DNA from: Lachnospiraceae bacterium
GTDB taxonomy: Bacteria; Bacillota; Clostridia; Lachnospirales; Lachnospiraceae
Length of the DNA stretch: 36,376 bases
NCBI GenBank assembly: GCA_030524705.1
Contig: JAUNGD010000034.1
Span: forward strand, 1-36,376
Direction: 5' to 3'
Made by a program: the position numbers and the translations under genes. This document shows, piece by piece, positions 1 to 36,376 of the stretch; the first letter of the stretch is position 1, and every line of letters starts with the position of its first letter. The notes beneath the pieces are model-generated. The model saw nothing but the letters and a program-made list of their open reading frames with translations, made no database searches and was not told the DNA's origin.

Positions 1-407
1 CTGCTCATTGTCATGAATTTATCATGGAGTTGCCGGAAGGGTATCAGACCCGGCTCTTTGAGGGCGGCAATACGCTTTCCGGCGGTGAGAAACAGCGGAT
101 TGCCATCGCAAGAGCGATTCTGAAGGATGCGCCGATCCTGCTTTTGGATGAATCTACGGCATCACTGGACGCAGACAACGAGGCAAAGATCAATCAGGCG
201 TTAGACCGGCTGATGAAGGGTAAGACCGTATTTGTGATTGCCCATCGTCTGAATACCATTCAGAACGCTGATCAGATCATCGTGCTGAATGAGGGCCGCA
301 TTGAGGAAATGGGAACCCATACGGAACTGCTGAAAAAGCAGGGGCACTATTACGAGATGGTGCAGGAACAGGAAAAGGCAAAAGAATGGATCGTGAAGGG
401 AGCATAA
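1..407 (+). CDS. ABC exporter, C-terminal part of ATP-binding domain (partial)
   Basis: The left edge cuts this gene; the open frame enters the window at base 3 and ends with TAA at 405-407. What remains is the last third of an exporter-type ATPase domain: the signature LSGGEKQR, Walker B with [12 protein letters not shown], and the switch histidine in IAHRL. It ends in a short charged tail. It closely resembles the end of the second ABC gene at 16680-18446, so it was probably the second half of a similar heterodimeric exporter. The stop codon is followed three bases later by the feoA start, which suggests one transcript with feoA and links this exporter to iron. The substrate cannot be told. 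Confidence 0.9.
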
Positions 408-410
408 TGA

Positions 411-638
411 ATGAAAAAATTGAGCGAATTAGAGGAAGGGGCCTGCGGTGTCGTTACGGCAATCTCCGGCGATACGCATTTTCAGAGCCGGATTACTTCG
501 ATTGGTCTTACAGTTGGCAGCAAAATCGAAGTCATACAAAATCCAAAGAAGCAGCCGATCCTTTTATATTGCAGAGATACTATGGTGGCGATCAACAAGA
601 AAGAGTCCGATAAGATCATGGTGGAGGTGACAAAGTAA
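411..638 (+). CDS. feoA: FeoA-type ferrous iron transport accessory protein
   Basis: A 75-residue protein with the SH3-like FeoA fold pattern: an opening LSELEEGACGVVTAI, a central ITSIGLTVGSKIEVIQN, and a closing strand around VAINKKESDKIMVEV. FeoA proteins are small cytoplasmic partners of the FeoB iron permease. An ATG three bases upstream (408) opens a different frame that does not look like a protein, so 411 is the start. The stop overlaps the first base of the feoB ATG, the usual coupled arrangement. The protein looks intact although its partner feoB is broken, so it is either a recent orphan or serves another FeoB elsewhere. Confidence 0.88.
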   Translation: MKKLSELEEGACGVVTAISGDTHFQSRITSIGLTVGSKIEVIQNPKKQPILLYCRDTMVAINKKESDKIMVEVTK

Positions 639-1283
639 TGAAGGAGAAAACGATTGCCCTTTTGGGACAGCCAAATTCCGGTACAGCTTGGCCGAACCCT
701 TTTCATGCTGGCTGATTATACAGGCATCCGGGTTCCCGTAGTTTTGCTTCTGAACATGGTGGACGTTGCTGCCGCACAGGGAAAGCGGATTAATGTGGCC
801 GGCATTGAAAAAACGCTGGGTATTCCGGTTGTTCCAATGGTAACTGCGGACAAAAAGCAATACGACGCATTTTTCTCCTTGCTGAAAAACTGCGATAAAA
901 GGGCCTCCATTTTGAACTGCGATAGGCTGGAACGAATCTATCGGGGAACGCGCTGGTTCAGAAAAATGTGCAGCCCTCTGAGTTTGAGAAGATCGGTCAA
1001 AGGCTTGCCAGGGTAAAGGATGGCAACCTTCATACGGCAGACTGCAAATTTCAATGGATTGATACACTGATAAACGAGAATGTTACCAGCAAAGAAGAAA
1101 AAGACGGTACGAAGCCGCTTTGACCGGGCGGCAACCAGCAAACGATGGGGCAAGCCGATTGCCATTGGCATGATTGTTCTTGGCCTGATCTGCTCTATGG
1201 CGATTGGCTTCCCTCTGATGGGATTGTTCAGTATCTTGATTACGGGAATATCTGTTATTTAGAGAATCAGGGATATCTCCGGA
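638..1283 (+). pseudogene. feoB: feoB ferrous iron permease remnant
   Basis: The ATG at 638 has a good GGAGGTG ribosome-binding site and starts MKEKTIALLGQPNSG, the beginning of the FeoB G domain. At about 683 the sequence jumps, in a different frame, to QLGRTLFMLADYTGI and the G4 region LLLNMVDVA. Roughly 80 codons that normally lie between are gone, including the Walker A lysine. A second frame change near 950 leads into EFEKIGQRLARVKDG, and a third near 1080 into FDRAATSKRWGKPIA, where the first membrane segments should begin. A last FeoB-like scrap, LENQGYL, lies near 1260-1283. Most of the membrane domain is absent. Several independent lesions make sequencing error an unlikely sole cause. 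Confidence 0.85.
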
Positions 1284-1553
1284 AAGTAGTGTATCAGCCT
1301 AGCTGCGATAAAAATTGTAAGGGTTGCTACGGGTGTGATCAGCCCACTCCTGACATGAGCGAGGAGCTTTACGTTGACGGAAATGACTGCGGAAAAATTC
1401 TATGAGGCTGGGATAAATGTACTGGCAGTTGCTGATCGGGATGTGGACAGTGCTTATGTGATGATGGAATGTATTTCACCTTTGTGGGGATCCCGGCAGG
1501 GCGTGGAAAAATCCATTCGAGATACCGGGGCCAAATTCAAATGGGGAATTTGA
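1284..1553 (+). pseudogene. Frameshifted fragment of an unrecognised cysteine-bearing gene
   Basis: Downstream of the feoB scrap, one frame reads CDKNCKGCYGCDQPTPDMSEE with four closely spaced cysteines. After a probable one-base shift near 1369, another frame continues LTEMTAEKFYEAGINVLAVADRD (split here by the shift) and ends around GVEKSIRDTGAKFKWGI with TGA at 1551-1553. The second part has a protein-like composition and looks like the C-terminal end of a soluble enzyme or sensor. I do not recognise the family. There is no start with a ribosome-binding site, so this is most likely gene debris joined to feoB by deletion. Confidence 0.45.
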
Positions 1554-1559
1554 TGACGA

Positions 1560-1640
1560 TACTTACTGTTTGTGAAAATATCCGGTATGCAAAGTCAGAT
1601 GCTACGGATGCGGAGGTCGAAGAGAATAAAGAATATGATA
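1560..1640 (+). pseudogene. Scrap of an ABC exporter ATPase domain
   Basis: A short stretch reads VCENIRYAKSDATDAEVEE. This matches the segment just after the Q-loop in exporter ATPases; compare MENIRLGKLDATDAEV in the first ABC gene of this window at about 16200. Nothing else of the domain surrounds it, so it is taken as a deletion remnant. It lies directly upstream of the promoter of the flavoprotein gene. Confidence 0.5.
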
Positions 1641-1657
1641 AAAAATTGTGGCAGAAG

Positions 1658-1686
1658 TTGACACAGTTCTATTTTACTGATAAATT
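1658..1686 (+). promoter_or_regulatory. Promoter of the flavoprotein lipoprotein gene
   Basis: TTGACA at 1658-1663 is a perfect -35. After a 17-base spacer, TAAATT at 1681-1686 is a moderate -10. The start codon at 1723 lies 36 bases downstream. The -10 overlaps the left arm of the operator at 1685-1698, the geometry expected for repression. Confidence 0.6.
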
Positions 1687-1698
1687 AGTTGTAACTAA
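1685..1698 (+). promoter_or_regulatory. DtxR-type operator candidate, site 1
   Basis: TTAGTT-GT-AACTAA is a perfect inverted repeat with 6-base arms. It fits the pattern TTAG-N6-CTAA found again at 3711-3744, 4263-4276 and 14845-14858. DtxR/IdeR-family operators are AT-rich palindromes with TTAG/CTAA half-sites, and a regulator of that family is encoded at 3808. Binding is inferred, not shown. Confidence 0.6.
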
Positions 1699-1722
1699 CT
1701 TGACCGAAGGGGTGAAAGAAAG

Positions 1723-3654
1723 ATGAGAAAAAGAATAAAACAAATTGGCCTTATCATGTCAATCAGTTTGCTGGCTGCTCAGTTTCAGGGGGTGACGGGA
1801 TGTGCAGGAGGCACGGAGGATGCTGTTACATGTACTGGTGAAGCGAAAGGAAACAGCGGTCTGGTCACAGTAGAGGTAGTTGCAACGGAAGATGAGATTC
1901 TTTCGATAGAGGTAATCGATGAGAATGAGACAGTAGGGATTGGAACTGCGGCGATAGAGGAGCTTCCCGACGCGATTGTGGAGGCTCAGAATGTGGAGGT
2001 AGACGGTATTTCAGGAGCAACGTTTACCAGTGACGCAATAAAAGAAGCAGTGAGGCAGGCGCTTACGTCGGCGGGATTCGACCCGGATAGTTACGGGCAG
2101 ACGGCAGCGGCTGAGCAGACGGATGAGTCAGAAGGGCAGGAGGCAGAGGATGAGTCTGTGGGCGATCAGGAGATCAATACACAGATTGTTGTTGTGGGAG
2201 CAGGCGGAGCCGGTATGACGGCCGCCATCGAAGCGGCAGACGCTGGTGCGGAGGTTGTGATTGTGGAGAGTCAGCCAATGGTCGGCGGTAATTCAATCCG
2301 GTCAACGGGAGGATTGAATGCCGCAAAGACAGACTATCAGGATGAGAATGAATTTGCCGAGGGCGCAGGGGTAGAAAAAACACTGGCAGCGGCTGAGGAC
2401 CAATATGCGGATAATGAGGCGATTTCATCATTGGCAGAGATTGTGCAGAAACAGTGGAGTGAATATCAGGAAAATCCCACCGGTTACTTTGATTCTGTAG
2501 AGCTGATGGAATTGGATACGCTGATTGGCGGGAAGGGCATAAACGATCCGGAGCTGGTGGAGACGCTTGCCGGTGACAGCAAGGCTGCAGTTGATTGGCT
2601 GGAGTCTATCGGCGCTTCCCTCGCCAGTGTTTCCAGCTTCGGCGGCGCTTCCGTCAAGCGGATACACCGTCCATTGGATGAAGCCGGAAAAGTGGCGGCC
2701 GTTGGCTCTTATCTGATTCCGATTTTGGAGGAGAATCTGGAAAGCCGCGGGATTGAAGTGCTGCTGAATACGACGGCGGAAGAAATTATGGTCGAGGATG
2801 GAAAAGTGTGTGGAATCCGTGCGGCAGGAAATGATGGAGAAACGATCGTAGTCAATTCCGATGCGGTGATTCTGGCCACCGGCGGTTTCGGCGGAAATCT
2901 GGAGATGGTGTCCCAGTTAAATCCGGAGTTGGAGGGCTTCATGACCACGAATGCACCGGGAGCACAGGGACAGGGAATTAAGATGGCGGAGGAGATTGGC
3001 GCAGGTACGGTGGATATGGATCAGATTCAGGTGCATCCCACTGTTCAAGCCGATACCGCAGCGCTGATCACCGAAGGACTGAGAGGAGACGGCGCGATTC
3101 TGGTGAATGCACAGGGAGAGCGCTTTGTCGATGAGGTAGGTACGAGAGACGTGGTTTCCGCGGCAGAGATTGCACAGCCTGGCAGTTACAGTTGGCTGAT
3201 TATGGATCAGGCAATGGCGGATGCGTCCAGCGTCATTCAGGAGTATATTGAAAAAGGCTATACCGTAAGCGGCGAAAGCTATGAAACGCTGGCGCAGGAG
3301 ATGGGAGTAGATGCAGACACTTTTGCGGAGACGATGAATCAATGGAATTCATATGTGGGAAATCAGGAGGATCCGGATTTTGGAAGGACAAGCTTTGCGG
3401 CTGCATTGGATACAGCGCCCTACTATGCAGTCAAGGTGACGGCAGGAATTCATCATACGATGGGCGGACTTACCATCAATACAGAAACTCAAGTGCTTGA
3501 TACAAATGGCAAGGTGATCCCTGGACTGTATGCCGCCGGGGAAGTCACCGGAGGCGTACATGGTGCAAACCGTCTGGGCGGCAACGCAGTTTCAGATTTT
3601 GTTGTTTACGGAAGAATTGCCGGAACGTCAGCGGCAGCGTATGTGGCATCTTGA
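1723..3654 (+). CDS. Secreted FMN- and FAD-domain lipoprotein, fumarate-reductase-like
   Basis: A 643-residue protein. A lipoprotein signal ends in the lipobox VTGC, so Cys27 should be lipidated and the protein held on the outer face of the membrane. Residues about 45-115 form an FMN-binding domain with DGISGAT (94-100); Thr100 fits the target of covalent FMN attachment by ApbE. An acidic linker (131-150) leads to a flavoprotein domain of the fumarate reductase/urocanate reductase family: GAGGAGMTAA at 159, VHPT at 437-440, EGLRGDG around Arg454, IHHTMGG at 576 and GANRLGG near Arg617. Such enzymes reduce a soluble acceptor outside the cell using electrons from membrane carriers. The acceptor cannot be read from sequence. 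The gene has its own promoter and operator and sits between iron genes, so a role in iron reduction or iron-limited respiration is possible. Confidence 0.88.
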   Translation: MRKRIKQIGLIMSISLLAAQFQGVTGCAGGTEDAVTCTGEAKGNSGLVTVEVVATEDEILSIEVIDENETVGIGTAAIEELPDAIVEAQNVEVDGISGATFTSDAIKEAVRQALTSAGFDPDSYGQTAAAEQTDESEGQEAEDESVGDQEINTQIVVVGAGGAGMTAAIEAADAGAEVVIVESQPMVGGNSIRSTGGLNAAKTDYQDENEFAEGAGVEKTLAAAEDQYADNEAISSLAEIVQKQWSEYQENPTGYFDSVELMELDTLIGGKGINDPELVETLAGDSKAAVDWLESIGASLASVSSFGGASVKRIHRPLDEAGKVAAVGSYLIPILEENLESRGIEVLLNTTAEEIMVEDGKVCGIRAAGNDGETIVVNSDAVILATGGFGGNLEMVSQLNPELEGFMTTNAPGAQGQGIKMAEEIGAGTVDMDQIQVHPTVQADTAALITEGLRGDGAILVNAQGERFVDEVGTRDVVSAAEIAQPGSYSWLIMDQAMADASSVIQEYIEKGYTVSGESYETLAQEMGVDADTFAETMNQWNSYVGNQEDPDFGRTSFAAALDTAPYYAVKVTAGIHHTMGGLTINTETQVLDTNGKVIPGLYAAGEVTGGVHGANRLGGNAVSDFVVYGRIAGTSAAAYVAS

Positions 3655-3692
3655 TATAATATAAACGTTTCTTCGATTTTCTAATTTTATAC

Positions 3693-3722
3693 TTGACATC
3701 ACATAAGAAGTTATATTATACT
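3693..3722 (+). promoter_or_regulatory. Promoter of the DtxR-type regulator gene
   Basis: TTGACA at 3693-3698 is a perfect -35 and TATACT at 3717-3722 is a strong -10 with an 18-base spacer. Two operator-like sites at 3711-3744 cover the -10 and the likely transcription start, suggesting autoregulation. Confidence 0.65.
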
Positions 3723-3744
3723 AACCGAAGTTAGATAAAACTAT
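3711..3744 (+). promoter_or_regulatory. Double DtxR-type operator candidate, site 2
   Basis: Two imperfect copies of the TTAG-N6-CTAA pattern lie 20 bases apart: TTAT-N6-CTAA at 3711-3724 and TTAG-N6-CTAT at 3731-3744. Between them, CTAAC-CGAA-GTTAG (3721-3734) forms a further inverted repeat made of the inner half-sites. Each outer half-site has one mismatch. The spacing of two helical turns would put two dimers on the same DNA face. Confidence 0.5.
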
Positions 3745-3807
3745 TTGCACGGCTGGAAATTGATTTTGTGCAAGGATGATTCAAAAAAATGGCGGGAGGA
3801 CAGTTGG

Positions 3808-4221
3808 GTGAGCCGGATGAACAGCGAAAAATCAGAGAAAAAAGAAAGTCCGGCACGCAAAATAAAAGCAGAGTCCCGGGAGGATTATCTGAAGGCTATT
3901 TATGTGTTGTCTGAAAAAAATGGAAGAAAAATCCGTCCTGCAGAATTAGCCAAATATATGCAGTTTTCCAATTCCAGTGTCAGCCGTGCGCTGGGAATAC
4001 TCAAATTGGAAAGACTGATTCAGATGGATGAAAATTATTTCATTTGCCTGACAGAAGAAGGGCAGGGCATAGCCCGAAGCATATACGATAAGCATTGCTT
4101 TTTCAGGCAGAGGCTTTTGGATGCCGGCGTGGAGGAGACAGTAGCCAGTAAAGAGGCTGGGCGGCTGGAACATGCGATTAGTGATGAAAGCTTTAAAAAA
4201 CTTGTTGCAACATTGCTTTAA
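3808..4221 (+). CDS. DtxR/MntR-family metal-dependent regulator
   Basis: A 137-residue protein if started at GTG 3808, which has GGGAGGA seven bases upstream. A TTG at 3745 is also in frame but has no ribosome-binding site. Residues 24-80 are the winged helix, with the recognition helix around SNSSVSRAL. Residues 85-130 form the metal-binding dimerisation domain, with EAGRLEHAISDE aligned to the DtxR segment that carries Cys102, Glu105 and His106. Here Asp26, His96, Glu121 and His122 are kept, but Gly118 replaces the Cys/Glu ligand. There is no C-terminal SH3 domain, so it is of short MntR-like build. It probably senses Fe(II) or Mn(II) and represses the genes whose promoters carry the TTAG-N6-CTAA motif, including its own. 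Confidence 0.85.
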   Translation: MSRMNSEKSEKKESPARKIKAESREDYLKAIYVLSEKNGRKIRPAELAKYMQFSNSSVSRALGILKLERLIQMDENYFICLTEEGQGIARSIYDKHCFFRQRLLDAGVEETVASKEAGRLEHAISDESFKKLVATLL

Positions 4222-4262
4222 CGGTTGTGCATGTTGCGGCAAGTTATATTAATGCACGTCGG

Positions 4263-4276
4263 TTAGATACAACTAA
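4263..4276 (+). promoter_or_regulatory. DtxR-type operator candidate, site 3
   Basis: TTAG-ATACAA-CTAA lies 60 bases before the FTR1 start and keeps the exact half-sites and spacing of the sites at 1685 and 14845. I could not fix the promoter itself: TATATT at 4245 and TAGAAT at 4284 are both possible -10 elements without a convincing -35. Confidence 0.6.
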
Positions 4277-4335
4277 TTTGAAGTAGAATAAAGTAACCGA
4301 AAATTGCGCAGAGGGATGAAAGAGAGGAGAGAGGA

Positions 4336-6144
4336 ATGATGCGTGGCAGTACAAGCGTTTTAAACAGAGTATTTGTTGTGATCATGGCATTTGCCATGGC
4401 GTTTCTCATGGCTTTGCCCCAGGTGAACTACACGAGGGCGGCAGAGACAGGAAAGTGGGAAGCGGCGGCGGATGAAATCGATAAATATCTGGATGCCGGT
4501 TTTGAGTATTATCTGGAGGGTAATGCAAAAGATGCGTATAACTCTGTGAATGACGCATATTTCAAGATTTACGAGGTGACGGGCTTTGAGCGCCAGACGA
4601 TGAGCTACATATCCGGGCCGAGGAAAAATGCGGTGGAGCTTCAGTTTTCTGCCTGCAAGGGCGCCGTGAAAAAGGATAATACGGATGTGGAAATACAGAC
4701 GGAGGTCCGCACGGAGATCAATAAGCTGAAAGCTATGATCCGTGAGGATGGAAATAAGCTGGCGGCAAAGGACGGCGAGGCGTCTTCAGTTACGAAATAT
4801 TACGATCATGGAGAATTGGTGGCCAGTGATCCTTATGCTGACCTGGCAGGAGATCCCGATGCCGCAGTGAAGTATTCTAACTGGACAGAAGCCGCAGAGG
4901 CGGTAAATGAACTGCTGGATACGGCGTTTACGGCTTATAAGGGCAAGGATTACGAGGCGGCGTTAGATAACTATTATACAGCTTTGTATAGTGTGTTCGA
5001 GACTTCTGGTTTGGGAGCTTCCATCTACAGCAATCTGGGCATTGATGGCCGGGGGTCTGTGGATGCGGCATTTGAGGAATTGGAGGAAGTTGCTTCAGGC
5101 GAAAAGTTTCAGAGAAAAGCTTTTCAGAGAAAGACGAATTCGGTCAAGAATCTGCTTCTGGCGGATGCGGAAAAGATTGACACCATTGAATCTGAGGCAA
5201 AAGCGGCAGAGGAGGCAGCGGCGGCAGAAGCAGCAGCGGCAGCGGCCGCAAGCGCAGCGCAGGAAGCTGGTTCTTCCAATAATGGTTATCTGATCTTTAT
5301 TGGCGCGTTTGGAATTATTCTTCGCGAAGGACTGGAAGCTATTCTCGTTATTGCGGCGATCCTGACCTATCTGCTGAAGTCCGGAAACAAAAAGAATGTT
5401 AAAAATGTATATGTGGGATCTGTGATTGGAATTATAGCCAGCTTTCTGGCAGCCTGGGGGCTTACACTGCTCAAGAGCTTTGCTGGAGATGCTTTCGGGG
5501 CACAGTCCCAGGAAATTATCGAAGGTATTACCGCTTTGATTGCCGTGTGCGTTCTGTTCTACGTAAGCAACTGGATGATCTCGAAAGCCGAGGCGGCTTC
5601 CTGGTCGAGATATATTGATGGGATGGTACAAAGCTCAGTGGAAAAGAGCTCGGCATTTGCACTTTCCTTTACCGCATTCCTCTCTGTTTTCCGCGAAGGT
5701 GCTGAGGTAGTTCTGTTTTATCAGCCGATGCTTACAGAGGATGGCAATCCGGGAATGGTATGGGCCGGATTCCTGACAGGCTGCGTTGTTCTGGTCGGAG
5801 TATATTTTGCAATCCGCTTCCTGTCCATCAAGCTTCCGATAAAACCGTTTTTTACGGCGACAAGTATTCTGATGGCTTATATGTCAGTCTCCTTCCTGGG
5901 TTCCGGAATCAAGGAGCTGGCGGAAGGAGGACTCCTGGATGTGACGCGTATTCCATGGATGCTGGAAGAAAACGATGTACTGGATGTCTTGGGAATTTAT
6001 CCCTATGTTGAGATGGTGATTCCGCAGCTTATTCTGATTATCATTCTTGTAGCGACCTTTGTAGCGGCGCGTTATAAAGGAAAAATTGATGCAATGAAGG
6101 CGGAGGCTGCGAAGGCGTCGCAGCAGCCTGCGACAGTAAAATAG
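4336..6144 (+). CDS. FTR1-family iron permease with long extracellular N-terminal domain
   Basis: A 602-residue membrane protein. A signal peptide (about 1-36) precedes two related helical repeats, about residues 41-110 and 183-255, each with a pattern like EYYLEGNAKDAYNS followed by an aromatic-rich helix. An alanine-rich stretch (286-311) leads to a seven-helix FTR1 permease domain. The two iron-pathway motifs are present: REGLE at 330-334 and REGAE at 453-457. FTR1 proteins move iron across the cytoplasmic membrane, usually with an extracytoplasmic partner. The gene leads an operon with the P19 protein and ABC components, and an operator-like site lies upstream. The start has a GAGGAGAGAGGA ribosome-binding site; ATG 4339 is an equal alternative. 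Confidence 0.92.
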   Translation: MMRGSTSVLNRVFVVIMAFAMAFLMALPQVNYTRAAETGKWEAAADEIDKYLDAGFEYYLEGNAKDAYNSVNDAYFKIYEVTGFERQTMSYISGPRKNAVELQFSACKGAVKKDNTDVEIQTEVRTEINKLKAMIREDGNKLAAKDGEASSVTKYYDHGELVASDPYADLAGDPDAAVKYSNWTEAAEAVNELLDTAFTAYKGKDYEAALDNYYTALYSVFETSGLGASIYSNLGIDGRGSVDAAFEELEEVASGEKFQRKAFQRKTNSVKNLLLADAEKIDTIESEAKAAEEAAAAEAAAAAAASAAQEAGSSNNGYLIFIGAFGIILREGLEAILVIAAILTYLLKSGNKKNVKNVYVGSVIGIIASFLAAWGLTLLKSFAGDAFGAQSQEIIEGITALIAVCVLFYVSNWMISKAEAASWSRYIDGMVQSSVEKSSAFALSFTAFLSVFREGAEVVLFYQPMLTEDGNPGMVWAGFLTGCVVLVGVYFAIRFLSIKLPIKPFFTATSILMAYMSVSFLGSGIKELAEGGLLDVTRIPWMLEENDVLDVLGIYPYVEMVIPQLILIIILVATFVAARYKGKIDAMKAEAAKASQQPATVK

Positions 6145-6225
6145 TACCTTATGAGACAGGCGGCAACCCGCATGCCGTGATTGTTTCTGGTAAATAAAAT
6201 GTAAACTTTAAGGAGGATTTTTAAT

Positions 6226-6777
6226 ATGAAAAAGAAAGTATTGGCGCTTTTGGCCGCTGCTGCTATGACAATCTGCAGCGCAATGCCGGTAATGGCTGAG
6301 GAAGCAGGCTTTGAGGAGTTTCCGATTGGCGAGGAGCAGGACGTAGATGTTCTTCATGTAGCCGCTGTATATTTCCAGCCGGTACCCATGGAGCCGGCAG
6401 CAGAAGCTGGTCTTACGGTTGAGGAATCCAATCTTCATATTGAGGCAGACATTTCTGCAAACGAGAACGAGCTGGGATTTGGCGTTGGCGACTGGGTTCC
6501 CTATCTGAGCGTTGATTACAAAGTAATTGCTTCCAGCGGAGACATCGCGGCAGAAGGTACCTTCATGCCGATGAGTGCCAGTGACGGACCTCACTACGGC
6601 GCAAACATTCTTCTTGAAGAGGCTGATACCTATACGCTGACCTTCACCATCCACAATCCGTCCGAGAACGGATATCTGCTGCACATTGATGAGGAGACCG
6701 GTGTTCCTGGTAAGTTCTGGAGTGAGCCGATCGAGGTTACCTTTGAGAATTGGGAGTATGTTCCGCAGGAGTGGTAA
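6226..6777 (+). CDS. P19/Tp34-type periplasmic iron-binding protein
   Basis: A 183-residue protein with a signal peptide ending near VMAEE (residue 24). The mature part matches the P19 family (Tp34, FetP): HIEADI at 71, FMPM at 113-116, DGPHYG at 120-125 and HIDEETGV at 153. By family knowledge His71, Glu73, a Met of FMPM, His123 and His153 would form the paired Cu/Fe site. P19 proteins work with FTR1-type permeases in high-affinity iron uptake, and here the gene directly follows FTR1. The ribosome-binding site AAGGAGG is perfect. A stem-loop at 6806-6844 follows the gene and may set its level relative to downstream genes. Confidence 0.92.
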   Translation: MKKKVLALLAAAAMTICSAMPVMAEEAGFEEFPIGEEQDVDVLHVAAVYFQPVPMEPAAEAGLTVEESNLHIEADISANENELGFGVGDWVPYLSVDYKVIASSGDIAAEGTFMPMSASDGPHYGANILLEEADTYTLTFTIHNPSENGYLLHIDEETGVPGKFWSEPIEVTFENWEYVPQEW

Positions 6778-6805
6778 TATAACTGAATTACAGTAACGAT
6801 TTACA

Positions 6806-6844
6806 GGTGGCATGCGAGACCGCGGGGGAGGGATGCATGTCACC
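6806..6844 (+). repeat. Intercistronic stem-loop after the P19 gene
   Basis: GGTGGCATGC (6806-6815) pairs with GCATGTCACC (6835-6844) across a 19-base G-rich loop, with one G-T wobble. There is no T-run after it, so it is not a classic terminator. It could protect the 3' end of the P19 message or slow transcription into the operon. Confidence 0.45.
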
Positions 6845-6885
6845 ATGTTTACGTTATAAAAAATGAATCACTGGAGGAGTTTGAA

Positions 6886-8172
6886 GTGCTGAATTATATT
6901 GCAACAGTAACAGAAGATCTTGTGGTTATAGTGATTCTGATTACCATGCTCTATGCTTTTTTTAACATGACCTGCGGTCACAGAGGGAGGCGTTCCCAGA
7001 AAATAGGCATCGCTGCCGGCCTGCTTGCTTCTGCGGCTATGGCGGTTGCAAAAAATGTTACCAGCAAAATTGCGACAAACCGATGGAATCTTTATATTTT
7101 TTATGTCGGCATAGCAGCTGCTTTGTTATTTGTTATTTTTTCCCTTCTTTCTATACGTCGGAAGTCTTCCGGCCTGACGGCAGCGGAGCTGATTGCTCAT
7201 TTGAGCGGAGCAATTCTGACGGCGGATCTGATTTTTTATGAAGCGCCGGATGTCATGGCCTATCCGTTTAAATTCGAGACTTTGGGGAGCGGAATATTTT
7301 CCGTTGCTTATCTGGTGCGGCTGATCGGATGGCTGGTGCCGCTCATTCTTTTGTACGTGATGGCGCGGTGCCTGTATCGGTCAATACTGACTCTGGGTTC
7401 TATCAGAATGCTGTCTGCATCGCTCTATCTGGCGCTTGCGGTCAATGTATTCCGTTTTGCGGGGCTGATTCTGGGAAAATGGCTGGCAAAACCGAAATGG
7501 CTTACCTGGCCGGTGTTCCGGTCGTCGGATCATCCCTGGGCCTTTCCCTTTGCAAAATTTGTATCCAACAATACTGTATTTTTTATCGTGATTACGGAAG
7601 TCATCGCCCTGCTGATTCCCATTGTCCTGGCAGCACGAAGCATCCATGTGACGCAGCCTTATGAAAATTCTGCCCAGCGCCGAAAATTGATTGCGGCAAA
7701 CAGGCACCGCCGGCGCCAGACCGCGGTAATCGTGCTGTGTGCAGCGGTCTTTGTCGTCAATCTCACTGTAGTCAAAGCGTATATCTCCCAGGAAGTGGAA
7801 TTGTCAGAGCCGGAGACATATGAGATTGAAGATGATAAGATATTGATTTCACTGGAGCAGCTTGCTGACGGGCACCTGCATCGCTATGAATACACAACGG
7901 ATGATCAGGTGAATGTGCGGTGGATCATTATCAAGAAGCCTGGTTCCGGGGCATACGGCGTGGGACTGGATGCGTGCAACGTATGTGGTATCGCCGGATA
8001 TTTTGAGCGTGACGGGCAGGTAGTCTGCAAGCGGTGCGATGTTGTGATGAATATTAACACAATCGGATTCCAGGGAGGCTGCAACCCGATTCCGCTGGAA
8101 TATACGGTGGAGAACGGCTCCATTGTGATTCCGGTACAGGCGGTCATTGACGGAAAGAAGAAATTTGAATAA
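6886..8172 (+). CDS. DUF2318 membrane protein with Fe-S type cysteine motif
   Basis: A 428-residue protein starting at GTG 6886, six bases after GGAGGAG. It has about eight membrane helices up to residue 300, ending with the segment AVIVLCAAVFVVNLTVVKAY, then an extracytoplasmic domain. That domain carries CNVCG, then CKRC about 16 residues later, and a further Cys in FQGGCNPIP: the DUF2318 signature, annotated as Fe-S containing. Homologues sit next to FTR1/P19 in other bacteria (Cj1660 in Campylobacter jejuni). A redox role, such as keeping iron ferrous or passing electrons, is plausible but unproven. Confidence 0.85.
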   Translation: MLNYIATVTEDLVVIVILITMLYAFFNMTCGHRGRRSQKIGIAAGLLASAAMAVAKNVTSKIATNRWNLYIFYVGIAAALLFVIFSLLSIRRKSSGLTAAELIAHLSGAILTADLIFYEAPDVMAYPFKFETLGSGIFSVAYLVRLIGWLVPLILLYVMARCLYRSILTLGSIRMLSASLYLALAVNVFRFAGLILGKWLAKPKWLTWPVFRSSDHPWAFPFAKFVSNNTVFFIVITEVIALLIPIVLAARSIHVTQPYENSAQRRKLIAANRHRRRQTAVIVLCAAVFVVNLTVVKAYISQEVELSEPETYEIEDDKILISLEQLADGHLHRYEYTTDDQVNVRWIIIKKPGSGAYGVGLDACNVCGIAGYFERDGQVVCKRCDVVMNINTIGFQGGCNPIPLEYTVENGSIVIPVQAVIDGKKKFE

Positions 8173-8184
8173 GGAGAGAGCAAA

Positions 8185-9483
8185 ATGATAATTCGTATGA
8201 TTCGCGGAGCTCTGATCCGGCAAAAGGGTAAGATGATGCTGATTGCATTTACGATTGCGCTGGGTACATCGCTGGCGACCGCCATGTTGAATGTGATGCT
8301 GGATGTAGGAGATAAGGTTAATCAGGAATTAAAGACATACGGAGCCAATATTACGGTAAAGCCTAAGGATTCTTCCCTCCTTTCAGATTTGTATGATGTG
8401 GAAGATGAAGGTGATGCCATTCAGACCTCTTATCTGCAGGAGGATGAGGTCAGTAAATTGAAAACAATATTCTGGGCTTTTAATATTGTGGATTTTGCGC
8501 CGTTCATGGAGACGGCAACCGCTCTGCCCGACGGTTCCGAGGCAAAGGTAGTGGGTACCTGGTTTAATCATCATTTGGATTTAAGTACGGGGGAGTCCCT
8601 GGATGCGGGGGTGACCACGCTGAGAACGTGGTGGGATTTAACGGAAGGTACGTGGATTGACGAGCAGCAGGATTCTTTGAACTCGGCCATGGTGGGAGCA
8701 GTCCTGGCCGAAGCCCAGGGGTGGCAGACGGGAGATACCGTTACACTGGATGGGCCGGCATCCTCTGCTGAGGTCACGATTGTAGGTATTTTTGATGGCG
8801 GCGGAGATGAGGATGAACAGATCTATGCGCCGCTGGATCTCGTTCAGTCGCTGAACGATACGGAAGGAAAAGTATCTTACATAGAGGTGAGCGCCCTAAC
8901 AACGCCGGACAATGATCTGGCCCGGCGTGCCGCCCAAAACCCACAGGCACTGTCCAGTGCCGATTATGAAACCTGGTATTGTACGGCGTATGTCAGCGCA
9001 ATCTGTTATCAGATACAGGAGGCGATCACAGACTGCGTTGCATCAGCAGTTCGCCAGGTGGCAGAGTCAGAGGGAACGATTCTTGATAAGACACAGCTTT
9101 TGATGATTCTGATTACGATTCTCAGTCTGATCGGTGCTGCTCTGGGAATCTCAAATCTTGTGACCGCCAGTGTGATGGAGCGGGCAAAAGAAATCGGATT
9201 GCTCAAAGCAGTCGGTGCCAGAGATCACTCTATCACAGGACTGGTATTGACGGAGATATTGATAACGGCGCTGATCGGCGGAGTGGCCGGTTATTTTATG
9301 GGCTTTGGATTCGCACAGCTGATCGGACAGACGGTGTTCGGCTCGGCAATCGAGATGCGGCTTATGGTGGTTCCTATTGTGATCGTGCTTATAGCCCTGG
9401 TAACTGCCGCCGGCAGCGTTCCGGCAATTTTTATGGTGCTGAGGCTTGATCCGGCTGAGGTGCTGCATGGTAGCAAAGCATGA
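8185..9483 (+). CDS. MacB/FtsX-type ABC permease, first of operon
   Basis: A 432-residue permease. An N-terminal helix (LIAFTIALGTSLATAMLNVM) is followed by a large extracytoplasmic domain (about 45-295) and three C-terminal helices, the FtsX/MacB layout. The conserved turn GLLKAVGAR after the second helix fits the coupling region that meets the ATPase. It follows the DUF2318 gene by 12 bases. With the next permease and the ATPase at 10669 it corresponds to the Cj1661-Cj1663 trio of the Campylobacter iron locus. Proteins of this type usually transmit mechanical work across the membrane rather than forming a channel. Confidence 0.88.
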   Translation: MIIRMIRGALIRQKGKMMLIAFTIALGTSLATAMLNVMLDVGDKVNQELKTYGANITVKPKDSSLLSDLYDVEDEGDAIQTSYLQEDEVSKLKTIFWAFNIVDFAPFMETATALPDGSEAKVVGTWFNHHLDLSTGESLDAGVTTLRTWWDLTEGTWIDEQQDSLNSAMVGAVLAEAQGWQTGDTVTLDGPASSAEVTIVGIFDGGGDEDEQIYAPLDLVQSLNDTEGKVSYIEVSALTTPDNDLARRAAQNPQALSSADYETWYCTAYVSAICYQIQEAITDCVASAVRQVAESEGTILDKTQLLMILITILSLIGAALGISNLVTASVMERAKEIGLLKAVGARDHSITGLVLTEILITALIGGVAGYFMGFGFAQLIGQTVFGSAIEMRLMVVPIVIVLIALVTAAGSVPAIFMVLRLDPAEVLHGSKA

Positions 9484-9510
9484 TCAGACAGAGAGAAGGG
9501 ATTACGGGAT

Positions 9511-10653
9511 ATGAATAAAAAAAGAAAAATGCTGTTAAAGATGGTTACGGCATCTCTGCTCAGAAGGCGGTCAAGAATGCTGATTGCTCTGTTGTCAATT
9601 GCAGTGGGCGCAACAATCTTATCCGGTCTGGTGACAATTTATTATGATGTTCCTAGGCAGATGGGAGCACAGTTCAGAAACTATGGCGCGAATATGATTT
9701 TGGTGCCGTCTGACGAAGAAACGATGACGCAGGAAGGTGCTCAGGAATGCATGGATATAATTCCGGCGGACGATCTGGTAGGAGCTTCGCCCTATCGCTA
9801 TATTAATGTCGAGATGAACAGCCGTCAGAGAATCTTTGTGGCGGCGGGAACCGATTTTGAACAGGTGCAGTCTACCAGCCCTTATTTTATGGTAGATGGG
9901 GAATATCCTTCCTCAGAGCGGCAGGTACTGGTGGGAAAAGAGACGGCAGAGCTGATCGGGGCCAGGATTGGTTCCGTGCTGGAGCTTTCCTACAAACCGG
10001 AGGGCGGCAAAAGAAACTCCTTGAAGTTTACTGTTTCCGGTATTCTGGACACAGGCGGGGATGAGGAATCCTATATTTTTATGACGCTGAAAGCAATGTC
10101 AGATCTGACGACCGAAGAGACTGCGCTGGATGTCATGGAGCTGAGCATTTCTTCAACAGAGGAGGGACTGGAAAATTATATTACACAGATTTCTGAAATG
10201 GATAATGGAATCCAGGCGCGTCTTGTAAAGAGGGTAACAAAATCGGAGGCTTCGGTACTGTCAAAGCTGCAGTCGCTGGTACTGCTGGTGACGGTGGTGG
10301 TGCTGCTTCTTACTATGATCTGTGTGTGTACGACCATGATGGCTGTGGTGTCAGAGCGGAGAAAAGAGATCGGCCTTAGAAAGGCATTGGGAGCTTCAGA
10401 TCAGAGTATACGCACGGAATTTTTATATGAAGGAATGTTTTTAGGATTACTGGGCGGCATTCTGGGAACAGTTCTGGGGTTTGTGTTTGCACAGACCGTC
10501 AGCGTAAATGTGTTTGAATCGTCAATTACGTTTCAGCCGCTGCTTCTGCCTGTCACGGTAATTGCCTCTATGCTGATTGCAGCATTATCCTGCATGATAC
10601 CGATCAAAAATGCGATTGCAATAGATCCGGCTTTGGTGCTGAAGGGCGAATAA
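9511..10653 (+). CDS. MacB/FtsX-type ABC permease, second of operon
   Basis: A 380-residue permease of the same family as its neighbour: one N-terminal helix (LIALLSIAVGATILSGLVTI), an extracytoplasmic domain of about 220 residues, and three C-terminal helices with EIGLRKALGAS between the first two. It probably pairs with the 8185 permease in a heterodimer served by the ATPase 15 bases downstream. The start is ATG 9511 behind an AGAGAAGGGA sequence. Its partner role is inferred from gene order. Confidence 0.88.
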   Translation: MNKKRKMLLKMVTASLLRRRSRMLIALLSIAVGATILSGLVTIYYDVPRQMGAQFRNYGANMILVPSDEETMTQEGAQECMDIIPADDLVGASPYRYINVEMNSRQRIFVAAGTDFEQVQSTSPYFMVDGEYPSSERQVLVGKETAELIGARIGSVLELSYKPEGGKRNSLKFTVSGILDTGGDEESYIFMTLKAMSDLTTEETALDVMELSISSTEEGLENYITQISEMDNGIQARLVKRVTKSEASVLSKLQSLVLLVTVVVLLLTMICVCTTMMAVVSERRKEIGLRKALGASDQSIRTEFLYEGMFLGLLGGILGTVLGFVFAQTVSVNVFESSITFQPLLLPVTVIASMLIAALSCMIPIKNAIAIDPALVLKGE

Positions 10654-10668
10654 AAGGAGGAGAAGAAA

Positions 10669-11343
10669 ATGAGTCTTCTGGAATTAAAAAATATTTCCAA
10701 AATATATGGAGAGCTGCATGCGCTTGACAATGTAAATATCCATGTGGAAAAAGGCGAGTGGGTGGCAATTATGGGGCCTTCCGGTTCAGGAAAGAGCACT
10801 ATGATGAATATCATTGGCTGCATGGATAAGCCCACGTCCGGAGAGGTTTATCTGGACGGCGTAGATATTTCAAAGGAAAACGGGAAAAAACTGACAGAGA
10901 TCAGAAGAGATAAAATCGGGCTGATCTTTCAGCAGTTTCATATGGTAAATTATCTGACTGCGGTTGAGAATATCATGGTGGCGCAGTACTACCATTCTAT
11001 CCCGGACGAAGAAGAGGCGCTGGAGGCCCTGGAGCGAGTGGGGCTTAAAGATCGGGCCCGGCATCTGCCGAGCCAGCTTTCCGGAGGAGAGCAGCAGAGA
11101 GTATGCGTGGCCAGGGCTCTTATTAATCATCCTGAGCTTATCCTGGCGGATGAGCCTACCGGAAATCTGGATGAGGCGAATGAAAATATCGTTCTGGATC
11201 TGTTCCGGCAGCTTCACAGAGAGGGAACGACTTTAGTCGTAGTTACGCATGACCCGGAGGTAGCAGAGGCGTCGCAGAGGACAATTGTGCTGAAAAACGG
11301 GCGTGTGGCAAAAGAGATTATAAATGAAAATTTTCAGGATTAG
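10669..11343 (+). CDS. MacB/LolD-type ABC ATPase, first of operon
   Basis: A 224-residue stand-alone ATPase. Walker A is GPSGSGKST (36-44), the Q-loop is FQQFHMVNYLTAVEN, the signature is LSGGEQQR (137-144), Walker B is LILADEPTGNLD (157-168) and the switch histidine is in VVTHD. The GNLD D-loop and short size are typical of the LolD/MacB group that drives FtsX-like permeases. AAAGGAGG gives the ribosome-binding site. It should power the two permeases just upstream. Confidence 0.93.
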   Translation: MSLLELKNISKIYGELHALDNVNIHVEKGEWVAIMGPSGSGKSTMMNIIGCMDKPTSGEVYLDGVDISKENGKKLTEIRRDKIGLIFQQFHMVNYLTAVENIMVAQYYHSIPDEEEALEALERVGLKDRARHLPSQLSGGEQQRVCVARALINHPELILADEPTGNLDEANENIVLDLFRQLHREGTTLVVVTHDPEVAEASQRTIVLKNGRVAKEIINENFQD

Positions 11344-11355
11344 GGGACAAAGAAA

Positions 11356-11769
11356 ATGAAAAACAGGAAAATCTGTGTGCTTGATGCGGCAATACTTATC
11401 TTGTTTTGCCTTCTGACAATCGGTGTTATTACCTTTCTCAGACCCTGCGGGGTACATGAGGACGGAAGCTACAGCTCTTGCCACTGGGCCGGCAGAATTC
11501 TGTTCGGATTTGGAATAACCGGAATCCTGGAGATGGTTTTTGTATTGCTTTTGCAAAAGCCGTTCCGTTTCGGTGTAAATGCGGCAGTATTTTTGCAGGC
11601 AGTTTTGATGGTGATGATTCCGGGAGGGATTGTCTCCCTCTGCGGGATGAATACCATGCGCTGCAATTTGATTATGAGACCGGGCGTCCAGGTGATTTCA
11701 CTGGTGATCGCTTTGTTGGCGGCAATTAATCTTTGGATGATTTGGCGATTGATACAAAAGGAGAAGTAA
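11356..11769 (+). CDS. DUF4418-type small membrane protein
   Basis: A 137-residue protein with four predicted helices. Cysteines lie at the membrane border: FLRPCGVHEDG, SSCHWAGR, LCGMNTMRCN. The CHWA and MxC motifs match DUF4418, a family of unknown function often seen with FtsX-like ABC genes. It sits between the first ATPase and the third permease with gaps of 12 and 1 bases, so it belongs to the operon. The conserved cysteines and histidine could bind metal or form disulfides; that is inference only. Confidence 0.75.
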   Translation: MKNRKICVLDAAILILFCLLTIGVITFLRPCGVHEDGSYSSCHWAGRILFGFGITGILEMVFVLLLQKPFRFGVNAAVFLQAVLMVMIPGGIVSLCGMNTMRCNLIMRPGVQVISLVIALLAAINLWMIWRLIQKEK

Positions 11770-11770
11770 T

Positions 11771-12973
11771 ATGAAATTCAGTAAAATTCCTTTGCGTAAT
11801 CTGCTTCACAGACGGGGACGTACTGCCGTTTTGACTGTTCTGGTAGCTTTACTGGCCTTCACATTATTTTCAGGGGCATATATAATGCTCAGCCTTCACA
11901 GCGGAATCGACAGCCTGGAAGCAAGGCTGGGAGCAGACATTATCGTAGTGCCTTCTTCTGCAAAGTCAAAGGTCGATCTGGACAACATTCTGCTGCAGGG
12001 AACCACCGGATATTTTTATATGTCGGCAGATTATTTTGATAAAATAAAGCAGACAGACGGGGTTGAGCAGGCATCCGCCCAGATCTTTCTTGCATCACTG
12101 AAGGCGTCCTGTTGTTCTGTAGCCGTGCAGGTGATCGGCTTTGATCCGGAGGCAGATTTTACAGTTCAGCCCTGGATTGAGAAAAAATACAATCAGAAGC
12201 TGGAAACGTATGATGTGATCGTAGGGGATACGGTAAATGCAGAGGTAGGCGATTATATTACCATTTACGAAAAAAACTGCCGGGTCGTAGCGCGCCTTGA
12301 CAGGACAGGAACCGGGATGGACACGGCAATTTATACTACCTTTGATACCATCCGGCTGCTGCTTTCTTCTGCGCAGGAATTAGGGCATGACCTCAAAATT
12401 TCAGGCGATCCCTCCAGTGTCATTTCCGCTGTGTATATTAAGACGTCAAAGGACGCTGCCGTGGAGAGCGTTGCGAATGATATTAATCTGCATGTCCGTA
12501 AGGTTCAGGCCGTAGAGACTAAGAATATGCTAAGCGGTGTATCCAGCAGCATGACGGGAATTTCATCCGCTCTTGTTCTATTGATCGGTATTGTCTGGAT
12601 TCTGGTATTTTTGATTATTATTTTTTCCTTTATCATGATTACCCGGGAACGCCGCCTGGAATTTGCGGCTCTCCGCGTGATAGGGGTATCCAGAAAAATG
12701 CTGGCACAAATGATTCGTAAGGAGACGGCAATCGTGTGTCTTTTGGGAAGCATTATTGGCGTCCTGGCCGGCTGTCTGGTGGTATTTCCCTTTGGAAGCC
12801 TGATTGAAGTGAGCTTGGGACTGCCATTTTTGACTCCCAGGCTGAGCACAGCAGCGGGGCTTGCGGCGGGCACCGTGCTGGGGGCGTTGATTACAGGAAT
12901 TCTGGCGTCTCTGTGGACGGTACGCCGGGTCAGCCGTCTGGAGGCGAGTACAATTCTACGGGAGGGTAACTAG
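11771..12973 (+). CDS. MacB/FtsX-type ABC permease, third of operon
   Basis: A 400-residue permease with an N-terminal helix (VLTVLVALLAFTLFSGAYIM), an extracytoplasmic domain to about residue 255, and three C-terminal helices with RVIGVSRKML in the coupling loop. It is followed without a gap by its own ATPase, so it looks like a second transporter unit. It may act as a homodimer. The Campylobacter p19 locus as I know it has only two permeases and one ATPase, so this unit is extra. Confidence 0.87.
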   Translation: MKFSKIPLRNLLHRRGRTAVLTVLVALLAFTLFSGAYIMLSLHSGIDSLEARLGADIIVVPSSAKSKVDLDNILLQGTTGYFYMSADYFDKIKQTDGVEQASAQIFLASLKASCCSVAVQVIGFDPEADFTVQPWIEKKYNQKLETYDVIVGDTVNAEVGDYITIYEKNCRVVARLDRTGTGMDTAIYTTFDTIRLLLSSAQELGHDLKISGDPSSVISAVYIKTSKDAAVESVANDINLHVRKVQAVETKNMLSGVSSSMTGISSALVLLIGIVWILVFLIIIFSFIMITRERRLEFAALRVIGVSRKMLAQMIRKETAIVCLLGSIIGVLAGCLVVFPFGSLIEVSLGLPFLTPRLSTAAGLAAGTVLGALITGILASLWTVRRVSRLEASTILREGN

Positions 12974-13717
12974 ATGAAGCTATCTGCAGAAAAAATTGCG
13001 AAATGGTATCACCGAAGCCGTGGGGAGGCCAATCATTTTTATGCGGTCAGAGAAACAGATTTTGAGTTGCTTCCCGGGAAACTGACTATGATTACCGGAC
13101 ATTCTGGAAGCGGGAAAACCACATTACTTCATATGCTGGCGGGACTTTTGAGGCCGGATGCGGGCAGAGTATCCGTTGACGGCATTGATCTATACGGAAT
13201 GAAAGATAAAGAACAATCGCGTTTCCGGAATGAGCATATCGGACTGATTACACAAAAGCACTTGAGTGTCCAGAGCTTAAATGTGCTGGAGAATATATTG
13301 CTGCCGTCTTCCCTGTACCATGACGGCTGTACAAATGAAGAAAAGGCGCTGGAATTGTTAGATTACTTTCAAATGGCGGATATGAAAGATGCTCTTCCGG
13401 GGGAGCTTTCAGGCGGAGAATTAAGGCGTATGAATGTCATTCGTGCCCTGACAGCGGATACGGAAATTCTTATGGCAGATGAACCTACGGGAGATATGGA
13501 CGCTGAGAATACGCAGCGTGTACTGAAAAAACTGAGGGAAAAAGCGGATGCGGGAACCGCAGTTTTATTAGTAACCCATGAAATGACTGCGGAAAAATAT
13601 GCGGATCGGATCTATATAATGGAGGCAGGGGGTCTGAATTTTGACAGGGGAGAAATGCAGGACGATGTGCCCATAGGAAACAGTCAAAATAGAAGCCTAC
13701 ATCAAGGAGCATTTTAA
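12974..13717 (+). CDS. MacB/LolD-type ABC ATPase, second of operon
   Basis: A 247-residue ATPase with Walker A GHSGSGKTT (42-50), signature LSGGELRR (145-152), Walker B EILMADEPTGDMD (from 164) and switch histidine VTHE. The ATG directly follows the TAG of the permease gene, so the two are coupled. The last 20 or so residues (from MQDDVPIG) read through DNA that, in another frame, encodes a hydrolase fragment. The natural C-terminus was therefore probably replaced when that DNA was joined. All catalytic motifs are upstream of the junction, so the enzyme should work. Confidence 0.9.
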   Translation: MKLSAEKIAKWYHRSRGEANHFYAVRETDFELLPGKLTMITGHSGSGKTTLLHMLAGLLRPDAGRVSVDGIDLYGMKDKEQSRFRNEHIGLITQKHLSVQSLNVLENILLPSSLYHDGCTNEEKALELLDYFQMADMKDALPGELSGGELRRMNVIRALTADTEILMADEPTGDMDAENTQRVLKKLREKADAGTAVLLVTHEMTAEKYADRIYIMEAGGLNFDRGEMQDDVPIGNSQNRSLHQGAF

Positions 13718-13802
13718 CGGAAAGATAGATATTGCCTATGGGTGTTCCCTGGGCGGTTCCGATCTTGACCAGGCGGGCAGGTTTTTCACGGGGCTGAATT
13801 AG
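13677..13802 (+). pseudogene. Alpha/beta-hydrolase remnant
   Basis: In the frame of base 13683 the DNA reads ETVKIEAYIKEHFNGK, then IDIAYGCSLGGS and SDLDQAGRFFTGLN, ending with TAG at 13800-13802. GCSLGGS is a nucleophile-elbow motif of alpha/beta hydrolases. In full-length relatives, as I know them, an intervening stretch separates it from a later GSSDLDQ. The direct join suggests a deletion between two GS-coding spots. The start of the gene is missing and the fragment overlaps the end of the ATPase gene. Confidence 0.6.
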
Positions 13803-14002
13803 GCGCTGACAAATCCATTGGTCTATCACTATCCGAAAGCATTTCAAGGACCCGGATATCCGAAGATACGATTTGGAGTATGAGGAGGTTTCATTATTGG
13901 TCGGGCGTTTGTTATGTATGTGGTCATTGCTTTGGCTGATAGATTTCTGCTGACATTATTTTGAACCGGTTTTTCCAGAGAAGTAAATAAAAATCCGAAT
14001 GG
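13803..14002 (+). other. Decayed intergenic stretch with possible hydrolase C-terminal scrap
   Basis: No intact gene. One frame around 13838-13880 reads HFKDPDIRRYDLEYEE, which looks protein-like and may be another piece of the hydrolase broken at 13677-13802. The rest shows nothing I can assign. Confidence 0.35.
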
Positions 14003-14037
14003 CACAGGCTATAACGAAATTACGGCCTGTGTTTTTT
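14003..14037 (+). terminator. Rho-independent terminator of the FTR1 operon
   Basis: CACAGGC (14003-14009) pairs with GCCTGTG (14025-14031) across a 15-base loop, followed by six T and then CTTT. It closes the iron operon and insulates the TetR gene. Confidence 0.8.
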
Positions 14038-14071
14038 CTTTGCTTTGGATCAGATATTTTTTTGAAGCCTA

Positions 14072-14100
14072 TTGACAAATGAGCACAGGGTTTCTATAAT
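14072..14100 (+). promoter_or_regulatory. Consensus promoter of the first TetR gene
   Basis: TTGACA (14072-14077), a 17-base spacer and TATAAT (14095-14100): a perfect match to the housekeeping consensus. The palindrome at 14100-14131 begins at the last base of the -10. Confidence 0.85.
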
Positions 14101-14131
14101 GATAATTAGATTATCGGTAATCGTATTATCA
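14100..14131 (+). promoter_or_regulatory. 32-base palindromic operator candidate for TetR
   Basis: Arms TGATAAT and ATTATCA enclose inner arms GATTA and TAATC around a TCGG centre. Of 32 positions only the TA/GT pair and the four central bases break symmetry. It starts at the -10 and ends 16 bases before the TetR start, the classic place for an autoregulatory TetR operator. Confidence 0.7.
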
Positions 14132-14147
14132 ATTGGGAGGTGGGAAC

Positions 14148-14789
14148 ATGGCAAGACCGGATCGCTCTCTGGATCCGCGGATTCTGGAGAGCGCCAGGAA
14201 TGAATTTCTTACTATGGGTTTCGAGAAGGCTTCGCTGAAAGCGATTTGTGACGGAGCCGGGGTGACAACCGGGGCGCTGTACAAGCGGTATGCCGGGAAA
14301 GAGGAACTGTTTCAGGCGGTCGTGGCCGACACGGTGGAGGCTTTGGAAAGGGTTCTTCGGGAAAAAAGCGTCACAGATTTTTCGGATGTTACAGATGCTG
14401 CCCTTGTTAAAGCCTGGGACATGGACGAAGCATACATGATGTGGTGGTTCCGGTTCCTGTTTGAACGGTATGACGGTTTTGTGCTGCTGTTAAAATGCGC
14501 CGAGGGAACACGGTATTCCAATTTCCAGCATGACTGGGTGGAGAAAATGACGCAGTCTACCTATCGCTATTATCGGGAGGCCTGCCGCAGAGGCTTGTGT
14601 ACCGCAGACATTTCAGAAGGTGAGATGCATATTCTGCTGACAGCTTTTTGGGCAACGATCTATGAGCCATTCATCCATGATTATCGGATGGAGCAACTGG
14701 AAGACCATTGTAAACTGGTATGCCGTCTGTTTGACTGGTTCTCTACCCTTGGTTTTTCAGAAGAAGCGGTTCATCATGTGATAATATAA
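14148..14789 (+). CDS. TetR/AcrR-family regulator, upstream of ABC pair
   Basis: A 213-residue protein from ATG 14148, seven bases after GGGAGG; the in-frame TTG at 14133 falls inside that ribosome-binding site. The N-terminal helix-turn-helix covers about residues 10-55 (ILESARNEFLTMGF, then VTTGALYKRYAGKEELF). The C-terminal ligand domain contains MMWWFRFLFERYDGF and resembles that of the second TetR protein at 18487. The gene has a consensus promoter with a long palindrome and precedes the ABC exporter genes, so it probably controls itself and perhaps them. The ligand is unknown. Confidence 0.88.
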   Translation: MARPDRSLDPRILESARNEFLTMGFEKASLKAICDGAGVTTGALYKRYAGKEELFQAVVADTVEALERVLREKSVTDFSDVTDAALVKAWDMDEAYMMWWFRFLFERYDGFVLLLKCAEGTRYSNFQHDWVEKMTQSTYRYYREACRRGLCTADISEGEMHILLTAFWATIYEPFIHDYRMEQLEDHCKLVCRLFDWFSTLGFSEEAVHHVII

Positions 14790-14801
14790 CTTGAGGTGTA
14801 T

Positions 14802-14830
14802 AAGGTTCCTTCTTTGGTGGAAGGAACTTT
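14802..14830 (+). repeat. Hairpin between TetR and ABC exporter genes
   Basis: AAGGTTCCTTC (14802-14812) pairs with GAAGGAACTTT (14820-14830) with one wobble and a 7-base loop. It begins 13 bases after the TetR stop. Only a short T-run closes it, so it may be a weak terminator. TATAAT at 14830-14835 starts at its last base and may be the -10 of an ABC promoter, though no good -35 is visible. Confidence 0.45.
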
Positions 14831-14840
14831 ATAATCCACA

Positions 14841-14862
14841 TTGGTTAGCGAGAACTAACCAA
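14841..14862 (+). promoter_or_regulatory. DtxR-type operator candidate, site 4
   Basis: TTGGTTAG-CGAGAA-CTAACCAA is a perfect inverted repeat with 8-base arms, the best of the TTAG-N6-CTAA family here. It lies just downstream of TATAAT (14830-14835) and 22 bases before the first ABC gene. It places the exporter pair under the same presumed metal regulator as the FTR1 operon. Confidence 0.68.
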
Positions 14863-14883
14863 ATAATAAAAGGAGGAATCAAA

Positions 14884-16683
14884 GTGTATAAGAAAGTTTT
14901 AGATTATGCGGGAGAGTACCGGAAACTGACGTATGCCTCTGTCTTTGTCATGCTCGTTGGCGTTCTTGTCAGTGTCATTCCGTATTTTTTTGCATACCAG
15001 CTGATCACACCACTTTTGGGCTATGGAGTCATGGATGCGGCAGGAGTTTTCTGGCGGGTAGCGGCCATTGCGGTCTGCGAAATTCTCTATGCGATTTTAT
15101 ATGTGAAGGGGCTTGCGCTTTCTCACGAGTCCGCTTATCACACGCTGCAGAACATCCGAATCTCCTTACAGCGGAAGATGGAAAAGCAGCCCCTCGGCGT
15201 GATTCAGGAGAAGGGCGTTGGCGTCATCAAGAAAATGTTCATTGACGATATTGAGTCTATTGAGCTTTTGCTGGCTCACGCGCTGCCAGAGGGAATTTCC
15301 AATGTGGCGGTGCCGGTATTTGTTTTTATTGCCATGTTCTTCGCGGATTGGAAGCTGGCGCTGTTAAGCCTTCTGTCCCTTCCCCTGGGATTTGTGGCCA
15401 TGGGAGCCATGTACAAGCAGGGTATGGGCAAGATGGACGCTTACTATGCGGCCGCTCAAAAGATGAATAATACCATTGTAGAATACATTAACGGCATGGA
15501 GGTCGTTAAGGTGTTTAACCGGGATGGAGACTCCTACCGGCGGTTTGAGACAGATGTGAAGAATTACCGGGATTTTACGCTGGACTGGTACCGGGTGTGC
15601 TGGCCCTGGATGGCACTGTACAACAGCCTGATTCCGTGTATTGCCCTGTTCACACTGCCCATAGGTGCATGGTTTGTTCTGCAGGGATGGTCCACGCTGC
15701 CGGATCTGGTGCTGGTGCTCTGCATGAGCTTCGGCATCGGCGCGCCGCTTCTTCGCTCTTTGAGTTTTATGTCTACGCTGCCGCAAGTGAATTACAAAAT
15801 TGAAAGTCTGGAAAAGCTGATGAGCGCCTCACCGCTCAAACAGACAGAGAAACCCTTTACAGGAAACGATCATTCGGTTTCCTTTGAAGATGTACGGTTT
15901 GATTATAAGGTGAATGCCTCCGAAGGAGGCAGAGAGGATGGTCTGGACCATAAGGTGAATGGCTCTGAAGTGCTTCATGGCGTTTCCTTCTCGGCAAAGG
16001 AAGGCACTATGACAGCTCTGGTGGGTGAATCAGGAAGCGGCAAATCCACTCTGGCAAAGCTGCTGGTACATTTTTACGATGTGACCGGCGGCGCCGTGAA
16101 AATCGGCGGTCAGGATGTGCGGGATATGAGCATCGAGGCGCTGAACCGGGAGATTTCCTATGTGTCTCAGGAGCAGTTCCTGTTCAACATGAGCCTGATG
16201 GAAAATATCCGTTTGGGTAAGCTGGATGCGACCGATGCTGAGGTCATGGCGGCAGCGGAAAAAGCCCAGTGCGGCGAGTTTCTGGCAAGACTGGAACATG
16301 GCATTTACACCATGGCGGGAGACGGCGGCAAACAGCTTTCCGGCGGCGAACGCCAGCGGATTTCTCTGGCCCGTGCCATTCTGAAAAATGCGCCCATCGT
16401 GGTGCTTGACGAGGCCACAGCCTTCATGGATCCGGAAAACGAGGAAAAGATGAACAAAGCCATTGCTGAGATGATCCGGGGAAAAACGGTGATTGTGATT
16501 GCACATCGCCTGCATTCCTTTGTCGGTGCGGATCAGATTTGTGTGCTGCAGGACGGCTGGTTAGCGGCGGCCGGAAAGCATGAAGAATTATTGAGAAGCT
16601 GCCCGGAATATCAAAAACTTTGGACGGCGGCTGAAGGCAGCGCCCGGTGGAAGGTGTCTGCCCGGAAGGAGGTGCTTGCATGA
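14884..16683 (+). CDS. ABC exporter half-transporter A
   Basis: About 599 residues from GTG 14884, seven bases after AGGAGG; an upstream TTG at 14791 has no such support. Six membrane helices fill residues 1-310, then an ATPase domain: Walker A GESGSGKST near 381, signature LSGGERQR near 484, Walker B VVLDEATAFMD and switch IAHRL. The D-loop reads AFMD rather than the usual SALD. A 15-codon duplication (DYKVNASE/DHKVNGSE) enlarges the loop before Walker A. The gene overlaps the next by ATGA, so the two make a heterodimer. This type includes drug exporters but also siderophore importers such as YbtPQ and IrtAB. The upstream operator favours an iron-linked role. Confidence 0.9.
   Translation: MYKKVLDYAGEYRKLTYASVFVMLVGVLVSVIPYFFAYQLITPLLGYGVMDAAGVFWRVAAIAVCEILYAILYVKGLALSHESAYHTLQNIRISLQRKMEKQPLGVIQEKGVGVIKKMFIDDIESIELLLAHALPEGISNVAVPVFVFIAMFFADWKLALLSLLSLPLGFVAMGAMYKQGMGKMDAYYAAAQKMNNTIVEYINGMEVVKVFNRDGDSYRRFETDVKNYRDFTLDWYRVCWPWMALYNSLIPCIALFTLPIGAWFVLQGWSTLPDLVLVLCMSFGIGAPLLRSLSFMSTLPQVNYKIESLEKLMSASPLKQTEKPFTGNDHSVSFEDVRFDYKVNASEGGREDGLDHKVNGSEVLHGVSFSAKEGTMTALVGESGSGKSTLAKLLVHFYDVTGGAVKIGGQDVRDMSIEALNREISYVSQEQFLFNMSLMENIRLGKLDATDAEVMAAAEKAQCGEFLARLEHGIYTMAGDGGKQLSGGERQRISLARAILKNAPIVVLDEATAFMDPENEEKMNKAIAEMIRGKTVIVIAHRLHSFVGADQICVLQDGWLAAAGKHEELLRSCPEYQKLWTAAEGSARWKVSARKEVLA
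15901..15970 (+). repeat. 45-base imperfect duplication inside ABC gene A
   Basis: The sequence from 15901 (encoding DYKVNASE) recurs 45 bases later from 15946 (encoding DHKVNGSE) with few mismatches. It adds 15 codons in frame between the first strand of the ATPase domain and the strand leading to Walker A. Confidence 0.75.
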
Positions 16684-18446
16684 TTGCTTTGATGAAGCGG
16701 ATTCTTTCCGTATCCGGAGAATATAAGAAAAGGATTCAGTGGGCGTTTCTGTTTTCTTTTCTGAAATCTCTCTTATCCAAGGCGCCTGTTGGTTTGGCGT
16801 TCTTTACCCTGGCGGCGTTTCTGGATGGGAGCGCTGATCCTAAATTGTGTTTATGGATTGGGATCGGGATGGCTGCCAGCATAATCCTGCAGGTCATATG
16901 CCAGTACATAGCCGACCGGCTGCAATCTGCGGCGGGATTTATGGTTTTTGCTAAAAAACGTATGGAGCTGGGAAAACACCTGCGAAAAATGCCAATGGGC
17001 TACTTTACGGAAGGAAATATCGGCAAGATCAGTTCGGTATTGTCCACGGATATGGTCTTTATTGAAGAAAACTGCATGACGGCGCTGGCGGATATGATGA
17101 GTTACATTTTTGCCGAGGGAATCATGCTTGCTTTCATGTTGGCTTTCAGCTTTTGGCTGGGGTTGGCAGCGGCGCTGATTGTGGGAATTGTCCTTTTGAT
17201 TGCCAGGTACATGCGGAAAGAAGCGCTGGAGGATTCGACTGCCAGGCAGGAGCAAAGCGAAAACCTGACGGAGGCAGTTCTGGATTTTACGGAAGGCATC
17301 GGGATTATCAAGACCTATAACCTTTTGGGAGAGAAGTCTCAGGAACTGTCGGATAATTTCCGAAAAAGCTGCGAGACAAACATTCATTTTGAAGAAAATC
17401 ATACCCCATGGCAGCGTCGGCTGAATCTGGTGTTTGGACTGGGAGCAGCGGTCATGATTGCTTTGGCGATGTTTCTTCAGACTCAGGGGATGCTGGAGGT
17501 TTCCTTCCTGATCGGCATGATGCTGTTTGTGTTTGATTTATTCGGGCCGCTGAAGGCGCTGTATGGCCAGAGTACCCGCCTGACGGTCATGAACAGCTGT
17601 ATGGATCGGATTGAGGAAGTTTTTGCCGAATGCGGGCTTCCGGACAGTGGGAACAAGCACATACCGGAAACGGCAGATAAAGTGGAAATTGAATTCCGGA
17701 ATGTGAGTTTTGCCTATGAGAAAAAGGAAGTCCTGCATAACATCTCTTTCTCACTAAACCAAAACAAGATGGCAGCCTTAGTGGGGCCCTCCGGCGGCGG
17801 TAAATCTACGATTGCCAATCTTCTGGCCCGATTTTGGGATGTAAAATCCGGGCAGATACTGATCCGGGGCGTGGACATCCGCGAGGTGCCGCTGTCAGAG
17901 CTGATGAACCATATCAGTATGGTGTTCCAGCGCGTGTACCTGTTTCAGGATACGATCTATAATAACATCAGCATGGGCCGGCCGGAGGCCACCAGAGAGG
18001 AAGTCATGGAGGCGGCGAAAAGAGCCCGGTGCTATGATTTCATTATGGAGTTGCCGGATGGCTTTGAGACGATGGTAGGAGAAGGCGGAGAAAGCCTTTC
18101 CGGAGGTGAGAAACAGCGGATATCCATTGCCCGGTGCATTCTGAAGGACGCGCCTATCGTAATTCTGGACGAGGCCACTGCCAGCGTGGATGCGGATAAT
18201 GAAAGCTATATCCAGCAGGCTATCAGTGAGTTGTGTCAGGGGAAAACTCTGCTGGTCATTGCCCACCGCTTAAATACGATACGAGACGCCGATCAGATTC
18301 TTGTGATTGCGGACGGAACGATCATACAATCCGGGACTCACGAGAAATTAATGGAGCAGGCAGGGATTTATCGGAATTTTGTAAACGTCCGTGAAAACGG
18401 CCTGGTTTTCCCTCTTGACATTTCTGAAAATAAGGGCATAATATAA
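16680..18446 (+). CDS. ABC exporter half-transporter B
   Basis: A 588-residue half-transporter from ATG 16680, which overlaps the stop of gene A by four bases and has AAGGAGG seven bases upstream. Six membrane helices lie in residues 15-300. The ATPase domain has Walker A GPSGGGKST, signature LSGGEKQR, Walker B IVILDEATASVD and switch IAHRL, all intact. The C-terminal half closely resembles the partial ABC protein at the left edge of the window, so the island held at least two related exporter pairs. The promoter of the next TetR gene lies inside its 3' end. Confidence 0.92.
   Translation: MIALMKRILSVSGEYKKRIQWAFLFSFLKSLLSKAPVGLAFFTLAAFLDGSADPKLCLWIGIGMAASIILQVICQYIADRLQSAAGFMVFAKKRMELGKHLRKMPMGYFTEGNIGKISSVLSTDMVFIEENCMTALADMMSYIFAEGIMLAFMLAFSFWLGLAAALIVGIVLLIARYMRKEALEDSTARQEQSENLTEAVLDFTEGIGIIKTYNLLGEKSQELSDNFRKSCETNIHFEENHTPWQRRLNLVFGLGAAVMIALAMFLQTQGMLEVSFLIGMMLFVFDLFGPLKALYGQSTRLTVMNSCMDRIEEVFAECGLPDSGNKHIPETADKVEIEFRNVSFAYEKKEVLHNISFSLNQNKMAALVGPSGGGKSTIANLLARFWDVKSGQILIRGVDIREVPLSELMNHISMVFQRVYLFQDTIYNNISMGRPEATREEVMEAAKRARCYDFIMELPDGFETMVGEGGESLSGGEKQRISIARCILKDAPIVILDEATASVDADNESYIQQAISELCQGKTLLVIAHRLNTIRDADQILVIADGTIIQSGTHEKLMEQAGIYRNFVNVRENGLVFPLDISENKGII
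18415..18442 (+). promoter_or_regulatory. Promoter of the second TetR gene, inside the ABC gene end
   Basis: TTGACA (18415-18420), a 16-base spacer and CATAAT (18437-18442), five of six bases matching the -10 consensus. It lies in the last codons of ABC gene B, directly before a palindromic operator candidate. Confidence 0.6.
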
Positions 18447-18469
18447 AACGGCGTTATATAACAGCGTTT
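18446..18469 (+). promoter_or_regulatory. 24-base palindromic operator candidate for second TetR
   Basis: A perfect GTTATATAAC centre is flanked by AAACG and CGTTT arms; only two base pairs break symmetry. It starts on the last base of the ABC stop codon, three bases after the -10, and ends 17 bases before the TetR start. Confidence 0.65.
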
Positions 18470-18486
18470 CAAATAGAGGTGAAGGA

Positions 18487-19104
18487 ATGGCCAAACAGAT
18501 TGAGGGCGTGTATGAGCGGATATTGGAATGCGCAAAGAAAGAGTTTTTGGAAAAGGGTTATACAGATGCATCTCTCCGGACAATTGCTGCGGGTGCCGAT
18601 ACAAGCACCCAATCCATTTATGTGCGTTTTCAGGATAAGGAAGGACTGTTCTCCGCCATTGTGGAACCGGCGGCGGATGCGTTGATGGCTCAGTTCTGTA
18701 AGGTGCAGGAGACCTTTCACGCATTTGATCCGGAGACGCAGAGAAAAGAAGTAGGAGAGTATTCTGCGGATGAGATACTGAAAATGGTGGACTATATGTA
18801 TGACAATTTTGATGCGTTCCGTCTGCTGCTGGATGCTTCTTATGGAACGAGGTTTCAGAATTTCGTAGATCAGCTTGTCGCTGTGGAGGAAGACTATACA
18901 TGGAAGTGGATGGAGGTCACTGGTTCCGCATCTGAACTGAATGAGGCTATGCCGAGAGAACTTTACCATATGGTAGTTACTTCTTACTTTGAGGGAATTT
19001 TTGAGGTGATCCGCCATGAAATGAGTAGAGAAAACGCAAAGAAATATATCTCCATGCTGGGAAAATACCATCACGCCGGATTTGCGGCGATTTCAGAGAA
19101 ATAA
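18487..19104 (+). CDS. TetR/AcrR-family regulator, downstream of ABC pair
   Basis: A 205-residue protein with a helix-turn-helix at about residues 8-50 (ILECAKKEFLEKGY, then TSTQSIYVRFQDKEGLF). The C-terminal region YDNFDAFRLLLDASYGTRFQNF is similar to the corresponding part of the first TetR (YDGFVLLLKCAEGTRYSNF), so the two may share a ligand class. It follows the ABC pair by 40 bases, with its own promoter and palindrome. It is probably a local regulator of itself and possibly of nearby transport genes. Confidence 0.88.
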   Translation: MAKQIEGVYERILECAKKEFLEKGYTDASLRTIAAGADTSTQSIYVRFQDKEGLFSAIVEPAADALMAQFCKVQETFHAFDPETQRKEVGEYSADEILKMVDYMYDNFDAFRLLLDASYGTRFQNFVDQLVAVEEDYTWKWMEVTGSASELNEAMPRELYHMVVTSYFEGIFEVIRHEMSRENAKKYISMLGKYHHAGFAAISEK

Positions 19105-19214
19105 AATAGTTTGTAAGGCTGCCATACTGGCAACGGGTCCTAAGCGCCGGCGGCGCTTGTTCCGAACGAACCGAAGTGGAGCGCAGAACAGAAAGATTTA
19201 TTCCGGCTTTATAC
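19105..19214 (+). other. Intergenic stretch with a short GC-rich hairpin
   Basis: AAGCGCC (19142-19148) and GGCGCTT (19152-19158) form a tight hairpin with a 3-base loop, without a following T-run. It may end the TetR message weakly. I see no gene in this stretch. Confidence 0.35.
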
Positions 19215-19243
19215 TTGATAATCGGCCGCCTTCGCTCTATACT
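19215..19243 (+). promoter_or_regulatory. Promoter of the aminotransferase gene
   Basis: TTGATA (19215-19220), a 17-base spacer and TATACT (19238-19243): each one base off consensus. The start codon is 81 bases downstream. Confidence 0.65.
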
Positions 19244-19324
19244 ATCAGGCAGAAGCTGATTTGTGCTTTGTGAATAGTGTGCTATGCTATTTATAGGATA
19301 AATGACAGAGACGGAGGAAGGAAC

Positions 19325-20491
19325 ATGCCAGAGTTATCAGGAAGAACACAGACCTTTACAGACTCGGTCATCCGCCGGATGACCCGGGTCTCTTTGCAGT
19401 ACGGAGCCGTAAATTTATCCCAGGGATTTCCCGACTTTGAGCCGCCCAAAGAGCTGCTGACGCGGCTGGCGGAGGTGTCCGGCGAGGATTTCCACCAGTA
19501 TTCCATCACCTGGGGCGCACAGAATTTCCGGGAGGCGCTGGCAGAGAAGCAGTCCCGGCTGATGGGACGGGAGATTGATCCGAATAGCGAGATTGTGGTG
19601 ACCTGCGGCAGCACGGAGGCAATGATGGCGGCGATGATGACCGTGGCAAATCCGGGGGATAAGGTCATTGTTTTTTCACCGTTTTATGAAAATTATGGGG
19701 CGGATACGATACTTTCCGGGGCGGTTCCCATTTATGTGCCCCTTTACCCGCCGGAGTTCAATTTTCATCCGGACGAGCTGGAGGCGGCGTTCCGGCAGCG
19801 GCCCAAGGCGCTGATCCTCTGCAATCCCTCCAATCCCTGCGGCAAGGTGTTTACCCGGGATGAGCTTCTGGTGATCGCGGATATGGCCCGCCGGTATGAT
19901 ACCTTTGTCATTACGGATGAGGTGTACGAGCATATCGTGTATGAGCCGAATCGGCATGTGTATTTTGCATCTCTGCCGGGGATGTGGGAGCGCACGATTT
20001 CCTGCAGCTCACTGTCAAAAACGTATTCCATCACGGGCTGGCGTCTCGGATATATTATCGCTCCGGCTCCGATTGTGGAGGTGGCCAAAAAGGTGCATGA
20101 CTTCCTGACGGTGGGGGCGGCGGCTCCTCTGCAGGAGGCTGCGGTGACCGGGCTGAAATTCGGGGATGAGTATTACAGAGAGCTTCAGGAAAAATATACG
20201 GGAAAGAGAAATCTGTTCCTGAAGGGGCTGGATGATATTGGAATTGTACATACGGTGCCCCAGGGGGCGTATTATGTCCTGCTGGATATTTCTGAGTTTG
20301 GGTTTGAGAGCGATCTGGAATTCTGCCACGTACTGGCCAGAGACGTCGGCGTCGGCGCAGTGCCCGGCTCCAGCTTTTTCAGGGAGAATGTCAACCACCT
20401 GATCCGGCTTCATTTTGCGAAAAAGGATGAGACACTGTATGAAGCGCTGAACCGACTGGAAGGGATTCGCAGGAAAATACCCGCCAGATAA
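19325..20491 (+). CDS. Class I/II pyridoxal-phosphate aminotransferase
   Basis: A 388-residue aminotransferase of fold type I from ATG 19325, behind ACGGAGGAAGG. NLSQGFPDFEPP near the start and NPSNPCGKVF in the middle are typical of the aspartate/aromatic/kynurenine aminotransferase group. The cofactor lysine is Lys232 in SSLSKTYSITGWRLGY, and the substrate-carboxylate arginine is expected in the C-terminal LIRLHFAKKDE. The exact amino acid used cannot be settled from sequence; aromatic, branched or sulfur amino acids are all possible. It is a single-gene unit with its own promoter and a shared terminator with argG. Confidence 0.88.
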   Translation: MPELSGRTQTFTDSVIRRMTRVSLQYGAVNLSQGFPDFEPPKELLTRLAEVSGEDFHQYSITWGAQNFREALAEKQSRLMGREIDPNSEIVVTCGSTEAMMAAMMTVANPGDKVIVFSPFYENYGADTILSGAVPIYVPLYPPEFNFHPDELEAAFRQRPKALILCNPSNPCGKVFTRDELLVIADMARRYDTFVITDEVYEHIVYEPNRHVYFASLPGMWERTISCSSLSKTYSITGWRLGYIIAPAPIVEVAKKVHDFLTVGAAAPLQEAAVTGLKFGDEYYRELQEKYTGKRNLFLKGLDDIGIVHTVPQGAYYVLLDISEFGFESDLEFCHVLARDVGVGAVPGSSFFRENVNHLIRLHFAKKDETLYEALNRLEGIRRKIPAR

Positions 20492-20568
20492 CAGAAGGAA
20501 GAGCCGGATAAACAGAAAACGATTGGCCAGATAACAGAGAGAAGAGTCGGATAAACAGAAAACTACCG
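20483..20568 (+). repeat. Two 43-base tandem repeats after the aminotransferase gene
   Basis: GCCAGATAACAGA begins at 20483 and again at 20526; each unit continues with an AAGAG-CGGATAAACAGAAAAC core and few differences. A third, degraded copy may start near 20568. The first unit covers the last codons of the aminotransferase gene, so its C-terminus is repeat-derived. Confidence 0.75.
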
Positions 20569-20605
20569 GTCAGATAGAAAAAGATCAAATAGATAACAAG
20601 AAAAC

Positions 20606-20646
20606 AAAGCGGGTGCCGCCGAAAACATTCTGCAGCACCCGCTTTT
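20606..20646 (+). terminator. Bidirectional terminator between aminotransferase and argG
   Basis: AAAGCGGGTGC (20606-20616) pairs with GCACCCGCTTT (20635-20645), an 11-base stem. TTTT follows on the plus strand, and on the minus strand the stem is followed by a T-rich run (reverse complement of 20598-20608). It can end both converging transcripts. Confidence 0.85.
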
Positions 20647-20673
20647 AAGCTCTTAATCGAATTATAGGAGCAA

Positions 20674-21900
20674 TTATTTGTTGTTCTTCTTTGCCTCCGC
20701 CATCATCATTGCACGCACTTTCAGCGGAAGTCCGAACAGTGTGATGAACCCGCTGGCGTCATGATGGTCGTACATATCTCCGGTGGTGAAGGAAGCGAGG
20801 GACTCATTGTACAGGCTGTACGGTGATGTCGTTCCGGCCTTGATGATGTTGCCCTTGTACAGCTTGAATTTTACTTCGCCGGTGACGTATTCCTGCGTAA
20901 CATCCACGAATGCCTGGATTGCCTCACGAAGCGGCGTGAACCATTTTCCTTCGTAAACGATCTGTGCAAACTGGCTGCCGAGCTTCTTCTTTGTCTCCAG
21001 AGTCTCACGGTCAAGAATCAGCTCCTCCAGCTGGTCGTGAGCTTCCATAAGGATCGTTCCGCCGGGAGTTTCATAGACACCCCGGGACTTCATGCCGACC
21101 ACGCGGTTTTCAACAATATCAACGATGCCGATACCGTGTTTTCCGCCCAGGGCGTTCAGCTCTGTGATAATTTCAGAAACCTTCATAGCCTTGCCGTTCA
21201 GTGTTTTCGGAATACCTGCCTCGAAGGTCATGGTCACGTATTCGCCCTCGTCCGGCGCTCTCTCTGGAGTAACGCCCAGAACCAGCATATGATCGTAGTT
21301 CGGCTCGTTTGCCGGATCCTCCAGCTCCAGACCCTCATGGCTGATGTGCCACAGGTTGCGGTCACGGCTGTAGCTCTGGCTGACGTCGAAGGGAAGATTG
21401 ATGCCGTGCTTTTTGCAGAATTCAATTTCGTCTTCCCGGGACTGCATGGTCCAGACGTCTGTCATTCTCCAGGGAGCGATAATCTTCAGGTCCGGAGCCA
21501 GTGCCTTGATGCCAAGCTCAAAACGAATCTGGTCATTTCCCTTACCGGTAGCGCCGTGACAGATTGTGGTAGCGCCTTCCTTGCGGGCAATCTCCACGAG
21601 ACGCTTTGCGATGGCCGGACGTGCCATAGAAGTACCCAGCAGATATTTGTGTTCATATACAGCGCCGGCTTTTACACAGGGCATAATAAAATCATCGCAG
21701 AATTCATCAACAATATCTTCAATATATAATTTCGAAGCGCCGGAAAGCTTTGCGCGCTCATCCAGGCCTTCCAGTTCATTTCCCTGTCCGCAGTTGATAC
21801 AGCAGCAGATTACTTCATAATCAAAAGTCTCCTTCAGCCACGGAATCAGAGCCGTGGTGTCAAGACCGCCGGAATAAGCCAGAACAACTTTCTCTTTCAT
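20674..21900 (-). CDS. argG: Argininosuccinate synthase
   Basis: A 408-residue enzyme that joins citrulline and aspartate with ATP to make argininosuccinate. The N-terminal ATP loop AYSGGLDTT (8-16) is intact, and later motifs such as [13 protein letters not shown] and [15 protein letters not shown] match the family. The start is ATG at 21900, nine bases after GGAGG; an upstream in-frame start at 21918 would lie before that site. It is transcribed away from argCJBD, from a promoter in the shared 270-base region. argH, the next step of the pathway, is not in the window. Confidence 0.96.
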
Positions 21901-21987
21901 AATAGTGATCCTCCTCAATTGTTTCTTTTTTGTAGTTTATTTGTATTCCCGAGGCTTCGCAAAGCCGCGTCGTTTTATTCGCTTGCC

Positions 21988-22016
21988 AGTATACCGCATG
22001 TATCATAAATATGCAA
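21988..22016 (-). promoter_or_regulatory. argG promoter
   Basis: Read on the minus strand: TTGCAT (22016-22011), a 17-base spacer and TATACT (21993-21988). The transcript would have a leader of about 80 bases. Confidence 0.65.
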
Positions 22017-22032
22017 GAGTAAAAAAATATTT

Positions 22033-22088
22033 TGTATAAAATGCAAAAACAGGTTGAATATTATGCATAAAATATGTATAATTATGCG
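22033..22088. promoter_or_regulatory. Cluster of ARG-box-like motifs
   Basis: Three AT-rich half-palindromes resemble the ArgR box (TGAAT-N4-ATTCA): TGTATAAAATGCA at 22033, TGAATATTATGCA at 22055 and TGTATAATTATGCG at 22075. They are spaced about 20 bases apart, which fits binding of an ArgR hexamer along one face. They lie between the argG and argC promoters and could control both. Spacing varies by a base, so the match is imperfect. Confidence 0.45.
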
Positions 22089-22100
22089 AGCGGAAAGTAC

Positions 22101-22129
22101 TTTACTTCTTGCTGTCATTGGTATATGAT
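22101..22129 (+). promoter_or_regulatory. argC operon promoter candidate
   Basis: TTTACT (22101-22106), a 17-base spacer and TATGAT (22124-22129). The -10 is five of six and the -35 four of six. It lies 44 bases before the argC start. Confidence 0.5.
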
Positions 22130-22172
22130 AGGAAAAGTTAATGTTTGACGATAAAAGGAGGAGTTATTACCC

Positions 22173-23213
22173 ATGATAAAGGCAGGAATTATCGGAGCGA
22201 CAGGATATGCCGGCGGAGAGCTTGTGCGGCTTCTTCTTGGCCACAAGGAAACAGAGATCGTATGGTACGGCTCCAGAAGCTACGTGGATCAGAGCTATGC
22301 GTCCATCTATCAGAATATGTTTCAGCTCGTAGATGCGAAGTGCATGGATGATAATATGGAGGAGCTTGCGGCCCGGGCGGATGTGATTTTTACGGCGACG
22401 CCCCAGGGACTTTGCGCTTCTCTTATAAATGAAAAAATTTTATCCGGTACGAAGGTGATTGATCTGAGCGCGGATTTCCGTTTGAAGGATGTAAAAATAT
22501 ACGAAGAATGGTATAAGATCGAGCACAAGGCGCCGCAGTACATTGACGAGGCTGTCTACGGCCTGTGTGAGATCAACCGGGATAAGATAAAAAATGCCCG
22601 CCTGATTGCGAATCCGGGTTGCTATCCGACCTGCAGTACCTTGTCTATCTATCCTCTGGTGAAGGAGGGGCTGATTGATCCGGCAACGATCATCATTGAT
22701 GCAAAATCCGGTACGTCGGGGGCAGGAAGAGGAGCGAAGACAGACAATCTCTTCTGCGAGGTCAACGAAAACATCAAGGCATACGGCGTGGCCGGACACA
22801 GGCATACGCCGGAGATCGAAGAGCAGCTTGGCTATGCGGCGGGAGAGCCGGTGGTACTGAACTTTACGCCGCATCTTGTTCCGATGAACCGGGGCATCCT
22901 GATCACCGCCTACGCATCCTTAAAGGAGGATGTTTCCTATGACGAGGTAAAGGCGGTTTACGATAAATATTATGAGAAGGAAAGATTTGTCCGCGTGCTT
23001 CCGAAGGACGTCTGCCCGCAGACCAAATGGGTAGAAGGAAGCAACTACGTGGATGTGAATTTCAAGATAGATCCGAGAACGAAGCGCGTGATCATGATGG
23101 GAGCTATGGACAATCTCGTCAAGGGAGCGGCAGGACAGGCCGTGCAGAATATGAATCTGCTGTTCGGGCTGGATGAGGCCATGGGCCTGCAGCAGGTCCC
23201 CATGTTCCCGTGA
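22173..23213 (+). CDS. argC: N-acetyl-gamma-glutamyl-phosphate reductase
   Basis: A 346-residue NADPH-dependent enzyme that reduces N-acetylglutamyl phosphate to the semialdehyde, the third step of ornithine synthesis. The nucleotide loop GATGYAGGELVRLL is at the N-terminus. The catalytic cysteine is Cys150 in NPGCYPT, and the conserved histidine is in GHRHTPEIE. The start has AAGGAGGAG upstream. It leads the argC-argJ-argB-argD operon; a 98-base gap with no visible signal separates it from argJ. Confidence 0.97.
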   Translation: MIKAGIIGATGYAGGELVRLLLGHKETEIVWYGSRSYVDQSYASIYQNMFQLVDAKCMDDNMEELAARADVIFTATPQGLCASLINEKILSGTKVIDLSADFRLKDVKIYEEWYKIEHKAPQYIDEAVYGLCEINRDKIKNARLIANPGCYPTCSTLSIYPLVKEGLIDPATIIIDAKSGTSGAGRGAKTDNLFCEVNENIKAYGVAGHRHTPEIEEQLGYAAGEPVVLNFTPHLVPMNRGILITAYASLKEDVSYDEVKAVYDKYYEKERFVRVLPKDVCPQTKWVEGSNYVDVNFKIDPRTKRVIMMGAMDNLVKGAAGQAVQNMNLLFGLDEAMGLQQVPMFP

Positions 23214-23311
23214 TTTTATAGGGTGAAGCCCGGAAGTGGGATGAAACGCAGGAAAATCAGGCTTTTGTACGACGAAGCATTAAGAAGGAAGATAAAATAA
23301 GGAGAAGAATT

Positions 23312-24532
23312 ATGAAAAAAATAGCAGGCGGCGTAACTGCCCCGAAGGGATTTCAGGCGATTGGGATTGCGGCAGGTATCAAAAAAGGCCGCAAGGATAT
23401 GGCGATGATCTACAGTGAAGCGAAATGCAGCGTTGCAGGTACCTTTACGACAAATGTGGTGAAAGCGGCTCCGGTTAAATGGGATCAGCAGATTGTATAT
23501 GGAAATAAGACCGCCCATGCGGTGGTGGTAAACAGCGGCGTGGCCAACGCATGCACCGGAGAAGAGGGGCTGGGCTACTGCAGAAGGACGGCTCAGAAGG
23601 CGGCCGGACTGTTCGGTATCGACGAAAACCAGGTGCTGGTGGCTTCCACCGGAGTGATTGGAAAGCAGATTCCCATTGATGTGATCGAGGCGGGAATCGA
23701 GACGATGAAGCCGCTTCTCTCTGAAAGCGAGGCGGCGGGTTCTCTGGCAGCCGAGGCGATCATGACAACGGATACCGTGAAAAAAGAGGCCGCTGTGGAA
23801 ATTGAGCTGGGGGGCAAAACCGTAACGGTGGGAGGCATGTGCAAGGGCTCCGGTATGATCCATCCGAATATGTGTACCATGCTCAGCTTCGTGGTGACGG
23901 ATGCGGATATTTCCCAGGAAATGCTGCAGAAAGCGCTGAGCGCGGATATTCAGGATACCTACAATATGGTTTCAGTGGACGGGGACACCTCCACGAACGA
24001 TACGTGCCTGCTGCTGGCCAACGGGCTTGCAGGCAATCCGAAGATCACAGAAGAGGGAGAGGATTATCAGAAATTCTGCGAGGCGCTGAATTACATCAAT
24101 ACGTATCTGGCAAAGCGCATGGCGGCGGACGGCGAAGGCGCGACGGCGCTGTTTGAGGTCAAGGTGGTCGGGGCCGAGAGCAAGGAGCAGGCCGTGACGC
24201 TAAGCAAATCCATTGTGACCTCCAGCCTGACTAAGGCGGCTATTTACGGTCACGACGCCAACTGGGGACGTATCCTCTGCGCGATGGGATATTCCGGCGC
24301 ACAGTTTGACCCGGAAAAGGTGGATCTGTATTTTGAAAGCGCGGCAGGAAAGCTAAAAATCATTGAAAACGGGGTATCCACGGGCTACAGCGAGGAAACA
24401 GCGACAAAAATTCTTTCCGAAAAGGAGGTCACAGCCATTGCCGACGTCAAGATGGGCGAGGCCAGCGCCACCGCCTGGGGCTGCGATCTGACGTATGATT
24501 ATATCAAGATAAATGCGGATTACCGTTCGTGA
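23312..24532 (+). CDS. argJ: Bifunctional ornithine acetyltransferase / N-acetylglutamate synthase
   Basis: A 406-residue enzyme that recycles the acetyl group from acetylornithine to glutamate. ArgJ cleaves itself before a threonine that becomes the nucleophile; here that is Thr189 in IHPNMCTML. The residue before the cut is Cys188 instead of the more common Ala. KGSGMIHPN, DGDTSTND and the C-terminal CDLTYDYIKINADYRS match the family. With ArgJ the pathway runs as a cycle, so the control step should be ArgB. Confidence 0.96.
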   Translation: MKKIAGGVTAPKGFQAIGIAAGIKKGRKDMAMIYSEAKCSVAGTFTTNVVKAAPVKWDQQIVYGNKTAHAVVVNSGVANACTGEEGLGYCRRTAQKAAGLFGIDENQVLVASTGVIGKQIPIDVIEAGIETMKPLLSESEAAGSLAAEAIMTTDTVKKEAAVEIELGGKTVTVGGMCKGSGMIHPNMCTMLSFVVTDADISQEMLQKALSADIQDTYNMVSVDGDTSTNDTCLLLANGLAGNPKITEEGEDYQKFCEALNYINTYLAKRMAADGEGATALFEVKVVGAESKEQAVTLSKSIVTSSLTKAAIYGHDANWGRILCAMGYSGAQFDPEKVDLYFESAAGKLKIIENGVSTGYSEETATKILSEKEVTAIADVKMGEASATAWGCDLTYDYIKINADYRS

Positions 24533-24608
24533 TGTCTGCGGATTTGGAAAGGCATCGAAACGCATTCGTTTTCTGAACGAAAATCAATTCAAAAGGCAGG
24601 TATAGATT

Positions 24609-25520
24609 ATGGAATCAACAATGGAGCTTTGGGTGGAAAAGGCAAATGTCCTGATTGAGGCGCTGCCCTACATCCGGCGTTTTCATGGAAAAACAATCGT
24701 GGTAAAGTACGGCGGCAGCGCTATGGTGGATCAGGAGCTGAAGGAGAGCGTGATCCGGGATGTGGCGCTTCTGAAGCTGATTGGTTTTAAGCCCATCGTG
24801 GTACACGGCGGCGGCAAGGATATTACCCGCTGGATCAATAAGATCGGACTGGAGACGAACTTTATTAACGGACTGCGGGTCACGGATAAGCCCACCATGG
24901 AGGTGGTGGAGATGGTGCTGAACAAGATCAATAAGGATCTGGTTTCCCTGATGGAAAATGTGGGCCTGAAGGCTGTGGGCATCAGCGGAAAGGACGGCAC
25001 GATCCTTCGGGTGGACAGAAAGCTTGCGGGAGATAAGGACATCGGATTTGTGGGAGAGGTAAAGTCAGTAAATACGGAGCTTCTGGATACGCTTCTGGAC
25101 AATGACTTTGTTCCCGTCATCTGTCCGGTGGGCTTTGACAGCTGCTTTAATTCCTACAACGTAAACGCCGATGATGCGGCCTGCGCCATTGCCACGGCAG
25201 TAAAGGCATCCAAGCTGGCGTTCCTGACCGACATAGAAGGCGTATACCGGGATCCGCTGGACAAGTCCTCCTTGATCAGCGAGCTTTCCATCCCGGAGGC
25301 AAAGGCATTTTTGAAGAGCGGCAATGTCGGCGGCGGAATGCTCCCGAAGCTTCAGAACTGTATCAATGCCATTGAGGCCGGAGTTTCCAGAGTACATATC
25401 CTGGACGGAAGGATCGAGCACTGTCTGCTGCTGGAATTCTTTACCAACAAGGGTATCGGAACGGCGATCATCGGCGATACAGAGGAGCGGTATTACTCGG
25501 AAGGAGAAGAAGGAAAATAA
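24609..25520 (+). CDS. argB: Acetylglutamate kinase, probably arginine-sensitive
   Basis: A 303-residue kinase that phosphorylates N-acetylglutamate. [18 protein letters not shown] and the C-terminal GGGMLPKL are the family's substrate and ATP sites. The first 20 or so residues ([20 protein letters not shown]) form the extra N-terminal helix that marks hexameric, arginine-inhibited enzymes, so feedback control by arginine is likely. The 77-base gap before it contains a short inverted repeat (TTCGTT/AACGAA). argD follows after a single base. Confidence 0.96.
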
Positions 25521-25521
25521 A

Positions 25522-26709
25522 ATGAAGGCTAATGAATATATGGAACGGACGGAGCAGGCAGTGCTCCACACGTACAACCGTTTTCCGGTGGTATTTGAGA
25601 AGGGCCAGGGCGTTTGGCTGGAGGATGTGAATGGAAAAAAATACCTGGATTTTGGCGCGGGTATTGCAGTATTTGCGCTGGGATACGGCAACAAGGAATA
25701 TGAGGAGGCTTTGAAGGGACAGATTGAAAAGCTGATCCACACCTCAAATCTGTTTTACAACGTTCCGCTGATGGAGGCTGCTGAGAAGCTGGTGAAGGCC
25801 AGCGGGATGGATAAGGTATTCTTCACGAACAGCGGAACCGAGGCGATCGAGGGGGCCATCAAGGCCGCCAGAAAATATGCGTATCTCAAGGACGGAAGCA
25901 CCGACCATGAAATTATTGCAATGAACCACTCCTTCCACGGAAGAAGCATGGGAGCGCTGTCTGTGACGGGCAATCCGCATTATCAGGAGGCCTTCAAGCC
26001 GCTGATCGGCGGAGTGAAATTTGCGGATTTCAATGATTTTGAGAGCGTAAAATCCCAGGTGACGGACCGTACCTGCGCAATTCTTCTGGAGCCGGTGCAG
26101 GGAGAGGGCGGAATCTACCCGGCAGAGCCGGAATTCTTGAAAAAGGTACGTCAGCTCTGTGATGAGAAGGACATATTGCTGCTGATGGATGAGGTGCAGT
26201 GCGGCATGGGCCGTACCGGAAGCTATTTTGCATGGCAGCAGTACGGCGTGATGCCAGACATTATGGCGACGGCAAAGGCGCTGGGCTGCGGCGTCCCGGT
26301 GGGAGCCTTCGTCCTGAATGAGAAGACGGCAAAGGCCTCTCTTGTTCCGGGGGATCACGGCACCACCTACGGAGGCAATCCGCTGGCCTGCGCGGCCGTC
26401 TCAAAGGTGTTCGATCTGTTCGAAGAGCTGGATGTGATCGGCCACGTACAGAAGTTGACCCCGTATCTGGAGCAGAAGCTGGATGAGCTGGTGGAAAAAT
26501 ATGATTTCATTACGGCAAGGCGCGGAAAAGGCTTTATGCAGGGGCTTGTGGTCACAGGCCGTCCGGTGGGTGAGATCGTAAAGAAGGCTCTGGAAAACGG
26601 ACTTGTTCTCATGAGCGCCGGAAGCGATGTGCTTCGCTTTGTACCGCCGCTGGTGATTGAAAAGGAAGATATTGACGAGATGGTGAAGCGTCTCGAAAGC
26701 GCATTTTAA
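25522..26709 (+). CDS. argD: Acetylornithine aminotransferase
   Basis: A 395-residue class III aminotransferase that makes N-acetylornithine from the semialdehyde. Key parts are GAGIAVFALGYGNKEY near the N-terminus, NSGTEAIEGAIKAAR for phosphate binding, DEVQCGMGRTG, and the cofactor lysine at about 252 in MATAKALGCG. The start is ATG 25522, one base after the argB stop; the longer open frame upstream is only read-through of argB. Tandem repeats and a terminator follow. Confidence 0.95.
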   Translation: MKANEYMERTEQAVLHTYNRFPVVFEKGQGVWLEDVNGKKYLDFGAGIAVFALGYGNKEYEEALKGQIEKLIHTSNLFYNVPLMEAAEKLVKASGMDKVFFTNSGTEAIEGAIKAARKYAYLKDGSTDHEIIAMNHSFHGRSMGALSVTGNPHYQEAFKPLIGGVKFADFNDFESVKSQVTDRTCAILLEPVQGEGGIYPAEPEFLKKVRQLCDEKDILLLMDEVQCGMGRTGSYFAWQQYGVMPDIMATAKALGCGVPVGAFVLNEKTAKASLVPGDHGTTYGGNPLACAAVSKVFDLFEELDVIGHVQKLTPYLEQKLDELVEKYDFITARRGKGFMQGLVVTGRPVGEIVKKALENGLVLMSAGSDVLRFVPPLVIEKEDIDEMVKRLESAF

Positions 26710-26772
26710 TTTGCACAGAAAACGCTTTGCACAAAAAAAGCTTTGCGCAGAAAAGCTTTACACAGGAAAAGC
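26710..26772 (+). repeat. Four 15-16-base tandem repeats after argD
   Basis: Units start at 26710, 26726, 26742 and 26757, each of the form TTTGCACAG-A(n)-GC with small changes. The first begins at the last base of the argD stop codon. They lie between argD and its terminator and encode nothing I can see. Confidence 0.8.
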
Positions 26773-26777
26773 AAAAG

Positions 26778-26815
26778 AGCGGATACTGCTCCTTCAAGGA
26801 TCGGGTATCCGCTTT
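26778..26815 (+). terminator. Terminator of the argCJBD operon
   Basis: AGCGGATAC (26778-26786) pairs with GTATCCGCT (26805-26813), followed by only two more T. An inner CCTT/AAGG pair may tighten the loop. The stem ends eight bases before the next gene's ribosome-binding site. Confidence 0.6.
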
Positions 26816-26831
26816 AACATGGAGGTAAAAC

Positions 26832-27389
26832 GTGGAAGAATTACTGGATATTGTAGACGAACACGGCATTCCCACGGGAGAGACGGTGACTAGAAAAAAG
26901 GCCCATGAGCAGGGGATCCGGCACCGGACCTCTCACGTCTGGCTGGTGAGGAGAAAATGCGGCAGGATCCAGATTTTGCTGCAGAAGCGCAGCGACGAAA
27001 AGGATTCTTATCCGGGATGCTACGATATATCCAGCGCCGGGCATATCCCGGCGGGGGTGGATTTTCTGCCCTCCGCGCTCCGGGAGCTGAAGGAGGAGCT
27101 GGGATATGAGGCGGCGCCGGAGGAGCTGATTTACTGCGGCCAGAGAAATTTTGAGTTTCATCAGGTGTTTCACGGGCGGCCCTTCCATGATCATCAGGTG
27201 AGCAATGTATACGCCCTGTGGGCGGATCTGGAGCCGGAGGATTTTGTGCTCCAGAAGGAAGAGGTATCGGAGGTGCGCTGGTTCGACCTGGAGGAATGCT
27301 TCGAAAAGGTTCGGGAAAAGCAGATTCCAAGCTGCATTTTCCCGGAGGAGCTGGAAATGGTGAAAAAAACGCTGCTGGGCGAAAAATAA
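26832..27389 (+). CDS. Nudix hydrolase, IDI/YfcD-like
   Basis: A 185-residue protein from GTG 26832, six bases after GGAGG. The Nudix box reads GHIPAG-VDFLPSAL-RELKEELGY: the catalytic REL-EEL core is intact, but Val stands where the first Glu of the box usually is, as in some isopentenyl-diphosphate-isomerase-like members. The N-terminal DEHGIPTGETVTRKKAHEQG and HRTSHVWLV also fit that subgroup. It probably cleaves a nucleoside diphosphate-linked compound; the substrate is unknown. Confidence 0.88.
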   Translation: MEELLDIVDEHGIPTGETVTRKKAHEQGIRHRTSHVWLVRRKCGRIQILLQKRSDEKDSYPGCYDISSAGHIPAGVDFLPSALRELKEELGYEAAPEELIYCGQRNFEFHQVFHGRPFHDHQVSNVYALWADLEPEDFVLQKEEVSEVRWFDLEECFEKVREKQIPSCIFPEELEMVKKTLLGEK

Positions 27390-27425
27390 GCAAAACAGGA
27401 AATAGGCAATGTAGAAAATAAGCAG

Positions 27426-27455
27426 AGTATAATTCGCGGGAGATCCGCATATACT
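27426..27455. repeat. 30-base inverted repeat before the YdcZ-like gene
   Basis: AGTATA (27426-27431) and TATACT (27450-27455) enclose GCGG and CCGC around GAGAT. TATAAT at 27428 could be a -10, but no -35 is clear. It may be an operator for the following gene. Confidence 0.4.
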
Positions 27456-27495
27456 TTCCCTGATGCAGAAAAAAGAGCAGAAATGGAGTGAGTTT

Positions 27496-27924
27496 ATGTG
27501 GGGAATTTTAATCGCATTGTTGTCCGGCGCTTTGATGAGTGTACAGGGAGTATTTAATACAGAAGTGACGAAGCAGACGAGTCTTTGGGTATCGTCTGCT
27601 TTTGTGCAGTTTACCGCACTGCTGGTCTGTCTCGGGGCATGGCTGATTACGGACCGGACGAATCTGATGACGCTTGCGCAGGTAGAGCACAAATACATGC
27701 TGCTTTCCGGTGTGATCGGGGCCTTTATTACGGTGACCGTGGTGAAGGCAATGGGCTCTCTGGGGCCGGCCCGGGCGGCGATGTTGATTGTCGTTGCACA
27801 GCTGATTGTTGCCTATGTGATCGAGCTGCTGGGGCTGTTCGGCGTGGACAAGGAGCCGCTGGAATGGCGCAAGGTGGTGGGAATGCTGATTTCGATTGTG
27901 GGGATCGTCATATTCAAATGGTAA
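27496..27924 (+). CDS. YdcZ/DUF606-type small membrane protein (DMT superfamily)
   Basis: A 142-residue protein of five predicted helices from ATG 27496, with GGAGTGAG upstream; an in-frame ATG at 27463 has no ribosome-binding site. LIALLSGALMSVQGVFN and the later GPARAAMLIVVAQLIVAY are typical of the DMT-superfamily YdcZ group, which forms pairs or dimers as small-molecule transporters. The substrate is unknown. It is a single gene with the palindrome at 27426 upstream. Confidence 0.82.
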   Translation: MWGILIALLSGALMSVQGVFNTEVTKQTSLWVSSAFVQFTALLVCLGAWLITDRTNLMTLAQVEHKYMLLSGVIGAFITVTVVKAMGSLGPARAAMLIVVAQLIVAYVIELLGLFGVDKEPLEWRKVVGMLISIVGIVIFKW

Positions 27925-27931
27925 AAACTGT

Positions 27932-27960
27932 TTGACGAAGAACAAAAATATCCCTATAAT
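27932..27960 (+). promoter_or_regulatory. Promoter of the debranching-enzyme gene
   Basis: TTGACG (27932-27937), a 17-base spacer and a perfect TATAAT (27955-27960). The TTG start lies 41 bases downstream. Confidence 0.8.
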
Positions 27961-28001
27961 CAAGGGCAGCGGAAAAAAGCTGCCTGATGGGAGGATATAT
28001 T

Positions 28002-30143
28002 TTGAAATTTTATAATTATAAATTAAATCTGGATACGCCGATTTCGGTAAATCCAATGGGGGAAATCGAGGGATTTCCGGTTCGTCCCGGAATGTTTGAC
28101 ATCAACGGCGCAACGGCTCTGCCCTGCGGCGTGAATTTTACCGTTCATACGCATTCAGGGACGTCCTGTGAGCTGCTGCTGTTCCACCGGGGAGAGGACG
28201 AGCCGTATGCGGTGCTTCCGTTTCCGGAGGCGTACAAGATCGGGGACGTCTATTCGATGCTGGTATTTGATCTGAATATTGAAGAATTTGAGTATGCATA
28301 CCGCATTGACGGCCCCCGGGATCCGGCGGAGGGGATGATATTTGACAAAAATGCGGTTCTGCTGGATCCGTATGCCCGGGCCGTGACCGGACAGAAAATA
28401 TGGGGAGAAAAGCTTCAGGATCATTACCACGCCAGAGTGGTGAAGGATGTATTTGACTGGGGGGATATGCCGCAGTCCAAGAGAGAGATGAGCGATCTGG
28501 TCATTTATGAGCTGCATGTGCGGGGATTTACGAAGCATCCCTCCTCCGGCGTTCAGCACAAGGGCACCTTTGCGGGGCTGAAGGAAAAGATCCCGTATCT
28601 GAAGGAGCTGGGGATCAACGCTGTGGAGCTGATGCCGATTTTTGAGTTTGACGAGACTATGAATGCAAGGGAGGTAAACGGGGAAAAGCTTCTGGAATAC
28701 TGGGGCTATAATACCGTGGGTTTTTTTGCACCGAATACCAGCTATACGGCGGCGGAGGAATACAATAAGGAGGGAACTGAGCTGAAGGAGCTGATCCGGG
28801 AGCTGCATCAGAACGGCATTGAGGTGATTCTCGATGTGGTGTTCAATCACACGGCGGAGGGGAACGAAAAGGGCCCCACGTTCAGCTTCAAGGGCTTTGA
28901 CAATCAGGTCTACTATATGCTGACGCCGGACGGAAATTATTACAATTTCAGCGGCTGCGGCAATACCCTCAACTGCAACCATCCCATTGTACAGCAGTTA
29001 ATTCTGGAATGCCTGCGCTACTGGACGATAAACTACCGGGTAGACGGCTTCCGCTTTGACCTTGCCAGTATCCTCGGCCGGAATACGGACGGTTCTCCGA
29101 TGAACAATCCGCCGCTTCTGAAGACACTGGCGTATGATCCCGTGCTGGCGAATGTAAAGCTGATCGCCGAGGCCTGGGATGCGGGCGGCATGTACCAGGT
29201 CGGCAGCTTTCCGGCCAGCCGCCGCTGGGCGGAATGGAACGGAAGGTACCGGGATGCGATTCGGGGATTTTTGAAGGGCGATAACTGGGAAGCGCACAGT
29301 GCGGCCTGGAGCATTGCCGGCTCCGGGGATCTGTACGGAGAGTTTCACACCGATTATAAGGGAAGCTACGCCGGGTACAATTCCTGCGTGAATTTCCTGA
29401 CCTGCCACGACGGATTTACCCTGTATGACCTTTATTCCTATAATGAAAAGCACAACTGGAATAACGGCTGGAACAATACGGACGGGAGCGACAACAACCG
29501 GAGCTGGAACTGCGGGGCAGAGGGAGAAACGGACAATCCCGAGGTGCTGTCCCTGCGCTACCGCATGATCCGCAATGCCTGTGCGGTGCTGATGTGCAGC
29601 CGCGGAACGCCGATGTTTCTGGCCGGAGATGAGTTCGGAAATACGCAGTACGGCAATAATAACTGCTACTGTCAGGACAACGGGATTTCCTGGCTGGATT
29701 GGAATTTCCTGCAGAAAAACAGGGGATTGTTCGAGTTTTTCCAGTTTATGATTGATTACCGCCACAGGCATCCGGTGATACGGAAGCGGCTGCCGGAGGC
29801 GGTCTGCGGAATGGAGCCTCTGCAGGCCCATGATGTTTATGCAGAAAAAACGACAATTTCCGGGGACGCCAGGATCTTTGCCATCAGCTTTGCCGGGTAC
29901 GACGCAGCGAAGGGCCGGGATGACCTGGTGTACGTGGCGATCAATACGTACTGGGAGGATGTGACGATCACCCTTCCGAACCTGAAGCGGTACGGCGCCT
30001 GGTACCTGAGCGCGAACACCTTCGGAGACGGGCAGGGACGTTATTTTTACCGGGAAGGTGAAGAGACGAGGATTGCGGGGGAATTTATCATGCGGCCTCG
30101 GTCTGTCGCGGTATTTACCGGACGGGGATTTTCAGGGTTGTAA
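28002..30143 (+). CDS. Glycogen debranching enzyme, GH13 isoamylase/GlgX type
   Basis: About 713 residues. The start is TTG 28002, seven bases after GGGAGG; ATG 27987 is in frame but overlaps that site. An N-terminal beta domain (to about residue 140) is followed by the GH13 barrel: VELMPIFEFDE, DVVFNHTAEG, and the catalytic residues Asp353 in FRFDLA, Glu390 in IAEAWD and Asp470 in TCHDGF. A C-terminal beta domain follows. It should cut alpha-1,6 branches of glycogen or related glucans in the cytoplasm, as no signal peptide is present. No other glycogen genes are nearby. Confidence 0.92.
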   Translation: MKFYNYKLNLDTPISVNPMGEIEGFPVRPGMFDINGATALPCGVNFTVHTHSGTSCELLLFHRGEDEPYAVLPFPEAYKIGDVYSMLVFDLNIEEFEYAYRIDGPRDPAEGMIFDKNAVLLDPYARAVTGQKIWGEKLQDHYHARVVKDVFDWGDMPQSKREMSDLVIYELHVRGFTKHPSSGVQHKGTFAGLKEKIPYLKELGINAVELMPIFEFDETMNAREVNGEKLLEYWGYNTVGFFAPNTSYTAAEEYNKEGTELKELIRELHQNGIEVILDVVFNHTAEGNEKGPTFSFKGFDNQVYYMLTPDGNYYNFSGCGNTLNCNHPIVQQLILECLRYWTINYRVDGFRFDLASILGRNTDGSPMNNPPLLKTLAYDPVLANVKLIAEAWDAGGMYQVGSFPASRRWAEWNGRYRDAIRGFLKGDNWEAHSAAWSIAGSGDLYGEFHTDYKGSYAGYNSCVNFLTCHDGFTLYDLYSYNEKHNWNNGWNNTDGSDNNRSWNCGAEGETDNPEVLSLRYRMIRNACAVLMCSRGTPMFLAGDEFGNTQYGNNNCYCQDNGISWLDWNFLQKNRGLFEFFQFMIDYRHRHPVIRKRLPEAVCGMEPLQAHDVYAEKTTISGDARIFAISFAGYDAAKGRDDLVYVAINTYWEDVTITLPNLKRYGAWYLSANTFGDGQGRYFYREGEETRIAGEFIMRPRSVAVFTGRGFSGL

Positions 30144-30151
30144 AAAAAATA

Positions 30152-30180
30152 TTGCAAAATTTTTACTTTTTCGTTAAAAT
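30152..30180 (+). promoter_or_regulatory. Promoter of the comEA operon
   Basis: TTGCAA (30152-30157), a 17-base T-rich spacer and TAAAAT (30175-30180). It lies just after the debranching gene. Confidence 0.65.
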
Positions 30181-30206
30181 GAAGATGCGTAAGGGTAAAA
30201 AAGAAT

Positions 30207-30956
30207 TTGGCTGCAGAATATAGAATGCAGAATAAGAGACAAGATAAGATACGGGCGCGAAAGGCTGTCCTGCTGTTTGTGTTGTTTTCTTTCCTGATGT
30301 GTCTGGAGGGATGCTCCCGGCGCAGCGGTGAGGTGTATGTGGCAGGCCCCGGGGCAGAATTATCCGCGGAGGAGACAGTCAGCGGCAATCATTCCCAGGC
30401 AGATCCATCAGAATCAAAGACATCAGAAGCAAGGACGTTAGAACCAGAGACCTGGGAGCCGGAGACGGAGGGATATGTATACGTCTGCGGCGCGGTGCGT
30501 CGTCCCGGCGTGTATCCCATATATTCCGGGACGAGAGTTTTTGAGGCGATTGAGCTGGCAGGAGGGTTTGATGCGGATGCCGATGAGGAATGGCTGAATC
30601 AGGCCGGACGTTTGCAGGACGGCCAGCAGCTTTACATTTATTCAAAGGCGGAGACGCAGCAGATGCAGGCGGCGGGGATGACCCGGGAGATGAGCGGTGC
30701 GGAGGCCATGGCAGGAGATACAGGCGCCGCAGCGCCTTCGGCGGCGGATGCAGGCGGCGCAGATGGTAAAATAAATCTGAATACGGCGGATGCACAGACC
30801 TTAATGACGCTGCCCGGGATCGGTGAGGTGAAGGCGGAAGCAATCATAGAGTACCGGATCGGGCACGGAGGATTTTCTTCTATAGAAGAGATTCAGAATA
30901 TTCCGGGCATCAAGCAGGCCGTATTTTCGAAAATAGCAGACCGGATTACGATATAG
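30207..30956 (+). CDS. comEA: ComEA-type DNA-binding lipoprotein
   Basis: About 249 residues. TTG 30207, 11 bases after AAGGG, and ATG 30225 are both possible starts. A hydrophobic leader ends in CLEGC, a lipobox, so this looks like a lipid-anchored form rather than one held by a membrane helix. An SLBB domain (VYVCGAVRRPGVYPIYSGT) comes next, then a Ser/Ala/Gly-rich linker and a tandem helix-hairpin-helix DNA-binding domain (INLNTADAQTLMTLPGIGE, then IQNIPGIKQAV). ComEA binds incoming DNA and hands it to ComEC, whose gene lies 3.1 kb downstream in the same apparent operon. Confidence 0.9.
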   Translation: MAAEYRMQNKRQDKIRARKAVLLFVLFSFLMCLEGCSRRSGEVYVAGPGAELSAEETVSGNHSQADPSESKTSEARTLEPETWEPETEGYVYVCGAVRRPGVYPIYSGTRVFEAIELAGGFDADADEEWLNQAGRLQDGQQLYIYSKAETQQMQAAGMTREMSGAEAMAGDTGAAAPSAADAGGADGKINLNTADAQTLMTLPGIGEVKAEAIIEYRIGHGGFSSIEEIQNIPGIKQAVFSKIADRITI

Positions 30957-30980
30957 GCCGGGTAATAAAGGAGTGGAAAC

Positions 30981-31670
30981 ATGGGTAAAAAGGTTTTGGT
31001 AGTAGACGATGAGAAACTGATTGTAAAAGGAATCCGATTCAGTCTGGAACAGGACGATATGGAAGTAGACTGCGCATACGACGGAGAAGAAGCCGTTCGC
31101 ATGGCAAGGGAAAAGGAGTATGATATTATTCTTTTGGATCTGATGCTGCCGAAGCTTGACGGGCTCGAGGTCTGCCAGCAGGTCAGGGAGTTTTCTGACG
31201 TTCCGATCGTCATGCTGACTGCAAAGGGCGACGATATGGACAAGATTCTCGGCCTGGAATATGGCGCAGACGATTATATCACGAAGCCCTTCAATATCCT
31301 TGAGGTCAAGGCGCGCCTGAAGGCGATCATCCGAAGGACCTCCCAGAAGGCGGCGGCTGAGCCGAAGGGAAAGATCGTCGAGGTGGGAGATCTTGCCATT
31401 GACTGTGAGGGCAGAAGAGTCAGCATTGCAGGAAAAGAGGTCAATCTGACGGCGAAGGAATTCGATGTGCTGGAGCTTCTTGTCTTTAATCCGAATAAGG
31501 TATACAGCAGGGAAAATCTGCTGAACATCGTCTGGGGCTATGAGTATCCGGGAGACGTTCGGACTGTGGATGTACATATCCGAAGACTGCGCGAGAAGAT
31601 TGAAGCAAATCCAAGTGAACCGAAATACGTACATACGAAGTGGGGAGTGGGTTATTATTTTAACCATTAA
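30981..31670 (+). CDS. OmpR/PhoB-family response regulator
   Basis: A 229-residue regulator. The receiver domain has Asp9/Asp10, the phosphorylation site Asp53 in LLDLMLP, Thr80 and Lys102. A winged-helix output domain covers about 130-228 (VNLTAKEFDVLELL, then VWGYEYPGDVRTVDVHIRRLREKI). AAGGAGTGG precedes the start. The histidine kinase follows directly and overlaps the stop codon. It lies 24 bases after comEA, so the pair is probably made with the DNA-uptake genes. Confidence 0.94.
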   Translation: MGKKVLVVDDEKLIVKGIRFSLEQDDMEVDCAYDGEEAVRMAREKEYDIILLDLMLPKLDGLEVCQQVREFSDVPIVMLTAKGDDMDKILGLEYGADDYITKPFNILEVKARLKAIIRRTSQKAAAEPKGKIVEVGDLAIDCEGRRVSIAGKEVNLTAKEFDVLELLVFNPNKVYSRENLLNIVWGYEYPGDVRTVDVHIRRLREKIEANPSEPKYVHTKWGVGYYFNH

Positions 31671-33093
31671 AGGGAAACTGCTCAAGTATCTGGGCAGCCT
31701 GCGTGCGCGTATTTTTATCATTATGCTGCTGGTGGGTATGATTCCGGTTTTTCTGATGAAATACGTCATACTGGAAAACTATGAGGATCAGTCCATCGAA
31801 CAGAAAAGCCTGCTGATACAGAGCCAGTGCCAGCAGATCGTGGATCAGGTGGGCAGCTCCGGCTATATACGGGATGTGTCCTCCAATCCGCAGGTGGATA
31901 AGCAGCTGGTGCAGCTTGCCAATATTTACAATGGCCGTGTGATCATTGTCAACAGCAGCTTCAGGATTGTCCGGGATACGTTTGAGATTGATGAAGACAA
32001 AGTGATTATTTCAGAGGAGGTGCTGCAGTGCTTTTTAGGCAGCGATTCTCCGAATTACAACAAAGAAAGCGAGTTTCTGGAGCTGACCCTTCCGGTAAAA
32101 AATCCTGAGACAAAGGAGACGGAGGGAATTATGATCGTCAGCCTGTCTACCCAGGATGTCAAGGACGGGAAGGATGCCCTGAGCAATACGGTTCTGATCC
32201 TTCAGATTGTGCTCACTTTGATGATCTTGGCGGCGGCGTATTATCTGGCGAGGGTTTTGACAAAGCCCTTCGGAAAGATCACACAGTCTCTGGAGGAAGT
32301 GCAGGGCGGAGTGATCGAACAGGAAATTTCCATTCCAGATTACACAGAGACGAAGATGCTTTCCGAGGCGTACAACCGGATGCTGAAGCGGATGAAGCTT
32401 CAGGAGGATTCCCGGCAGGAATTTGTATCCAACGTCTCGCATGAGCTGAAAACGCCCATTACCTCCATGAAGGTGCTGGCGGATTCTCTGCTGGCTCAGG
32501 ACGATGTGCCGGTGGAGCTTTACAAGGAATTTATGAGTGATATTGCGGAGGAGATCGACCGGGAAAACAAGATCATTACGGACCTGCTTTCCCTGGTTAA
32601 GATGGATAAAAAATCCTCTGACATTAATATTCAGGAGACAAATATCAATCAGCTGATCGAGCTGATCCTGAAAAGACTGCGCCCGATCGCGGCAAAACGC
32701 AACATTGACCTGGTGCTGGAAAGCTTTAAGCCGATCATGGCGGAGGTGGACGAGACGAAGCTTACGCTGGCTCTGTCCAATCTTGTGGAGAACGGCATCA
32801 AGTACAACGAGGAGGACGGCTGGGTTCACGTATCTCTGAACATTGACAGCAAGTATTTCTATGTCAAGGTGGAGGATTCCGGCATGGGTATCCCGGAGGC
32901 GGACCAGGAGCATATCTTTGAGCGCTTTTACCGGGTCGACAAATCCCATTCCAGGGAGATCGGCGGCACCGGTCTTGGACTGGCGATTACGCGGAGCGCG
33001 GTACTTATGCATCATGGTGCGATCAAGGTGTACAGCAAGGAAGGGGAGGGAACGACCTTTACCGTGCGTATCCCGCTGAAATACGTACCGTAG
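31666..33093 (+). CDS. Membrane sensor histidine kinase (partner of the regulator)
   Basis: A two-helix sensor kinase: membrane helix at about 14-34 (IFIIMLLVGMIPVFLM), an extracellular sensor of about 150 residues, a second helix (ILQIVLTLMILAAAYYLARVL), HAMP, the phosphorylated histidine at about 259 in NVSHELKTP, and an ATPase domain with NLVENGIKYN, DSGMGIPEAD and GGTGLGLAI. The start is unclear. ATT 31666, whose last base is the first base of the regulator's TAA, gives the family-typical KGKLLKYLGSLRARIF N-terminus. The only upstream ATG (31540) would overlap the regulator by 130 bases, and the first internal ATG lies within the first helix. Confidence 0.88.
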   Translation: MKGKLLKYLGSLRARIFIIMLLVGMIPVFLMKYVILENYEDQSIEQKSLLIQSQCQQIVDQVGSSGYIRDVSSNPQVDKQLVQLANIYNGRVIIVNSSFRIVRDTFEIDEDKVIISEEVLQCFLGSDSPNYNKESEFLELTLPVKNPETKETEGIMIVSLSTQDVKDGKDALSNTVLILQIVLTLMILAAAYYLARVLTKPFGKITQSLEEVQGGVIEQEISIPDYTETKMLSEAYNRMLKRMKLQEDSRQEFVSNVSHELKTPITSMKVLADSLLAQDDVPVELYKEFMSDIAEEIDRENKIITDLLSLVKMDKKSSDINIQETNINQLIELILKRLRPIAAKRNIDLVLESFKPIMAEVDETKLTLALSNLVENGIKYNEEDGWVHVSLNIDSKYFYVKVEDSGMGIPEADQEHIFERFYRVDKSHSREIGGTGLGLAITRSAVLMHHGAIKVYSKEGEGTTFTVRIPLKYVP

Positions 33094-33117
33094 GATTCAT
33101 GGGACAGGAGGCATTTG

Positions 33118-34059
33118 GTGAAAATAAAAAGGATGCTTCTCTGGCTGCTGGCAGCCGCGGCGCTGCTGCTGGCTGGCTGTGAAAAAAAGCAGGAACCGGA
33201 GAGCAGTTATAAGGTATATTACGTCAATACGACAGGGACCCGCCTGATGGAGTCGGATTACAAGCCTCAGGCGCAGACCTTTGAAGAAATGATGGATGAA
33301 CTGATCGGGCAGATAAAAACAGCTCCCACCGGTTATATCAGCGCGCTTCCGGAGACGGTAAGCATCAACGGCTACGAGCGCGGCATTGACGCGCTGCGGA
33401 TTGATTTTTCCGGGGAGTATTACAGTCTGAGCAATACGGATGAGGTGCTGCTGCGGGCTGCAGTGGTCAAGACATTTTCTCAGATCCCGGGAGTTACCAA
33501 GGTCATGATCACCGTCAATAAGGAACAGCTAAAGGACGAAGAGGGGGAGCCCGTACCGGCGATGGACGCCAATTCCTTCATAGATACGAAGGAGGGCGGC
33601 ATCAATTCCTATCAGTATGCGACCCTGATCCTGTATTTTGCAAACGCCCAGGGCGACCGGATCTCAAAGGAGACGAGAAGCCTGCACTATTCCAGCAACA
33701 TGGTTCTGGAACGGGTGGTTGTGGAGCAGCTGATCGCAGGCCCCCAGGAGCGCGAGCTGAAGCCGATCCTGGGAAGCAACGTCCGGATACAGAATGTTTA
33801 TATTCAGGATGACATCTGTACCATCAATTTTGATGAGGAATTTAATAAGATTCCGTTGGAAAGTACGCTGGATCCGGAGGCAGCGCTGTATGCCATCGTG
33901 GATTCTGTCTGCGAGACCTGTGACAGTATTACAGGCGTTAAATTTGAAATTGATGGAGAAAGTGATGTCCTGTTCCGGGATACTGTCGACCTGAACCAGA
34001 CATTTACGATGGACCGGTCTTTCATTGAGCAGGATGAAATACAGACGGAGGTCACATGA
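33118..34059 (+). CDS. GerMN-domain lipoprotein
   Basis: About 313 residues from GTG 33118, six bases after AGGAGG. The leader ends in the lipobox LAGC, so it should be anchored outside the membrane. Two GerMN (sporulation/spore germination) domains follow, at about 75-140 (LLRAAVVKTFSQIPGVTKVMI) and 200-295 (VVEQLIAGPQERELKPIL). GerMN domains occur in the GerM sporulation protein and in lipoproteins next to two-component systems. Its place after the kinase gene suggests a sensing or accessory role for that kinase, but this is inference. Confidence 0.88.
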   Translation: MKIKRMLLWLLAAAALLLAGCEKKQEPESSYKVYYVNTTGTRLMESDYKPQAQTFEEMMDELIGQIKTAPTGYISALPETVSINGYERGIDALRIDFSGEYYSLSNTDEVLLRAAVVKTFSQIPGVTKVMITVNKEQLKDEEGEPVPAMDANSFIDTKEGGINSYQYATLILYFANAQGDRISKETRSLHYSSNMVLERVVVEQLIAGPQERELKPILGSNVRIQNVYIQDDICTINFDEEFNKIPLESTLDPEAALYAIVDSVCETCDSITGVKFEIDGESDVLFRDTVDLNQTFTMDRSFIEQDEIQTEVT

Positions 34060-34084
34060 AAGGGAGAAGCGGGAGCGTGATGAA

Positions 34085-36376
34085 TTGAAAAGACCCCTTG
34101 TTTATTTGGGCGTTGCATTCCTTCTGCTTATGGCTATATTTCATAGAGCGGAGAGCCGTGGGAACGGCTCTCTATATGATTCAGCGGTATCTCTTCTGGA
34201 AGAAGAAGCCGCAAAAAGCGGAGGACTTACAGTCAACGGAATTGTTTCGGACTGCAATGCGGTGTCTGCAGGCTTACGCCTGTCTATAGATCATTTAACA
34301 ATTCAGAAAAAAGAAACATCTTATTTATCTTTGCAATCTGATTTAAAACTCACTTTTACAATCGAATATACAGACGAACGTGCAGAGGTACAGCCAGGAG
34401 ACAGGGTTGCTGCGGAGGGAAAATTCAGGGCGTATGAGAGGCCGACAAATCCGGGGCAGTTCGACAGCCGGGGATACTATTCAGCACAAAATATTATAGG
34501 AACGTTAAATTGTACGAAATTTTCAATCCTGTATTCTGCGGATCCGGGCATAGTTCAGGCAGCATACTGGCTTCGGTGTGTGTTTCGCAGGTCTTATACA
34601 GAAATTTTGGAGGAACGTTCTGCGAGAACAATTGCGGCGATCAGTCTCGGCGAAAAGGGATGGATGGAGCGGGAGTGGAAGGAGACATATCAGGAAGGGG
34701 GAATCGCCCATATTCTGTCGATATCCGGGCTGCATATCTCTCTGGTGGGAATGGGCGTTTATCGTCTCCTGCGTCGGATGGGGCTGCGTTTTGGAATCGT
34801 TGCTCTGCTGTCAGGAGGAATCCTGATGTTTTATGTGCTGCTGGTGGGGTTCAGTATCCCGGCAGTCCGGGCAATGATAATGTTCTTCGTATGGATGGGC
34901 GCACAGGTTTGCGGAAGAAAGTATGATATGCTTACGGGATCAGCCGTGGCCGCGGCTCTCCTGGTGGGAGCGGATGCCGGAAACCTGTTTCAGTCTTCCT
35001 TTCTTTTGTCTTTTTCTGCAATTTTATCTCTGGCGGTTCTGGCGCCTGCACTGATAGAAACCTGCAGGATCCGGACGGCAGCGGGCAAGTCGGCGGCGGT
35101 CTCCGTTGCTGTATGGATGGGGACTCTGCCCTGCACCCTGTATTTCTTTTTTCAGGCGTCCCCCTGGAGTATTTTCGTCAATCTGGCGGTGGTTCCTCTT
35201 ATGACGATTCTGATGATATCCGGATTGGCGGCGGCAGCTGTTGGAATTGTTTCTGTGAAGGCGGGAATATTTTTAGCCGCTCCGGTTCATTATCTTTTGG
35301 CCTGCTTTGAAGGGCTTTGCAGTTTGGAGAAAAAGCTCCCGGCGCCGGTATGGGTGGCAGGGCGTCCTCTGGCAGGCTGTATGATTCTGTACTATGCCGC
35401 TGTATTGGCAGTTATTTGTTTCTTACGGGAGAGAGACAGTTTGCTGCTGCAGCGGAAAGCGGATGGTAAGCAGAAAAAAGCTGCAGATTCCCGGAAAGAA
35501 AAATACCGTGCTATTATACTGTGGATATGCTGTGGGACATTCTGTATTTTTCTCATGAACTTTCATCCCAGGACCGGGCTGAAGATTGACTGCCTTGACG
35601 TGGGGCAGGGGGACTGCACACTGGTTCGTCTGCCTGAGGGAGAAAACTGTCTGATTGATGGAGGAAGCACTTCAAAGAGCAGCGTCTGGGAGTATATGAT
35701 TGAGCCTGCGGTAAAATATTATGGGATCAGGACGATTGACTATATTTTTCTTTCCCATGCAGATGCAGACCATATCAACGGAATCCTGGAATATCTGGAA
35801 AAGTATGCGTGTGGTTTTAACGGGAAAAATATTCACGGCGTTTCTGTAAAGCATATTGTGCTGCCTGTCTGTCAGGAAACGGCTGATTTTTCTGATTTGA
35901 AATATCTGGCGGATGCAAAGGGGATTGAAATACAAAATCTGGAGGCAGGCGGAAGCTTAAGGGGAAAATCCTGGCAGATTCGTTGTCTGGCGCCCTCTGC
36001 AGATTCTCTGACTGGGGACAGAAATGAAGATTCCATGGTACTAATGCTTTCATACGGACAGTTTCGGATGCTGTTTACGGGGGATTTGGAAGGGAATTCT
36101 GAAAAAAGGCTGGCGTTGTCAGGAAAAGATTTGCGTGCGGATATATTGAAGGTTGGCCATCATGGATCATCCGGCGCCAGTTCTTCGGAATTTCTGGATC
36201 AGGTCTCTCCCAAAGCGGCGGTGATTTCCTGCGGCCGGGATAACAGATACGGGCACCCGGCGGACGAGACGCTGCAGCGGCTGGAAGCGTCTCAAAGCGA
36301 CATTTTTGTGACTTCGCAGTGCGGCGCAGTGGGAATCACGACAGATGGAACAACATTTGCTGTAAAAAGTGCAGGA
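34085..36376 (+). CDS. comEC: ComEC/Rec2 DNA-uptake channel protein (partial)
   Basis: An open frame of 764 codons from TTG 34085 (GGGAG nine bases upstream) to the right edge; the stop lies outside. The N-terminal OB-like domain is followed by the competence membrane domain (ILSISGLHISLVGM, then FSIPAVRAMIMFF) with many helices. A metallo-beta-lactamase-type domain comes last: DVGQGDCTLV, HADADH at about 558-563, FTGDLE and VGHHGSSGAS, all with metal-binding residues present. ComEC carries single-stranded DNA across the membrane, and its C-terminal domain may degrade the other strand. All three domains look intact. Confidence 0.93.
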   Translation, partial: MKRPLVYLGVAFLLLMAIFHRAESRGNGSLYDSAVSLLEEEAAKSGGLTVNGIVSDCNAVSAGLRLSIDHLTIQKKETSYLSLQSDLKLTFTIEYTDERAEVQPGDRVAAEGKFRAYERPTNPGQFDSRGYYSAQNIIGTLNCTKFSILYSADPGIVQAAYWLRCVFRRSYTEILEERSARTIAAISLGEKGWMEREWKETYQEGGIAHILSISGLHISLVGMGVYRLLRRMGLRFGIVALLSGGILMFYVLLVGFSIPAVRAMIMFFVWMGAQVCGRKYDMLTGSAVAAALLVGADAGNLFQSSFLLSFSAILSLAVLAPALIETCRIRTAAGKSAAVSVAVWMGTLPCTLYFFFQASPWSIFVNLAVVPLMTILMISGLAAAAVGIVSVKAGIFLAAPVHYLLACFEGLCSLEKKLPAPVWVAGRPLAGCMILYYAAVLAVICFLRERDSLLLQRKADGKQKKAADSRKEKYRAIILWICCGTFCIFLMNFHPRTGLKIDCLDVGQGDCTLVRLPEGENCLIDGGSTSKSSVWEYMIEPAVKYYGIRTIDYIFLSHADADHINGILEYLEKYACGFNGKNIHGVSVKHIVLPVCQETADFSDLKYLADAKGIEIQNLEAGGSLRGKSWQIRCLAPSADSLTGDRNEDSMVLMLSYGQFRMLFTGDLEGNSEKRLALSGKDLRADILKVGHHGSSGASSSEFLDQVSPKAAVISCGRDNRYGHPADETLQRLEASQSDIFVTSQCGAVGITTDGTTFAVKSAG

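Follow-up and report, generated by a model that had tools for sequence, protein, structure and literature searches.

The palindrome TTAG-N6-CTAA probably serves as the operator of an iron regulon in Lachnospiraceae and some further clostridial families, and its predicted reader is a short DtxR-type repressor, likely of the feo-linked type encoded on contig C37 of this genome. The DNA analysed, hereafter the window, comprises 36,376 nt of contig JAUNGD010000034.1 from a Lachnospiraceae bacterium (assembly GCA_030524705.1). A sequence-only reading of the window had proposed that one operator family marks the promoters of an iron island and that the regulator encoded there binds it. The sites do stand at iron-gene promoters, but they are not specific to the island, since the same operator is found genome-wide, family-wide and in other clostridial families.

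The three exact sites described in that reading are all present in the window, at 1685-1698 (TTAGTTGTAACTAA), 4263-4276 (TTAGATACAACTAA) and 14845-14858 (TTAGCGAGAACTAA), and none of 100 dinucleotide shuffles reached three (mean 0.32, maximum 2). Their reported placement, at a -10 element or shortly before a start, was also borne out. The 1685 site overlaps the -10 of a TTGACA-17-TAAATT promoter (1658-1686) and ends 24 bp before the ATG of a flavocytochrome c-like flavoprotein with FMN_bind and FAD_binding_2 domains (1723-3654, plus strand), a putative regulon member. The 4263 site ends 59 bp before the ATG of the FTR1 gene, and the 14845 site, an extended palindrome (GGTTAG...CTAACC), starts 9 bp after a TATAAT at 14830-14835 that was read by eye and that the promoter scan did not list. 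This last site ends 25 bp before a GTG (14884) that is preceded by AAGGAGG and opens an ABC_membrane and ABC_tran transporter pair of export-type fold (14884-18446, plus strand). The mechanical ORF of this pair begins at a TTG upstream of the site, the GTG being the likely start, and a TetR gene precedes the pair.

Two degenerate copies lie before the regulator gene and, like the exact palindromes, are annotated without a strand. One (TTATATTATACTAA, 3711-3724) covers the -10 of a TTGACA-18-TATACT promoter (3693-3722), and the other (TTAGATAAAACTAT, 3731-3744) lies just downstream of that promoter. Both are present as had been claimed, but one-mismatch sites are not in excess in the window (7 compared with 9.4 expected; 81 of 100 shuffles reach 7), and these two copies therefore rest on position and not on number. 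The sister genome L234 shares 86.6% identity across the 9.5 kb compared, a stretch outside which the 14845 site falls. There the 1685 and 4263 operators retain all their half-sites, although 4 of 12 spacer bases differ; its versions of the 3711 and 3731 copies keep TTAT/CTAA and read TGAG/CTAA, respectively.

The regulator gene (3808-4221, plus strand) encodes a short, divergent DtxR-family paralogue, for which GTG 3808 was picked as the start on account of a ribosome-binding-like GGGAGGA. It is followed on the same strand by an FTR1 iron permease (4336-6144; above the Pfam FTR1 cut-off, with NCBIfam scores below theirs), a P19-type Fe2+ transport protein (Iron_transport, 6226-6777), an FtrD-like membrane protein (6886-8172) and, in the same gene run, two FtsX/MacB permeases with an ABC ATPase (8185-11343). 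This row resembles the P19/FTR1 iron uptake cluster of the Campylobacter type. It differs from that type in its DtxR-type operator, and DtxR-family genes adjoin part of such loci.

Across the whole genome, 29 of the 31 exact sites lie outside ORFs of at least 100 aa, whereas 88% of the 202 kb examined lies inside such ORFs (p = 7e-25). The motif is thus not as frequent inside genes as upstream of them, a result in favour of the earlier reading, which had named equal frequency as the outcome that would speak against it. The sites precede FeoA/FeoB, FTR1 and FecB/FecCD-type systems (three contigs), and further targets are two Trep_Strep membrane proteins, ABC pairs and one HMA protein. AraC genes adjoin several sites. 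The two sites scored inside ORFs appear to be the 14845 site of the window, in its TTG-extended ORF, and one in an ORF opposite a hydrolase-like gene (L024); checked by hand, both sit just upstream of likely starts. One site scored as outside falls within a 70-aa ORF, rpmC by eye (L039). The genome-wide count of 31 for the 14-mer is below that of the reversed-pattern control (55). This control proved a poor one for the 14-mer, its four matches in the examined DNA of this genome all lying inside ORFs, and we therefore relied on the 16-mer, the intergenic fraction and a ranking of all inverted repeats.

In 120 family genomes GTTAG-N6-CTAAC occurs 699 times compared with 198 for the reversed control (Wilcoxon p = 1.5e-15), and 112 of the 120 hold at least one copy. 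The seven family genomes without a DtxR match hold 3, 6, 0, 1, 3, 0 and 0 sites, whereas the other 113 average 6.1 (p = 0.0024); three of the seven, at 86-89% completeness, thus still hold 3-6 sites. Five genomes (G050, G061, G064, G083 and G094) have a DtxR match and no exact 16-mer, with G066, whose match is weak, as a sixth; in three of these the 14-mer nevertheless stands upstream of the DtxR gene. Elsewhere in the class, at least 10 sites were present in only 10 of 142 genomes (the control reaches 10 in two), and the distribution outside the family is therefore patchy.

Searches for FTR1 and P19 within the family matched in only 2 of the 120 genomes, this one included, and the FTR1 footprint was therefore taken from named genome contigs, using 80 of the 157 FTR1 relatives found. 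Among 256 x 13 inverted repeats ranked, TTAG with a gap of 6 was the top repeat upstream of FTR1, at 63 of these 80 loci (median of the others, 0). Of the 17 loci with no exact site, six have a one-mismatch copy. The same repeat ranked first upstream of DtxR genes, an autoregulatory placement, at 35 of 95 genes, the remaining 60 lacking an exact copy within 350 bp upstream; a strand-aware look at a smaller set of DtxR loci found a site in 13 of 30. GTTA-N8, which ranked second, is a shifted reading of this palindrome, and arm spacing has its main peak at a gap of 6 with a lesser one at 10.

We then considered the candidate readers. The genome encodes three short DtxR proteins of 126-158 aa, on C133, on C37 and in the window. 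The C37 gene adjoins an intact feoAB, and its type was matched in 114 of 120 family genomes (113-114 of 120 for DtxR matches overall). Both the C37 and the window protein score above the Pfam cut-off for the Fe_dep_repress HTH and Fe_dep_repr_C domains, confirming that a DtxR-type regulator is encoded among the sites, and an SH3-like third domain was not found in the three proteins (Pfam was run on two). A cysteine at the position of IdeR Cys102 is present in 126 of 128 aligned rows, of the other two one being a gap and the other the window paralogue, which alone has Gly; Glu105 and His106 are present in 127 of 128. Position 10, at which Met would complete an IdeR-type pair with Cys102, is Met in eight rows, Asn in 65, Asp in 54 and a gap in one. 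The window protein has the ligand set D-K-H-G-E-H with Arg at recognition-helix residue 43, and L234 keeps its gene with the same residues. Two further proteins above the Pfam cut-off in the DtxR search (C78 and C40) were MarR-type by eye and were set aside.

In their two-domain length, Asp/Asn10 and Glu13 the proteins resemble MntR of Bacillus subtilis and E. coli, and among proteins of solved structure the C37-type protein is best matched by MntR chains. However, Cys replaces Glu99 of MntR, the targets are of the iron type, and the MntR box is a different operator from TTAG-N6-CTAA. Scores against the two MntR NCBIfam equivalogs fell below the cut-offs of 153 and 138 bits, at 79 and 66 bits for the C37 protein and 55 and 44 bits for the window protein.

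The closest parallel is to the actinobacterial IdeR/DtxR system, in which the 19-bp iron box is TTAGGTTAGSCTAACCTAA and the half site for one dimer is TTAGG-N4-CCTAA, as given in passages of PMC8464063 and PMC10317159. Shared with it are the winged-helix repressor family, CTAA-ending repeats, iron uptake targets and sites over or near the -10 or start; two NCTAA repeats 4 bp apart reproduce the single-dimer geometry described in part of PMC8464063. Unlike that system, the full box with four CCTAA repeats is absent and the two-repeat palindrome recurs alone, the proteins lack Gln43 and an SH3-like domain, A, G or T usually takes the place of C at repeat position 1, and the host is a low-GC clostridium. 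Comparison with the primary site of IdeR, Met10-Cys102-Glu105-His106, gave a mixed result, with the last three residues present in nearly every row and Met10 in only eight.

Passages of the same two papers (PMC8464063, PMC10317159) describe a contact between IdeR Gln43 and repeat position 1. In our alignment residue 43 is mostly Val, Ile, Arg or His and is Gln in none of the 128 rows, and just 4 of 116 own-promoter half-sites have C at repeat position 1. The base expected at this contact varies together with residue 43: G-type and A-type palindromes number 35:4 in the 12 genomes with Arg43 and 43:85 in the 82 with only Val or Ile (GC-corrected permutation p = 1e-4), although the Arg43 rows are non-independent, forming two groups and a single row where the tree lacks resolution, and additional DtxR proteins are encoded in some of these genomes. 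One Arg43 genome (G060) runs the opposite way, at 0:3, and two (G046 and G047) have neither palindrome type. At own-promoter half-sites the same contrast is seen (G in 23 of 36 compared with 22 of 76, p = 8e-4). Residue 43 may thus be a natural specificity switch.

Taken together, these features suggest the following scheme. The full operator would be GTTAG-N6-CTAAC with inner bases mostly Y..R, and one palindrome would be bound by one dimer of a repressor of ~125 aa that consists of an HTH and a metal/dimerisation domain without an SH3-like domain. Each recognition helix would sit on an NCTAA repeat, at the 4-bp spacing of the single-dimer half (TTAGG-N4-CCTAA) of the actinobacterial box. The most likely main reader is the C37 DtxR, with Cys at the Cys102 position and an otherwise MntR-like ligand set. 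The sequences themselves show the operator, its enrichment and autoregulatory placement, the geometry, the ligand residues and the covariation, and we infer the metal, the binding and the direction of regulation, as well as which paralogue acts where: loaded with Fe(II), the repressor would cover the -10 or start region and turn off FeoAB, FTR1-P19, siderophore/haem-type ABC systems, other importers and its own gene, and would release the DNA as iron falls. The diverged, Cys-less DtxR of the window probably modulates the island and binds similar sites over its own promoter, and its metal control may be weaker or different.

That the window protein is instead the dedicated reader of the island sites seems unlikely. 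It is encoded among them, its own promoter is covered by two degenerate copies, and its gene and residues are retained in L234; however, the same operator precedes genes throughout the genome, occurs in family genomes where the nearest relative of this protein reaches at most 45% identity, and is widespread in a family where FTR1 and P19 are rare. The earlier claim that the local regulator binds the sites is therefore best divided: a DtxR-type protein is the most likely reader, while the local one is doubtful as the main reader, lacking the conserved Cys in a family where the C37 type is nearly universal. A response to manganese, with iron genes only part of the targets, is rather improbable. 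The MntR-like Asp/Asn10 and Glu13 and the MntR chains among the best solved relatives would fit it, but Cys stands in place of Glu99 in 126 of 128 rows, some rows have Met10 like IdeR, and the targets recognised belong to iron, siderophore/haem-type and related systems, in searches that did not include manganese transporters.

It is most improbable that the sites belong to an AraC or TetR regulator, as the TetR gene before the ABC pair and the AraC genes beside several sites might suggest, since such neighbours vary by locus, DtxR matches are found in 113-114 of 120 genomes (in a survey of DtxR alone), and the site has the geometry of a DtxR dimer and covaries with residue 43. Chance recurrence of an AT-rich word, with which the unenriched one-mismatch class and the 14-mer count below its control would agree, has a negligible probability and is refuted by the contrast between coding and intergenic DNA, the 16-mer excess in the family and the rank of the repeat upstream of FTR1 and DtxR genes. 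The preferred reading remains a DtxR-read iron operator.

Passages of a 2023 review (PMC10317159) assign iron in low-GC Gram-positives to Fur, and to DtxR proteins only manganese, and state that the use of IdeR half sites in other species remains to be investigated. In a large gut family and some of its relatives the iron regulon appears to rely on half sites of exactly that geometry and on a short DtxR, and the iron switch of many gut clostridia looks to be DtxR-read instead of Fur-read; Fur regulons of low-GC Gram-positives have the same physiological role with a different protein family and operator. Two Fur-family matches were found in this genome, and the single full-length protein is likely PerR-like because the adjoining gene, read by eye, resembles rubrerythrin; the assembly is 88% complete and could still be missing a true Fur. 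Among the matches listed from the open-access literature, none describes an iron regulon under DtxR control in Lachnospiraceae or in other clostridia of the gut, and a prior prediction may exist in RegPrecise or subscription journals, which were outside the scope of that search. The operator should allow regulons of uncultured gut clostridia to be read from sequence.

The operator also brought metal-blind DtxR proteins at FTR1 loci to our attention. It is conceivable, though tentative, that FTR1 control there pits an iron-sensing against a metal-insensitive DtxR, a competitor or anti-repressor, on shared operators, possibly switched by a conserved Cys, with the Cys-less DtxR of the window as a partial, independent case. 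Among the 80 of 157 FTR1 relatives examined, many loci outside this genome have a DtxR that has lost its metal ligands, residues read on trimmed domains and on untrimmed ends giving the same result. At the loci examined closely, the products of the divergent operon are a minimal AraC protein and a metal-blind DtxR homologue that has the fold and recognition helix without the ligands. Many clostridial FTR1-P19 loci have an array of 2-3 palindromes between FTR1 and this divergent operon, frequently spaced by 27-28, 96-100 or 125-138 bp.

The three exact TTAG-N6-CTAA palindromes claimed in the sequence-only reading were all recovered, at 1685, 4263 and 14845, and their number exceeds chance; their neighbours are the flavoprotein, the FTR1-P19 run and the ABC pair. 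Copies with one mismatch were also present, at 3711 and 3731, but this class is not enriched in the window (7 against 9.4 expected). We consider these copies credible because they lie over and directly after the regulator gene promoter (TTGACA-18-TATACT), and because the site is frequent upstream of DtxR genes in the family. In the nearest sister genome (L234), the half-sites of 1685 and 4263 are identical and 4 of 12 spacer bases have changed. At 411-1560, feoA is intact and the downstream part appears by eye to consist of feoB fragments in several frames; the genome carries an intact feoAB on another contig, C37.

The own assembly (3.87 Mb, 88% complete, with the window as a complete contig) contains 31 exact 14-mer palindromes and 16 exact copies of GTTAG-N6-CTAAC. 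For 28 of the 31, the flanking DNA was fetched in 20 stretches, one of which (from C40) held no site; the remaining three are those of the window. The motif is not as frequent inside genes as upstream of them, since 29 of 31 sites fall outside ORFs of at least 100 aa, although such ORFs cover 88% of the bases (202 kb, in stretches picked around sites; p = 7e-25). Nine other patterns gave 0-6 matches each in the same 202 kb, and those with at least three were mainly inside ORFs, except CTAA-N6-TTAG (4 outside, 0 inside). One site lies in an ORF that reads as rpmC.

Across the genome, the sites lie near FeoA/FeoB and its divergent DtxR gene and, on three contigs, near genes for Peripla_BP_2 or FecCD. 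Further neighbours are ABC_membrane pairs, three AraC genes and two membrane proteins of the Trep_Strep family. At L028:3801-7223 the operator precedes an HMA protein with a weak FeoB_associated match, accompanied by a partial FUR-family gene and a P-type ATPase. In stretch L030, operators at 4088 and 4149, 61 bp apart, precede an enolase gene, followed by peroxiredoxin (AhpC), a thioredoxin-reductase-like gene and a DtxR paralogue; does iron control glycolytic and antioxidant genes here? Several sites on C39, C84 and C122 have no obvious target, and for some neighbours (L025, L026, L040) Pfam gives no match. Two alike alpha/beta-hydrolase-like genes, recognized by eye (MKFY.FG...), have an operator upstream, at about 25 bp for L024:2863-3654 and 379 bp for L027:1354-2142.

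The family was sampled with one genome per genus, 120 in all; exact GTTAG-N6-CTAAC occurs in 112 of them, with 699 copies in total versus 198 of the reversed word. Outside the family but within the class the spread is patchy, with at least 10 sites in 10 of 142 genomes versus 2 of 142 for the control. Five genomes (G050, G061, G064, G083 and G094) lack exact GTTAG-N6-CTAAC despite a DtxR match; G050, G061 and G094 retain TTAG-N6-CTAA upstream of their own DtxR gene, so their outer palindrome bases may have shifted. The operator is real and general.

For the DtxR adjoining feoAB on C37, a candidate reader of the operator, 114 of 120 family genomes give a match (E 1e-5), and for the window DtxR 113 do. 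The seven genomes lacking a window-DtxR match have few sites (3, 6, 0, 1, 3, 0, 0; p = 0.0024), and the three of them that are at least 95% complete have 0, 1 and 0. Upstream of DtxR genes, TTAG-N6-CTAA is the commonest of 3,328 inverted repeats (35 of 95 genes with upstream sequence); gaps of 4, 5, 7 and 8 between TTAG and CTAA occur at 0-4 genes each, and a gap of 10 at 9. The best explanation, which we regard as probable, is that the palindrome is an operator bound by one dimer of a short clostridial iron repressor of the DtxR type. That the local 3808-4221 protein itself is the reader, as had been proposed, is only partly supported. The open-access literature searched yielded no such DtxR iron regulon, and predictions in regulon databases may exist.

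Two IdeR dimers bind a 19-bp box, each covering two CCTAA repeats, and the half site TTAGG-N4-CCTAA is bound by one dimer (PMC8464063). The clostridial TTAG-N6-CTAA shares exactly the geometry of that half site. IdeR Gln43 contacts repeat position 1 (PMC8464063, PMC10317159). This position is C in the IdeR box, but mostly A, G or T in clostridial sites. Among 128 DtxR rows, residue 43 is most often Val (73), with Ile in 26, Arg in 13 and His in 9, and it is never Gln. Arg43 co-occurs with G at repeat position 1, both in genome-wide palindromes (G-type to A-type 35:4 versus 43:85 for Val/Ile, in genomes where further DtxR paralogues may have been missed) and in own-promoter half-sites (23/36 with G versus 22/76). 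One genome is contrary to this trend and two have neither palindrome; the Arg43 rows make up two groups and one lone row, in a region that the tree does not resolve, making the count of independent changes uncertain.

Cys occupies the IdeR 102 position in 126 of the 128 rows, and Glu105 with His106 is present in 127, at least one row (G004_L110_66) being doubtful; position 10 holds Asn in 65 rows, Asp in 54 and Met in 8. In the alignment MntR has a glutamate, which we take to be Glu99, where the clostridial rows have Cys. The only full-length Fur-family gene of the own genome adjoins a rubrerythrin-like gene. This location, the hybrid ligand site and the iron-type targets lead us to favour iron over other metals for the regulon. 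The window paralogue carries Asp10, Lys13, His79, Gly102, Glu105 and His106, a set identical in L234.

FTR1 and P19 are rare in the family (2 of 120 genomes, the own included). On named clostridial contigs we examined 80 FTR1 loci of 157 relatives found, and 63 have a site within 350 bp upstream of FTR1. The locus DNA comes to 749 kb and contains 145 sites, of which 127 lie in these upstream regions. The arrays favour certain spacings, with 23 of 64 consecutive intervals at 27-28 bp, 6 at 96-100 bp and 15 at 125-138 bp. A weaker second peak, TTAG-N10-CTAA, occurs in 19 of the 80 upstream regions and could stem from CTAACTAA extensions of the palindrome.

These loci contain 25 DtxR-like genes, 19 of which encode Arg or Lys at position 10 and form one tree group (support 100/100, one long-branch row included). 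In fifteen of the 19 all six ligand residues are missing, and L277 and L311 retain Glu105 alone; the L300 and L313 sequences end at a contig end. Most of these homologues align across almost the whole DtxR model. The HTH of L271 and L250 scores above the Pfam cut-off with no metal domain detected, and L295 shows both domains, each below cut-off. An AlphaFold2 model was built for the L271 protein, with a mean pLDDT of 90.9. Along some 110 residues it matches structures of DtxR, IdeR and MntR, most of the best matches having TM 0.76-0.82 when scaled by query length, so the DtxR fold is retained.

At L271:3997-4748, divergent from FTR1, a 127-aa AraC-type gene runs into the gene of the DtxR homologue, the stop codon of the former overlapping the start codon of the latter. 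Similar arrangements of an AraC-type HTH gene (roughly 130 aa) adjoining or overlapping a ligand-less homologue occur in L312, L250, L295, L269 and L301. By eye, a small AraC-like ORF occupies that place in 11 of 12 loci viewed, and HTH_18 was confirmed in both tested, L271 and L295. This putative pair is the boldest lead. The L271 operator array also contains an 18-base direct repeat, AAACTGGTCAATATCAGG, at 4840-4857 and 4872-4889, where the small AraC protein might bind.
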